From NCBI GenBank assembly GCA_034620365.1, contig JAQGEQ010000037.1, forward strand, positions 331,678 to 395,677: 64,000 nt of DNA, in the 5' to 3' direction. The position numbers and the translations under genes are program-made. Source of the stretch: Pegea sp. RAD2-039 (Eukaryota; Chordata; Thaliacea; Salpida; Salpidae). Under the pieces are notes generated by a model, which ran no database searches, had not been told where the DNA came from, and worked only from the letters and a program-made list of their open reading frames with translations. This document shows, one piece after another, positions 1 to 64,000 of the stretch (positions are counted from its first letter, which is position 1; each line of letters starts with the position of its first letter).

Positions 1-1352
1 TACACCTAAAATTACTAATAAAATTATGATTGAAAAAAACATATTAGATAATACTTCTTATGGAAGTTTTAGTATTTCCTTTCAAATATTTTTCATTTAT
101 TTTAAATATTTCGATTCAGTCATATTATTTGTAAATTCAATTTTGTTAGATTCAACTATTATCTTTTTAATTGCTTCTAATAGTTTAAAATTTATTATTT
201 CGCAACATTTTGTTTTTATACTTCTTTTCCTCTTTTCTCTCGTAAATTGTTTATTTAAAAAAAACAATTACATAAAAATATTATTCTCTTGACGATTTAA
301 AACTGTTTGAGCAGTGTTAAGAACTGTTATTAGCTATTGTTAACCAAATTCTTTTAACATAATTCGTTTTAATGAAAAGACTTTTTTCTTAGGCCTTGTT
401 ATTTTTTTTCAATCAGGTAACTTGCTAAAAGTCTAAATTATTTTATCCAAAAAATTAATTAGTTTACTGGATAGTTTTGTAAAAAGTCTCTATTTCTTTA
501 TAAGCTTTTTCTATCTGGTTTAAAAAAATTTCTTTGCTCAGTTTATCGTGTAGTTTTTCTGTAGAAAAAAATTTGTTAATAATTCTATTAGAGTTAAGCA
601 AAGAAATTTGCACAATTTTAAAGTTTTGTTTTAATTACTTGGCTTGTAAAAAAGTATACCATATAAATGAGTTTAGTTAATATAGATGTTGGTAGCTTGA
701 ATAGTCTAACTTCCAATAAATTTGGTTATAAAGTTTTCAGAAAGTCATAATTGGTTTAATTGATTTGAGTAAAAAGATCATCTAAATCTCAATCAGACAC
801 AAAATGTAATAAGTACCATAAAAGGTATCCCGTCATCAAATGGTTTATTGTGTCTTACTATAAAAAGAATTAGTTTTTTCTATTATAAATTGGTTTATAG
901 ATTTTACTTTTTTATATGGCTTTTTGTATTTTTCATTGAATACAGTTTTTTTTTCAGTAAAAACGTTTTGATTAAGTTAGGTTTGTTGTTGTTGCTTTTA
1001 CTTACTATAAAAACATTCTCTTCTGGTTTCAACATCTAAAACCTAAATGTATTTATTCAATACTTTAAACATTATTCAAATTTTTTTTTTTTCTAAATAA
1101 CAAAAGTTAAAATGTTTTATTTGCTTACAATCGCTTAGCATAAACAAAGAGTTTTTTTCTTAGGTTTACCCAGATACAAAAAAAATATTTAAAAAAACTC
1201 TTTATACTACAAGTTAAAAAGCATACAATCTTTTAATTTCTTCTTAAGAATATTTAATTTAATTTTTATTCTATTTTCAGACTTTAAGAGCCGTACAAAG
1301 TTATTTTAATTTTTTGACTGTCTCTTTTTTGTTTGAGCTTTAAGCTTTAGAT
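1..1352. other. Leader region of zf1, no gene seen
   Basis: AT-rich, T-run-rich DNA upstream of zf1. Open stretches here (for example 848-1039) encode only Phe/Leu/Ile-rich low-complexity peptide and are not supported as genes. From about 1095 to the start codon the sequence is conserved upstream of all four C2H2 gene copies. This includes an acceptor-like TTTTCAG near 1280, a GAGCCGTACAAAG block and a CTTTAG ending 2 bases before the ATG. A 5' UTR intron or a trans-splice acceptor would explain this conservation. No TATA element can be picked out against this composition. Confidence 0.5.
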
Positions 1353-2594
1353 ATGGCAGAACCTGAAGATGAAACCGCTAATCATGAAATTCTGAATAAT
1401 CAACGGAATCTTTCCTCAAATGCTGCTAATCATTCTAATCAACCTCCAAGAACCGATGCTACAACTCATCAACCTGTGTCATTTGAGAATGATACCGGTA
1501 TGAGAGATATACTTGGATTCCAACAAACCGTAGAAAGCCTAAATAATGGGGATTATTCAGTAGCTGGGACCAGCTTTGAAAATCCATTTGGTTTACTAAG
1601 TTACTCTTCTGCTTACCCAGTAACAAATAGTAGTTATGCTGCTATGCAACCTTCTTATGCTGGCTTCCAATATCCAGCTTATACAAGTTTCCTAACCGGT
1701 AGACTCAATCAACTCTCGCCTCAAAATCATTTGTACAGTCAAGAAAACATTTTGGGGTCTTTGAGAAGTCAATGGCTTCACCAAACTCAAAACATGTTTG
1801 AACGGCTGAGAGATGATTTAAGACAGAGTAACCAAGTTGTAGATGGTAGAATTAATCATCTTCACAATCAAGCTCTGAATAATCAACGAAATACTTCTAC
1901 ACCTTTTGTAGAACAACCTCAACTAAGCCACCTTTATCAATCTCTTCAAGATCAATATTCCAACTTGCAATCAGTAGCTTCTACATCTGGTAATAATATC
2001 ACATCTACAGCGAATCATCATCAAGCTGAGAGTAATCATAGCAATCAAATGTCTTCGACAGCTTCAGCGAGCTACTCAACACCTCAGCAGAGTCATGGGC
2101 AAATCGGATTGTCTGGAATTCCTAATAATCTAGCTTATGCTCCTTTCCAAGCAAGCCATACTCGACACCATTTTCGTCCATATCCAGTTTATAGTCCTAG
2201 AAAAGAGTTTCTGAGAAACTTAAGTCGTGATCAATTAGAAAGCATGGTTGAGGAATTGCATGATCGAAACCACTTCCTAGCTGCTACTTCAAATCATGAA
2301 TTTCAACTTCATCAATACCTAATGAAGGAAGCTGTGAATAAGATGCAAGATTCTCAGCAATCTCTTGATTTTAGAAGCTACATTGGACCTCCTAGAGAAG
2401 ATGGTAAAGTTGAATGTGCCCCTTGTAAGAAGCTGTTCTCCTGTAGAAGTACTGCCTTGGTTCACATTAAATCAACCCATATGGGATTTGTCTACAGCTG
2501 TCCAGTATGTGGAGAGACTTTCAACAGGAAGCTCACGAGAGATCGACATCTCAATAATCCAAATATTCATCCTCGTAATCCTCCAACAAATTAA
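1353..2594 (+). CDS. Two-finger C2H2 protein with Asn/Gln/Tyr-rich N-terminus (zf1)
   Basis: Single exon, 413 aa. Residues 1 to about 340 are rich in Asn, Gln, Ser, His and Tyr, with Tyr-rich runs near 80-110 and no recognised domain. A short charged stretch around 290-310 (RDQLESMVEELHDRN) could be helical. The C-terminal ~60 residues hold two C2H2 fingers: CAPC-x12-H-x4-H and CPVC-x12-H-x6-H. The first has the spacing of nucleic-acid-binding fingers and the second has a long His-His gap. This start is chosen because MAE/MTE plus the acidic EDET run is shared by all four copies. An AATAAA lies at 2704-2709. The protein is probably nuclear; nothing in the sequence names its target. The family is unknown to me. 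Confidence 0.88.
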   Translation: MAEPEDETANHEILNNQRNLSSNAANHSNQPPRTDATTHQPVSFENDTGMRDILGFQQTVESLNNGDYSVAGTSFENPFGLLSYSSAYPVTNSSYAAMQPSYAGFQYPAYTSFLTGRLNQLSPQNHLYSQENILGSLRSQWLHQTQNMFERLRDDLRQSNQVVDGRINHLHNQALNNQRNTSTPFVEQPQLSHLYQSLQDQYSNLQSVASTSGNNITSTANHHQAESNHSNQMSSTASASYSTPQQSHGQIGLSGIPNNLAYAPFQASHTRHHFRPYPVYSPRKEFLRNLSRDQLESMVEELHDRNHFLAATSNHEFQLHQYLMKEAVNKMQDSQQSLDFRSYIGPPREDGKVECAPCKKLFSCRSTALVHIKSTHMGFVYSCPVCGETFNRKLTRDRHLNNPNIHPRNPPTN

Positions 2595-3589
2595 GACTCA
2601 ATCACGAATAAGTTTCGCTCTTCTGAGATTATAGTTAGACGATCTTTTTCTGATGATATTCAAGTCTTGTGAAATTGTTAGTTATTTTGAGTTCGTTTTT
2701 CTAAATAAAAAAATTCTCAAAATTTTAATAAAGGATAAATGTTGTTTAGTATGTTTTATCTTTGCATAGGATTGAATAATTTTAGAATTGAAATGCTTTT
2801 AACAACGCTTTGTTAAACAAATTTTTTTATAAATAAACTATTTAGTTAAATGCAAATTTAATTAAACTAAAGATTTGTCAATTTTTCATCATTTCTTAGA
2901 ATGTAACAAAATAACATTTAATCTGACATAAAACTCAAATTAATTCTTGTCTAGAAATGGTTAAACTAAATTTGTAGACTTTAAAACAGTACTTTAAATT
3001 ATAAAGGGCTGTTTGTTTATAAATCTTTAAGCGATATGTTTAAAATGTGATATTTTTAATCATTAAATACAAACAAACAATTTATATTTATAATTTGATA
3101 GGTTTTTTAAATGTTTGATTTAAACTAAAAAGTAAACAAGAGTAAACGGATTTTTGATGGAATGTTTTGTCTTCTACTTCAACAGTTAATAACTATTTCT
3201 ATCTGAAGAATACTTAACACAACTCTTTGTCACATTCTATTATCAAAGTATTTTAGGAGACTATTAAAGACTTTCTCGCTTTACTTGTCAAATTTAGAAT
3301 GTATTGTGTTAAAACTATACTCAAGAAATAAATGATTATTTTCATTTATTTAGTTATTTCTAATGCAGAAAGAGACATGGCTACAAATAACAAATGATAT
3401 AGAAAACATAACACAGTATAACCGCAGTAAAAACAAAAATAAAATGTTTGAATGGCACAACTCAAAAGATATAAGGATAGTTACAGAATCTGATATTGTG
3501 TTATTAAAAAACTGATTATTAAAGTATTTAATCAGAATAATTTTCAGCAACTAAACTCTGAGAACAAAAATTGTGGTCGATAAGGAAAT
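2595..3589. other. 3' flank of zf1, no gene seen
   Basis: Non-coding, AT-rich. AATAAA hexamers at 2704-2709 and 2727-2732 are plausible poly(A) signals for zf1 and are kept after zf2 and the later copies. The part around 2940-3060 resembles blocks at 17380-17460 and 22600-22690, so this flank has been copied elsewhere in the window. Minus-strand open stretches at 3350-3550 are low complexity and differ between the two units. Confidence 0.5.
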
Positions 3590-4990
3590 CTTTAAAGTTG
3601 AATAAAGAAGAACTGTTAACTATTGTATACAATAATATTAGATTTGACACCGAATCGACCTCTGAATATTTGTCAAGTTTTAAGATTAAGGTTTGATAGA
3701 TAATCCACTCTCTAACAACACTCTGAAGGGAGGAAAAGTCCCCAAATTTGTAAGAAAGCTATCATTACTCCTATTCATCAAAAGGGTCCATGATAAGACA
3801 GTACAACAAACCAATTTCGTTGACTTCAGTTATCAGCAGAACTGAAGAACTTATTATTCACAATCATACGAGCAGTCATTTGATGGAATACCATCTAATA
3901 TCAGATGTCCAGCATGGTCTTGGGAAAATAAGATCTTCCTTGAATCAACATCTCACTCTTCATAAAGAGCTTACAGTTCATTATGAAAGTAAGACTCCTT
4001 GTGACATCATATATCTCTGTTTTGTAAAGTGCTTGATTCTGTCTCACATAACAATCTCATTATTATTTTACAAAAATTAAAAATCACCAGATTTATCATA
4101 AGGTGGATTGAAGATTACTTATTACATAGAATCCAACAACCTCCTGTTAATAGATGTTTATCTACTCTTAGTTAAATCACCAGTTATGCTCCTCAGGGTT
4201 CTGTTCTAGGTACCCTTCTCTTTTGAACTTTCGTTGAAGAATTTTTCAGAAGACTAGCAGCAGTAGATGATGTCGGTGTGTTTGTGTATGCAGATGAAAT
4301 CAAGATATGTTTTTTTGTAATCCCTTAAAACTTCAAACGGCACTATGGACTTCAGAAAACTGGTCTATGTTCTGGCTTATATTCCATTAATGGATTTACT
4401 ATTCCACGAGAATCTTCGCTTAAGAAAACCGCTGCATTTCTTAGCTATTTGACTTTACATGGCATATTTATGTTTTCAATATCTTTGGTAAATCTATTAA
4501 TCTTGTCGACCTTATATTATTTATGTTTAATTCTTAAGATCTCTACTTTTTATCAATCTTTTCAATGTGTATGTACGTCTATTTCTTGAATACAATGGCA
4601 CTGCAGAGATGTTATATCAAGCTGGTCAAATCAAGAAAACCGAATCTATTCAAGATACATTTGCGAGATAGTTTGCAGGAGAATTAAAATTAAATACAAT
4701 AGTTATAAACATTGTGTCAGTTTCTCCAATTTAGATACTTTGGAATTTCGACAAATTATATACGAATTAATTATTATGTTTTAAAATGTCTCCAGGTTAG
4801 TTTGCTTTCATTTTGAAGATTTCTTTTCCATTAGTCCATTCTTCAAGATTATCAGCTTAAATCCCCTGGTGCGTTGGTCTGAGCAAATTTTTACTTATTC
4901 GGCACAATAAGTACTTGGAGCCAACTGCTATCCGAAATTGTCAAGTCAGAACCAATAATGCTGTTATGATTTAATGTAAATGTAACGATT
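3590..4990 (+). mobile_element. Decayed non-LTR retrotransposon fragment (unit 1)
   Basis: Frame-shifted pieces of a reverse transcriptase read along the plus strand. They are: KPISLTSV with HNH..SHLMEYH (about 3800-3900), DVQHGLGK, a degraded VPQGSVLG block near 4190-4220, a VYADE remnant near 4288 in place of the YADD catalytic motif, and C-terminal connection sequence ending near 4990. The best comparison is the longer fragment at 50596-51845. Many stops and shifts make it inactive. It belongs to the same CR1/Jockey-like family as all LINE relics here. The family assignment is inferred from motifs only. Confidence 0.8.
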
Positions 4991-5500
4991 TTACTGGTAT
5001 AATATTGATTCAGCTAAAATTGTTTTGAAAAGTATTTTATCAATAAATTTAAACCAAGAAACGAATAAACTCATTTGGTTAATTATTTTAGCTAACAAGT
5101 AATTATATTTGTTTAAAAAAATTTGAGTTAAATCACTTTAAATATTAAAAGAATAACTTTATATTGCTTCAACGATTATTCCATCTTCATAGAATTATTT
5201 CAAGTATCGTTTGAGATAAAACTTCAGAATATATTCAAAAATGGTGAAGACAGAGCTGGGATTAAAATATGTAGAGGAAAGACTTGTAAAAAGTTTGACT
5301 GTTAACGAAATTGTGTTTTTTTTTATCGAAAAACTTCAAGTTTATATTAATAACTTAAAAGGTCAAGTTATAGAGCACGTTTCGATTGTTTTATTTGAAT
5401 ATTGTTTTTAGAAAATCTTAAGGCTTACTGAAAAAACTAATTGATAATTTTTGCATTAAGTTGTAGGATTTATTTTTGAGAAGATCAGTTCTTTGTAGTT

Positions 5501-6336
5501 ATGTTGAAAATGACAGGGAGTTCTGTGCATAAAAGAAAAATGAAAAAGAACCAACTAAGAAGTGAAAAAATGTTATCGAACTATTTCAATTCAGTCAAAG
5601 ATGGGACAGAGCACTGCAAATTCTGTTTCTTGCCTTTCTCTGACAAAAACAGGTAAAAGAAATTAATCATCATCATTTTTATGCTTTTAAAAGGTCATCT
5701 TTAAGCCTCTTACGACACAAATGTCCCGCTAATAAGAGATCGAATCGTTACAAGTATTTTAAAGATGAAGCTGATGAGCAAATCACTTCTAGGTTTGTAT
5801 ATCATAATGTTGTTAAAAGCATTGTGGAATAAAACTTAAAAACCTTTAGAAGTGTTTACAAAGTCAAAGTCTTACACAAAGGAAAGCTTGGTGGGAGATA
5901 TTTCAGGGCCCCTATAACTGACTTATTAGTTGTAAAAAGAGAAATAAAGTTTGTACAATTATCAATTTCAGTGATCAAAATAAATTAAAAAGTTTTCAAA
6001 TTACTTTTAAATGATCTGTTTTTCAGCAACTCCGAGCAATCAATAAAACTACGTCAAGATTGTTGCAATCATACTGAAAACCCTTCTATTTCACTTAAAG
6101 TTAAAAGTATTAGAAGGAAACCAAGTAATATTTTGCCAACTCCATATTTAAAACCAAATAAAAAACTTTTTAAAGAGCAAAAAAGAACTCCAGCTCGTCA
6201 GCTACCAGTTGTCTTCAAGAAAGAATTAGAGGATAACCAGATTGACCAATTTAATGGAATATCTTTTCTGCAGCTACTTGATCCTCTTCAAGACCCTTAT
6301 GCTTCACTTCGAGATTTTTTAAGACTTCATCAATGA
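5501..6336 (+). CDS. Three-exon small basic protein with Cys-Cys-His-Cys cluster, copy 1
   Basis: Exons 5501-5652, 5694-5792 and 6027-6336, 186 aa. Introns are 41 bp (GTAAAA..AAAAG) and 234 bp (GTTTGT..TTTCAG), and phases 2 and 2 agree. Residues 20-65 hold HCKFC, then about 16 residues later RHKC (C39, C42, H59, C61). This could be a small zinc-binding module of BED or C2H2 type, although the H-x-C spacing is not canonical. The C-terminal half is Lys/Arg-rich and ends in a distinctive LLDPLQDPYASLRDFL tail. The reading frame and splice sites are kept in the second tandem copy, which argues that it is a real gene. Function is not recognised. Confidence 0.72.
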
Positions 6337-8257
6337 GTTGACTAACGATTATTTTTTAGTTAATTAAATCTGATATGCATTAGTAGCGTTTTCACAAGTT
6401 GTGTTTTTATTATTTTTTGTTTACTGCTAAATTTATAATTTTGTTCCGTTTAAAGTAGTAGAAAAATAAATTTTATCTTCAAAATTGTTTTTTTAATAAT
6501 TTAATTTAGATGCAGTTTACCATTAATAACTCAGTTATAATAATAAGAAATAAATTTTCTAATATTGGTTCTTGTTGTTCACATAGACATCTTCTGAAGC
6601 TACGTTTGAGTTTAGCACTGATAATGTCATCTAAGCAGTGAAAGAAAGGCAAAAAAGTTTTAGTTATAAAATTAAATTTTCATATTTCCAATTTAGAAAG
6701 CTTTTGATGACTGGCTCAAGAACGATTAAAGTATTTGTTGAATGAGGAGCAAAAAGAAAAATACATCATCAGCCGTCCTTGTCTTTACCTTAAGGATTTT
6801 TTCAAGTACTTTCATTATCATCAATTGGGACATATTAAAATAGATATTTAATATATGCCTAACAAAATTAAAAAATAGATAAAACCTTGAAAAAGATAGA
6901 AGTTATTAAATGCTACTCTTTATAGCAGTACTAGAAAGTAAAACAGTGTCCAAAAATAACAACATTAGAAAAACATATAAAAACAAATCCTTTTACTCAT
7001 AAGCTTCAAAACCACTTATTTTTTTTATTTATACAAATTGCTTTCCCTAAACAGGTAATTCCAACTTTCTATTTATTATCTAAATTAAATTAATATTTAA
7101 TCAAGTAATCATTAAAATAAGGTTTACTTCGCCGTTATAAGAAAACAGATTTTTTTACATTATTTTAAATAAATACAATAATAAATAAAACTTTATGTTT
7201 CACATAATATATCTATAATAAAGTCTCAGAAAATACAAAACATACAGCGACAAGTAATTTCAATTTTTAAAAATTCGTATAATTATGATACCTTGAACGA
7301 ACTTTTGTTAACCAGATAACTTGTTTATCATTTATAAAAGCTAAAGAGTAATGAAAACCTAGATATGATGCTTATAAAACAACACCAAATAAAGTATTGC
7401 TTAGATATGGATTATTTTGAATTGTATTTAAATAATTCTTTAACTTGTTGTTGAAGATTGACTTTTAATTGAAAATATCTGAAAAAAGATTAAATATTTT
7501 ACTTTACAAAAATACAAATATAAAATTGGAAAATAAAATCCTGTTTAAAAATAATCATCTAAAAACTTTTTTTTACAAAAATAAACCATGAAAATTTATT
7601 ACAACATTTTTAGACAGTTACCTGGTAAATCGTATACCAATATTTTGAAACTAATTCTTAAATTAAAAAAAACAATTTCAACCACAACTTGCTTTTGAGA
7701 AATCTTACTGTTTTCAGTTTGTTTATATTTTTTACAAATTTATGTAACTTAAATGGTAATTCCTTGTTCTTTTATCTAAAGTACTGTGTAAAAATTTGAT
7801 TTATTAAAAAAAACAATTTGTTTGTTAAGTGAACAGAATGTTATTTCTATTTCTGGAAAATCATTAAAATGTTTGTTAGATTTGATAGTTTCCTATTACC
7901 TTCTGAAAAATTATTAACATTTGCTAAAATAATTAAAACATAATATACTTAATTTTCAGCCTAAATTAAAACAAATTTAAAACCAAATTTCAAAATTTCG
8001 TTAAATTATATAAGAAAAAAGCTTTTGTAAAGTATTATTTCTTGTGGTAATGTTATTCTAATTCAAGCAAACTTTTAAAAACGGTCTATTATAAAACAGC
8101 CTGTTTCTACATTTTATCAAATTCTTAGCACAAGCATAAGTTTTGTAAGAAGTCGAAATTGTGACTGTTTAAGACTTTTAATTTTGAATATATCATCGTG
8201 TTTTGAAAACTAGATTTTGAAAAATTCTTGAAAAATATTCAAAAATTGTTACTGATT
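6337..8257. other. Inter-gene flank, no gene seen
   Basis: AT-rich non-coding DNA. A ~125 bp block at about 6710-6835 also occurs at 14950-15075 and 55240-55372, so it is a family repeat. The rest (6850-8257) is the shared upstream flank of the C2H2 genes and reappears at 15090-15950, 16260-16725 and 57030-58000. Confidence 0.6.
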
Positions 8258-9600
8258 TTACACCTAAAATCACTAATAAAATTATGATTGAAAAAAACAT
8301 ATTAGATAATACTCCTTATAAACGTTTTATTATTTCATTTCAAATATTTTTCATTTATTTTAAATATTTCGATTCAGTCATATTATTTGTAAATTCAATT
8401 TTGTTACATTCAACTATTTTCTTTTTACTTGCTTTTAATAGTTTAAAATTTATATTTTGTTATTTCGCAATATTTTGTTTTTATAGTTCTTTTCCTCTTT
8501 TCTCTCGTAAATTGTTTATTTAAAAAAAACAATTACATAAAAATATTATTCTCTTGACGATTTAAAACTGTTTGAGCAGTGTTAAGAACTGTTATTAGCT
8601 ATTGGTAACAAAATTCTTTTAACATAATTCTTTTTAATGAAAAGACTTTTTTCTTAGGCCTTGTTTTTTTTTCAATCAGGTAACTTGCTAGAAGTCTAAA
8701 TTATTTTATCCAAAAAATTAATTAGTTCACTGGATAGTTTTGTAAAAAGTCTCTTTTTCTATCTGGTTTTAAAAAAATTCTTTGCTCAGTTTATCGTGTA
8801 GTTTTTCTGTAGAAAAAAATTTGTTAATAATTCTATTAGAATTAAGCAAAGAAATTTGCACAATTTTAAAGTTTTGTTTTAATTACTTGGCTTGTAAAAA
8901 AGTATACCATATAAATGAGTTTAGTTAATATAGATGTTGGTAGCTTGAATAGTCTAACTTCCAATAAATTTGGTTATAAAGTTTTCAGAAAGTCATAATT
9001 GGTTTAATTGATTTGAGTAAAAAGATCATCTAAATCTCAATCAGGCACAAAATGTAATAAGTACCATAAAAGGTATTCCGTCATCAAATGGTTTATTGTG
9101 TCTTACTATAAAAAGAATTAGTTTTTTCTATTATAAATTGGTTTATAGATTTTACTTTTTTATATGGCTTTTTGTATTTTTCATTGAATACAGTGTTTTT
9201 TTCAGTAAAAACGTTTTGATTAAGTTAGGTTTGTTGTTGTTGCTTTTACTTACTATAAAAACATTCTCTTCTGGTTTCAACATCTAAAACCTAAAAATAT
9301 TTATTCAATACTTTAAACATTATTCAAACTTTTTTTTTTTCTAAATAACAAAAGTCAAAATGTTTTATTTGCTTACAATCGCTTAGCATAAACAAAGAGT
9401 TTTTTTCTTAGGTTTACCCAGATACAAAAAAAATATTTAAAAAAACTCTTTATACTACAAGTTAAAAAGCATACAATCTTTTAATTTCTTCTTAAGAATA
9501 TTTAATTTAATTTTTATTCTATTTTCAGACTTTAAGAGCCGTACAAAGTTATTTTAATTTTTTGACTGTCTCTTTTTTGTTTGAGCTTTAAGCTTTAGAT

Positions 9601-10842
9601 ATGGCAGAACCTGAAGATGAAACCGCTAATCATGAATTTCTGAATAATCAACGGAATCTTTCCTCAAATGCTGCTAATCATTCTAATCAACCTCCAAGAA
9701 CCGATGCTACAACTCATCAACCTGTGTCATTTGAGAATGATACCGGTATGAGAGATATACTTGGATTCCAACAAACCGTAGAAAGCCTAAATAATGGGGA
9801 TTATTCAGTAGCTGGGACCAGCTTTGAAAATCCATTTGGTTTACTAAGTTACTCTTCTGCTTACCCAGTAACAAATAGTAGTTATGCTGCTATGCAACCT
9901 TCTTATGCTGGCTTCCAATATCCAGCTTATACAAGTTTCCTAACCGGTAGACTCAATCAACTCTCGCCTCAAAATCATTTGTACAGTCAAGAAAACATTT
10001 TGGGGTCTTTGAGAAGTCAATGGCTTCACCAAACTCAAAACATGTTTGAACGGCTGAGAGATGATTTAAGACAGAGTAACCAAGTTGAAGATGGTAGAAT
10101 TAATCATCTTCACAATCAAGTTCTGAATAATCAACGAAATACTTTTACACCTTTTCTAGAACAACCTCAACTAAGCCACCTTTATCAATCTCTTCAAGAT
10201 CAATATTCCAACTTGCAATCAGTAGCTTCTACATCTGGTAATAATATCACATCTACAGCGAATCATCATCAAGCTGAGAGTAATCATAGCAATCAAATGT
10301 CTTCGACAACTTCAGCGAGCTACTCAACACCTCAGCAGAGTCATGGGCAAATCGGATTGTCTGGAATTCCTAATAATCTAGCTTATGCTCCTTTCCAAGC
10401 AAGCCATACTCGACACCATTTTCGTCCATATCCAATTTATAGTCCTAGAAAAGAGTTTCTGAGAAACTTAAGTCGTGATCAATTAGAAAGCATGGTTGAG
10501 GAATTGCATGATCGAAACCACTTCCTAGCTGCTACTTCAAATCATGGCTTTCAACTTCATCAATACCTAATGAAGGAAGCTGTGAATACGATGCAGGATT
10601 CTGAGCGATCTGTTGATTTTAGAAGCTACACTGGACCTCCTAGAGAAGATGGTAAAGTTGAATGTGTCCCTTGTAAGAAGCTTTTCTCCTGTAGATCTAC
10701 AGCCTTGGTTCACATTAAATCAACCCATATGGGATTTGTCTACAGCTGTCCAGTATGTGGCGAGACATTCAACAGGAAGCTCACGAGAGATCGACATCTT
10801 AATAATCCAAATATTCATCCTCGTAATCCTCCAACGAATTAA
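9601..10842 (+). CDS. Two-finger C2H2 protein, tandem copy 2 (zf2)
   Basis: 413 aa, same architecture as zf1, with the Asn/Gln/Tyr-rich body and the C-terminal fingers CVPC-x12-H-x4-H and CPVC-x12-H-x6-H intact. Compared with zf1 I count about 15 amino-acid-changing differences and about 8 silent ones. From about codon 17 to codon 160 the two genes look identical. Differences cluster in the last half, and those inside the finger coding region are mostly silent. That fits constraint on the fingers and gene conversion in the 5' part. An AATAAA lies after the stop near 10951. Confidence 0.88.
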   Translation: MAEPEDETANHEFLNNQRNLSSNAANHSNQPPRTDATTHQPVSFENDTGMRDILGFQQTVESLNNGDYSVAGTSFENPFGLLSYSSAYPVTNSSYAAMQPSYAGFQYPAYTSFLTGRLNQLSPQNHLYSQENILGSLRSQWLHQTQNMFERLRDDLRQSNQVEDGRINHLHNQVLNNQRNTFTPFLEQPQLSHLYQSLQDQYSNLQSVASTSGNNITSTANHHQAESNHSNQMSSTTSASYSTPQQSHGQIGLSGIPNNLAYAPFQASHTRHHFRPYPIYSPRKEFLRNLSRDQLESMVEELHDRNHFLAATSNHGFQLHQYLMKEAVNTMQDSERSVDFRSYTGPPREDGKVECVPCKKLFSCRSTALVHIKSTHMGFVYSCPVCGETFNRKLTRDRHLNNPNIHPRNPPTN

Positions 10843-11819
10843 GACTCAATTACGAAAAAGTTTCGCTCTTCTGAGATTATAATTAAACGATCTTTTTCTG
10901 ATGATCTTTAAGTCTTTTGAAATGATTAGTTCTTTTGAGTTCGTTTTTCTAAATAAAAACATTCTCAAAATTTTAATAAAGGATAAATGTTGTTTTGGTA
11001 TGTTTTATCTTTGCATAGTATTGAATAAATTAAATTGAAATGCTTATAACAACGCTTTGTTAAACATAAGTTGTTATAAATAAAATCTTTAGTTAAATGC
11101 AAGTTTAAGTTATTTAAAACTAAACATTTGTCATTTTTTCATCATTTCTTAGAACATAACAAAAAAAACTTAATCTGACATAAAACTCAAATTAATTCTT
11201 GTCTAGAAATGGTTAAACTAAATTTTTAGACTTTAAAACATTACTTTAAGTTATAACAGTCTGTTTGTTATACATTTTTTAGTGATAATTTTAAAAAGTG
11301 GTATTTTTAATCATTAAATACAAACAAACAATTTTTATATATAATCTTAATAAGTTTTTTACATGTTTGTTTTAACTTAAAAGGAAACATAAGTAAACGG
11401 ATTTATATTGAAATGTTTTGTCTTCAACTTCAACAGTTAATAAGTATTTTTTTCTGAAGATCATTTAACACAACTCCTTCTCACATTTTAATATCAAAGT
11501 AATTTAGGAGACTATTGAAGACTTTCTCGCTTAACTTATCAAATTTAGAATGTGTTGTGTTAAAACTATGCTCAAGAAATAAATGATTATTTTTATTTGT
11601 TTAGTTATTTTTAATGCCAAATGAGACATGGCTACAAATAACAAATGATATAGAAAACATAACACAGTATAACCGCAGTAAAAAGAAAAATAAAATGTTT
11701 GAATGCCACAACTCATAAGATTTAAGGACAGTAACAGAATTTGATATTGATTTATAAAGTAGTTGCTTATTAAAGTATTTAATCAGAATAATTTTCAGCA
11801 ACTAAACTCTGAGCAGAAA
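10843..11819. other. 3' flank of zf2, no gene seen
   Basis: Counterpart of 2595-3589, noticeably diverged from it by substitutions and small indels. It contains the conserved poly(A)-like AATAAA hexamers shortly after the stop. Minus-strand open stretches around 11531-11801 differ from those of unit 1 and are low complexity, so they are not called. Confidence 0.5.
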
Positions 11820-13240
11820 AATTGTGGTCGATAACGAAATCGTTAAAGTTGAATAAAGAAGAACTATTAACTATTGTATACACTAATACTAGATTTGACA
11901 CAGAATCGACCTCAGAATGTTTGTCGAGTTTTAATATTAAGGTTTGATACATAATCCACTATCTAACAACACTCCGAGAGGAAGAAAAGTACCCAAGTTT
12001 GTGAGAAATCTATCATTACTCCTGTTCATGAAAAGAGACCTAGAAACACAACACTTAGCTACAAACCAATTTCGTTGACTTCAGTTGTCTGCAGAACTGA
12101 AGAACATATCATTCAAAATCATATAAACAGTCATTTGATGGAGCACCATTTACTATCTGATGTCCAGCATGGTCTTGGGAAAAAGAGATCTTCCCTGAAT
12201 CAACATCTCACTCTTCATAATGAGCTTACAGTTCATTATGAAAGTAATACTCCTTGTGACATCATATATCTCTGTTTTGTAAAGTGCTTGATTCTGTCCC
12301 ATATAACAATCTCATTATTTTTTTACAAAATTTAAAAATCACAAGATTTATCATAAAGTGGATTGAAGATTACTTATTACGTAGAATCCAACAACTTCCT
12401 GTTAAAAGATGTTTATCTACTCTTAGTTAAATCACTAGTTATGCTCCTCAGAGTTCTGTTCTAGGTACCTTTCTCTTTTTAACTTTCGTTGAAGAATTTT
12501 TCAGAAGACTAGCAGCAGTAGATGATGTCGGTGTGTTTGTGTATGCAGATGAAATCAAGATATGTTTTTTTGTAATCCTTTAAAACTTCAAACGGCACTA
12601 TGGACTTTAGAAAACTGGTCTATGTTCTGGCTTATATTCCATTAATGGATTTACTATTCCACGAGAATCTTCGCTTATAAACCGCTGCATTTCTTTACTA
12701 TTTGACTTTACATGGCATATTTATGTTTTCAATATCTATGGTAAATCTATTAATCTTGTCGAACTTATATTATTTATGTTTACTTCTTAAGATCTTTACA
12801 TTTTATCAATCTTTTCAATGTGTACGTACGTCTAATTCTTGAATACAATGGCACTGCAGAGATGTTATATCAAGCTGGTCAAATCAAGAAAACCGAATCT
12901 ATTCAAGATACATTTGCGAGATAGTTTGCAGGAGAATTAAAATTAAATACAATAGTTATAAACATTGTGTCAGTTTCTCCAATTTAGATACTTTGGAATT
13001 TCGACAAATTATATACGAATTAATTATTATGTTTTAAAATGTCTCCTGGTTAGTTTGCTTTCATTTTGAAGATTTCTTTTCCATTAGTCCATTCTTCAAG
13101 ATTATCAGCTTAAATCCCCTGGTGCGTTGGTCTGAGCAAATTTTTACTTATTCGGCACAATAAGTACTTGGAGCCAACTGCTATCCGAAATTGTCAAGTC
13201 AGAACCAACAATGCTGTTATGATTTAATGTAAATGTAACG
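11820..13240 (+). mobile_element. Decayed non-LTR retrotransposon fragment (unit 2)
   Basis: Same insertion as at 3590-4990, duplicated with the unit. RT fragments readable here include KPISLTSV-like sequence near 12065 and SHLMEHH with DVQHGLGK (about 12130-12180), then shifted VPQGSV-type and YADE-type remnants. The 3' part (about 12500-13240) is almost identical to unit 1, unlike the 5' part. The element is inactive. Confidence 0.8.
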
Positions 13241-13755
13241 ATTTTACTGGTATAATATTGATTCAGCTAAAATTGTTTTGAAAAGTATTTTATCAATAAA
13301 TTTAAACCAAGAAACGAATAAACTCATTTGGTTAATTATTTTAGCTAACAAGTAATTATATTTGTTTAAAAAAATTTGAGTTAAATCACTTTAAATATTA
13401 AAAGAATATCTTTATATTACTTCAACGATTATTCCATCTTCATAGAATTATTTCAAGTATCGTTTGAGATAAAACTTCAGAATATATTCAAAAATGGTGA
13501 AGACAGAGCTGGGATTAAAATATGTAGAGGAAAGACTTGTAAAAAGTTTGAATGTTAACACAATTGTCTTTTTTTTGTATCTAAAAAACTGCAAGTTCAT
13601 ATTAATAACTTAAAAGGTCAAGTTATAGAGCACGTTTCGATTGTTTTATTTGAATATTGTTTTTAGAAAATCTTAAGGCTTACTGAAAAAACTAATTGAT
13701 AATTTTTGCATTAAGTTGTAGGATTTATTTTTGAGAAGATCAGTTCTTTGTAGTT

Positions 13756-14590
13756 ATGTTGAAAATGACAGGGAGTTCTGTGCATAAAAGAAAAATGAAA
13801 AAGAACCAACTAAGAAGTGAAAAAATGTTATCAAACTATTTCAATTCAGTCAAAGATGGGATAGAGCACTGCAAATTCTGTTTCTTGCCTTTCTCTGACA
13901 AAAAGAGGTAAAACTACTTAATCATCATCATTTTTATGCTTTTAAAAGGTCATCTTTAAGCCTCTTACGACACAAATGTCCCGCTAATAAGAGATCGAAT
14001 CGTTACAAGTATCATAAAGATGAAGCTGATGAGCAAGTCACTTCTCGGTTTGTATATCATAATGTTGTTAAAAGCATTGTGAAATAAAACTTAAAAACCT
14101 TTAGAAGTGTTTACAAAGTCAAAGTCTTACACAAAGGAAAGCTTGGTGGGAGATATTTCAGGGCCCCTATAACAGATCTGTTAGTTGTAAAAAGAGAAAT
14201 AAAGTTTGTACAACAACGAATTTCAGCGATCAAAATAAATTGCAAGGTTTCCAAATTACTTTTAAATGATCTGTTTTCAGCAACTCCGAGCAATCAATAA
14301 AACTGCGTCAAGATTGTTGCAATCATGCTGAAAACCATTTTATTTCACTTAAAGTTAAAAGTATTAGAAGGAAACCAAGTAATATTTTGCCAACTCCATA
14401 TTTAAAACCAATTAAAAAACTTTTTAAAGAGCAAAAAAGAACTCCAGCTCGTCAGCTACCAGTTGTTTTCAAGAAAGAATTGGAGGATAACCAGGTTGAC
14501 CAGTTTAATGGAATATCTTTTCTGCAGCTACTTGATCCTCTTCAAGACCCTTATGCTTCACTTCGAGATTTTTTAAGATTTCATCAATGA
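13756..14590 (+). CDS. Three-exon small basic protein, tandem copy 2
   Basis: Exons 13756-13907, 13949-14047 and 14281-14590, 186 aa. Exon lengths (152, 99, 310) and phases match copy 1 exactly. The 41 bp first intron is kept. The second intron is 233 bp, one base shorter than in copy 1. The Cys-Cys-His-Cys cluster is intact. Differences from copy 1 are single substitutions spread over the exons, for example Thr to Ile in the N-terminal part, Phe to His in exon 2 and Leu to Phe near the C-terminus, with no stops or shifts. Such preservation in both copies supports a translated gene. Role unknown. Confidence 0.72.
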
Positions 14591-15958
14591 GTTGACCAAC
14601 GGTTATTTCTTAGTTAATTAAATCTGATATGCATTAGTAGCGTTCTTACAAGTTGTCTTTTATCATTTTTTGTTTACTGCTAAATTTATAATTTTGTTCG
14701 GTTTAAAGTAGTAGATACATAAAATTTTTCTTCAGAATTCTTTTTTTTAAATATTTAATTTAGACACAGTGTACCATAAATAATTGGTTTTAATAATAAC
14801 ACAATAAATTTTCTAACACTGGTTCTTGATGTTCGATAAACATCTTCTTAAGCTACGTTTAAGTTTAGCACTGACAATGTCATCTTAGAATTGTAAGAAA
14901 GGGAAAAAAGTTTTAGTTATAAAATTAGATTTTCATATTTCCAATTTAGAAGGCTTTTGATAACTGGCTCAATAACGATTAAAGGATCTGTTACATGAGG
15001 AGCAAAAAGACAAATGCATCATCAGCCGTCCTTGTCTTTACTTTAAGCATAGTTTAAAGTACTTTCAACACCAGCAATTGGGAGATATTAAAATAGATAT
15101 TTAATTTATGCATAACGAAAATAGAAGAAAATATGAGAGCTTGAAAAAATAGAAGATAATAAAAACCAATCTTAATAGCAATACTAGAAAGTAAAACAGT
15201 GTCCAATAATAACAACATTAGAAAAACATATAAAAATAAATCCTTTTACTCATAAGCTTGAAGACCACTTAATTATTTTATATTTATACAAGGTGCTTTC
15301 CATAAGCAGGTAATTCCAACTTTCTATTTATTATCTAAATTAAATTAATATTTAATCAAGTAATCATTAAAATAAAGTTTACTTCGCTATTATAAGAAAA
15401 CAGATTTTTTTACATTATTTTAAATAAATACAAAAATAAATAAACTTTATGTTTAAAGCAAATAAGTCTAAAATAAAGTCTCAGAAATTGCAAGACGTAC
15501 AGCGACAAGTTACTTCGTTTTTTAAAAATTCGTATAATTATGTTAGCTTGAACGAACTTTTTGCTAACCAGATAAACTGTTTATCATTTATTAAAGCTAA
15601 AGAATAATGAAAACCTAGATATGATACTTATAAAACAACACCAAATAAAGTATTGCTTAGATTTGAATTATTTTGAATTGCATTTAAACAATTTTTTAAC
15701 TTGTTGTTGAAGATTGACTTTTAATTGAAAATATCTGAAAAAAGATTAAATATTTTACTTTACAAAAATACAAAAAAAAAATTGGAAATAAAATCCTGTT
15801 TAAAAATAATAATTTAAAAACCTTTTATTACAAAAATAAACCATGAAAATTTATAACAACATATTTAGACAGTTACCTGGTAAATCGTTTACCAATATTT
15901 TGAAACTAATTCTTAAATTTCGAAAAACAATTTCAACCATATCTTGAAAAATGTATGT
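14591..15958. other. Inter-gene flank of unit 2, no gene seen
   Basis: AT-rich sequence matching 6337-7700 of unit 1. It includes the ~125 bp family repeat at about 14950-15075. No open frame with coding character was seen on either strand. Confidence 0.6.
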
Positions 15959-16258
15959 GGTAAAGTTGAATGTGTCCCTTGTAAGAAGCTGTTCTCCTGT
16001 AGATCTACTGCCTTGGTTCACATTAAATCAATCCATATGGGATTTTTCTACAGCTGTCCAGTGTGTGGCGAGACATTCAACAGGAAGCTCACGAGAGATC
16101 GACATCTCAATAATCCAAATATTCACCCTCGTAATCCTCTAACGAAATAAGAAATCATGAAAAAGTTTCGCCCTTCTGAGATTTTAATTAGACGATCTTT
16201 TTCTGATGATATTTAAGTCTTGTGAAATGATTAGTTCTTTTGAGTTCGTTTTTCTAAA
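15959..16258 (+). pseudogene. C2H2 gene 3' fragment nested in flank DNA
   Basis: A 300 bp piece of the zf gene. It starts at GGTAAAG, just before the first finger, runs through both intact fingers and the stop (16150), and ends after CGTTTTTCTAAAT in the 3' UTR. Upstream and downstream are copies of the same gene-flank sequence, so the piece lies between two flank copies. The two-finger coding part is undamaged (CVPC, HIKSIH, CPVC, LNNPNIH). A weak in-frame ATG just upstream would give a 68 aa two-finger peptide, but no leader, acceptor or promoter context of the family is present. I treat it as a gene fragment. Confidence 0.75.
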
Positions 16259-16729
16259 TGGAAGATAAAACCTTATTCTTTGCAAAAATACAAAATAAAA
16301 TTTGGAAATAAAATCCTTTTTCAAAATAATCCACTAAGAACCTTTTAATACAAAAATTAGCTTGAAAATTTTTAACAAAAATTTTACACAGTTACCTGGT
16401 AGATCATAAACCAATATTTTGTAACTAATTCTAAAATTTGAAAAAACGATTTCCACAAAAACTTACTTTTATGAAATCTAACTGTTTTCATTTTGTTTAC
16501 ATTTTGTAGGAACTTATGTTACTTAACTGGTAATACCTTATTTTATTTTTCGAGAATTCTTCTCTATAAAAATTTGATTTATTAGAATTAATAAAGTTTC
16601 CTTGTTAAGTGAATAGATAGTTAAATAAGGAAAATCATTAAAATGTTTGTTACGTTTGATTGTTTGCTATTACCCTTTGAAAAATTATTATCACTTCCTA
16701 AAATATTTAAAACATAAGATACTTTTGAA

Positions 16730-17760
16730 TATTGCATTTCACTCATTGTTAACTGGGCTGAAATAACTCAAAATCAATTAACGATACGTTTTGATGACTC
16801 ACATGATTGAAGTTTCCTGTTTTAATTATGTGATGTTTCTGGCACGTGCGAACATCATAATATGCACATATGTAAATTTATACTCCTTGTTACAACATAT
16901 GCTTCAATTTTGTTGCAGCGTTTATTTTTGTCCTACACAACCGACTGATCACTTAATTGAAAAACTTAGAAATTAACATCTTTATCTTAAAGTGGATTGA
17001 AGACTATTTATCAATTTGATCCTTTTGGTACTGTATGAGTCTAGAAAAGATCGTAAAAGCTGCAAAAGACATCTTATTGCTATAATTACAATTCTTGGCT
17101 ATAAATTGCTGGTTATTTAGTAAAGTTGCGCTGCTGGTACCAGGAAAAAGAATTTTCTTTTTGATTTACTAGCTAAGGGTTTATATATACTATACTGGGT
17201 AATGTTGTATTTAAGTAAGCATTAAGTTTTACTAGAAGGTCAAAAGTACGTTTGTAAATAACTACGTCTGTAAATAATACTGAATATTTGTCAGAATGTC
17301 ATTATTTTAGAGAACTTAACAAGAAACATAAAGCCTTGTAAACGTTTTTTTGCTTTAACTTTCAGATTAATTTGTGTATAGATGTGGTTAAACTAAATTT
17401 GTATACTTAAAAACAGTACTTTAGGTTATAAAGTTCTGTTTGTTTTTGCATTTTTAAGTGAAATCTTTAAACAAAACATTCTCTGAGGCCAATCATTTTA
17501 GTTAAAAATGTTGTTTGTTAAGTTCCGTGGTCTCAAAATTTGGACCCGTTTGCTTCAGTTATTCCAAAATAAAATATAGAAATTGTAAGTTTTTTCTGTT
17601 TTATAAAAAACCGCTTAAACCAAAGTTCAGAAATAGTATGACAAATCAAATGCAAACGATAGTGGTTAATAACAATTAATTATTACTTATTAGGAATTCT
17701 AATTTAGGTTTTATCTAAAACTTTTTAAATAGCAATCAAATATATGTTGGTACTATATTA
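16730..17760. repeat. Block C (copy 1 of a dispersed ~0.6-1 kb repeat)
   Basis: Begins with a GAATATTGCATTTCA-like sequence and contains a stretch ending in a Lys-poor AT-rich region. Two parts match 22345-22990: the ACATGATTGAAGTTTCC block and the block holding AAGTTCCGTGGTCTCAAAAT (about 17520). A section near 17380-17460 also resembles the 3' flank of zf1. No convincing coding sequence. Confidence 0.7.
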
Positions 17761-19725
17761 CTCATATTATTGAATTTTCAATCATTGCTATGACTAAGTA
17801 ATTAACATCAAAAAACCCTTTATAACTTAGTTTATTAGCTTATAACATGAGCCTAATGCAATTATTATTAAAAATAAAATAAAAACAAACATTTAACTTA
17901 AAGTAGTATCTAAGTATAAATGAAATGTTGAGTTGTCATCGGTTCTCCGGTAGATTAAAATCTACTTCTTTGTTACAAATTTAAAAAATGCTGTTACAAA
18001 TTTGCCCTTATGTACACCATCAGTCGTGTGTACTCTGTCATTTGCTTTTAAAATTGCGTTGTTCTGTCAGTTAATTTGATTGATTATCAATTACAGTACA
18101 GAACTTTTCAGTAGAGATATATCTAAATTAATTAAAAAATTATTAAGATAATTGACGTTAATCTTTTGGAAAATTCATAACTTCTGCTTAATTGTTCTTC
18201 GTTAAAAGGTTATCTGTTAATATAAAACAGTTGTTATACTATTATGAAATTTGGTAAGGTCTTAAAGATATACAGAGAGGGTTTAATTTTTATGAATATC
18301 AGATGACATTTAACAAAGCAATCTCTAACGATATCTGCTTTCAAAATTATCAAAATAACATTATTTTGCATATAGAATCAATTGTTTAAAAACAATAAAT
18401 AATAAATCTCTAAAAACCACTTGTTTAATAAATTTTTTTTAATTTCCTGTAAATTATTAAAAGTAAACATACTTTCAACTTTCAAAGTAAATAAATCCTA
18501 TAAGATTTTTAAATAATAGTAGTAATAACACTTTACTTTTAAGAGTATTTTAATGCTAAATCAAACGCTATAGAATAAAGATCACACAACAATTTATATA
18601 CATACAAAAGTAAAATTGTTTAACTAATAATAACAATGTTTGCCATTTGTAAAACAAAATGAATCATAACCAGCAATCTTCAACTCATGTGCTTGTATTT
18701 GATCGTTTCCAAAGAGATGATACATCTGTCAAAAATAAAATCTAAATTAAATTACGTTTTAATTTTTCAGGTAAAATATTTCAATATATAAAGAGTTTAT
18801 ATAGTAAGCATCAAATTAATTTGTATAGATTCCTTATATTTATGCAAGTATGCTTACATCACGTGCGGCAAAAAATGTTCTTCCTGCCAAATTGCTATCA
18901 CTTCCAGCTGAATGTGAAGTACCAATCCGAGAGACATTTAATTCATCAGCTAGTCTTTGTAATCCATACCCTTTACGCTAAAATTTTAACTAATTGTTAA
19001 AAATCATGATATATTTTGCAGAGATGAGAAACTTACATTATCATCGTGTAAAAGCATGTACTTCAAATCAATTATCTTTCCAAAAATAGAACGAATTAGG
19101 ATTTGTGACTCCTCTCTACTGGCCGGAAGTGATCTTGCAATGGCTTTCAACAGGAAAAAAATGTCGTATTGCCTGGTAAAATTTGCAAATTTATTTTGTT
19201 AGCTTAGCTTCCTTGTATATATTATGGGATTAAACTAATAACCAATTAATTAAACAAATTAAAATATACATACCCATGGAACACTATAAATGTGTTTAAA
19301 TCATTGTAGAAAAGCTTTGCCTCAACAGCATATTTTCTAAAGTCTTCAATATCTACTCCAATAGCTGGAAGCACAGCAAAATTAATTCCGCCATTTTTTT
19401 GAAGAAACTCTATGGACTTTTGGCAGCTTGCATCTTGTCTGTACAAGCATTAAGAAATTTAATGGTTTTGATTCTACAACATTTACATTAAAATTTATGT
19501 AAATCATTTCCTACATACCTGATGTTGAACCGGAAATTAAAATTCCAACAACATACAGGTGTTGCCAATTCACCCTTTTCGTTCATTAAAGTGATTCCTA
19601 ATTGTATTAACTTAACAGCATCAACATTTTTCTTAATGTACAGATATTTTTCTTCCGGGGCTAAGAATTTAGGTTCTTTGAATATAGCGCCGGGAAACTC
19701 CGTGTCCTAAAAATAAAAGACTTGT
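17760..19725. repeat. Block A (copy 1, carries CAF1-like exons 2-6)
   Basis: About 1.95 kb that recurs at 37680-39650 in the same orientation. It includes non-coding sequence with the GGTTCTCCGGTAGATTAAAA landmark (about 17940) and the CAF1-like exons 2 to 6. Homology stops just upstream of exon 2. Confidence 0.85.
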
Positions 19726-19907
19726 ATAGATCCTTAAATTTAAATTTTTTTAAAATTACAAATAGTTATCAATAATTAGAAACTTACAATTGAGATGACT
19801 TTATATGTCATTAAAGCAAGCTTTATCTGGGCGAATGCTTGCTTTAAATTCATTTGATAAACCTCAACAGTATGGTGCTGTTGCGAGACAGGTATGCTAA
19901 AACTCAT
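18624..19907 (-). CDS. CAF1/CNOT7-type poly(A) deadenylase (CCR4-NOT catalytic subunit)
   Basis: Exons, in coding order: 19788-19907, 19519-19706, 19274-19438, 19037-19172, 18858-18977 and 18624-18725. Total 831 bp, 276 aa, close to the ~285 aa of animal CNOT7. All introns are GT-AG and phases agree. DEDD-family landmarks are present: DTEFPG (D41, E43), FHGQYD (D161), and SHSAGSD (H225, D230), with D161, H225 and D230 at the numbering of human CNOT7. The family shortens mRNA poly(A) tails as the nuclease of CCR4-NOT. The start was chosen because the N-terminal helix aligns with the family from here. An acceptor-like CTAG lies 28 bases upstream of the ATG, so a 5' UTR intron or trans-splicing is possible. 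Confidence 0.93.
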
Positions 19908-20429
19908 TTTCAGTTTTTTAAAACACAATTCCTAGAAATTAAAGTTTTCAGCTTAATAATTATAATATCTCAATAATTTTTTGAAGTAAGCTCTACAAGT
20001 CTATTTAGATATGCAGTCAGAAGTAACAACAAAATATTAGAAAAAAGCTTCTATATCTACTAATGGCTAATCTTCTTAATTTGAAAATAACTAACTTTAC
20101 AAGCATATAAAAATACCATAATAACAAAAATTGCTAAGTTTTTCTCAAAAAATATGTTACAAAACTAACCAAGCCGGCAGTTACTTATAAATATATCAAA
20201 ACTATACTCTCAAAAGAACCTTTCTCTTTTTATTCTCTCTTAGTCACGTGTTTATTCTACAGTGACATTTACTTACTTATGGAAAGTATTGATTGGGCAA
20301 CAATCCTTTAATTTTACAAAACCTAATGTATTTTATTCTTTTAAATAAGAAATATTTGATTATCTATAAAAAAAAGTTTGATCAATCTTTGAATTATTAA
20401 TTATTCAATCATTGATTCATTTAAATAAT

Positions 20430-21735
20430 TAACTGATGAAAACAGTTTACTTATTTGTTTTGAATTGTGTCAAATGCAATTATTAATGAGAAATATAATA
20501 ATGAAATTTTTTGTACTTATATTACACTCTAAGTATAAATGACATTCTTAGTTGCATTGGTATATTTCTATTTTTCATCTGTTTCCCTTTTATTGTTTTG
20601 ATAAGCAAAAGTGTTTGCTTTTTACTAAAAACAAACTATTTTTAGATTAACAAAACGTCAGTTAAATAACTCCATATGCTCTATAAACAAGTGATACTAG
20701 AAGATACAAAAATAAGTTAATTTTAAATTTAATAAGGTTTTCTATAAAGCTATTATAATTTTTTCGATTTTGCAACCAAAATTTTGTGATAATAACTACA
20801 GCTATGTCTCACGTTGAGATTTTATAAAAAAACTGATGACCATTATGCAAAATATAGATTTGAAGTGAATAAAGAAATTATAGATTTGGTAAAAAGAATT
20901 TCAAAAAGATACAATTAGCCTAAATTAACTGAAAGACAAACGTTTATATATATATAGTTTTTTCTAATTCATTTAATCATAAAATTAACCAAGCTAAGTT
21001 GTCAAACAAAACAGTTTGCAATAACAAATAGATTATATTTAATTTACAAGCTATTCTTACGATGTGTTCTATGAAAATAAAGTAAATTTTATGAAACACC
21101 TTTATATTTGTTGATTGTTAATAAAATTATAGACCCGAATTAGTAACTGAATTCAATTACTTTAAGACATATTGACAGCTGCAAAGAAAAAATTCAAAAG
21201 AATATTATTAAAGTTGTTTTGTTAAAGATCATCTTAAAGTTATGTAAACAAAGCAACATCTGTTGATCTCTGTAAAACTTTAACAAAGATAAAATAAGAT
21301 GGTATCAGATGACATAGTAGTTGACGTCATTTAGTGTAAGTTAAACAAATTCTGGTAGGAATATTTCAAAATTTTAACGTTTAAAAACTTTTATTACTTT
21401 TGAAGATTTTTGATGCATAATCTCATTAGTACTGATAAATTCTTTTTTTATAAAAAGTTCGTTGATATTTTAATAAATATGTACACTTCTGTCTTATAAT
21501 AAGGGACATGAATCGCAATAAAACCATTGCTATAATTAATGCAATTACCGCTAAAATTACTTTTGTAAAATATCATCTGATAACTATATACAGAAATCAA
21601 TTTCTATAAATTAATTGTAATCAGCTATTGTAATCTCATTCCACCTAAATTATAGTTCGACAAAACTGTAAATCCAACAAATACCAGCTCCATTCTTCTT
21701 TCTTCTAATCTTTTTTCATCTTTGCAATTCATCCT
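20430..21735. repeat. Block B (copy 1), upstream of CAF1 gene
   Basis: About 1.3 kb of AT-rich non-coding DNA that recurs at 36280-37575. Landmarks are GATAAGCAAAAGTGTTTGCT (about 20600) and CACTTCTGTCTTATAATAAG (about 21485). It contains a perfect TGACGTCA (21322-21329) that is kept in the other copy. No coding sequence seen. Confidence 0.8.
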
Positions 21736-22236
21736 GAAGACTATTCTAAATTGCAAATAGTCAACTATCTACAGTCCTAAATACAGTTTCAGTTTTATTC
21801 AATCTTTTACTCAGTCTATTCAATGACGTCATACCTACTCAAAATCGAGAGTTGATTCGACCATTTCCGCAAACGTCTTTTAAATAGGTCGATAGGTGTC
21901 GTAAAGGAGATTGGAATTTGTCGAAGATGACATCCCAAAGTGTTTCATCGACCTCATTTGCATATTCATCGAAACACTCACAGATTTGAGGCATCAATTG
22001 AACAGCCTGCATAGAACAGATGACGTCATAATCGTGCACATGTGAGGACGTCACACCTGATACATCTGGAAGCAATCTTGCAAACTCACGAACTTTCCTG
22101 AAACATAATGCTACTCTAAAATAATTACGTCATGAGGAGAAGATGGGATGAAAAAAAAGGATTAATTACCTGTTGATGAGAGGAAACCGATTCTAGAAAA
22201 TTTTAATCAGATTATGGCGTATTTATGATGACGTCA
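21322..22236. promoter_or_regulatory. Cluster of CRE-type palindromes TGACGTCA
   Basis: Perfect TGACGTCA occurs at 21322-21329, 21824-21831, 22021-22028 and 22229-22236. Near-sites lie at 22047-22053 (GACGTCA) and 22125-22132 (TTACGTCA). This octamer is the classic binding site of CREB/ATF-type bZIP proteins. At the local base composition even one copy per kilobase would be unexpected. They lie 1.4 to 2.3 kb upstream of the minus-strand CAF1 start and inside or next to the compositional island. Function is inferred, not shown. Two of the sites overlap or sit beside coding sequence, so part of the enrichment could be fortuitous. Confidence 0.45.
21839..22192 (-). CDS. 3'-terminal exons of an unrecognised gene (compositional island)
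   Basis: Reading leftward, a 23 bp exon 22170-22192 (NRFPLINR) is followed by a 72 bp intron (GTAATT..TTTCAG) and a last exon 21839-22097 that ends in TGA. The joined frame gives about 94 residues with good coding character, including KVREFARLLPD, CECFDEYANEVDE and FDKFQSPLRHL. The base composition is much less AT-rich than its surroundings, and codons such as TTC, GTC and TCG are common. A possible earlier exon around 22255-22310 reads LIDQPLIDINYINQRWN but its borders are unclear. No family recognised. It could be a remnant of a transferred or relocated gene, or foreign DNA. Confidence 0.45.
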
Positions 22237-22344
22237 ACAACATTCCAGCGCTGGTTGATGTAATTGATGTCAATCAGAGGTTGATCGATCAATCGAGAAA
22301 GAAGTATGCTCCTCTATAAGAGGAAAAAGAATCATATATTTTCA

Positions 22345-22990
22345 TGAATATTGTATTTCATCAATTGTTAACTTATTTAAATTGACTCAAAAGCAATTAG
22401 CGATAAAGTTACGTTTTGATGGATCACATGATTGAAGTTTCCAGTTTTAATCATTTCATATTTCAGGCAGAAAATATTATTTTCATATTTAATTGTGCTA
22501 CCTACATTTGAAAGAAATTGTTTTAATATATAATTATTTATTTAAGAGCGTTAGTTTAAAGTATTTTGTTTTAATTTTCAAACTATGTTTTTTAATTAAT
22601 TTTTGTGTAGAAGTGGTTAAAGAAAATTTGCTACTTTTAAATGAGTACTTTAAGTTTTAAAGTACTATGTGTTTTTGCTATTTTAGTAAAATTTTTCTAC
22701 AAAATATTTTCTAAGGCCAATTATTTTAGTTAAATATGTTGTTTGTTAAGTTCCGTGGTCTCAAAATTTGGACCCGTTTATATTCATTATTCCAATTTAG
22801 AATCGAGGAGTTATTAGTCTTTTCTGTTTTATAACAAACTGCTTAAACCAAGGTTCGACAATAGTATGACAAATCAAATGCAAACGTCAGTAGTTAATAA
22901 CAATTAGTTATTACTTATTAGGATTTCTAATTTAGGGTTTATCTAAAACTTTTTAAATAATAATCAAATATATGTCGGTACTGTAAATGT
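22345..22990. repeat. Block C (copy 2)
   Basis: Matches parts of 16730-17760, including the ACATGATTGAAGTTTCC block and the AAGTTCCGTGGTCTCAAAAT landmark near 22750. Non-coding. It puts a piece of C2H2-gene flank next to the receptor-like gene region. Confidence 0.7.
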
Positions 22991-25110
22991 GGCATAAGCG
23001 TTGTGTATAATGGCCTACATAGAAACGTGCTTATACTGAATAATCAGAAGTGGAGTTAGAATGTTGAAAGAAAAACATATCAATTAGATTTCAGTACATT
23101 TCTGAAAATTATCTTTTTCATGTGCAAAAATTTGAGGAGGAAATATCAGTGACGTGCTTCAAATGTAGTTTCTATTATCGATTCTCTTTTTACTCTTGTC
23201 TCTCATGGTGTCGCTCAAAAATAGTGAGTCAGTTCTAAAAGCCTTTTTTTTGTATTATCTCTTTTTTAATAAATCCAATATGAATATCCAATATAGCTTT
23301 TCACAAGACATAAGTATTGATGATCGCATAGCAAGTAAGTAAAAAGGGTTTTCACGAAATATTTTAGCTGTTTGTAGTTAAGTTTTTGCCTAGTCAGCCA
23401 TTTTAATTTTTTGGAAAATTTCTTATAAAGTTGAACAGTTTTTTATCCGTTGTTTTTCAAGATTTGTGAATTTTCATTGTTACTTTAATAATTATTGTTA
23501 TATTGGTAATTATTATTGAGGTTAAAGTACCGTAAAAGTAATAATAGATAAAACATAGGAACCGAGTGAGCTTCTTTTATTTTTGCATGCAATTATAATT
23601 ATAAAACCACGTCGTGATTGTGGTAAAATCTATTTTGATGAAAACTACCGGCAAAATTTCCAATGAAATTAAAAAGTGCAATAATAAACTGTTTGTTTAT
23701 CTAATACTTGATTTTAAAACAAAATTTTTCGAAGCAAAACAAAGTTGTTGTTAATAACAAAGGTTGAATTTTTGTTTAAACAAACAGAATTAAATATAAA
23801 AGAAATTGATTTTTGCTTGCCATAACATACATTACCTAATACTTGATATGGTAAAAGTTATCCTTAGACTTAGTAAGATCTAAGCTGCTATGTTGCTTTT
23901 CAAAAGTTTAGAAACTTTTATTAGATAGAATAATCATTAGTGCTTGATTAATGATTGGAGTTAATATTTTCATAATTTCTCAGCTGTAAGCGTTTTTTGG
24001 TTTGATTCAGGTTTTTTTACTAATTTTTAATTTCAGATCAAAGGTTTTAAGTTTATATTATGAAAAGGTATTTTGTATGTGGAGATACAAATTGTTATTA
24101 TATTTCTTTGTTGGAATCAAACAAAATATCAGTTTTGTAGGAAACTTTTGATTTTCTTAAAAAAAATTGATTTGATTGTAGCTTGTCCTATAAACAAAAA
24201 TTGTTTCTAACAATAATAAGACAAGTTATGACAAACTTAACGTCTTTTTTTAATGAAATCCTCTATTTTGTTGAACTATTAGTATTTACAATTTCATTAA
24301 TAGTTAGAAACGAAATAAATGTGAATATTCAAAGCTAATGAGCTTTTTTTCTTTCGGTTAACAAATTTTAGAGCCTAAAAAATAATGAATTAAGAATTTA
24401 GAAAATTTAACCTTTTAGTAGTTTTAATTAAAAAGAAATGGTAAAAATGATTTCAAATTTTTTTTTTAATTTCCTGAATATATTATTAAAAGTTTCCAGA
24501 CTAAAGATATGATCAAAGATTTATTTGCCATCTGTATTTTCACACAAATAACTTTTTTAGCTTTCCTGTCTGTTGAATGTTTACTTTATTCTCTTTCTAC
24601 TTATCAATGCAAAATCGGTTTTTGTTTGTTTATGCTGTAAAATAACGAAAATAGCATATTTTTCTATTGAAGGCAAAGTAGCGTAGAATTGCTAATAGAT
24701 AAAACAGATGGACCGACAGATATTTTTTGTTGCTATTCTATTTATACAACCTCTGTAATAAACGAAACAGTGTTATATAAGTGGCGATATTAAAGCTAAA
24801 TTATATTCTGAAAAATATTTATTTAGGGAATATTTTATAATGAGCTTTTGTTAGTTTGCAAAATTAAATTATTTAAGGGTTGGTAGATAATTAGCTATTT
24901 TATTTTGTAAACTAAAAGAAAGTTTGAACTTAATAAGAATAATGATTAACTAAACTAAGTTTTATGAATAAGGTTGAAGATCTGTAAGATATCTGAAATA
25001 GTTTTTATTAATTAGTTAACTTATCTAAATATAATTTCGTCAAAAGCTGATTGTTTTTTCTTAAACTTTTTACTTTAATGGAAACAGGTTTTTATTTAAT
25101 AACAATTGTT
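22991..25110. other. Upstream region of the receptor-like gene; possible first exon
   Basis: Mostly AT-rich and non-coding. One candidate leader exon is 23280-23334 (ATG, 55 bp, MNIQYSFSQD..) followed by a strong GTAAGT donor. Splicing it to an acceptor at about 25087 (GGAAACAG) would leave the frame open into the receptor-like gene and extend it by about 26 residues. This is not certain, because an internal ATG at 25111 fits equally well. No other coding sequence seen. Confidence 0.35.
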
Positions 25111-28054
25111 ATGGAGTCTACTGCTGACCGCAAATCTTATGTGAAAAAACATGTCAATAAAAGTAAGTTTTAGACAAAATTTATTTGTCCTAGATATTAA
25201 CCACTTTTTATTAGCTAACAAGGATGAAAAACCAAAATGTGAGGTCTGTCAAGATCTAATTAAACCCAAAGGTGTCAAGAAAAACAAAGTTGTCCGTAAA
25301 GGCAAGCACTACGGAGTGATTTGCTGCGAAGCATGCAAATGCTTTTTCTGGCGAACTGTTAAATCCAGTAAAACTTACATTTGTAAGTATACCAAGAATT
25401 GTGCTCTAAGAGATTTAGGAAAATGCCAGTATTGTCGCTTTAAAACTTGTCTTGAAGTAGGAATGAATATGAAAGGTGAGTTTACTAAATAATTTTTCTT
25501 TTGTCATTTTTTATATAAAATTTGACAGGCATTCAAGATGGCAGAAAGCCAGGTGGACGAAATCCTGATGTTATAGCTGTGATTGTAAGTTATTTTTTTA
25601 CAGTTGATTTCTTAAAACGACTTTATTTCTTTAGAAGCCAAAACATATTAGAAACAAGATTTTAATGGGGGAAATGTGGGGTGATGATGAACTTAATAAT
25701 GAAAGGGTAAGTAGTTATAACAATCATGAAAGTTTAAATAACATTTTCACGTTAAAAGGAAAATAATTTGGAAGAAATTTCAAATGAAAATCCTTCATCA
25801 AGCAATCAGCTAGATGAACCAATTCATACACAATTATCAACTGATCCTTCCAATGAAAATAAAACAGAATCTAATAGTTCTACCGAACTCAAATGCAAAC
25901 GAAAAACAACCCAGGAGAGCCAACAAAAAAAGAATGTTCCAACCAATTCCAGTCAACAAAACGGTAAATCCATCTTTGTTTAAAATCTATATATGTATTG
26001 GTTTTTACTTATTTGTTGTTTTACTTTTGGCAGAATAGTTTTGATTATTATCAATTTTTTTTTGTGTTTTTGTCATTTCTTGAAAGAATTTCGATTGAGC
26101 TATGTAACTATGAAACTGGTAAAACAGCAAAATTATTCTGCTATTTAACTTGCAAACTAAATTGGTTTTCAACATTAAAGAACTATACTTAATTTTGTAA
26201 TCTCTTCATTTCGTTTATAAACTAAAAAAATTAAATTTATTAGTTTGTTCAAAAACTAATGTATTTTTTTTATAATTCAATGCTTTTCATTGAATCATGA
26301 ACTTTATCTAAAATGTCTGTTTAGTTAAGAAAAAATCAAATGACAATTTAGACCATTTTCCAGATCTTTGCGATGAAACTAGAAGCGAATCACAGACTGA
26401 TGAACAATGTCAAGTAAGAAAAAATTTTCAATAAATGGTCAGGTCTAATGAAAATTATTCAGGTTGAAAGCCCACCAAACGTAGAAAATACCGCTGGCGA
26501 CTGTCAAAATTCAAATGTAGATGTTGACTCAAGCTCATTCTCTGATGAAGAATGTAAGTTTTAAAAATAGAGAAGTCTCAAGTAAATATTGATATATTGA
26601 GACTCCAAAATGTTATCTTTAAGATTTTAATTAAAAGTATTGATGTTATATTTTACCGGTAACTTTTCTTTGTAAGGTTAAGAAATATCCTTAGAGTTCA
26701 TTATTAATAGTTAATTAAAAATTTTGTTTTCAGCAATTACTGGTTTTTTTATAATGATACCATCAATTATTTAGATAAAATATACTGTATAATTTATTCT
26801 GCGGTAGTACTATTTATTTAGCTAACTCTAATAACAAAGATTATATACTTTTGTAACTTTTTTGTTAGTTTACTTTTTCTAACTAATCTTTTTATAACTG
26901 TAAAAAGAAAAATTATATTTCTTATCATTAAGCTTGCTTGTACTCTTATTGCAATTTAAGTAACAACAAAAATTCTCAATTTTTTTAACTAGTCAGAAAT
27001 GAATTTTCTGAATTGATTGAGTGTTGGGATAAACATAGAGTAAAGCAGAGGATTGGTGAACAATATCAAGTAATTTATAATTTACTGTATTTGAGCAATT
27101 ACTAAAATATATTTGTAGATTACCAATTTACCAGAGATTAACAGAACTTTTGAAGAAGTTGAGTTGTCAAAGCTAACTTTTGACTCGAAGCGTTTATCTG
27201 ATGAAGATGGTAGGTTTTTTCAAAGATGGACATTTGTAATAGTTAATAAATTAAAACTCAAAAGTATTAACCTGTAATTAATAAATAAGATTTTTAAATT
27301 TAAAATATGTTTTTATTAAGTTTGTTGAAACAATAGTTCACCAGCAATGACAATTTTAATATTCTATTTTTTTTAAGCAAAACATTTTATATCCACTTGC
27401 TCTGAACAAAATCCAACAAGTGATGGTAAGAAAAATCATTCAGAAATTTTCTATGAGGAAGCATTTGAAGTCTTATCTAAAAATGACTATAACGTTAAAA
27501 AGGTAAATGATAAAATACATAAATATTAACAATTCACTTGTTTCTTATTTGGTTTACATTCCCAATAAATGTTAAAGTCTTACAATTTGACAATTAAAAA
27601 AATATATTTTGAAATTCTTCCGATTTTATTCTAAAGCTTAACCTATGATTTTATTTTAAGGCTTTTGAAACTTATTCTATCAAGCAAAAAAATACTCCTT
27701 TTATGGAAAATTGGAGCATCAATGATCGTAAAATGTTTGTAAGGGGTTTCCGTAAACACAAAAAGAATTTCATGAATATACAGAAGGACTATGTTAGTAA
27801 ATTCATTAGCTATATCCTTTTTATTTTTTGAGTCAACTGTAAACAATTTAATCCATTTTGAATACTTTTAGAAAAAAAAGAAATTACTTTTTGTGATTGT
27901 TATTAAGATTACATAAATATCTAATATATTTATAACTTTACTTATACAGCTCAAAGACAAAACAGTTAAAGAAGTCGTCCAATTTTATTATCGTTGGAAG
28001 AAAAATCGCCGATGTCGAAGATCTAGCGTGAGGATATCCAGAAGGAATCGATAA
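25111..28054 (+). CDS. Nuclear-receptor-type zinc finger fused to ELM2-SANT (MIER-like) domains
   Basis: Twelve exons: 25111-25162, 25215-25475, 25529-25584, 25635-25706, 25759-25963, 26325-26413, 26463-26553, 26993-27069, 27119-27209, 27378-27502, 27661-27792 and 27950-28054. Total 1356 bp, 451 aa, all GT-AG and in phase. Residues 26-101 form a C4 receptor DNA-binding domain: CEVC..CEACKCFFWRT, then C-x5-C-x7-C-x2-C and LEVGM, followed by KGIQDGRKPGGR. Residues 130-275 are acidic and Ser/Asn-rich. Residues 276-331 are ELM2-like (QRIGEQYQITNLPEI). Residues about 389-438 are SANT (NWSINDRKMFVRGFRKHKKN, VVQFYYRWKK), closest to MIER/MTA proteins, which recruit histone deacetylases. There is no ligand-binding domain. 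It is probably a nuclear repressor. The exact start is uncertain. Confidence 0.85.
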
Positions 28055-29350
28055 ATTGTTTTTACAATCTTGAAGCTTAAATATTGAAACTTGAAATCGT
28101 CATTGACGGTTTGCAAAAGATTCAAGTTTTGATTTTAAGATTTTTTTTTTGGTGTAATTTTATAAAATTGATGTAAATATTAAAACGTGATTACAAAGTT
28201 TCTGAATTGTTACTTTTTTTTTGTAAACAGCAGGCTGCTAACTACAATTTCAAAAAGTTTTACTTCAAGTTAGTTTGTTGTTGAAATATTTTCAAATTAG
28301 TAGCTAAAGGTAAAGCCAAGCAATTATTATTAGAGGTAGAAAAAAGAAAATAACTAAGGTTTTTGACAAAGAGCTATCTTAACTAACAATCAAGTTTCAT
28401 AAGAGTTAGATTAAAAATCATTAAGTGTGTACAGTTGATTAATATTAAGTGATGCATAAAACATAAGAGTTTTGTGTGAAGTTTCACGTTTCATGTTAAG
28501 TAAAGTGTCACAGATGAATGACTTTAACATAAAGATTGATTCATAATCCAAACTTCTGTGTCAAATGTTTTTGAACATATGTTTAATTAAGAGTTTAATC
28601 AATATTCAGTTTATGGTACATTCTTTAAATTTAAACCTTTTTGCAATATGTAACTGAAGAAACATTTGAAACTCCGTTTTAAACTCCTTATATTCAGTAT
28701 TTGAAATCATTCTCTGATTCAAATATATGTGAGAGCAAAGATTAGTTTGATCGATTCTGCTAACAAAACTAAAATAGTAAAATAGTTTTGAACAGTTGTG
28801 CAACTTAGCAACCAACACACTATTTTTCTATTAGCCATACAATCCCTAACTACTTCAGTGGCACTAAAAACACTACATACTGTAAATGTCTTGACTTAAG
28901 CAGAAATTGTTCAGAAAGCCTTTTAATTACTTTTGTTATCCTGAAGATGTGGAAAGTGCAAACGTAACGTGTTACAAGAAACAAACATAAAGCGACAAGT
29001 CAGTCTCTTACCGTAAGATTATATTTAGTCTTCTATTTACGTTTTGGTAAAACTGTATAATAAATTAGCTGATGGAGTATCAATTTAAGTTAAAATAGTT
29101 GAATTGATTCAGAGATTGAGGATTTAAGTTTATTTGATATCATTAAATTATCTCTGAAAGGCTTAAATTGTAAGGCTTTTATATTGTTTCGAAATTTAAT
29201 TTTTTTATTTTTCCCTAAAACTTGTTTATGTTAGTCCAGATTTTCAATAGCTTACGAATCAAGATGATCTTATTAAGATCATGGGTCCGTGCATCAGAAA
29301 GGATTATTTTAATTTTATGAAATAAAAATTTCTACAAAAAATGGTAAATC
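26730..29350. repeat. Block N (copy 1): ELM2-SANT half plus downstream DNA
   Basis: Recurs at 60265-62885 in the same orientation. It starts inside the 439 bp intron before the ELM2 exon and runs past the gene's stop through about 1.3 kb of 3' flank. It ends at AATGGTAAATCACAA, just before the candidate exon at 29361. The stretch 28840-29190 occurs a third time at 34980-35350. Confidence 0.9.
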
Positions 29351-29360
29351 ACAATTTCAG
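28055..29360. other. 3' flank of the receptor-like gene, no gene seen
   Basis: AT-rich and non-coding. It is well kept in the copy at 61550-62885, including small landmarks such as AGTTTCACGTTTCATGTTAA (about 28480) and CTTCAGTGGCACTAAAAACA (about 28855). Open stretches on the minus strand (28606-28818) are low complexity and not kept in frame between copies. Confidence 0.5.
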
Positions 29361-29687
29361 TCAAATTTGTTTGTTTTACGAACAACCAAGAAAAGAAAGG
29401 CAAATGATATGTGTGAAAAAGCTGACAAAATTTACTCTATTAGTAGTGAGAGCTGTAGCAATTTTTCACTTGATCTTAATGAGGATACTGACATAAACGA
29501 GATTGATGAAAGTACTGATGAAAATGATTTTATAGATTTTTTAGAGGGAGATCAAAGCAAAAATCAGCAAGATTTTCACAGAAAATTCAAGCAAAAGTTT
29601 GATCGCTGTGAGCGATTAAGAAGACAAGAACAGCTACAAAATTCTGAACATTCTGAGGCAGATTTAAACTTAAGTGATAAAAAATAG
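29361..29687 (+). CDS. Candidate terminal exon, acidic then basic coiled-coil-like protein
   Basis: An acceptor TTTCAG ends at 29360 and an open frame runs to TAA at 29687 (about 108 residues, first Met at 29409). The middle is very acidic (DLNEDTDINEIDESTDEND, FLEGDQ) and the end is charged and helix-like (FKQKFDRCERLRRQEQ). The composition is that of a real protein tail, not random AT-rich frame. I find no clear upstream exon to join to it. It could be the last exon of a gene whose start lies within the preceding flank, or the leftover of one. The duplicated block N ends about 10 bases before it. No family recognised. Confidence 0.4.
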   Translation, partial: SNLFVLRTTKKRKANDMCEKADKIYSISSESCSNFSLDLNEDTDINEIDESTDENDFIDFLEGDQSKNQQDFHRKFKQKFDRCERLRRQEQLQNSEHSEADLNLSDKK

Positions 29688-30539
29688 GTTAAAAGAGTTA
29701 ACAAAATATGTGGATGATAATTAGTTACGCTTCTATCACTACTAGAATATGAAGTTTTTTAAAGAACTTTGATATTTATTCTAATTTTGAGTTATTGAAA
29801 TTACAAATGTATATTTATATTTAGTGTTGATTTAATTGTAATTTATACAAATGAAAAGTCTATGCATTCAAAAGTCTAGTTGGAATTAGGTTGTCAACAA
29901 ATTTTTAAACAATTTTTATAATAAAAACAAGTTGAAACTAGTTGAATCATTTTATTAATTATGACAATTCTAAATTCTACAAGTTCAATAGCTCTTGTAG
30001 CTAATAGATAGAATTACAGTAGATGAGTCAGAGTTTTTTGAGAATCACTCGATCATAGTAGTGGCAGAACTTCATACGTCATCCGTCCACAAGCATCAGA
30101 TGCAGAATTAAAGGCGAACACCATAATGCAATATTATAAAATACAACTTTTATTGAAGTCGAAGATAAATTATGAAAACGATCAATGTTTGGTTGAAAAC
30201 AACTTAAATACGAGTAAACACGCAAACCATGCAGATGTGATATGATAAAAATAGATTCTGTTAATTAGAAAAAATAAACATTATTTTGTACAAAAAGTCA
30301 GAAAATAAAGATGTTTGTGTTTTACCAACAGAGAGTTTCTTTTGGTTGTTCATGATATTTTGAAATAGTTTTTTATCAATTTGATGGAAATAAATAAAAT
30401 AGTTAGAAATTGAACTACTAACCATTCAATTTCATGAGTAGATTTACTGGTGGTAATCATTTTTAGGCCTCAAATCATTGAACAAAATATCGATCATATA
30501 AATCATTCTACACAAGTAAAGGAAGAATATGTCCAATAC

Positions 30540-30900
30540 TACTAATATCATAATAACTCTTCAGCGCTATCTGTAGCAGGTTTGGTACAGCTGATTCACT
30601 AGTAACAAACTGTAGAATGCTGAAAAAGGTTTATTTGTAAATTAAAAATAGAAAGTTTTAAAGTCACTTTTGATGATTTTAAAGCATTTGGTCCTACACC
30701 CGTAAACTGAAGTTTCCATTAAAATTCTGATTCTAAGGAATTAGACCACAATCTTGCTACACACGTATAAATAGGTACTCCTCCCTTAAACATCAAGATG
30801 TGAACAAAAACCAGAAAGACACTGGGACTGACCTGTTAAGTAAACGCCACGAACAAGTGAGTTTTTCAGGTATTGAGAATAACTTGAAGAAATGTGATCA
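30540..30900. repeat. Block T (copy 1)
   Basis: About 350 bp recurring at 35930-36260. Shared landmarks are ATAACTCTTCAGCGC and GGTCCTACACCCGTAAACTG. On the minus strand an acceptor-like CTTTTTCAG precedes a short open piece (near 30610-30540). It could be a degraded exon, perhaps of the same decayed gene as the neighbouring TPP2 remnant, but I cannot align it to that family. Confidence 0.7.
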
Positions 30901-30984
30901 TATGAAGAACAACGAGGTATTCGAAGTGAGGTTGAAGAATTCTCTTTCAACACACCGCTTTCTTTTTAACTTCATCTTTTAGGA

Positions 30985-32600
30985 GAGTCAAAGTTCCGAT
31001 AAAGTAGATTCCTCCACTTGTATTCTTTGGGATCCTACAAACAAATAAATCTGTATTAATATTTAAATCTAAATAAACTTTTTGCTTGTCATCCACTAGT
31101 GGCGTTACATAGGTAAGAACAGCTTCGTTGCTAGTAACAACACTAAAAGTCTTTTTGTTTCCACCAATCAGAGTTTCTCGATGATTGAAATATACATCAA
31201 AATGAATGGAAGAAGGTAGTCTGACGTACTATTCAGTAAGAGTTTAGATGAGTAGGCAAACTTCTTTTCCGACTCTACAATAATCGCAATAGTAATTCTG
31301 AATGAGATCAATAGGAGCTTCACTCACTTTTTGATGGATGCCAAGTAGGTTTAATGATTACTGTCACTGTTTTCGGTTTCTTGCTTTCGAATAACGAACG
31401 GAAATAGATCCCTGAAATACCAATTAAGGAAATCGTACTCGATTCAGTCTGATACTTACCATGTGTCTTATTATTACTTGTGATCTTGAAATAAATTTTG
31501 AATGAATCAATCTTTTAATTTCTTTTCAAAATCTCCTAGCACTCCACCACCTAAAACTGACAAATTAGACTCGAGAAGGTTCCATCACGTAAATATTACC
31601 TACAAAAGACCAGCTCCTTGCGCATATACTTCCAAATTCTTTTTAGGAAAGTTGCAGTGGTGACCAGCGCCTTCTAAACAGCAAATAGACTTAAAATCCA
31701 CCCATGAAATTTTAACCATAACCAACAACTTGTCCAACATGTCATTAGCCAAGTGGTTAGTTACCTGACAGAACTAGGCCAAGTCCTCCGCAATCGTTTG
31801 GTGACTCCATTGTTGTTCCAATCATCAATTGACCACCGAGTCGAATTGTCAAATTAGGATTATATGTGACAGCGCCACCTGGTGCTGAGATTAATACACC
31901 TATAGACAAGTCATACTGCAATTCTGAAAGTTAGAAATATGTCGATGTTCACCTGTATTTACTCGTTTCACAGTATTTTGTCTTTTAAAGAGTACTCAAT
32001 GGTCATCATCTCAGGTAATAGCCAGGCCCCAACACCTTAAACTTCAAATCAGAAGATGGTTTTAACAAAATGACAACAACAAACCAATAATATGAGGACT
32101 GGTCCCTCCTGGGGCACCAACAGTGGTTACGCAAGGGCTGATGTTATTAGCACTTCATACACAAGTCAATTTATGTTCTGTGACGGTATCTGCAAAATCT
32201 TTCACAGCTTTTCTGAAACAAAAAAATGAACTTTTAGACAATTTACAAATTGATCAAATTGTTGTTACTAAAACGTACCTTTGGTTTGGCCAATGACAAG
32301 CTTCTCCCTAGCTAAGAGTTCTAGATGACATCTTTACTTCAGTATTTTAGACCTAAAATAAATACTTGGTGAGATTGTAGTGTTTCACTAGCGAATTTTA
32401 CTTACAGCTCCAGCTAAAAATCTTCTAGTCTCCATTGTAGTCAAGCGACTATCTCCGATCTTTATAGCAGTGCTGTGAGCACCTTGAGAGATCCTATTTA
32501 ACTTGGGATTTTCAGGGAAGCGAGTAGCATTAAGGGAATGAACATGTGTCCTATGTGATCCTAGTAACGCCTTGATTTCTGTATGTTTTCAAACAACCAA
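30985..32600 (-). pseudogene. TPP2 (pseudogene): Decayed tripeptidyl-peptidase II (TPP2) gene
   Basis: Minus-strand exon-like blocks follow TPP2 order. At about 32590-32406 is the His region, GSHRTHV where the family has GSHGTHV, then QGA and KIGDSRLTTMET. At about 32215-32090 is TVTEHKL..stop..NNISPCVTTVGAPGG. At about 31925-31765 is the Ser region, [14 protein letters not shown] and [12 protein letters not shown] where the family has GTSMSSPNACGG. At about 31660-31610 is LEVYAQGAG. At about 31440-31330 is SGIYFR, and about 31240-30985 is a further C-terminal piece. TPP2 is a large cytosolic subtilisin-like exopeptidase of ~1250 aa. Here the nucleophile Ser is Thr, the Gly after the catalytic His is Arg, stops interrupt the blocks, and the Asp-containing N-terminus is not seen. 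It is a pseudogene. Confidence 0.85.
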
Positions 32601-32649
32601 TCACAAACCTTATTTAATACTATCCATCTGCACTAGTTTTTCCTCCTAA

Positions 32650-34970
32650 ACAAGAAAATTTAAGATTACTTGAAAATTGATGTTAAACAAAATAAATTCA
32701 ATAAAGAAGAAATCCACTTGCTTCATCTAAAACAAGCGATGTAGAGAGTCTCACATAAATTAATAAAAAAAATTAGCAGCAATTTCTTAAAGATGTAAAA
32801 AATTTTAAAACTTATTAATTGCAAGTTGTGTGAATACAAAATTTAAAAAAATACAAGAAATCAGACTATCATTCCTAAATGTCATTAATTTTAGAAGTCT
32901 AATAATTGCTGATAACCGTCACCTTCAGTAACTGTAAACTGATGTATAAATGAATTATATTTAAAACAATGAGTCTGCAGTCTAACCACGTGTACAACTT
33001 AGCATAACAATATGAACTTCATCACATAACATCTTCTGTAATTATTTTATCTCCTTTCTTATAATCTATATAGTGTTACATTATATTAAAAATATTAAGT
33101 TTTTTTCTGAAGATACAAAAATCATAACTGTTTTACTTATCTATTAAAGTCAAACAACCAAACTTGCAAAGAAAGCTTTAAATAGAGTTCATCATTATGA
33201 ACAAACTCTTTTGAATTATTATAAACTACTAGAATATTTTGTTCATAAATAAAATAATGTATAATTGAATTTTTTTATTTGAAAACCCTTACATTATAAA
33301 GAAAGTTGTTCTTTTAACTAAGCAATGTTGTTATTTACAACACAGTCCTATATAAAGCTAGATTTACAATGATAATTATTAGATGATAGGTTAGTATCAT
33401 TACTCAAAATTAATTGCTTGACAACCATTGGACTTAGTATAATAAATTTTTATATGATGTGAGTTGAAAGAAAAGCTGCAATTCAAAAATAATATAGTGA
33501 TAATCATTTTTTTAGTTATTTCTTTTTTCTAACAGAATAAATTAGCTATGATTGTAGGAAAAATAAAAAAAAAACTGATATGAAAAGATGCAAGTTGTTT
33601 TTGGAATCATTACATTTAAAAAAAATAGCCAGGTCTATTATCTAATCTAGTTTTCAAACAAAGAAAGCTATGATAAAATTACAAATCTTTTGATATAAAA
33701 TTAATAATAACAATTTTTATGTTAAACCAAATAGGGAATTTTTAAAAATATTATTTGTGTGAAAAGATTCACCTATATTAAATTATAATAATTTTAAAAG
33801 TATGATAATGGTAAATTTGAAGTGACTCATCTCATCTTAATTTATACAGTACATTGGTCAAAAATTATAAAAAACATGATAATTAATAGATAAATAAAAC
33901 CTAAAAAAAAATATATTTTTGCTGATGAAGACTATACTAAGATGAAGACTAGCACCAAGAAAATATTAAATGAAAATTTTACTTTTACACTAAGGAATTT
34001 CTAAACTTCTTATAAAGTAACACCTTAAAAAAAATAATTAATAAGTTGCAGTAACATAAGACATCTAAATCAACGTTTTAGATATGTTGGTTTAATGTTT
34101 ACAAAATTTTGGTAGAAAATTTGGTCTCTAAAAAAATGCGCCAACGTGATTAATTATTAATTGTTTTTTTGATCTTGGATTCTATATATAAAAAAATTAT
34201 TATTTCCATAAACTTTGAAAGCAGGTAAAGAAATAATTATTTTTATGTTATATTTTGTAATAAAAATAATTAGCATGGATTTTGAAGAAATATGAAAAAT
34301 GGGACATATAATGTCGGTAAAAAGTTTTTTTGAATACTAAATATTACAATGAGTGTTACATTTAAGAGTTACTCTTTAGATGAAAATAGATGATTTAATA
34401 CAATCTTTCGATCTTAAAAGAAATAAACACACCTAATTGGCTTTTTATTTGAATTTGACGTAAGAATGGTTAAAAAAGAATTGAAAGTAAATATAGTAAA
34501 GTTTGTAATTATAGCATCCTAAAAAAACTAATATTTCATATAAATGCAGGTAGTATTATTGGCAAGTTTTTCATTTTAAATAAAAGTAAATCATTTTAGA
34601 AAATAAGTGTACTTAAAACTCACGTTGTGCTTTTATAATTGACATAGATTAAAAGTTCTTCTTTGATGCTATCACATCAGTTTATGTTTTGATTGAGTTA
34701 TCCGTAAATATATAAAATCCATTTTCGCTATAATCACATCTACTTGAATATTTGTTTTTCGTCTGAACACTTTTGTCAACTGTTCTAACATTAAATAAAT
34801 GACAAACTCACAATATAACTTTCTAGTCATGCAACAGATTAGGATTTATAAAACAAACGAATGTGAAGGAATATTTCAATGTTTATATTTCTCTGCTTTA
34901 AATATGAAAACTTCGATTAACTTCAATGACAAAATAAAGTCAATCGCAAAAGTGTTGTATAATCTAATCT
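32650..34970. other. AT-rich stretch, no gene seen
   Basis: Very AT-rich, full of A/T runs and stop codons on both strands. No repeat shared with the rest of the window was noticed, and no remnant of the missing TPP2 5' exons could be read. Confidence 0.5.
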
Positions 34971-34979
34971 TATTTACTT

Positions 34980-35350
34980 ATAGTAAATGTACTTATAGTA
35001 GCCATACAATCCCTAACTACTTCAGTGGCGTTAAAAACACTACATACTGTAAATGTCTTGACTAAAACAGAATTTGTTCACAAAGCCTTTTAACAGTTGT
35101 ATTATCCTGAAGATGTGGAAAGTATCAAAAACAACGTATTACAAGTAGCAAACATAAAACTACCACTCAGTGTCTTGTTATACTATTATATTTTTGCTTT
35201 TCTTTACTTTTTGTTAAAATTTTATAATAAATTAGCTGATAGAGTTTTAATTTAAGTTAAAATAAATGAATTATTTTGAGATTGAGGATTTAAGTTTATT
35301 TGACATCATTAATTTATCTCTGAAAGTGTTAAATTGTAAGGCTTTTAAAA
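34980..35350. repeat. Short third copy of block N 3' flank
   Basis: Matches 28840-29190 and 62370-62740, with landmarks AGCCATACAATCCCTAACTA and TGAAGATGTGGAAAGT. Non-coding; the open frame running into it (34799-35065) is accidental. Confidence 0.75.
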
Positions 35351-35929
35351 TGTTAAGAAAATGAATCAGCGTTTTATTAACTATAATGACTTCTAATGTT
35401 AAGTATTTATAAAAATGTTGTACTATCGTAAAATTCATCATAAAATACAATTTTTTTGATTTCACAATTGTTTTGAGCTCTAACATAAAAGACCTCTTTA
35501 TCGTATACATTTAATGACTGTAATTTTAGCAACAATCCTAACCAAAATAACATCATTACTGAACATTTAGCTTTCTACAACTTAATGGTTTATTGCTTGA
35601 CTCTTGTATGTCTATTAATTCGGTCCTAGAATTTTGCTTAAAAATTAAAATGAAGACAACTTGATCTACGATTGCTTCAGCCTTACCAGAAAATCTACTC
35701 ATGCTCTCTTACATCACCAGACGTTTTTTAGTTCATATTTTCATCAGCTACTTTTATTGAACGACGTAACCTCATGAAAAGTTTGGCAAAATAGACAAAC
35801 TAGAATTGCACTCGACAAATGAGACGCGCTTTTTTAAGCAATCGAATGAAAATGTGCTATTTAGGCTGTAGTGCTGAGTTCATATTGAGGTTGTGATTTT
35901 ATATACTGTAAGTTGATGCAGCATATCGA

Positions 35930-36260
35930 AAATAATAACTCTTCAGCGCCATCTGTAGCAGGTTTAATACAGCTGATTCAATAACATTCTACCGAAGCTC
36001 GCTGAAAAAGGTTTTTGTGTAAATTGAAAATAAAAAGTTGTGAGGTCACCATTGATTACTTAGAAGTACTTGGTCCTACACCCGTAAACTGAAGTTTCCA
36101 TTTCAATTCTGAATCTAATGAATTAAACCGCAATCTTGCTAGTCACCTTTCAATAGCTACTTCTTCCTTAAACATCAAGATGACAATAAAATCAGAACGA
36201 GACTGGGACTGACCTGTGTAGCAAACGACTACAACTAAGTGCATTGTTAAGGTATTGAGA
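35930..36260. repeat. Block T (copy 2)
   Basis: Matches 30540-30900, including ATAACTCTTCAGCGC and GGTCCTACACCCGTAAACTG. It ends within about 25 bases of the start of block B copy 2, so two blocks that are far apart in the first arrangement are nearly adjacent here. Confidence 0.7.
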
Positions 36261-36279
36261 CATACGTATAAAAGTCATC

Positions 36280-37575
36280 ATTACGAAAAGCATTCTGCTT
36301 CATAAAAACTGATAAAAACAGTTGACTAATTTGTTTTCAATTGAGTCTAACGCATATAATGATGAAAAATATATTAATGAAACTTATTTTACTTATAATA
36401 CACTCTAAGTATAAATGAAATTTTTTTTTGCATTGTCATATTTCTATTCTTCATTTCTTGCCCTTTATTTGTTTTGATAAGCAAAAGTGTTTGCTTTTAA
36501 GAAAAGAAACTATTTTTAGACCAAAAAAAGTCAATTAGATAACTCCATTTGCTCTATTAACAAATGATTTTAGCAGATACAAGAATAAGTTAATTTTAAC
36601 TTTAATAAAGTTTTGAATAGAGCTAATTGACATAATTTCGTTTATTTTTCAACCATAATTTTCTGGTAATAGCTACAGCAATTTTTCACGTTGATATTTT
36701 ATTAAAAACCCATGAACATTATGTAGTATAAAGATTTTGTAAAAAGAAGTTCAATAAGATAATATTTACCAAACTAAACTGAAAGGCAAACCTTTTTACA
36801 TATATATGTTTGCTAATTCATTTAATCATAACTTTTATCAAGCTAAGTTTTCAAACAAAGCAGTTTGCAATAACAAATAGAATGTATTTAATTTGTCAGC
36901 TGTTTTTACAATATGTTTATCAAATCCAAGTATATTTAATGAAACACCTCTATAAAATTTGTTAATTGTTAATAAAATTATAGACTCGAATTAGTAACTA
37001 AATTCAACCCCTTTAAGGGATACTGCCTGTTGTAAAATGAAATATACAAAAATATTTTTAAAGTTGTTTTGTTAGAGATCATCTTGAAGTGATGTAAACA
37101 AAGCAACTTATCTTTATATCTTTAGATCTTTAACAAAAATAAAATAAGAGATGACATAGTAATTGACGTCATTTATTGTAAGTTAAAAAGTATCTGGTGA
37201 GATTTTTTCAAAATTTTAACGTTTAAAAACTTTTTAAAGCTTTTGAAGATTTTTGATGCATGATCTCATTAGTACTGTAAAATTTCATTTTTAAAAAGAA
37301 GTTTGTTGTTATTTTTACTAAATATGTACACTTCTGTCTTATAATAAGTGACATGAATCGCAATAAAACTACCTCTATAATTGATGTAATCATCGCTAAA
37401 AATACTTTTTTTAAATATCATCCGATAGTATATACAGAAATCAATTTCTGTAAATTAATTGTAATTAACGTATGTATTCACATTCCACCTAAATTATAGT
37501 TGGATGAAACAGTAAGTACAACAAATACCATCTTTGTTCTTCTATTTTCTGATCATTTTTTATCTTTGCAATTCC
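36280..37575. repeat. Block B (copy 2)
   Basis: Matches 20430-21735 with many substitutions, and keeps one perfect TGACGTCA (37164-37171). Here it lies left of block A, whereas in the first locus B lies right of A. Non-coding. Confidence 0.8.
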
Positions 37576-37679
37576 GTAAATTACTTAGAACATATGCAAG
37601 CGTATAACAGTTAACAGTTACTTTAAATGTTATAAAACAATTTTTAAATATTTTGTTGAAAAAACAGGGATAGATCAAA

Positions 37680-39650
37680 ATTCACTTTATTGAATTTTTA
37701 ATCATTGCTATGACTAAATAATTAACATTAAGAAATCCTTTATTACTAAGTTTATTACTTTTTAAAATGAGCCTAATGCAATTACTTTTGAAAATAAGAT
37801 AAAAACAGTCATTTAACTTAAAGTTGTATCTAAGTATAAATGAAATGTTGAGTTGTCATCGGTTCTCCGGTAGATTAAAATCTACTTCTTAGTTACAAAT
37901 TTAAAAAACGCTATTACAAATTTGCCCTTATGTACACCATCAGTCGTGTGTACTCTGTCATTTGGTTTTAAAATTGCATTGTTCTGTCAGTTAATTTGAT
38001 TGATTATCAATTATAGTACAGAACGTTTCAGTAGAGATATATCTAAATTAATTAAAAATTTATTAAGATAACTGACGTTATTCTTGTGGAAAATTTTTAA
38101 TTTCTTCTTAATTATTCCTCGTTAAAATGTTATCTGTTAATTTTAAACAGTAATTTTACTATTATGCAATTTGATAAAGTCTTAACGATATACAGAGAGT
38201 TTTTGCCTTTTATGACTATCAGATGACATTTAACAAAGCAATCTCTATCGATATCTCTTTCTAAAATTATGAAAATAACATTATTTTGCATATAGAATCA
38301 AATGTTAAAAAACAATAAATAATAAATCACTACAAGCCACTTTTTTAATAATTTTTTTTAAATTTCTGTAAATTTGTAAAAGTTAAACATACTTTCAACT
38401 TTCGAAGTAAGTAAATCTATTCAGATTTTTAAATAATAGTAGAAATAACACTTTACTTTTAAGAGTATTTTAATGATATATCAAACGCTATAGAATAAAG
38501 ATCACACAACAATTTATATACATACAAAAGTAAAATTCTTTAACTAATAATAACAATGTTTGCCATTTGTAAAACAAAATGAATCATAACCAGCAATCTT
38601 CAACTCGTGTGCTTGTATTTGATCGTTTCCAAACAGACGATACATCTGTCAAAAATAAAATCTAAATTAAATTATGTTTTAATTTTTCAATTTAAATACT
38701 TCAATATAAAAAAAGTTTATATTTTAAGCATCAAATTTATTTTTGTAGAATTATTATATTTATGCAAGTACTCTTACATCACGGGCGACAAAAAATGTTC
38801 TTCCAGCCAAACTGCTATCACTTCCAGCAGAATAAGCAGTACCAATCCGAGAGACATTTAATTCATCAGCTAATCTTTGTAACCCATATCCTTTACGCTA
38901 AAATTTTAACTAAATGTTAAAATCAGGATATATTTTGCAGACATCAGAAACTTACATTGTAATCGTGTAGAAGCATGTACTTCAAATCAATTATCTTTCC
39001 AAAAACTGAACGAATTAGGATTTGTGACTCTTCTCTACTAACCGGAAGTGATCTTGCAATGGCTTTCAACAGGAAAAAAATGTCGTATTGCCTGGTAAAA
39101 TTCGCAAATTTATTTTTTTAGCAAAGTTTTCCTTGTACTTATTATGGGATTAAAGTTATTAATAATTAAACAAATTGAAATATACATACCCATGGAACAC
39201 TATAAATGTGTTTAAATCATTGTAGAAAAGCTTTGCCTCAACAGCAAATTTTCTAAAGTCTTCAATATCTACTCCAACAGCAGGAAGCACAGCAAAATTA
39301 ATTCCGCTATTTCTTTGAAGAAACTCAATGGACTTTTGGCAGCTGGCATCTTGTCTGTACAAGCATTAAGAAATTTACTGGTTTTTATTCGACAACATTT
39401 ACATTAAAATTTATGTTAATCATTTTCTGCATACCTGATATTAAACCGGAAATTAAAATTCCAACAACATACAGGTGTTGCCAGTTCACCCTTTTCGTTC
39501 AATAAAGTGATTCCTAATTGTATTAACTTAACAGCATCAACATTTTTCTTAATATGAAGATATTTCTTTTCCGGGGCTAAGAATTTAGATTCTTTGAGTA
39601 TAGCGCCGGGAAACTCCGTGTCCTAAAAATAAAAGACTTGTTTATCCTTA
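37680..39650. repeat. Block A (copy 2)
   Basis: Matches 17760-19725, including the GGTTCTCCGGTAGATTAAAA landmark (about 37860). Homology ends soon after the exon 2 acceptor near 39650. Beyond that the sequence is unrelated AT-rich DNA. Confidence 0.85.
38544..39622 (-). CDS. CAF1/CNOT7-like deadenylase, 5'-truncated duplicate
   Basis: Exons, in coding order: 39435-39622, 39190-39354, 38956-39091, 38778-38897 and 38544-38645. All five keep the exact lengths (188, 165, 136, 120, 102), splice sites and frame of the copy at 18624. Exon 1, with the start codon and N-terminal helix, is absent, because the duplicated block ends upstream of exon 2. The DTEF, YD and GSD acidic residues are kept. The His of the SHSAGSD motif is Tyr here (TAYSAGSD), a change at a conserved active-site position. 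An intact frame without exon 1 suggests either a recent duplication or use of another first exon. I see none within the next kilobase. Likely a pseudogene or a non-catalytic derivative. Confidence 0.75.
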
Positions 39651-40335
39651 AATTTAAAATTTATAAAAGTTATTTTATTTATAAGATTTGCAAAATATAA
39701 TTCTTACGATTAAGAAAACTAAGTAATAGTTTGTTATAGATTAAATTACTTTAATATTTACCACTAGGTGTCAATAAAAACAAAAATCTGTTGCCAGGTA
39801 ACCAAACTAGTTATTTTGAAAGCAGAAGTTATTATAATAGTATATATTTTAATCTATAAACTTTGTAACTATAAAGGCATTATTTACTTCTAAGAAAGTG
39901 TTAATAATATATATTTTGTTATAATTTAGTTTTTTCTTGCAAGTAATTAAAAATTTCAGCCAACTCTTAAGTCAGTTAATAATAATTAAAATGATATTTT
40001 TTGGTTTTATTTCAACTATAAAAAATTTAACTACAATTTAAAGATTACTTTTTATATTCAATTAATTTAAAAAAAAATTAAATAAAAAATATTATTATAT
40101 AGATCAAATTTAATATTTTATATTAACCTAATATACTTGAGTAAAAATTTAATAATATCAAAGAAAGATGCAAATATTTTGTAATAATTTATATTTTCAT
40201 CAAAAATTAAAAATACAACTACATCAAGTCATACTAGTAAAAATGTATACAATACCTAAATCATCTGATCACGTGGTTATCATCTCTGAATCAGCTTGTG
40301 ATGTAACCAGAGAAGTAAGTTGAATTGGTAAACAA
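39651..40335. other. AT-rich stretch, no gene seen
   Basis: Extremely AT-rich DNA (A/T runs, ATATAT) between the truncated CAF1 copy and a LINE relic. No exon 1 for the CAF1 copy was found here. Confidence 0.5.
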
Positions 40336-40339
40336 AAAA

Positions 40340-41960
40340 TTAAATAAGATTTGTATAACTGATGATGGCAATCCTCTTTCTCTTTCCTACTCCGACATTC
40401 TTTCAAATGTATCTGAGATGGTGGATATGAAAAACTACTTCCTCTCTATCACTACCTCCATCGCTACTCTTTAACATGACTATTAGGCGAAGAAGAGCTC
40501 CTTAAATTTGCACGAAAACTATTATTACTCCAATTCATAAAGAGGGTCCCAGACACACTTTACTTAACTACAGACCAGTTTCGTTGACTTCAGTTCCTTG
40601 CAGAACTCCAGAACATATCATTCACAACCTAATGACCAGTCATATGATGGAGCACCATCTAATATCTGATATCCAGCATGGCTTTGTAAGGAGGAGACTT
40701 TCCCTGACTCATCATCTTACTTTTCTTAATGATCTTACAGTCCATTGTGAAAGTAATACTCCCTGTGGCATCATATACCTCGATTTTGCTAAATCTTTTG
40801 ATTCAGTCCCACACAATAAGCTCATTACTGTATAAAAAACCGAAAAATCAACAACTTTATCTTAGTGGATTGAAGATTACATTTTAGGTAAAAACCAACA
40901 AACTCGTGTAGAAAGATCTTTATCTACTCCTAATCAAATCACCAGTGGTGTTCCTCAGGATTCTGTTTGGGGTAAGTTTCACTTATTAATTTTGATTGAA
41001 GACCTCATCAGAAGATTATTAGCAGTAGATGATGTCAGTACGCTTGTGTATGCAGATGACATCAAGCTAGTATCTTGTAATCTTTCAAAACTTCAAACTG
41101 CACTAAACACTGTAGAAAACTGGTCTATGAAACTTGGCAGCTAAGAATCCAGCCAACATAGTGTGAACTTATCGCTATTTCTCGTAAACCAGCTTCAAAT
41201 TTATTAATTAAAATTTCTTTATTGGATTCATTATTCCACAAATATCTTCGGTCCTAGACCTTGACATTACCCTGTCATCTGACATTCAACGGTGCACCTA
41301 TATTTCTTAAATCATTGCAAAATCAATCAACCTTGTTTATCTTATTGTAAAGATCTATAAAGGGCCCTAATGAGCCATACTTCTTTATCAATCTCTTCAA
41401 ATTTAACGTAACTCCAATTCTTGAATACATTGTTAGTGTATGGATGCCATATCAAATTAGTGATGACAAAAAATCGAATCTGTTCAGGAAACATTTACGA
41501 GATTGGTATGCAGAAAGTTATTATTAAATACGATAGTTTTAAACATCGTCCTGCTTGGTGGCGAAGCGGTTACTACACCTAGCTACAAGGTACATCTAGC
41601 TAGGAAGTACCGGGTTCGACCCCAAGTGGAGACATATAAAACTCCTGAGAAAAACCATACAAAACTCCTGAGAATGTGTGTTAGTGATATGTGCTCTCTT
41701 TAGGCACCCTCCTTCGCATTTATATATATAAAATAAAAAAAAAATAAAAAATCATCTCAGCTTCTTCAATTTAGATACTTTAGAAATTCAACGAATTAAA
41801 GACGACTTAAATCTTATTTTTAAAATTATCCACAATTTAATTGACCTTGAGTTTTATGGCTTCTTTTCTATTAGTCCTTCCTTTTTGGTGTACCAACTCA
41901 GACGATACACAATACATCTTAATAATGCTTGATTGTACATGCTTGTACTGCTTGACGGTG
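40340..41960 (+). mobile_element. Decayed non-LTR retrotransposon fragment interrupted by a SINE
   Basis: RT pieces on the plus strand: PIHKEGPRHTLLNYRPVSLT (about 40525-40590), HHLISDIQHGF, YLDFAKSFDSVPHNKL (about 40770-40815), GVPQDSV, VYADDIKLVS with the YADD catalytic motif (about 41045-41075), then the connection and C-terminal region (SLIDLEF..SPSFLVYQLRRYT, about 41830-41910). Several frameshifts and stops make it inactive. It is the most 5'-extended relic in the window but lacks the endonuclease region. A SINE splits it at about 41551-41750. Confidence 0.85.
41551..41750 (+). mobile_element. tRNA-derived SINE with LINE-matching tail
   Basis: The ~75 bp head has RNA polymerase III promoter boxes: an A box TGGCGAAGCGG (about 41558) and a B box GGTTCGACCCC (about 41610). 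The tail GAGAATGTGTGTTAG..GTGCTCT..CCCTCCTTCGCATTTA matches the 3' end of the LINE at 51778-51833 and, inverted, 43180-43220. An A-rich end (AAAATAAAAAA) follows. The host LINE sequence resumes directly afterwards with CATCTCAGC, against CATCGTC before the insert, so a short imperfect target duplication is likely. This is a standard SINE that borrows the partner LINE's reverse transcriptase. Confidence 0.85.
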
Positions 41961-43160
41961 TCTGATTATGTTTTATCAGGACAGTATTCCGTAAACGTTC
42001 TATAGCATTTTCATTTTACAAAAACCTTCTCCATTTTTATTTGCATAACTAACCTCTTTGCTTTGATTTTCTTCTATTATTGAAATTTATTAATTCTTAC
42101 GTTATTCTTAAACTCACCGTTTTTTTTAAAGCTTGTAATTGTTTATACAAGAGAGACCTATAATATCTAGTGGCCTATATTATTACATCCGGTAAACAAA
42201 GTATAGTAATTTCTATAGACTCCAACATTTAAATAAAATCATTTTCTTCAAAATTGCATTACAAAACAAAATTTTAGTAAATTTCTTAACATGTAGTTTT
42301 TTAATGATGTTCGAGACTTCAACTACTAGATTAATTTGATTCATTTAAAGCCACAATACTTAATGGCATTTTATATAATAACATGATTCTCACTGATATA
42401 GGTTGTTGATTTTTTAGAAACCAGATTAACTTTAACAAAAACAAAAAAGTTTTAGACTTTTTATCTACTTTAAGGTTGTTTCTTCTGATTGTTTTTTAAG
42501 AAATAAACAAATATTTACGATGTTATGCTGTAAAATCATCTTTATTTAGTATTGTGCGCAGAGATTGCTTTACAAAAATGTATTCGTTGCTGATTTTGCT
42601 TATAATTTTCTATAATTCGGCGAAGGAATTACTTCGAATAGATGAGTTTGTTATCAGTCAACTTGACACTTTCATAACTATTCAAAATAACAAGATAAAA
42701 CAAAATCTTTAAATTGGTCATATAAAAAAAGTTTGATTCCCTGTCTTCATAAGACCTTAATCTCTGATTACTAAATTTAATCCTTTCTTCTAAGATTCTC
42801 GATGATCAACTGTATTACTGTCTTCACCAATAGAGTGTTCCACTGCAAGTAGATTTACAACTAATATTTCAATCTTACAATAACTAACAATAACATCATA
42901 AACTTTATTACCAACCCAACTCTAAGAATTTTAGATTTTAAACAAACTTTTCTTTTGTTTCAGGTTAGTCCTCTATTTTTAAAAATAATTCCTATGTGAT
43001 ACTCAAAAGTTTGAATTGAAACTGAAACAAACTCTTTTAATATTTTAATACATTTAGTTAACAAAGTTTCTAACATTCTGCAACAATTAAAAAGGTGTAG
43101 ATATATCGTTTCATTTGAACTATTACAAATATCACTTATATAAATTACCTACTTTATTTG
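41961..43160. other. AT-rich stretch, no gene seen
   Basis: No open frame with coding character and no repeat match noticed. Confidence 0.5.
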
Positions 43161-43164
43161 AGCA

Positions 43165-43960
43165 AAAACAAAGAGGGTACCTGAAGAGAGCACCTTCCGC
43201 TAATACACATTCTCACAATTAACATTTGTTAAATTAGAGATACTGAAAGCAAAAAGTGTAAGACATGGTATTTCGGTAGCCCTGAAAACATATAACAGTA
43301 AAAAATTACATACAATTATGGTATTATTAAAAAAAGGAAAAATTTACGGTTTAAATTGGCAATGTTGGCATTATTATAGTGGTTCAACTCCTACTTGAAC
43401 AACGTGAAAGATTCTGACATGACAATGTCTGATTACAGCTGGTTCAATGTACTAAGTGTGCGGTATAAGAAAAAATTCAATCTGACCAATGTACCGGGTG
43501 ATATGGGCTTATTAAGAAGTAATGTGTGTCGTCTGAGTTGGTATAGCTTGAAGGAAGGAATAATGTAAAAGAAGTGATCAAACTGAAGGTCAATTAAATT
43601 GTGGATAATTTTAAAAATAAGAATCAAGTCGTATTTAATGCGTCGAATTTCCAAAGTATTTTAATTAAAGAGGCTGAGATGATGTTTAAAACTATTGTAT
43701 TTAATATTAATTTCCTGCATAACAATCTCCTTACTGTTACCTGAGCAGACTCGATTTGTTTGATATCACTAACATGATATGGTATCCGTGCACTAACATC
43801 GTACTAAGAATTTGACGTTCGTACAGTTTGAAAAGATTGATAAAAAAGTTTGAATCCTTAGAATTAAAGGGTCTTTATAATAAGGTAGACAAGGTTGATT
43901 GACTTTCTAAAGATTTTTGAAACATAATTGTGCCATTAATGTTCAACAAAACTAGCAATA
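43165..43960 (-). mobile_element. Decayed LINE 3' fragment, minus strand
   Basis: Reading leftward: connection-domain sequence (FKLYERQ-like, LINHL-like near 43850), then LDTLEIRRIKYDL, FKIIHNLIDLQFDHFF, PSFKLYQLRRHT and LVRLNFF..YRTLSTLNQL. It ends in the family 3' terminus GAGAATGTGTATTAGCGG..GGTACCCTC near 43180. 5'-truncated and frame-broken. Confidence 0.8.
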
Positions 43961-44232
43961 ATTTTATATAATTATAAGCTGATTCAACCATGAAAGTAAT
44001 TAAAACTTATATATATTTATATAAATGATCCTGTTGTGCATGCTAAGTAATGATTTTATTAAAAATTAAGAGAAAATGAATGAATAATTAAAGAAAAAAA
44101 ACAAGCCTAACATTTTCCACCTATAATACAGAATATTTTAAACTGAAAAATATTACTATTATTAAAATGTTATGACTGTATATGCTTGAATTATTTGATC
44201 CAAAAAAAACCTGGCTGGAATTTGATCTACTC

Positions 44233-45477
44233 CTACTGATTTCCATCCTTTAGAAATATGTGATTAAGCAATTGATTGGCAGTAGGTCTTTTCTTTTCTT
44301 CTATGTTCCAGCTTGATGTTATCAGATTTCTTAAAAGTGGATTCTTGATTTTTTGCAGACGAGATTGTAGATCATTTTGAGTCCATGATCTATTCTTAAG
44401 CTTTTCTTTAAAGTCTTCAGAGCGATAAAGAGCTTCAAATGGATGGACTTTATACAGGATGAAGTAAAATGTGGCACCAACAGCAAACACATCAGTCGAT
44501 TTTTTATATGAAATTGGCAATTTCCACATAATCGATCGAACAACTTCAGGCGGTTGGTATGGTAGAGTTCCATGAGCTTTTAAGATGTATGGGTCATTTG
44601 ACACCATACATACTGATCCAAAATCAGAAAGTTTAAAACTATAATCTTTTCCATCATAAAAAACCAGAATATTTGAAGGTTTTATATCTCGATGTAATAG
44701 TTCGCTGTTGTGGAGATAGATCACTCCTGTTAAAATATGTTTAAACATCGTGTTTAACAAATCCGGAGTGATAATATTCATACGAGCAAATTGGTTAGCG
44801 TTTCCTTTATCTGCTAATTCAAGACACAAACTGAAGTCGGAGATGTTGCTCTCTTCCTTAAAGACATGAACAATATTTGGATGTTTGATGCTCATCAAAT
44901 ATGTCTTCTCGTTTTTCAAAGCTATTTCTCTACCGTACCACTTATTAATACCTGAACAGAATTCAATTGTTTTCACTGCAATCAGCTTTTTTCTATCCAC
45001 TGAATAAGCAGAATACACTTTTCCAAAGCTTCCTCTACCAATATTTTCTATTGCCAACATCTTTTCACCAACATAAAGTGGTAAGCTTATACTGTTATCA
45101 AAAACGATGATTTGAAGCGTGTAATCTTCGAAACAAAATTTGTTTGAAGTTTTATCAAGAATTATGGTTCCCGGATGTAGTTTACAGTGTTCCTTTAATT
45201 TTGGATCAGCTTGTTTCCTGGTTATGAACGACACCTTATAAAAGTTCTCAACCAGTTCTCGATGCAAATAAAACGATGGGATGTCTGAAGATAGTTCCAT
45301 ACATCGATTACCACGCCAATTTGTGATTTTTTTTATTGATAAGCTTCCATTAAATTCTGTTTGGATTTTATAAAAGGCTTCATTCTCCTCAAATGTATGA
45401 ATCAACTGTTTTGTTTGTTGGTTCCATAGGATGCCCCATGTTGTAGGTTTTTTACCCGAGTAATATCTTCTATCCAT
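44233..45477 (-). CDS. Serine/threonine protein kinase, single exon
   Basis: 414 aa. Kinase domain about 140-409 with all core residues: glycine loop GRGSFGKV (147-154), AVK Lys169, a likely helix-C Glu184, HRDIKPSN (262-269), DFG (285-287), QPPEV in the APE position (308-312), the TDVFAVG Asp329 and the RP Arg397. HRDIKPSN with Lys indicates Ser/Thr specificity. The first ~135 residues have no domain I recognise; they are charged with alternating hydrophobic segments. The DFG region (FKLSDFGS) and TDVFAVGATFY recall IKK/TBK1-like kinases, but this is only suggestive. Intronless while nearby genes are intron-rich, so a retrocopy origin is possible. It is expected to be active. Confidence 0.9.
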   Translation of the reverse strand: MDRRYYSGKKPTTWGILWNQQTKQLIHTFEENEAFYKIQTEFNGSLSIKKITNWRGNRCMELSSDIPSFYLHRELVENFYKVSFITRKQADPKLKEHCKLHPGTIILDKTSNKFCFEDYTLQIIVFDNSISLPLYVGEKMLAIENIGRGSFGKVYSAYSVDRKKLIAVKTIEFCSGINKWYGREIALKNEKTYLMSIKHPNIVHVFKEESNISDFSLCLELADKGNANQFARMNIITPDLLNTMFKHILTGVIYLHNSELLHRDIKPSNILVFYDGKDYSFKLSDFGSVCMVSNDPYILKAHGTLPYQPPEVVRSIMWKLPISYKKSTDVFAVGATFYFILYKVHPFEALYRSEDFKEKLKNRSWTQNDLQSRLQKIKNPLLRNLITSSWNIEEKKRPTANQLLNHIFLKDGNQ

Positions 45478-48400
45478 TCTTAAACAACTTTTCTAAATCA
45501 AAATCTAAAAATAGAGTTGTTTATTAGCAGTTTCTAAAGACTGTCAAAATCCTTAAGCGTAATATTTCATGAGAAGTTACATTAAATGAGACATTGAATT
45601 TCTCATTTTATAGTTATATTCATTAAAAATAAGATTTATTACTTTTAACAAAATACAATCTTCACTTGAAAAACAAGTTAACAAGCTAAAGCTTAAGCAA
45701 TAATTCACTTTTATAAAATAAAACAGCAACTAAACTAGAATTTCAGCACAAAAAGCTACATAAGAAATATGTATGACTCTACTACATAGCAATATATATA
45801 CACCAACAAATGAAACATAACTTATCTTGAACTTGTACTACTTTTACTACTTAAGTTAGTGGAAAACTTTTTAAATAAATACTTTTGCTTGTAAGTACAC
45901 ATTTCTTAAGTTTTCTTCTTACATAAAACAACTTTTTTAGAGTTTTGTAAAGACTACTAGTTTATTATAAATTAAATTCTACTAGTTTGAAGCTCAATTT
46001 AGAAATAAATTGAATATTCTTTGTGCTACTAACAAAAAAATATGCTTGGTCACACTTCATTAGTTTGATAAGATCTAATCAACTGTCTAAATTTAAAATT
46101 TTCAAATTTATTTAACTTTCAGAATTTTATTTTAATCAGAATAACAAAGTTTCAACTGTTAACTGAAAAAAGTTCAAGAAGTTTATTTGTGGTTTGATTT
46201 CTCTAAAACATGTCATTGTGTTTAAATGGACTCGGTTTGAATATTTTTTAGTTTTTTATAAATTTTATCTCATTTAAAAGTTACTTTAATTCAAATAATA
46301 CAGAAGAAATGATCTTAAGTATATACAACTTGACTAGAAAATTGAACTTTCTCCAATTCTGATTCTGATATATTGCTAATTATTTGAATTAACTTGTTTC
46401 TTGTATTGTTCTAAATGCTAAACTATTAATTAAAAAAATGTCAAGTGCAATTTCTAACAATAATCATCGACGAAACATATAATAAAAATATTTATTGCTC
46501 ATCAGTACTTATTTGAATTTACATCCAAAGTAATGTGGTACATGGTGGATTTCTGCTAAAGTCACATTTAATTTAAACAAGTTATGTTTTGCAAATTACA
46601 AATTAAGTCTCCCCAAAAAGGAAACATTCGAGATATTTTTCTTAAATTGTTAAAATATGTACTCATTATGCTTAAGTTCATTTGATTATTAATAAAACGC
46701 CTAAGGGCAAAAAGCAGAAATGTAGTTCAAAAATACTTACTAGTTTTTCTTGATTAAACTAAAGATATATCAAATGGTGAAATATGGTGAATAAATTTAA
46801 ATATATTTAATCGTTGGTTCACAGAGTATGCTAAAAAGGATTTCTATTATAAATTGAAATAAAACTAATTGTACCTTCTTTTTTATTTATGACTTTTTCA
46901 CAAACTATTCACAAACAGATTTTGATATTATTAAAAAAATATTACAGCTGCTTAAAATAAATATCCTATAAAATTAATAAATATCATTATTAAGTAAAAA
47001 GAGCTAAGTATTTAGAAACGTTTGATAGTAGTAGATTATTGACAAACAATTACTCACCAAAGTAATAATAGCTGCTTGAGTTGATAAATTCATAGAGAAA
47101 AATAGATTGAATAAAATTTATTGTAATAGAATTTTATTCTCTAATTTAAACAAAAGTGTTTTTTTAAATCATAATTGAATCTTTTAAAAATGAGGTATTT
47201 GAGTACATTTGTAAGCTATAAAAATCATTTTTTAATAAGTATTTATTCAAAAAAAGCTGAATATTACCCTTCAAAATTGTTTTCTTAAGTTTTAAAGGCT
47301 GTATTGTTGTAGTAAATGGTAACATTGAATTTTTATAACTGAAAATTATTAACAAAAACATATCTGTTTATAAAGTGTTAAAATTTTTTTTAAAAATGTG
47401 TACACAACAACATCTTGTTGTGATTTTTTTAAGCTCATTTGCGTTAGCATGTAACATTTTAGGAGAATTTTGCGACCTGGTAAGGGTTAATACTGATTTT
47501 GCTCTACCCGGGAATTGAACCCGGCCCGTTTGCTTAATAGGCAGCGCTGTTTACCATTCAGCTATAGAGACATTTGCAAATCGTAAAAAAGTTGTATAAA
47601 TAGTTTATTTTCTCTGTTTTTTAAACAGCATACTCTACTGAAAACAAACCCCAAACAAAATTTAAGCTCAAAATATACAAAATATATTCAATTACATTCC
47701 AAATATACATTAAAAAAATTTTCAAAAAGTTTTAATTTTATATTTTATTTAAAAAAGTAAAAAGAATTTTTGATACGATTTGCATAGTTTTATTAATAAA
47801 TTTAATGAAATTTATCAATTTTACTTTAATCAAGATATTTGATTTATATATTTCACCAAATTAATACAATTATATAAGTACCTATACAACAAGTAAAAAT
47901 ATGATTTTGTAATTTCACTTTAAATGTTTATATTACCATAAATCATTTTCTGGATAGACTTAGATGTAATTAATAAGCACAATAAAGTTTAATTTATTTA
48001 AACTATAAAATTCGCAACCAAGAAAATTTAGTAACAAAGTACTTTTTAAAAAGCTCTATTGGGAGAAGTGAGCACATTTAATTGTTTGATTTGTTGTATT
48101 TCTATTTTGACTCTCAAGTGTTTGGTTAGTGTCCAAAGTTGTATAGTGATTGCGAAATCATATATTAGCTTAATAATTGAAGCACATTTTCAGAATAAAT
48201 TTTTATCAAGTTTTATTGAAGATAGTTTTTATAGATGGAATAACCTTATTTTAACTTTGATGTTGGAAGATGTGTACTTTAAAATTGAATACCTTTTTCT
48301 ACTGTTGGCTTATTCCACTTTGTTTTATATATTTTGATATAGGTAAAAAATTTATGCTACTACAAAGAAGCCTGTGACTAATTTAATTTTAAAAGTATTC

Positions 48401-48696
48401 CAATTAGCAAAAAAAAACGTTAGAATAAAAAGTTGGTTTTAAGTCATTTCAGTTTTACAAAAAATATTCTTGACAACTCAGCAAATTGTGTATTCACAAA
48501 AACTATGACCACGCAAGCTATAATCATATTAAAGAGATGCATGCGCTGAAAAGTTTTTTGCTCCTTAGGTCGGGCAATCAGTGAAAAAGTTTAGTGACGT
48601 AGGATAGTGAAATCAAGAACACAAAATTACAGATTTTTGCTCAGGGTTTACTCCCTAAGCCTTTAATTTTCTACAAGCGACCATAAGACATTGGTA
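45478..48696. other. AT-rich stretch with a tRNA-like sequence, no protein gene seen
   Basis: Long AT-rich interval between the kinase and the membrane-protein gene. The open stretch at 48059-48337 is hydrophobic and lacks coding signals. The only clear structure is the tRNA-like sequence at 47501-47571. Confidence 0.5.
47501..47571 (-). tRNA. tRNA-like sequence (pseudo-tRNA or SINE head)
   Basis: On the minus strand, 71 nt that fold partly as a tRNA. The acceptor 5' side GTCTCTA pairs with TAGAG near the 3' end (5 pairs, with a shift). The D stem is GCTG/CAGC with an AATGGTAAA loop, and the T stem is CCGGG/CCCGG around TTCAATT. A box TAGCTGAATGG and B box GGTTCAATTCC are both good. The anticodon stem is poor (3 pairs). 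One reading gives loop CTATTAA, anticodon ATT, which would be Asn-like. There is one extra base before the 3' acceptor strand and no T-run terminator. Probably a pseudogene or the head of a SINE, not a working tRNA. Confidence 0.55.
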
Positions 48697-49872
48697 CTAA
48701 TAACCTATAATAGCTTCTTCATCGACAAATGTATAAGTCCAAAGGTAGTCAAAATATGGTTCAATAAATTCCATCTCTTCATAAATTGAGTAAAAAAAGA
48801 GTCGACCAGAACCGCTGCAAAACAAATACGAAAGGGCAAGACTAGAATCACAGATCATTCTTCTTTTATTCATGACTATAGTTCCTTCAAACCAATGAGC
48901 TGATAATGCACCAAGTATTAGTGACGATGATAAAAGAGATCCTATAATAGAATAAAATTTGACTTATTTCAAATTATATTGTTTGTAAACGGTTTTTCTT
49001 TTTTTTAAATAAAAATAAACAAAATTTAATTTTACAAATGAAAATAATGCATGCATTAAATGTGAAACAAATTAGCTCGAAAAGAATCATTATTTGGAGA
49101 GATTATTTCAAACAATTCATCATAAACTTTTTATTGGTTTAAAAAAATAGCCTTTAAAATCAGTCAGGCATTACAAGAAACTAATGATTCACAACAAAGA
49201 AAAAAAATGTTATCTTATTTTAATATCAATCGACTTCTTGCACGTAATTTAACATAGTATTTGAAAGTAAGTAAAGTTTTTGTTATTCTCATTAAACTTT
49301 GAAATTCAACTTACCACTTATAAAGGCGGATACATAGCATAAACGGCTAACTGCACGGTGATTCTTTAATGACAATTTCATCAAAAAGTTTATCCAGCTT
49401 AGAATTACATAAGCTCCGGCAAGCATATAACTTGCTAACATCGTGTACTCATACATCAGCATTAGGTCGACGGACAAAGTTTCTATGAATAACATTTAAA
49501 TACTAATCATTTGAGTATTAACTGATACCTTACTTTGTTTAATCAACTTTTAAAATGCGTATGGGTAAAAAATCTTTGATATCTTAGTTCTAAAAGTGCT
49601 TAAAAATCAATATACACGCATCAATTAGATCAAGCGAACAATTTGTTAATCACCTTTTCTTATATATACTATTTCTTCTTTGAAAGAAAGCTCACAATTT
49701 GTATAAACAAGAGCTAGAACTAACAACAAGATAGAACTAGACATGAGATTAAATCGTTTGCAGATAACCATTGCTCGAAAGCTATAAAAAAATCATGTTA
49801 GAATTTTCATAAAAGCAGTAATTAGATATTTTAATTAGAAATATTAACTCACTCGTTTAAAATTTCCGACAT
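48697..49872 (-). CDS. Small multi-pass membrane protein, four exons
   Basis: Exons in coding order: 49853-49872, 49654-49781, 49315-49482 and 48697-48941. Total 561 bp, 186 aa, all GT-AG and in phase. Hydrophobic segments at about 18-36 (SSSILLLVLALVY), 63-84 (TMLASYMLAGAYVILSW), 97-119 (YVSAFISGSLLSSSLILGAL) and a weaker one at about 139-160 suggest four membrane spans. No signal peptide is obvious, and the first span follows a short charged start. The C-terminus is acidic and aromatic (YEEMEFIEPYFDY). The ATG was chosen because it follows a TTAG acceptor-like site closely and opens the frame across all exons. Topology resembles four-span families such as TMEM179, but I cannot assign it. 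Confidence 0.7.
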
Positions 49873-50595
49873 TTTAGATGCAGCTTCCTAAGCAAGATAC
49901 AAAAATTTTGTCAATTAAAACTTCTTGAGTTTATTATCATAATTTAAGAAAAACATTAAAAACTTAGGAGCAGTTACAAAATAAAGCTTTCAAAGAATAA
50001 TTAAACTATTCAACTTAAAAATTTTTGTCTTACGAAGTAAAGTACTAAAAATCTTGCCGAGATTTGAAGAGTTTTATAAGTAGTTGACAAAAGCTAGGTC
50101 AGACGAAAAAGAAGCGTTACATGAATTAATTTCAAATCTAGAAAATGTGCAAAACTTAAGAAAAAATGTTTTACCCTGAGGCAACTTGTAAGTTATTTTA
50201 CGTCACATAGCTTGCTCAAAATTGATTTCATTGTACATACTGTATGAAACAAGTGACAAATCAAAACTTTTAAAGTAAAATATTAAAATAATGAAATTAT
50301 AGAATTGTTACCGGAAAGGTATAAAGCTTATTAATAAACTAAATAAGTGATTCAAAGAATTTAAACGTAAAATTACTGAAAAAAGAAATCTATTTTACAA
50401 AGATATTTGCCTTTCATAAAAGATTTCTCAGCTTTTTTCTTGATACGAACTGTGATGTTAAGTTTACATCTTTTAAATAAAAAAGAATAGTAAACGACAT
50501 GGTACAATTATAAAAACATGTCTTTTTCACAACAGTTATAAGTAATATTTATATTAAATCAAATAATCAAACAAAAATTGTAAAAAGTGTTACAA
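49873..50595. other. Upstream region of the membrane-protein gene, no gene seen
   Basis: AT-rich, no coding sequence; presumably holds the promoter of the minus-strand gene. An acceptor-like TGCTTAG lies about 15 bases upstream of its ATG. Confidence 0.45.
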
Positions 50596-51845
50596 TTATT
50601 CGCCATAAAAATCAACAGCTTTATCTTACAGTGGATTGAAGATTACCTATCAGGTAGAACCCACCAAACTCGTGTAGAAAGATCTTTATCTACTTCTAGA
50701 CAAATCACTAGTGGTGTTCCTCAGGGTTCTGTTCTGGGTCCCCTTCTCTTTTTAATTTTCATCGAAGACCTCATCAGAAGATTAGTAGCAGTAGATGATG
50801 TCAGATTGTTTGTGTATGCAGATGATATCAAGCTATTATCTTGTAATCCTTCAAAACTTCAAACTGCACTGCAAACTATAGAAGACTGGTCTGCGAATTG
50901 GCAGCTCAGAATCCAGCCCACAAAGTCTGTACCTTTTTCTAGTAAACCAGCTGTAAATTGCTTGAACCAATACTCCATCAATAGATTTATTATTCAACGA
51001 GTATCTTCGGTCCTAGACCTTGGCATTACTCTATCATCTGACTTTAAATGGCGCAAATATGTTTTCAAAATCTTTGGAAAATCAATCAACCTTGTCTATT
51101 GTAAAATATTATTACAAAGACCTTTAATTCTAAAGACCCATGCTTTTTTATCAATCTTTTCAAATTGTACGTACGTCCAATTCTTGAATACAATGCCAGT
51201 ACATGGATGCAATAGCAAGTTAGTGATGACAAAAAAATCGAATCTGTTCAGGCCACATTTACAAGTTTAGTATTTAGGAAACTTAATATTAAATATGATA
51301 GTTATAAACATCGTCTCAGTCTCTTCAATTTAGATACTTTGGAAATCCGACGGATTGAATACGACTTAAATCTTATTTTAAAATTATCCACAATTTAATT
51401 GACATTCAGTTTGATGAATTCTTTTCTATTAGTCCTTCCTTCAAGTTATATCAGCTCAGATGACACCCATTACACCTTAATAAGCCTGTATCTCCTCGTA
51501 CATTGGTCAGAGCAAATTGTTTCTCATACCGTACAATTAATACATAGAATCAGCTGCCATCAGACATTGCTATGTCAAAGTCACTCGTATTGTTCAACCA
51601 GAAGTTGAACCGTTATAATATTCCCAACATTGTCATTTTTAAACTGTTATTTTTTTTTCGTTCTTATATTATTAACATTCCATGTAATTGTTCACTGTTA
51701 TATGCTTTGAGTGATATCGAAATACCATGTGTAACATCTTTTACTTACTATATTTATGGCAAAATAGATGTTATTTGTGAGAATGTGTGTTAGCGAGAGG
51801 TGCTCTTTTCAGGTACCCTCCTTCGCATTTATTGAAATAAATAAA
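50596..51845 (+). mobile_element. 5'-truncated non-LTR retrotransposon (best preserved copy)
   Basis: It begins in the RT domain. One frame (to 51270) covers LQWIEDYLSGRTHQTRVERS, SGVPQGSVLGPLLFLIFIEDL, VYADDIKLLS with the intact YADD catalytic pair, and the thumb. Frameshifts then continue through VRPILEYN-like, RKLNIKYDSYKHRLSLFNLD and LPSDIAMSKSLVLFNQKLNR sequences. The 3' end GAGAATGTGTGTTAGCGAGAGG..CCCTCCTTCGCATTTA is followed by an (AAAT)n tail ending near 51850. The RT motifs and simple-repeat tail fit CR1/Jockey-type LINEs. It is inactive, since the endonuclease half is missing. Confidence 0.88.
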
Positions 51846-54800
51846 TAAATAATATTATTTCAATAACGTTTTAAGTTTTAAGACTTTTTTAAAATTTGAC
51901 TTTAAATTCAGAGAATTATTAAGTGAAAACAAAAATCTCACGTCTTAATAAGCCAATAGCGTATAAAACAGACCAAAGCTTACATGTTTCTTGGTTTGTT
52001 GCAGTCTGTTTGAACCTTTCTTATCATGCTACTAGTCATGTGTTTGTTATAAACGTATTACTATTGTTAAAAAGCTTTAATTTTGTAAATAAAAAGTAAA
52101 AATAATTTAAAATTTTCTTTCTCGCTTGCTGAAGCTCAGGACTTATTGACAGTAGTTATGAAAATTAAAATTATTCAAGAAAATTGATTTAACAAATTAA
52201 ATATTGCAAAAATAACTTTAATTGATTTAAAAACTGAACGAAATGAACTAAAATTTAAATAAAACTGTATTTTAAAGTTTAAAGTTTAGAAAATGTTTAG
52301 AGCTTCCCTAGCATTTTAGGTTAACTTTCTATCTTGTGAAAAGATTGGTTTGCCAAGTAAACCTTTAAATCTTCAAATTTTTAAAGGATCTTCAAAACGT
52401 TGAATTGAAAGTAGAAAAAAACATTTAATAATTTTAACAATGATTTAAAAAGGGAATCACTAAATGAATACATCGCTCAAGCTTTTCAAATTGCTATTGA
52501 AATCAATTCATTTTTTCTCATTAAATTTTCATAATTTACAAAATTAAAATACTTCAAATAAATCAACAAAATGTCAAATCATTTTGTTTTTATTATTATT
52601 CAATTATCTCTAAAGTTTTCACTGTAACGAGCAAGCATTGATTTTTTTTCATTATAGATTAGTTTAAATTATCAAGCAACAAAAAGTTCACGATAGTATT
52701 ATCGATTGAAATAAACATTTGTTTTATGAAGTAACGTCACAAGAACTTCATTGCTGAAATATCCTTTAAACTGACAATAAAATAACGTTTAATGGAAACT
52801 ATTGGTTTGTTATAATTTTTTAAATCAATTAATGTTCTTGCTATTTTAGGCTTCAAAAAACTTGTAAAAAAGACTTGTAAAAGGTTTTATAAACTTCTTA
52901 CAGTTTAAATTTTAACATTTTTTATCATTGTAAATTTGTATTATACTTGCATCATTGGCAAACTTGCATTATCTCATAAATATTCTGATTTAATAGTTTT
53001 TCGTGATAAAATCCTTTTCAAAATTAAAATAATATTAAACTATCTATTTTTTTTCAGAAAAAGCAATTTTATAATTTTTTGCTGTCTTATTGAGTTGCAA
53101 CTTTATGATTTGTCGCCAATAAGAGATTTATCCTTTTAAATTAAGGATTACTAGTGATCAATATGATCGTCAAAATGTTAAAATACTTTAAAATTAGTTG
53201 TTATTGACCGACAAAAAAAACGTTTGAGATGATTTGTAAGCTAAAAAGTTAGCAGTTTTCAAAGATTTTGATTAATTAAGAATCCAGATGCAATTTTCAA
53301 ATATACTATTTTGTCTTTAGCAAAAAGTTAGATCATCACGAGAATGTGATAATATCGCCTGGCACGTAAAAGAACCCCTTCATATAAATTCATAAAAATC
53401 TAGAGCTTATTTAAGACATTACACAATAAAAGAAAAATTTTCAAATTGATTTTTTTTATTAAATTAAATATTGAGAGACTTAATGCATAACTGATCTTCT
53501 AATAATTTTTCTCTCGGAGGACTTGAAGAGCTTAGAGGATGAGATTGTACTTTAGAAAAGAGTATTTAATGACTTTTTCATGCCATTCTAAATCATGCGT
53601 GTCGTCTTTACATTGATTTATTAAAGATGAATACCCTGAAACAAGCTGACACAAATTTCTTTACTTTCTATCAATTTTTTCTACAGAATGTTCTGCTTCT
53701 TCTTTGACATTCTGTTTAGGTTTCTAATTTTGATCTGAATGTCGATTTCTATGTCAGTTTGGTCTACAGTGACATGTTTAATCATTGAGCCATAACTACT
53801 TTAAAATCATATGATTTCATTGTAGCTTTAAATAATGAAAGCCTAAAGTTTTCGTATTTAGCTCCTTTACCGACATCAGCATAATCTTCAAAGTTCTCAT
53901 CGGATAAAAAATCAGAGGTTTATAAATTATTTTTAATTTACCAACCGTACCAGGTGTTAATTGTTACTTTTTATTAAATTGTTGATATTTGATTCTCAGC
54001 TTTCAGTTTCATCAAATCTAATATTTCCATCAATAGTTTCAATAACTTCATTCATAAGAATTTGACTTCTGTTTTAAAAACATAAAACTGTATAAAAGTG
54101 ATGACACGGAAGGAATAGAATATTGAAACTATGATAAAAATTTATAGTTGTTCCTCGTCTAACTATCATATACTGAACAAAGTCAAGTTTTGAAATAGTA
54201 AAAGGTGAAAAAATTGAGCCACATTATTAAAAAGAAAATGCATTAGTAAAAAATTTTAATGTAATTGGATATTAGCAAAATATTATATGCTAATTAACGC
54301 TTTCTTCAAAAGGAAAATCTCGACTTTAAACAAATGACTGTTGGTTTTACTGAAAACAAACGTATTTTCAAAATAAATCTTGACTTAACCTTATTAAAAC
54401 CAACAACATAATGACTGAAAGTTTGTTTTAAGTACATTTACAATTAAACAAATCAGTTACTTTTAATCATTTAGAGAAATCATAATTTCTTGCTTAATAA
54501 TATTTTTTATCTTGATATTTATACAAAGTTTTTACGCAAGAAAAACAGATGATTATTTTTTCGGTAAATCAATAACCATTATACATGTGCTATACATTAT
54601 TATCGAAAGATTATATACTACTGATGCTGGTGATTGTATAAGAGTTGAAAGTTTCAAACAAATAGAAAACCAGAGTAAATATTTGTCAGATTACTGCTAA
54701 TGTATTGACCAATCAAACAATTTTCTGACATAAATTTTAAGTTCAGTCAAAATTCCTAACCTGATAAGATAGGATATTGGGTTTACCTTGCAAAAGTTTT

Positions 54801-55239
54801 TGAAAAACCTTACAGAAAATAGAATTTAAAGAAAAAATAACGCATATAGTCTTACTAAAAAGGTTCTTAAACAAATCTTGTAAGAAAGAAATCTAAAAAC
54901 AAACTCAAAATTGTAATCAACTGTTAATAAATCTGAGAAAAAGCAAATGAAACGACAGGAAATCATAACTTAAACTTGCTTCTTTTCCTCGTTGAAAATA
55001 TTACTGAATTCATTGCAACTATTTGTAATCAAAATTATTGTTTTCCTCAGAAATAGTTTCAAATGACTTTAAATTACTGTAACCCTTCAGCTAAAATGTT
55101 AATGTAAGCATAGTATGAAGAAAAATAATCTTTAAATGTTTCTGTTAAGCGTTAGATATATATATTAGATTATATTTATTAAGAAATAAGTTCGACATGT
55201 TTCATTTTCTTTGCGTTGTACAGATTGCTAAGCAATTAC
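51846..55239. other. AT-rich stretch, no intact gene seen
   Basis: No complete gene found. A short minus-strand piece at 53830-53917 reads SDFLSDENFEDYADVGKGAK and continues open for about 45 codons. Another at 53540-53650 reads QLVSGYSSLINQCKDD. These look like exon remnants of a decayed gene of unknown kind. A less AT-rich motif near 53356-53379 (GCCTGGCACGTAAAAGAACC) resembles internal sequence of invertebrate SINEs. Confidence 0.4.
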
Positions 55240-58200
55240 ATGCTTTTGATAACTGGCTAGATAACGATTAAAGGATCTGTTGTATGAGGAGCAAAAGGCA
55301 AATGCATCACCGACCGTCCTTTGTTTTCCTTTATAGATACTTTCAAGTACTTTCAATACCAGCAATTGGGAGAATATCCCAGCAGATCTTAGAGAAGGAC
55401 TAATGGAAAAAGAATCATTAAACTGAAAGTCAATTAACTTGTGGATAATTTTAAGAATAAAGATTAACTTGTATTTGACTCGTTGAATGTACAGAGTATC
55501 TAAGTTGAAGAAGCTGGGACGCTGTTTATAGCTATCGTGTTTAATATTAAGTTTCCTGCATACTAATCTCGTAAATGTTGCCTGAACAGATTCGATTTTT
55601 TTGTCATCACTAACTTGATATAGCATGCATGCACTGACAATGTATTGAAGAATTGGACGTACGTACAATTTAAAAAGCTTGATAAAAAAGTAAGGATCCT
55701 TAGAATTAAAGTTCTTTAAAATAGTGTAGACAAGGTTGATTGATTTTCCAGAGACTTTGTAACATAATTGTGCCAATTAAAGTCAAATGGTAAAGTAATG
55801 CCGAAGACAAGAACCGAATATATTTTTGGAATAATAAATCCATTGATGGAATATTGATCCAAGGAATTTGCAGCTGGTTTACGAAGGAAAGTTATAAGTT
55901 CAGACTTTGTTGGCTGGATTCTCAGCTACCAATTCGTTGACCAGTTTTCTACAATGTTTAGTGCAGTTTGAAGTTTTGAAGGATTACAAGATAATGGCTT
56001 GATTTCATATACATACACAATCACAGTGACATCATCTTCTGCCACTAGTCTTCTGATTAGGTCTTCGATGAAAGTTAAATAGATTTTATGAAAAAAAACT
56101 ATTTTTTTTCTATGATTCAATTTTCAATATAAAAATTTCAAGATTTTTTGAACAAGTATATTTAAATAATTATATTTATGTCTATAGCTTAGTCTGAGTC
56201 AGTACAAATGAAATACCTGAAAAAAACTAGAAAAATATAATTAACAGAAGAAAAACAAACAAAACTACAAATCATTTAAAGCCAGCAAACTTTTATGTTA
56301 AATAATATAACCACTTTAAAAAGTCTACCAACTGTTGCAAGATTTAAACAAATTATTCTTCAATATCATTTTTTACAAGCAATAATCTATCATCTTATCA
56401 TTAGTTAACTCAACAAAAGCTAAAAAAATTCTTGTTTTTGTCATTAGACAAAAAAATTGTCGATATATATTTTTGATAATGAGTTATTGGTTAAACAGCA
56501 AACTCTTAAACACAATTATAGTTTTGTTTTTTGCAGTCATGTTACAAAATCCATTATTGTTAAGCAGTTTACTACTAATCGATTGAGATGATAAAAAGTT
56601 TTGGTATAAAAACTATAAAAAGAATTTTATTACATCCTTACTTCCTTCTTTAATACTGCTATAAATTAATATATTCTTTTTAAAATCTACGCTGTGTTAG
56701 ATATTTTCTTGAAAAGTATTAATAGTTGGTTTTGAAAATTAATTATACCTAAACCTTTCTTGTGATTAAAATTAAGATGAAAAAACTTAAATTTTTGTTT
56801 TAAGTATATAACTGGTTACTGTAAGTGATTGTTGATAGTAATAATAGTTTTCAATATTCATTTACTAAAAAATAAGGCTTATCGTGGAAGTCACTTAGAC
56901 TTAATTCTGGCTACACATGAAACATTTATTCTTCATGTTCTTTACTATGATTATAATAATTTTTTTGAATGTTAGACAGGTTTAAAACTACTAAGAAATG
57001 CTATTGAAGAAATAGTAGATATTTATTGTATGCATAACATCAAAATCTAAGAAGATAAAAGCTTGAAAAAATATAAGTGAATTAATGCCATTTTTAATAG
57101 CATTACTAGAAAGCAGAAGTGCCGAAAATTAACGACATTAGAAAAAAAAACAGAAACAAATAAATCTTTATACTCATAAGCTTCAAAAATACTTAATTAT
57201 TTTTATTTTATACAAACTACTTTCCATACTGTAGCTTAACTGGTAATTCTTTATTCTATTTTTCGAAAAAAGCACTCTAAAAAAATTAGATTTATTAAAA
57301 ATAAAACAATTTATTTGTTAAGTGAATGGATAGTTATTGCTATATCATTAACATCATTAACATTTTTGTTAGATTTGATAGTTTGTTATCACTTTTTGAA
57401 AAATTATTAACATTTGGTAAAATAATTAAAACATAAGATAGGTAATATTCAGTTTATATTAAAACAAATTTAAAAACAAAACTTCATAATTTCGTTTGTT
57501 TACTGAGGAAAAAAGCTTTTGTACAGTATTATTTCTTTTGGTAATATTATTCTAAGTTAGGCAAGCTTTTAAAAACATTCTTTTATAAATCAGTCTGTCA
57601 TTACATTTTATTAAGTTCTTAGCACAAGCAAAGTTATCTAAGAAGTCGAACTTGTGACTGTTTAAGACTTATAATTTTGAATATGTCATCGTCTTTTGAA
57701 AACTAGGTTTCGAAGAATTCTTAAAAAACATTCAAAACTTGTTACTGATTTTACAATCTAAATAATAACCAATAGCATTAGAATTAAACAAAAATTATTA
57801 GATAATACTCCTTCTAGAAGTTTTAGTATTTCATTTCAAATATTATTTATTTATTTTAAACATTCTGAATCAGTTAAATAATTTGTAAATATAATTTTGT
57901 TAAATTCAATTATTTTTCACTTGCATCTAATAGTTTTTGTATTTTGTTATTTTGCAATATTTTGTTTTTATACTTTTTTTTCTCATTTCTCTCGAAAGTT
58001 GTTTATTTAAAAAAATATTATTTTCTTGATGATTTAAAACTGTTTGAGCAGTGTTAAGAATTGTTATTAGCTATTGATGATCAAATTCTTACAACATAAA
58101 ACTTTATAATGAAAATCTTTTCTTCTTAGCTTGTGTTATTTTTTATCACTCAGGTAAGTTTCTAGAAGTCAATAATAATTCATCAAAAAATAATTAGTTT

Positions 58201-59112
58201 ACTGAATAGTTTTGTAAAAAGTCTTTATCTTTCTTTATATACTTTTCTACTTGATTTTCAAAAATTTGTTCGGTCAGTTTACTCGTATAATTTTGTTGTA
58301 GAAAATGATTTGTTAGAACTTTTAGCTGAAATAATCAAAGAAAAGTTGTAAGATTTCATATTTTGTTTTAATTACTGGGTTTGTTAGAAAGTATACCATA
58401 TAAATGAGTTTACTTAATATAGATGTTGGTAGCTTAAATATTCTAACTTCCAATATATTTGGTTAAAAAGCTTTCAGAAAGTCAGAATTGGTTAAATTGA
58501 TTTGAGTAAAAAGACCATCTAAATGGCAATCAGGCAAAAAATGTAATAAGTGCCATATAAGGTATTCAGTTATCAAATGGTTTATTGTGCCTTAGTATAC
58601 AAAGAAACAGTTTTTTAGATAATAAATTAGTTTAAGAAATTATGTTTTTTAAATGGCTTTTTGTTTTTTTCATTGACTACAGTTTTTTTCTTTAAGTGAA
58701 AACGTTTTGGTTAAATTAGGTTTGTTGTTGTTGTTTTTACTCACTATGAAAACATTCTCTTCTGGTTTCAACATCTGAAACCTAAAAATATTTATTCAAT
58801 ACTTTAAACATTATTCAAATTTATGATTTTTTTCTGAATAACAAAAGTTAAAATATTGAAATGTTTTATTTGCTTAAACAAATTTTATTAGCATAAACAA
58901 GCAGTTAATTTTTTTCTCTAGGTTTACTCAAACACTAACAAATTATTTTAAGGAACTCTTTATTCTACAATAAGTTAAATAGCATAAATTCTGTTAATTT
59001 TTTATAAAGAATACTTTACTTATTCATTCTTCTAATTTCAGACCTAAGAGCCGTTCAAAGTTAATTTAACTTTTTAACTGTGTCTTTTTTGTTTAAATTT
59101 CAAACTTTAGAT
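55240..59112. repeat. Upstream flank of third C2H2 copy, with ~1.6 kb insertion
   Basis: 55240-55372 matches the family block at 6710-6835 and 14950-15075. From about 57010 the match to unit flank and leader sequence resumes and continues to the ATG at 59113, with more divergence than between units 1 and 2. The interval 55373-57010 is an insertion relative to the units and includes the LINE piece at 55380-56090. The conserved CTTTAG just before the start codon is present. Confidence 0.75.
55380..56090 (-). mobile_element. Decayed LINE fragment, minus strand
   Basis: Read leftward: FIEDLIRRLVAEDDV, a ruined catalytic motif (VYVYEIK where VYADDIK is expected), KLQTALNIVENWS, then after shifts SGKSINLVYTILKN, FKLYVRPILQYIVSA, KIESVQATFTRLVCRKLN and SLFNLDTL-like and KIIHKLIDFQFND. 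It stops at SPSLR, where the sequence joins the family block. Lost catalytic aspartates and frameshifts show that it is dead. Confidence 0.82.
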
Positions 59113-61547
59113 ATGGCAGAATATGAAGATGAAACCGTTAATCATGAAATGGTGAATAATCAACAGAATTTTTCCTCAATTGCTGTTAATCATTCTAATC
59201 AACCTCCAAGAACTGATGCTACAACTCATCAACCTGTGTCATTTAGGGATGATACTAGTAGAACCAATACACTTAGCTACCAACAATCTGTAATAAGCCT
59301 AAATAATGGGTATTATTCAATAGCTGAAAACAGCTTTCAAAATCCATATGGTTTACTAAGTTACTCTTCTGCTTACCCAGTAATAACTAGTTATGCTGCC
59401 TTGGAACCTTCCTATGCTGGCCTCCAATATCCAGCTTATACAGGTTTCCTAACCAGTAACCTCTATCAAGTCTCGCCTCAAAATCATTTGTACAGTCAAG
59501 AACAGATTTTGGGGTCTTATGGTAGTCAATGGTTTCACGAAACTCAAAACATGGTTGAACGCATGAGAGAAGATTCAAGACAGGCTAGCCAAGTTGAAGA
59601 TGCTAGACTCAATCATCTTCACAATCGATTTCTGAATAATCAACGAAGTACTTCTACACCTGTTGTAGAACAACCTCAGCTGAACCACCTTTATCAATCT
59701 CTTCAAAATCAAGATTACAGCTCGCAATCAGCTACTGCTACAACTGAAATTAATAACATATCTACATTGAATCACCTACAAGCTGAGTATAATTATAGCA
59801 ATCAGATGTCTTTGACAACTTCAACGAGTTACTCAAGACCTCAGCAGAGTAATAGACAAATTGTATCATTTAAAATTCGGGGTTGTAATAATTCAGCTGA
59901 TAATCATTTCAAAGCAAGCCATTACCCTCAACAGTATCGTCCATATCCAATTGTTAGTCCAAGACAAGAGTTTCTTCAAAGCTTACGTAGTGATCAATTA
60001 GAGAACATTGGTGAAGAATTGCATGATCGAAACCAGTTCCTAGCTGCTACTTCAAATCATGGCTTTCATTTTCATCAACAACAAACGAACGAAGCTTTCA
60101 ACACGCAGCAGGATTCTGAGCAATCTCTTCATTTTAGAAGCTACATAGGACCTCCAAGACAAGATGGTAAAGTTGAATTTGTTTTTTTCAAAGAAGCTGT
60201 TCTCCTGTTTAACTAATTCCTTGGTTCACATTAATTCAATTCATCACTATTCACTAAATCAAAACAATTACTAGTATTTTTATATGGATACCGTCAATTA
60301 TTTATATAAAATTTACTGTATAGCTTATTTGGTGGTAATACTAGTAAATTAGCTAACTCTAATAATACAGATTATATAGTTTCGCAACTATTTTATTTGT
60401 TTACTTTTTCTAACTAATCTTTATATAACTGTAAAAAGAAATTTTATATTTCTTATCATTTATTTTGTTTGTACTCTTATTGCCATTTAAGTAACAATAA
60501 AAATTCTCAATTTTTTTTTAGTTAAAAAGGAATTTTCTGAAGTGAATGATTATTGCGATAAACATAGAACAAAGCCGAGTATTGGTGAACAATATCAAGT
60601 AACTTATAATTTGCTGCATTTGATCAATTACTAAAATATTTTTGTAGATTACCAATTTACCAAAGATTAACAGAACTTTTGAAGAAGTTGAGTTGTCAAA
60701 ACTAACTTTTGACTCGAAGCGTTTATCTGATGAAGATGGTAGGTTTTTTGAAAGATTGACATTTTTAATAGTTGATAAATTAAAACTCAAAAGTATTAAC
60801 CTGTAATTAATAAATAACATTTTTAAACTTAAAGTTAGTTTTTATAAAGTTTGTTGAAACAATAGTTCACCAGCAATGACTATTTTTATTTTCTGTTATT
60901 TTTTAAGCAATAAATTTTATATCCACTTGCTCTGAACAAAATCCAACAAGTGATGGTAAGAAAAATCATTCAGAAATTTTCTATGAGGAAGCATTTGAAG
61001 TCTTATCTAAAAATGATTATGACTTTAAAAAGGTATGTATTATACCAGATAAATACTAACAATTCACCTATTTGCCTTTTGCTTTACATTCCCAATAAAT
61101 ATCAAGGTCTTACAATTTGACAATTTAAAAAATATTTTTTGAGATTCTTCCAATTTTATTCTAAAGCTTAAACTGTTATTTTATTTTAAGGCTTTTAAAG
61201 CTTACTCAATCAAGCAAAAAAAAACTCCTTTTATGGAAAATTGGACCATCAATGATTGTGAAATGTTTGAAAAGGGTTTGCGTAAACACAAGAAGAATTT
61301 TATGAATATACAGCAGGACTATGTTAGTAAATTCATTAGCTACATTCTTTTTATTTTGTGAGTCAACTGTACAGAATTTAATCCATTTTGAATACTTTTA
61401 GAAAAAAAGAACTTACTTTGTATAATGTTTATTAAGATTAAATAAAAATCTAATATATTTATAACTTTACTTATACAGCTCAAAGACAAAACGGTTAAAG
61501 AAGTCGTTCAATTTTATTATCGTTGGAAGAAAAATCGCCGATCTTGA
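59113..61547 (+). CDS. Predicted fusion gene: C2H2-family N-terminus joined to ELM2-SANT
   Basis: Proposed exons: 59113-60166, 60522-60598, 60648-60738, 60908-61032, 61191-61322 and 61479-61547. Total 1548 bp, about 515 aa. Exon 1 is the Asn/Gln/Tyr-rich body of the C2H2 family (third copy, ~351 residues). At 60166 the codon GAT-G meets GTAAAG, a usable donor, in phase 1. The next exon has an acceptor TTTTTAG and also phase 1. The five following exons copy the receptor-like gene's ELM2 and SANT exons with the same lengths (77, 91, 125, 132) and open frames. They keep SIGEQYQITNLP and VVQFYYRWKK, ending early at an RRS stop. Unspliced, the C2H2 part reads on into a broken finger (CVPC is now FVFF) and stops at 60216. 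The splice across the junction is inferred. Confidence 0.6.
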
Positions 61548-62885
61548 AGAACTAGAGTGAGGATATCTTCAAGCAATCGATAAATTATTGTTGCGATCTT
61601 AAAGTTTACATATTGAAACTTGATATCTTTGATTGATGGTTTGCAAAAGATTTAATATTTTATTTTAATATGTTTTTGTGGTGTAAATTTATAAATTGAT
61701 GTAAATATTATTAGTAAAAGGTGATTACAAAATTTTCTGTAATGTTACTTTTTTGTAAACAGCAGGCTGCTAACTAAATTTTCAAAACATTATACTTTAA
61801 GTTTGTTTGGTTTTTAAGTATTTAAAAACTAGTAGCTTAAGCTAAAGCCAAGCAATTATTATTAGAGGTAGAAAAAAGAAAATAACTAAGATTTTTGACG
61901 AAGAGCTATCTTAACTAACAATCAAGTTTCATTAGAGTTAGATTGAAAAATCTTTAAGTGTGCAAAGTTGAGTAATATTAAGTAATGCCTACAACATAAG
62001 AGTTTAGTGTGAAGTTTCACGTTTCATGTTAATTAAAGTGTCACAGATGAATGACTTTAAAATAATGATTGATTCATAATCCAAACTTCTTTGACAAAAG
62101 TTTTTAAACATATGTTTAATTAAGAGTTTAATCAATATTCAGTTTATGGTACATTCTTTAAATTTAAACATTTTTGCTATATGAAACTGAATAAACATTT
62201 GAAATTCCATTTTACACTCTTTATATGCAGTATTTAAAATCATTCTCTAATTCAAATATATGTGAGAGCAAAGATTAATTTGATTGATTTTGCTAACAAA
62301 ACCAAAATAGTAAAATAGTTTTGAACAGTTGTGCAACTTAGCAACCAACACACTATTTTTCTAGTAGCCATACAATCCAATAACTACTTCAGTGGCATTA
62401 AAAACACTACATACTGTAAATGTCTTGACTAAAGCATAAATTGTTCAGAAAGCCTTTTAATCACTTTTGTTATCCTGAAGATGGGAAAGTGCAAATGTAA
62501 CGTATTACAAGAAACAAACATAAAGCGAAAAGTCAGTCTTTTGCTATACGATTATATTTAATCTTTTCTTTACTTTTGGGTAAGATTATATACTAAATTA
62601 GCTGATGGAGTATCAATTTAAGTTAAAATAATTGAATTGATTCAGAGATTGAGGATTTAAGTTTATTTGATATCATTAAGTTATCTCTGAAAGGCTTAAA
62701 TTGTAAGGCTTTTATATTGTTTAGATATTTAATTTTCTTATTTTTCCGAAAAACTTCTTTATATAAGTCCAGATTTTCAATTGCTTACGAATCAAGATGA
62801 TCTTGTCAAGATCATGGGTCCGTGCTTCAGAAAGGATTATTTTAATTTTGATGTAATGAAAATTTCTACAAAAAATGGTAAATCA
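60265..62885. repeat. Block N (copy 2) between C2H2 copies 3 and 4
   Basis: Matches 26730-29350 throughout. The left junction lies between about 60240 and 60268, where C2H2 gene sequence ends within the first finger and intron sequence of the receptor-like gene begins. The right junction is at about 62888, where AATGGTAAATCACAA is followed by leader sequence of C2H2 copy 4. The part after 61548 is 3' flank with no gene. Confidence 0.9.
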
Positions 62886-62887
62886 CA

Positions 62888-64000
62888 ACTGTTTTATCTC
62901 TGAATAACAAAAGTTGAAATGTTTAAATGTTTTATTTGCTTACAATCGCTTAGCATAAGCAAGGAGTTAATTTATTTCTCTAGGTTTACTCAAACACTAA
63001 CAAATTATTTTCACAAACTCTTTTTACTACAGCAAGTTAAATAGCATAAATTCTGTTTATTTCTTATAAGAAATAATTTACTTATTTGTTCTTCTGTTTT
63101 TCAGACTTAAGAGCCGTACAAAGTTATTTTAATTTTTTGACTGTCTTTTTTTTATTTGATTTTCAAGCTTTAGATATGACAGAATCTGAAGATGAAACCG
63201 CTAATCATGAAATGGTGAATAATCAACGGAATTTTTCCTCAACTGCTGCTAATCATTCTTATCAACCTCCGAAAACCGATGCTACAACTCATCAACCTGT
63301 GTCATTTGACAATGATAATAGTACAATAGATATACTTAGATACCAACAAACTTTAGAAAGCCTAAATAATGGGTATCATTCATTAGCTGCGACCAGCTTT
63401 GAATATCCAAATGGTTGAAACCAGTGGTCACTGCATGATCGAAACCAGTTCCTAGCTGCTACTTCAAATCATGGCTTTCAACTTCGTCAAAACCTAATGC
63501 GCGAAGCTTTCGATAAGATGCAGGATTCTGAGCAATTTCTTGACATTACAAAGTACATAGGACCTCCAAGACAAGATGGTAAAGTTGAATGTGTCCCTTG
63601 TAAGAAGCTGTTCTCCTGTAAAGCCTGTGCCTTGGTTCACATTAAATCAATCCATATGGGATTTGTCTACAGCTGTCCAGTATGTGGCGAGACATTCAAC
63701 AGGAAGCCCACAAGAGATCGACATCTCAGTAATCCAAATATTCATCCTTGCAACCTTCCAACAAACTAAGACTCAATTAGAAAAAAGTTTACTCTTCTGA
63801 GATTATAAATAAGACGATCTTTTTCGGATGATATTTAAGTCTTGTGAAATGATTAGTTCTTTTGAGTTCGTTTTTCTAAATAAAAACATTCTCAAAATTT
63901 TAATAAAAGATAAATGTTGTTTAGTATGTTTTATCTTTTCATAGTGTTGAATAATTTTTAAATTGAGATATTATAGCAACGCCTTGTTAAACATAATATT
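62888..64000 (+). repeat. Fourth C2H2 gene copy with leader and 3' flank
   Basis: Leader matching 1095-1352 starts at about 62888. The gene remnant follows, then 3' flank matching 2595-2830 with the same AATAAA signals. The copy continues past the window's end. Confidence 0.85.
63176..63769 (+). pseudogene. C2H2 gene copy 4 with internal deletion and one stop
   Basis: The first ~80 codons match zf1 (MTESEDETANHEM.. to about the SFEYPNG position). Then about 700 bp of the body are missing, and the sequence resumes at LHDRNQFLAATSNHG and runs to the normal end with both fingers (CVPC..HIKSIH, CPVC..LSNPNIH). Both parts are in the same frame, but a TGA at 63416-63418 sits at the deletion scar. 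The fingers have all eight zinc ligands. As it stands it gives a ~80 aa N-terminal peptide. Internal initiation, for example at the ATG at 63497, would give a 90 aa two-finger protein. Most likely a pseudogene. Confidence 0.8.

Follow-up and report, generated by a model that had tools for sequence, protein, structure and literature searches.

A probable chimera of an NR6-type receptor zinc finger and a corepressor-type ELM2-SANT module in the genome of a salp

Can the DNA-binding finger of a nuclear receptor and a corepressor module of the ELM2-SANT type be encoded by a single gene, and from which genes would the two halves have come? The question is raised by a locus of Pegea sp. RAD2-039, in a stretch of 64,000 nucleotides (the window) that forms the final 64 kb of contig C106 in an assembly of 105.7 Mb and 387 contigs. 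Nuclear receptors are described as specific to animals in PMC7827873. A preliminary description of the window had proposed that 12 exons between 25111 and 28054 on the forward strand join in phase into a protein of 451 residues. The proposal was borne out, given that GT-AG borders were found at 11 of 11 introns and that a single frame stays open up to a TAA stop codon at 28054.

All exons lie on the forward strand. Exon 1 (25111..25162) contains the ATG start and residues 1-17 and ends at a GT donor, and exon 2 (25215..25475) encodes both C4 zinc modules. Exon 3 (25529..25584) encodes an NR6-like C-terminal extension (CTE) of the DNA-binding domain, GIQDGRKPGGRN, and exon 4 (25635..25706) contains the start of an NR6-like hinge, as read by eye (IRNKILMGEMW vs. 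LIEEILTGKFW in the NR6 gene of the same genome). Linker sequence fills the following exons, being of low complexity in exon 5 (25759..25963), acidic in exon 6 (26325..26413) and acidic with serine in exon 7 (26463..26553). The two longest introns of the gene are intron 7 (439 nt) and intron 5 (361 nt). The first part of a probable ELM2 domain (RIGEQYQ), which can be aligned with RCOR3, is encoded by exon 8 (26993..27069) and continues (ITNLPE...) in exon 9 (27119..27209). Exon 10 (27378..27502) encodes the helical region leading from ELM2 to SANT, EEAFEVLSKNDYNVKK, which aligns with RCOR3 and RCOR1. The SANT domain begins in exon 11 (27661..27792) with ENWSINDRKMFVRGFRKHKKNFMNIQKDY, for which the matches in the PDB are RCOR, MTA1, RERE and SMRT, and it ends in exon 12 (27950..28054) with the FYYxWKK motif, followed by a basic tail and the stop codon.

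Searching the whole genome with the fusion protein gave 106 matches at E ≤ 0.1, many of which are other receptors. Contig C65 was found to carry three more intact copies, of 451, 451 and 457 residues, each with 12 exons and correct splicing sites. A chance joining of exons was ruled out because these three copies keep all 12 exons, including exon 1, together with the splice sites and the frame. Across the four intact copies, exon 5 is open and of the same length, and exon 9 shows no differences. Their identity with the window copy is 97.5-97.6% in exons and 95.7-98.0% in introns. Decayed relatives occur on contig C43, where five loci match and four were read. All four contain stop codons and have exon 2 reduced to its last 37 bases, and two have off-frame exon lengths. 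Two of the four span the 3' end of exon 2 through exon 12; in the other two, within the stretches read, homology stops in intron 10 and in intron 8, respectively. Furthermore, a copy of exons 8-12 only, with no zinc finger, lies in the window at 60522..61583 on the forward strand. Its homology begins in intron 7 (position 26734 corresponds to 60265) and its frame stops just after SANT. A second copy of this kind is located on C65 near 142 kb, where the homology likewise starts within intron 7 and a stop codon follows SANT.

The C4 receptor finger that had been placed at the N-terminus is confirmed by a significant Pfam zf-C4 match (E 5.9e-15; 55.9 bits, cut-off 21.1). The first cysteine pair, C26 and C29, falls outside this match because the alignment covers residues 46-102 only. 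By direct reading, eight of eight zinc cysteines are present at unusual spacing (C26, C29, C55 and C58; C74, C80, C88 and C91), and all are retained in the four intact copies. The first zinc module reads C-x2-C-x25-C-x2-C, with x13 in NR6, giving a loop with 12 extra residues, and the second reads C-x5-C-x7-C-x2-C, with x9 in NR6, giving a loop that is 2 residues shorter. The DNA-contact region (P-box) is CEACKCFFWRT, compared with CEGCKGFFKRS in the NR6 of the same genome; thus, the same site preference as NR6 cannot be assumed. In the PDB the top match of exon 2 is NR6A1 (1.9e-17; 67 bits), barely ahead of RXR (4.5e-17; 65.8 bits). When modelled by itself with AlphaFold2, exon 2 reached a pLDDT of 48, too low for the model to be used, and exon 2 (86 aa) had no relatives among viral contigs or prokaryotic genome contigs. 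Nuclear receptors often, though not always, have a ligand-binding domain (LBD), and the preliminary description had contrasted the gene with receptors on this point. Pfam gives no Hormone_recep match in the 451-aa protein, and no LBD was detected in the four intact copies. A genome-wide LBD scan, which is weak because it also overlooked the NR6 gene at 329 kb of contig C42, yielded 13 matches, none of them on C106 or C65.

The C-terminal half had been described as ELM2 plus SANT, of which the SANT half stood and the ELM2 part was not significant by itself; lack of a significant ELM2 match was among the results that the description had named as counting against it. When residues 271-451 were compared with the PDB by phmmer, the matches included RCOR3 (6.1e-16), RCOR1 (6e-13), MTA1 (2e-9), the SANT domain of RERE (8.7e-9) and SMRT (2e-5). 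The Pfam search that had been suggested recovered zf-C4, as above; it left ELM2 without a match in the 451-aa protein and placed Myb/SANT below threshold at residues 389-434 (19.1 bits vs. a cut-off of 24.4). The ELM2 stretch alone matched neither the PDB nor Pfam ELM2 up to E 10. A profile built from four related sequences aligned with RCOR3 in register (RIGEQYQ on RVGAEYQ), which is only suggestive, as 2 of 200 column shuffles reached the same score. The ELM2-SANT relative on contig C58 gave Pfam ELM2 an E of 0.015, below the cut-off, and its trimmed version gave no match. Pfam ELM2 had no match over the whole genome, and this is uninformative, as the controls were equally silent. The domain is nevertheless probably a diverged ELM2, because the core motif RIGEQYQITNLP is present, lies ahead of SANT and is accompanied by the weak alignment to RCOR3.

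The origin of the two halves was examined through intron positions. The NR6 of this genome is a gene on C42 (L002, L048), which scores 139.7 bits with NR6A1 and 95.1 bits with the next best; LBD-like sequence can be read downstream of its finger, where the Pfam LBD scan is silent. In this gene, as in the fusion, the finger exon starts 7 codons and 2 bases before the first cysteine (for intron 1 the comparison covers the acceptor side only) and ends after GMNRK-G in phase 1, and the next intron lies, by reading, 8 codons past GGR in phase 0. In an NR6-type paralog on contig C79 (L047), which appears from reading to end before any LBD, the first two positions are those of the fusion and intron 3 is shifted upstream by one codon with its phase kept, so that the phases of the introns flanking exon 3 are those of both genes. 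Judged by place and phase, introns 1-3 of the fusion gene are NR6-type introns. A tree of DNA-binding domains had long branches and was not resolved, and the separation of the fusion from NR6 in it is weakly supported; the case for an NR6 origin is therefore based on gene structure together with the CTE and the hinge, and not on the tree. In the other half, the four ELM2-SANT introns of the C58 gene (L043; 39% identity with the fusion) agree in place and phase with introns 8-11, including the end and phase of exon 8 and the intron phases around exon 9.

Since introns 1-3 are of NR6A type and introns 8-11 of ELM2-SANT type, the gene would be a chimera that arose by exon shuffling, with the join within introns 4-7. 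The reading that we favour, with confidence somewhat above even, is that the first exons of an NR6A-type gene and the last exons of a short ELM2-SANT gene form a chimera encoding a ligand-free repressor with a built-in corepressor. Its receptor part would derive from NR6A/GCNF, itself a repressor. Recombination within introns 4-7 would have joined NR6A (GCNF)-type exons to ELM2-SANT exons, and the joined gene would then have been duplicated, partly in tandem. The predicted product consists of a receptor DNA-binding domain, CTE, hinge start, acidic linker, diverged ELM2 and SANT, in this order, with the LBD undetected.

Two adjacent genes that merely look joined would offer a different explanation, namely an LBD-less NR6-type gene (exons 1-5) followed by an ELM2-SANT gene (exons 6-12, 7-12 or 8-12). 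Copies of exons 8-12 without the finger do exist, at 60522-61583 and on C65, introns 5 and 7 are the two longest, and the NR6-type gene on C79 ends before any LBD, by reading. In three of the four intact copies an in-frame ATG lies in intron 6, five codons upstream of exon 7, and could start a finger-less protein; however, in copy C65b the frame from this position into exon 7 is closed. The methionine codons speak against two genes. Exons 5-10 lack one in all four intact copies, as do the open stretches preceding exons 6 and 8. In the window copy the gap extends from residue 137 (exon 4) to residue 388 (exon 11), and it is unchanged in the other three intact copies (residues 143 and 394 in the copy with an 18-nt insertion). 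A separate ELM2-SANT protein would thus need an unseen start exon or the intron-6 ATG. In addition, all junctions are in phase, and the order of the exons is the same in the four intact copies and in the two fullest of the four C43 copies. Judged from reading frames rather than transcripts, there appears to be little room for an independent start of the second half, and we consider the two-gene explanation quite unlikely.

A single gene might also be a recent, unselected tandem duplicate that lacks function and is decaying as the C43 copies have done, with their stop codons, shortened exon 2 and, in two of them, off-frame exon lengths. That the intact copies are, overall, about as similar in exons as in introns would fit this explanation; however, four copies are free of stop codons, and their exons vary less than their introns. 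Variable sites amount to 53 of 1356 exon bases and 97 of 1568 intron bases (the 18-nt exon indel being excluded from these counts), and that in-frame indel is the only one in exons, compared with eight indel events in introns. The chance that 54 random exon changes drawn from the intron mutation spectrum would create no stop is P 0.022, and synonymous changes are in excess over the four copies (P 0.014). Whole-frame dN/dS, computed for five of the six pairs, is 0.40-0.55. In comparisons with the decayed C43 loci, gaps occur at 1 of 1079 exon positions and 16 of 1524 intron positions, and exon and intron identity with one of them, C43_1, shows little contrast (0.859 vs. 0.848). By region, ELM2-SANT is the quietest (6 nonsynonymous, 5 synonymous; P 0.065); the counts are 15 and 9 in residues 1-105 (P 0.054) and 14 and 5 in the linker (P 0.39), where dN/dS reaches 0.99 in one pair. 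These tests of constraint are modest, as no single region has P < 0.05 and changes were treated as independent though the copies are related. We consider a functionless duplicate very improbable. It is also conceivable, although unlikely, that the chimera is real and expressed and that its finger does not bind DNA, so that the protein, as a dominant negative in solution, would compete for HDAC1 or for partners of the NR6 family. The P-box and the spacing of the zinc loops (12 residues more in the first, 2 fewer in the second) are unlike those of NR6, and exons 1-2 are the most variable and fastest-changing region (24 changes in 315 bases); thus, the finger may bind DNA differently or not at all. 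This explanation is opposed by the eight zinc cysteines kept in every intact copy and by a dN/dS of 0.2-0.6 in the zinc-finger core (five pairs computed).

For the favoured ligand-free repressor, a mode of action can be proposed from known systems. NR6A1 binds as a homodimer to a DR0 of AGGTCA and contacts SMRT and NCoR, and in the account of PMC10909835 it acts solely as a repressor. The contact with SMRT and NCoR is made through the LBD region of NR6A1 (PMC3676325). ELM2-SANT brings in HDAC1/2, and the inositol-phosphate contacts, which in MTA1 comprise two tyrosines and two lysines, are described as common to RCOR, MIER and RERE (PMC4244562). In the fusion, the zinc modules would bind DNA at or near NR6-type sites; with the contact region and both loop lengths altered, the predicted sites may differ from DR0. 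The ELM2-SANT part would recruit HDAC1/2 together with inositol phosphate via FYYxWKK, a putative inositol-phosphate contact motif at residues 429-435 in which Y430, Y431, K434 and K435 may represent the MTA1-type contacts. Silencing of target genes would need neither a ligand nor the LBD with which NR6A1 engages SMRT/NCoR. With ELM2-SANT in the place of the LBD, the output would still be repression.

The fusion resembles NR6A1/GCNF in its DNA-binding domain, its PGGRN-type CTE, the start of its hinge and introns 1-3 (as seen in the genome's own NR6), and differs from it in having no detected LBD, an altered P-box and loop spacing, and ELM2-SANT instead. With RCOR/CoREST, MTA, RERE, MIER and MIDEAS it shares a probable ELM2, connecting helices and a SANT domain with FYYxWKK; to our knowledge, none of these proteins carries a zf-C4 finger. 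Other ELM2-SANT corepressors have a second SANT, C2H2 domains or no DNA-binding domains. MTA1, unlike the fusion, carries BAH and GATA domains (PMC4244562). In having a receptor finger without an LBD, the fusion is similar to the NR6-type genes on C79 (L047, by reading) and C148, and L047 has the same exon layout across the finger; the C79 and C148 loci are absent among 50 matches to the SANT half. Receptors lacking an LBD include insect Knirps/NR0A and nematode odr-7, which are alike in this respect, and we know of no corepressor domain in these or in other LBD-less receptors.

The preliminary description knew of no such combination, and a fusion of zf-C4 with ELM2-SANT is likewise named in no title or abstract start of the literature searched, a collection that lacks most subscription papers. 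At the level of sequence there is good support for a new domain combination, in which two known modules of traceable origin are joined and which exists in several copies; its function is a prediction. Both types of parent gene persist in the genome, and their introns mark the join. Receptors may evolve via exon shuffling and not only via loss or divergence of the LBD. Furthermore, an LBD swapped for a corepressor-type SANT would provide a natural test of whether the body of a receptor is needed for anything beyond corepressor recruitment. A broader proposal, that a lineage-specific family of ligand-free repressors has taken the corepressor into the receptor polypeptide and that the ELM2-SANT cassette is a shuffled repression module, is possible but unlikely. 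It draws on a putative second joining in the same gene cluster, in which the cassette at 60522-61583 would be attached to the N-terminal part of a C2H2-type protein.

Several other features were observed in the window and the genome. Genome size, base composition and intron length had suggested a rotifer, but the rotifer spliced leader has no match with up to one mismatch, and COX1 has no match either. Zf-C4 matches number 100 in the genome and LBD matches 13, the latter from an exon-by-exon scan that overlooks some; thus, finger-only receptor genes may be expanded. Tandem zf-C4 exons (87-aa frames) recur with a period of about 4.15-4.17 kb on contigs C138, C150, C288, C291, C294 and C326. Frames of 401-641 aa with a zf-C4 finger were found at L044 (C48:15701-18200) and at loci on C212, C238, C341 and C183; in L044, the one that was read, long internal repeats precede the finger, shortly after which the frame ends.

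Within the window, a C2H2-type ORF at 59065-60166 has a GTAAAG donor that is in phase with exon 8 of the finger-less copy at 60522-61583. The two may form a second chimera, comprising an N-terminal C2H2-type part and a complete SANT with a stop afterwards, and lacking the C2H2 protein's own zinc fingers. A 7.7-kb tandem duplication (1-7691 and 8259-15946; 94%) contains a duplicated protein of 413 aa with weak C2H2 matches. Of the 20 matches to this protein family, 19 lie on C106, C65, C79 and C148, the contigs that carry the intact fusion copies and the C79/C148 NR6-type genes. A LINE-type reverse transcriptase fragment at 50584-51270 is matched by Pfam RVT_1 (9.6e-21), and further fragments at 55228-55776 and 11967-12335 were recognised by eye and from repeat matches. 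A tRNA-Asn was called at 47500-47570 on the reverse strand with the unusual anticodon ATT, and is possibly a tRNA-derived repeat. The reverse strand also carries a single-exon protein kinase of 419 aa at 44233-45492 (Pkinase 2e-47).
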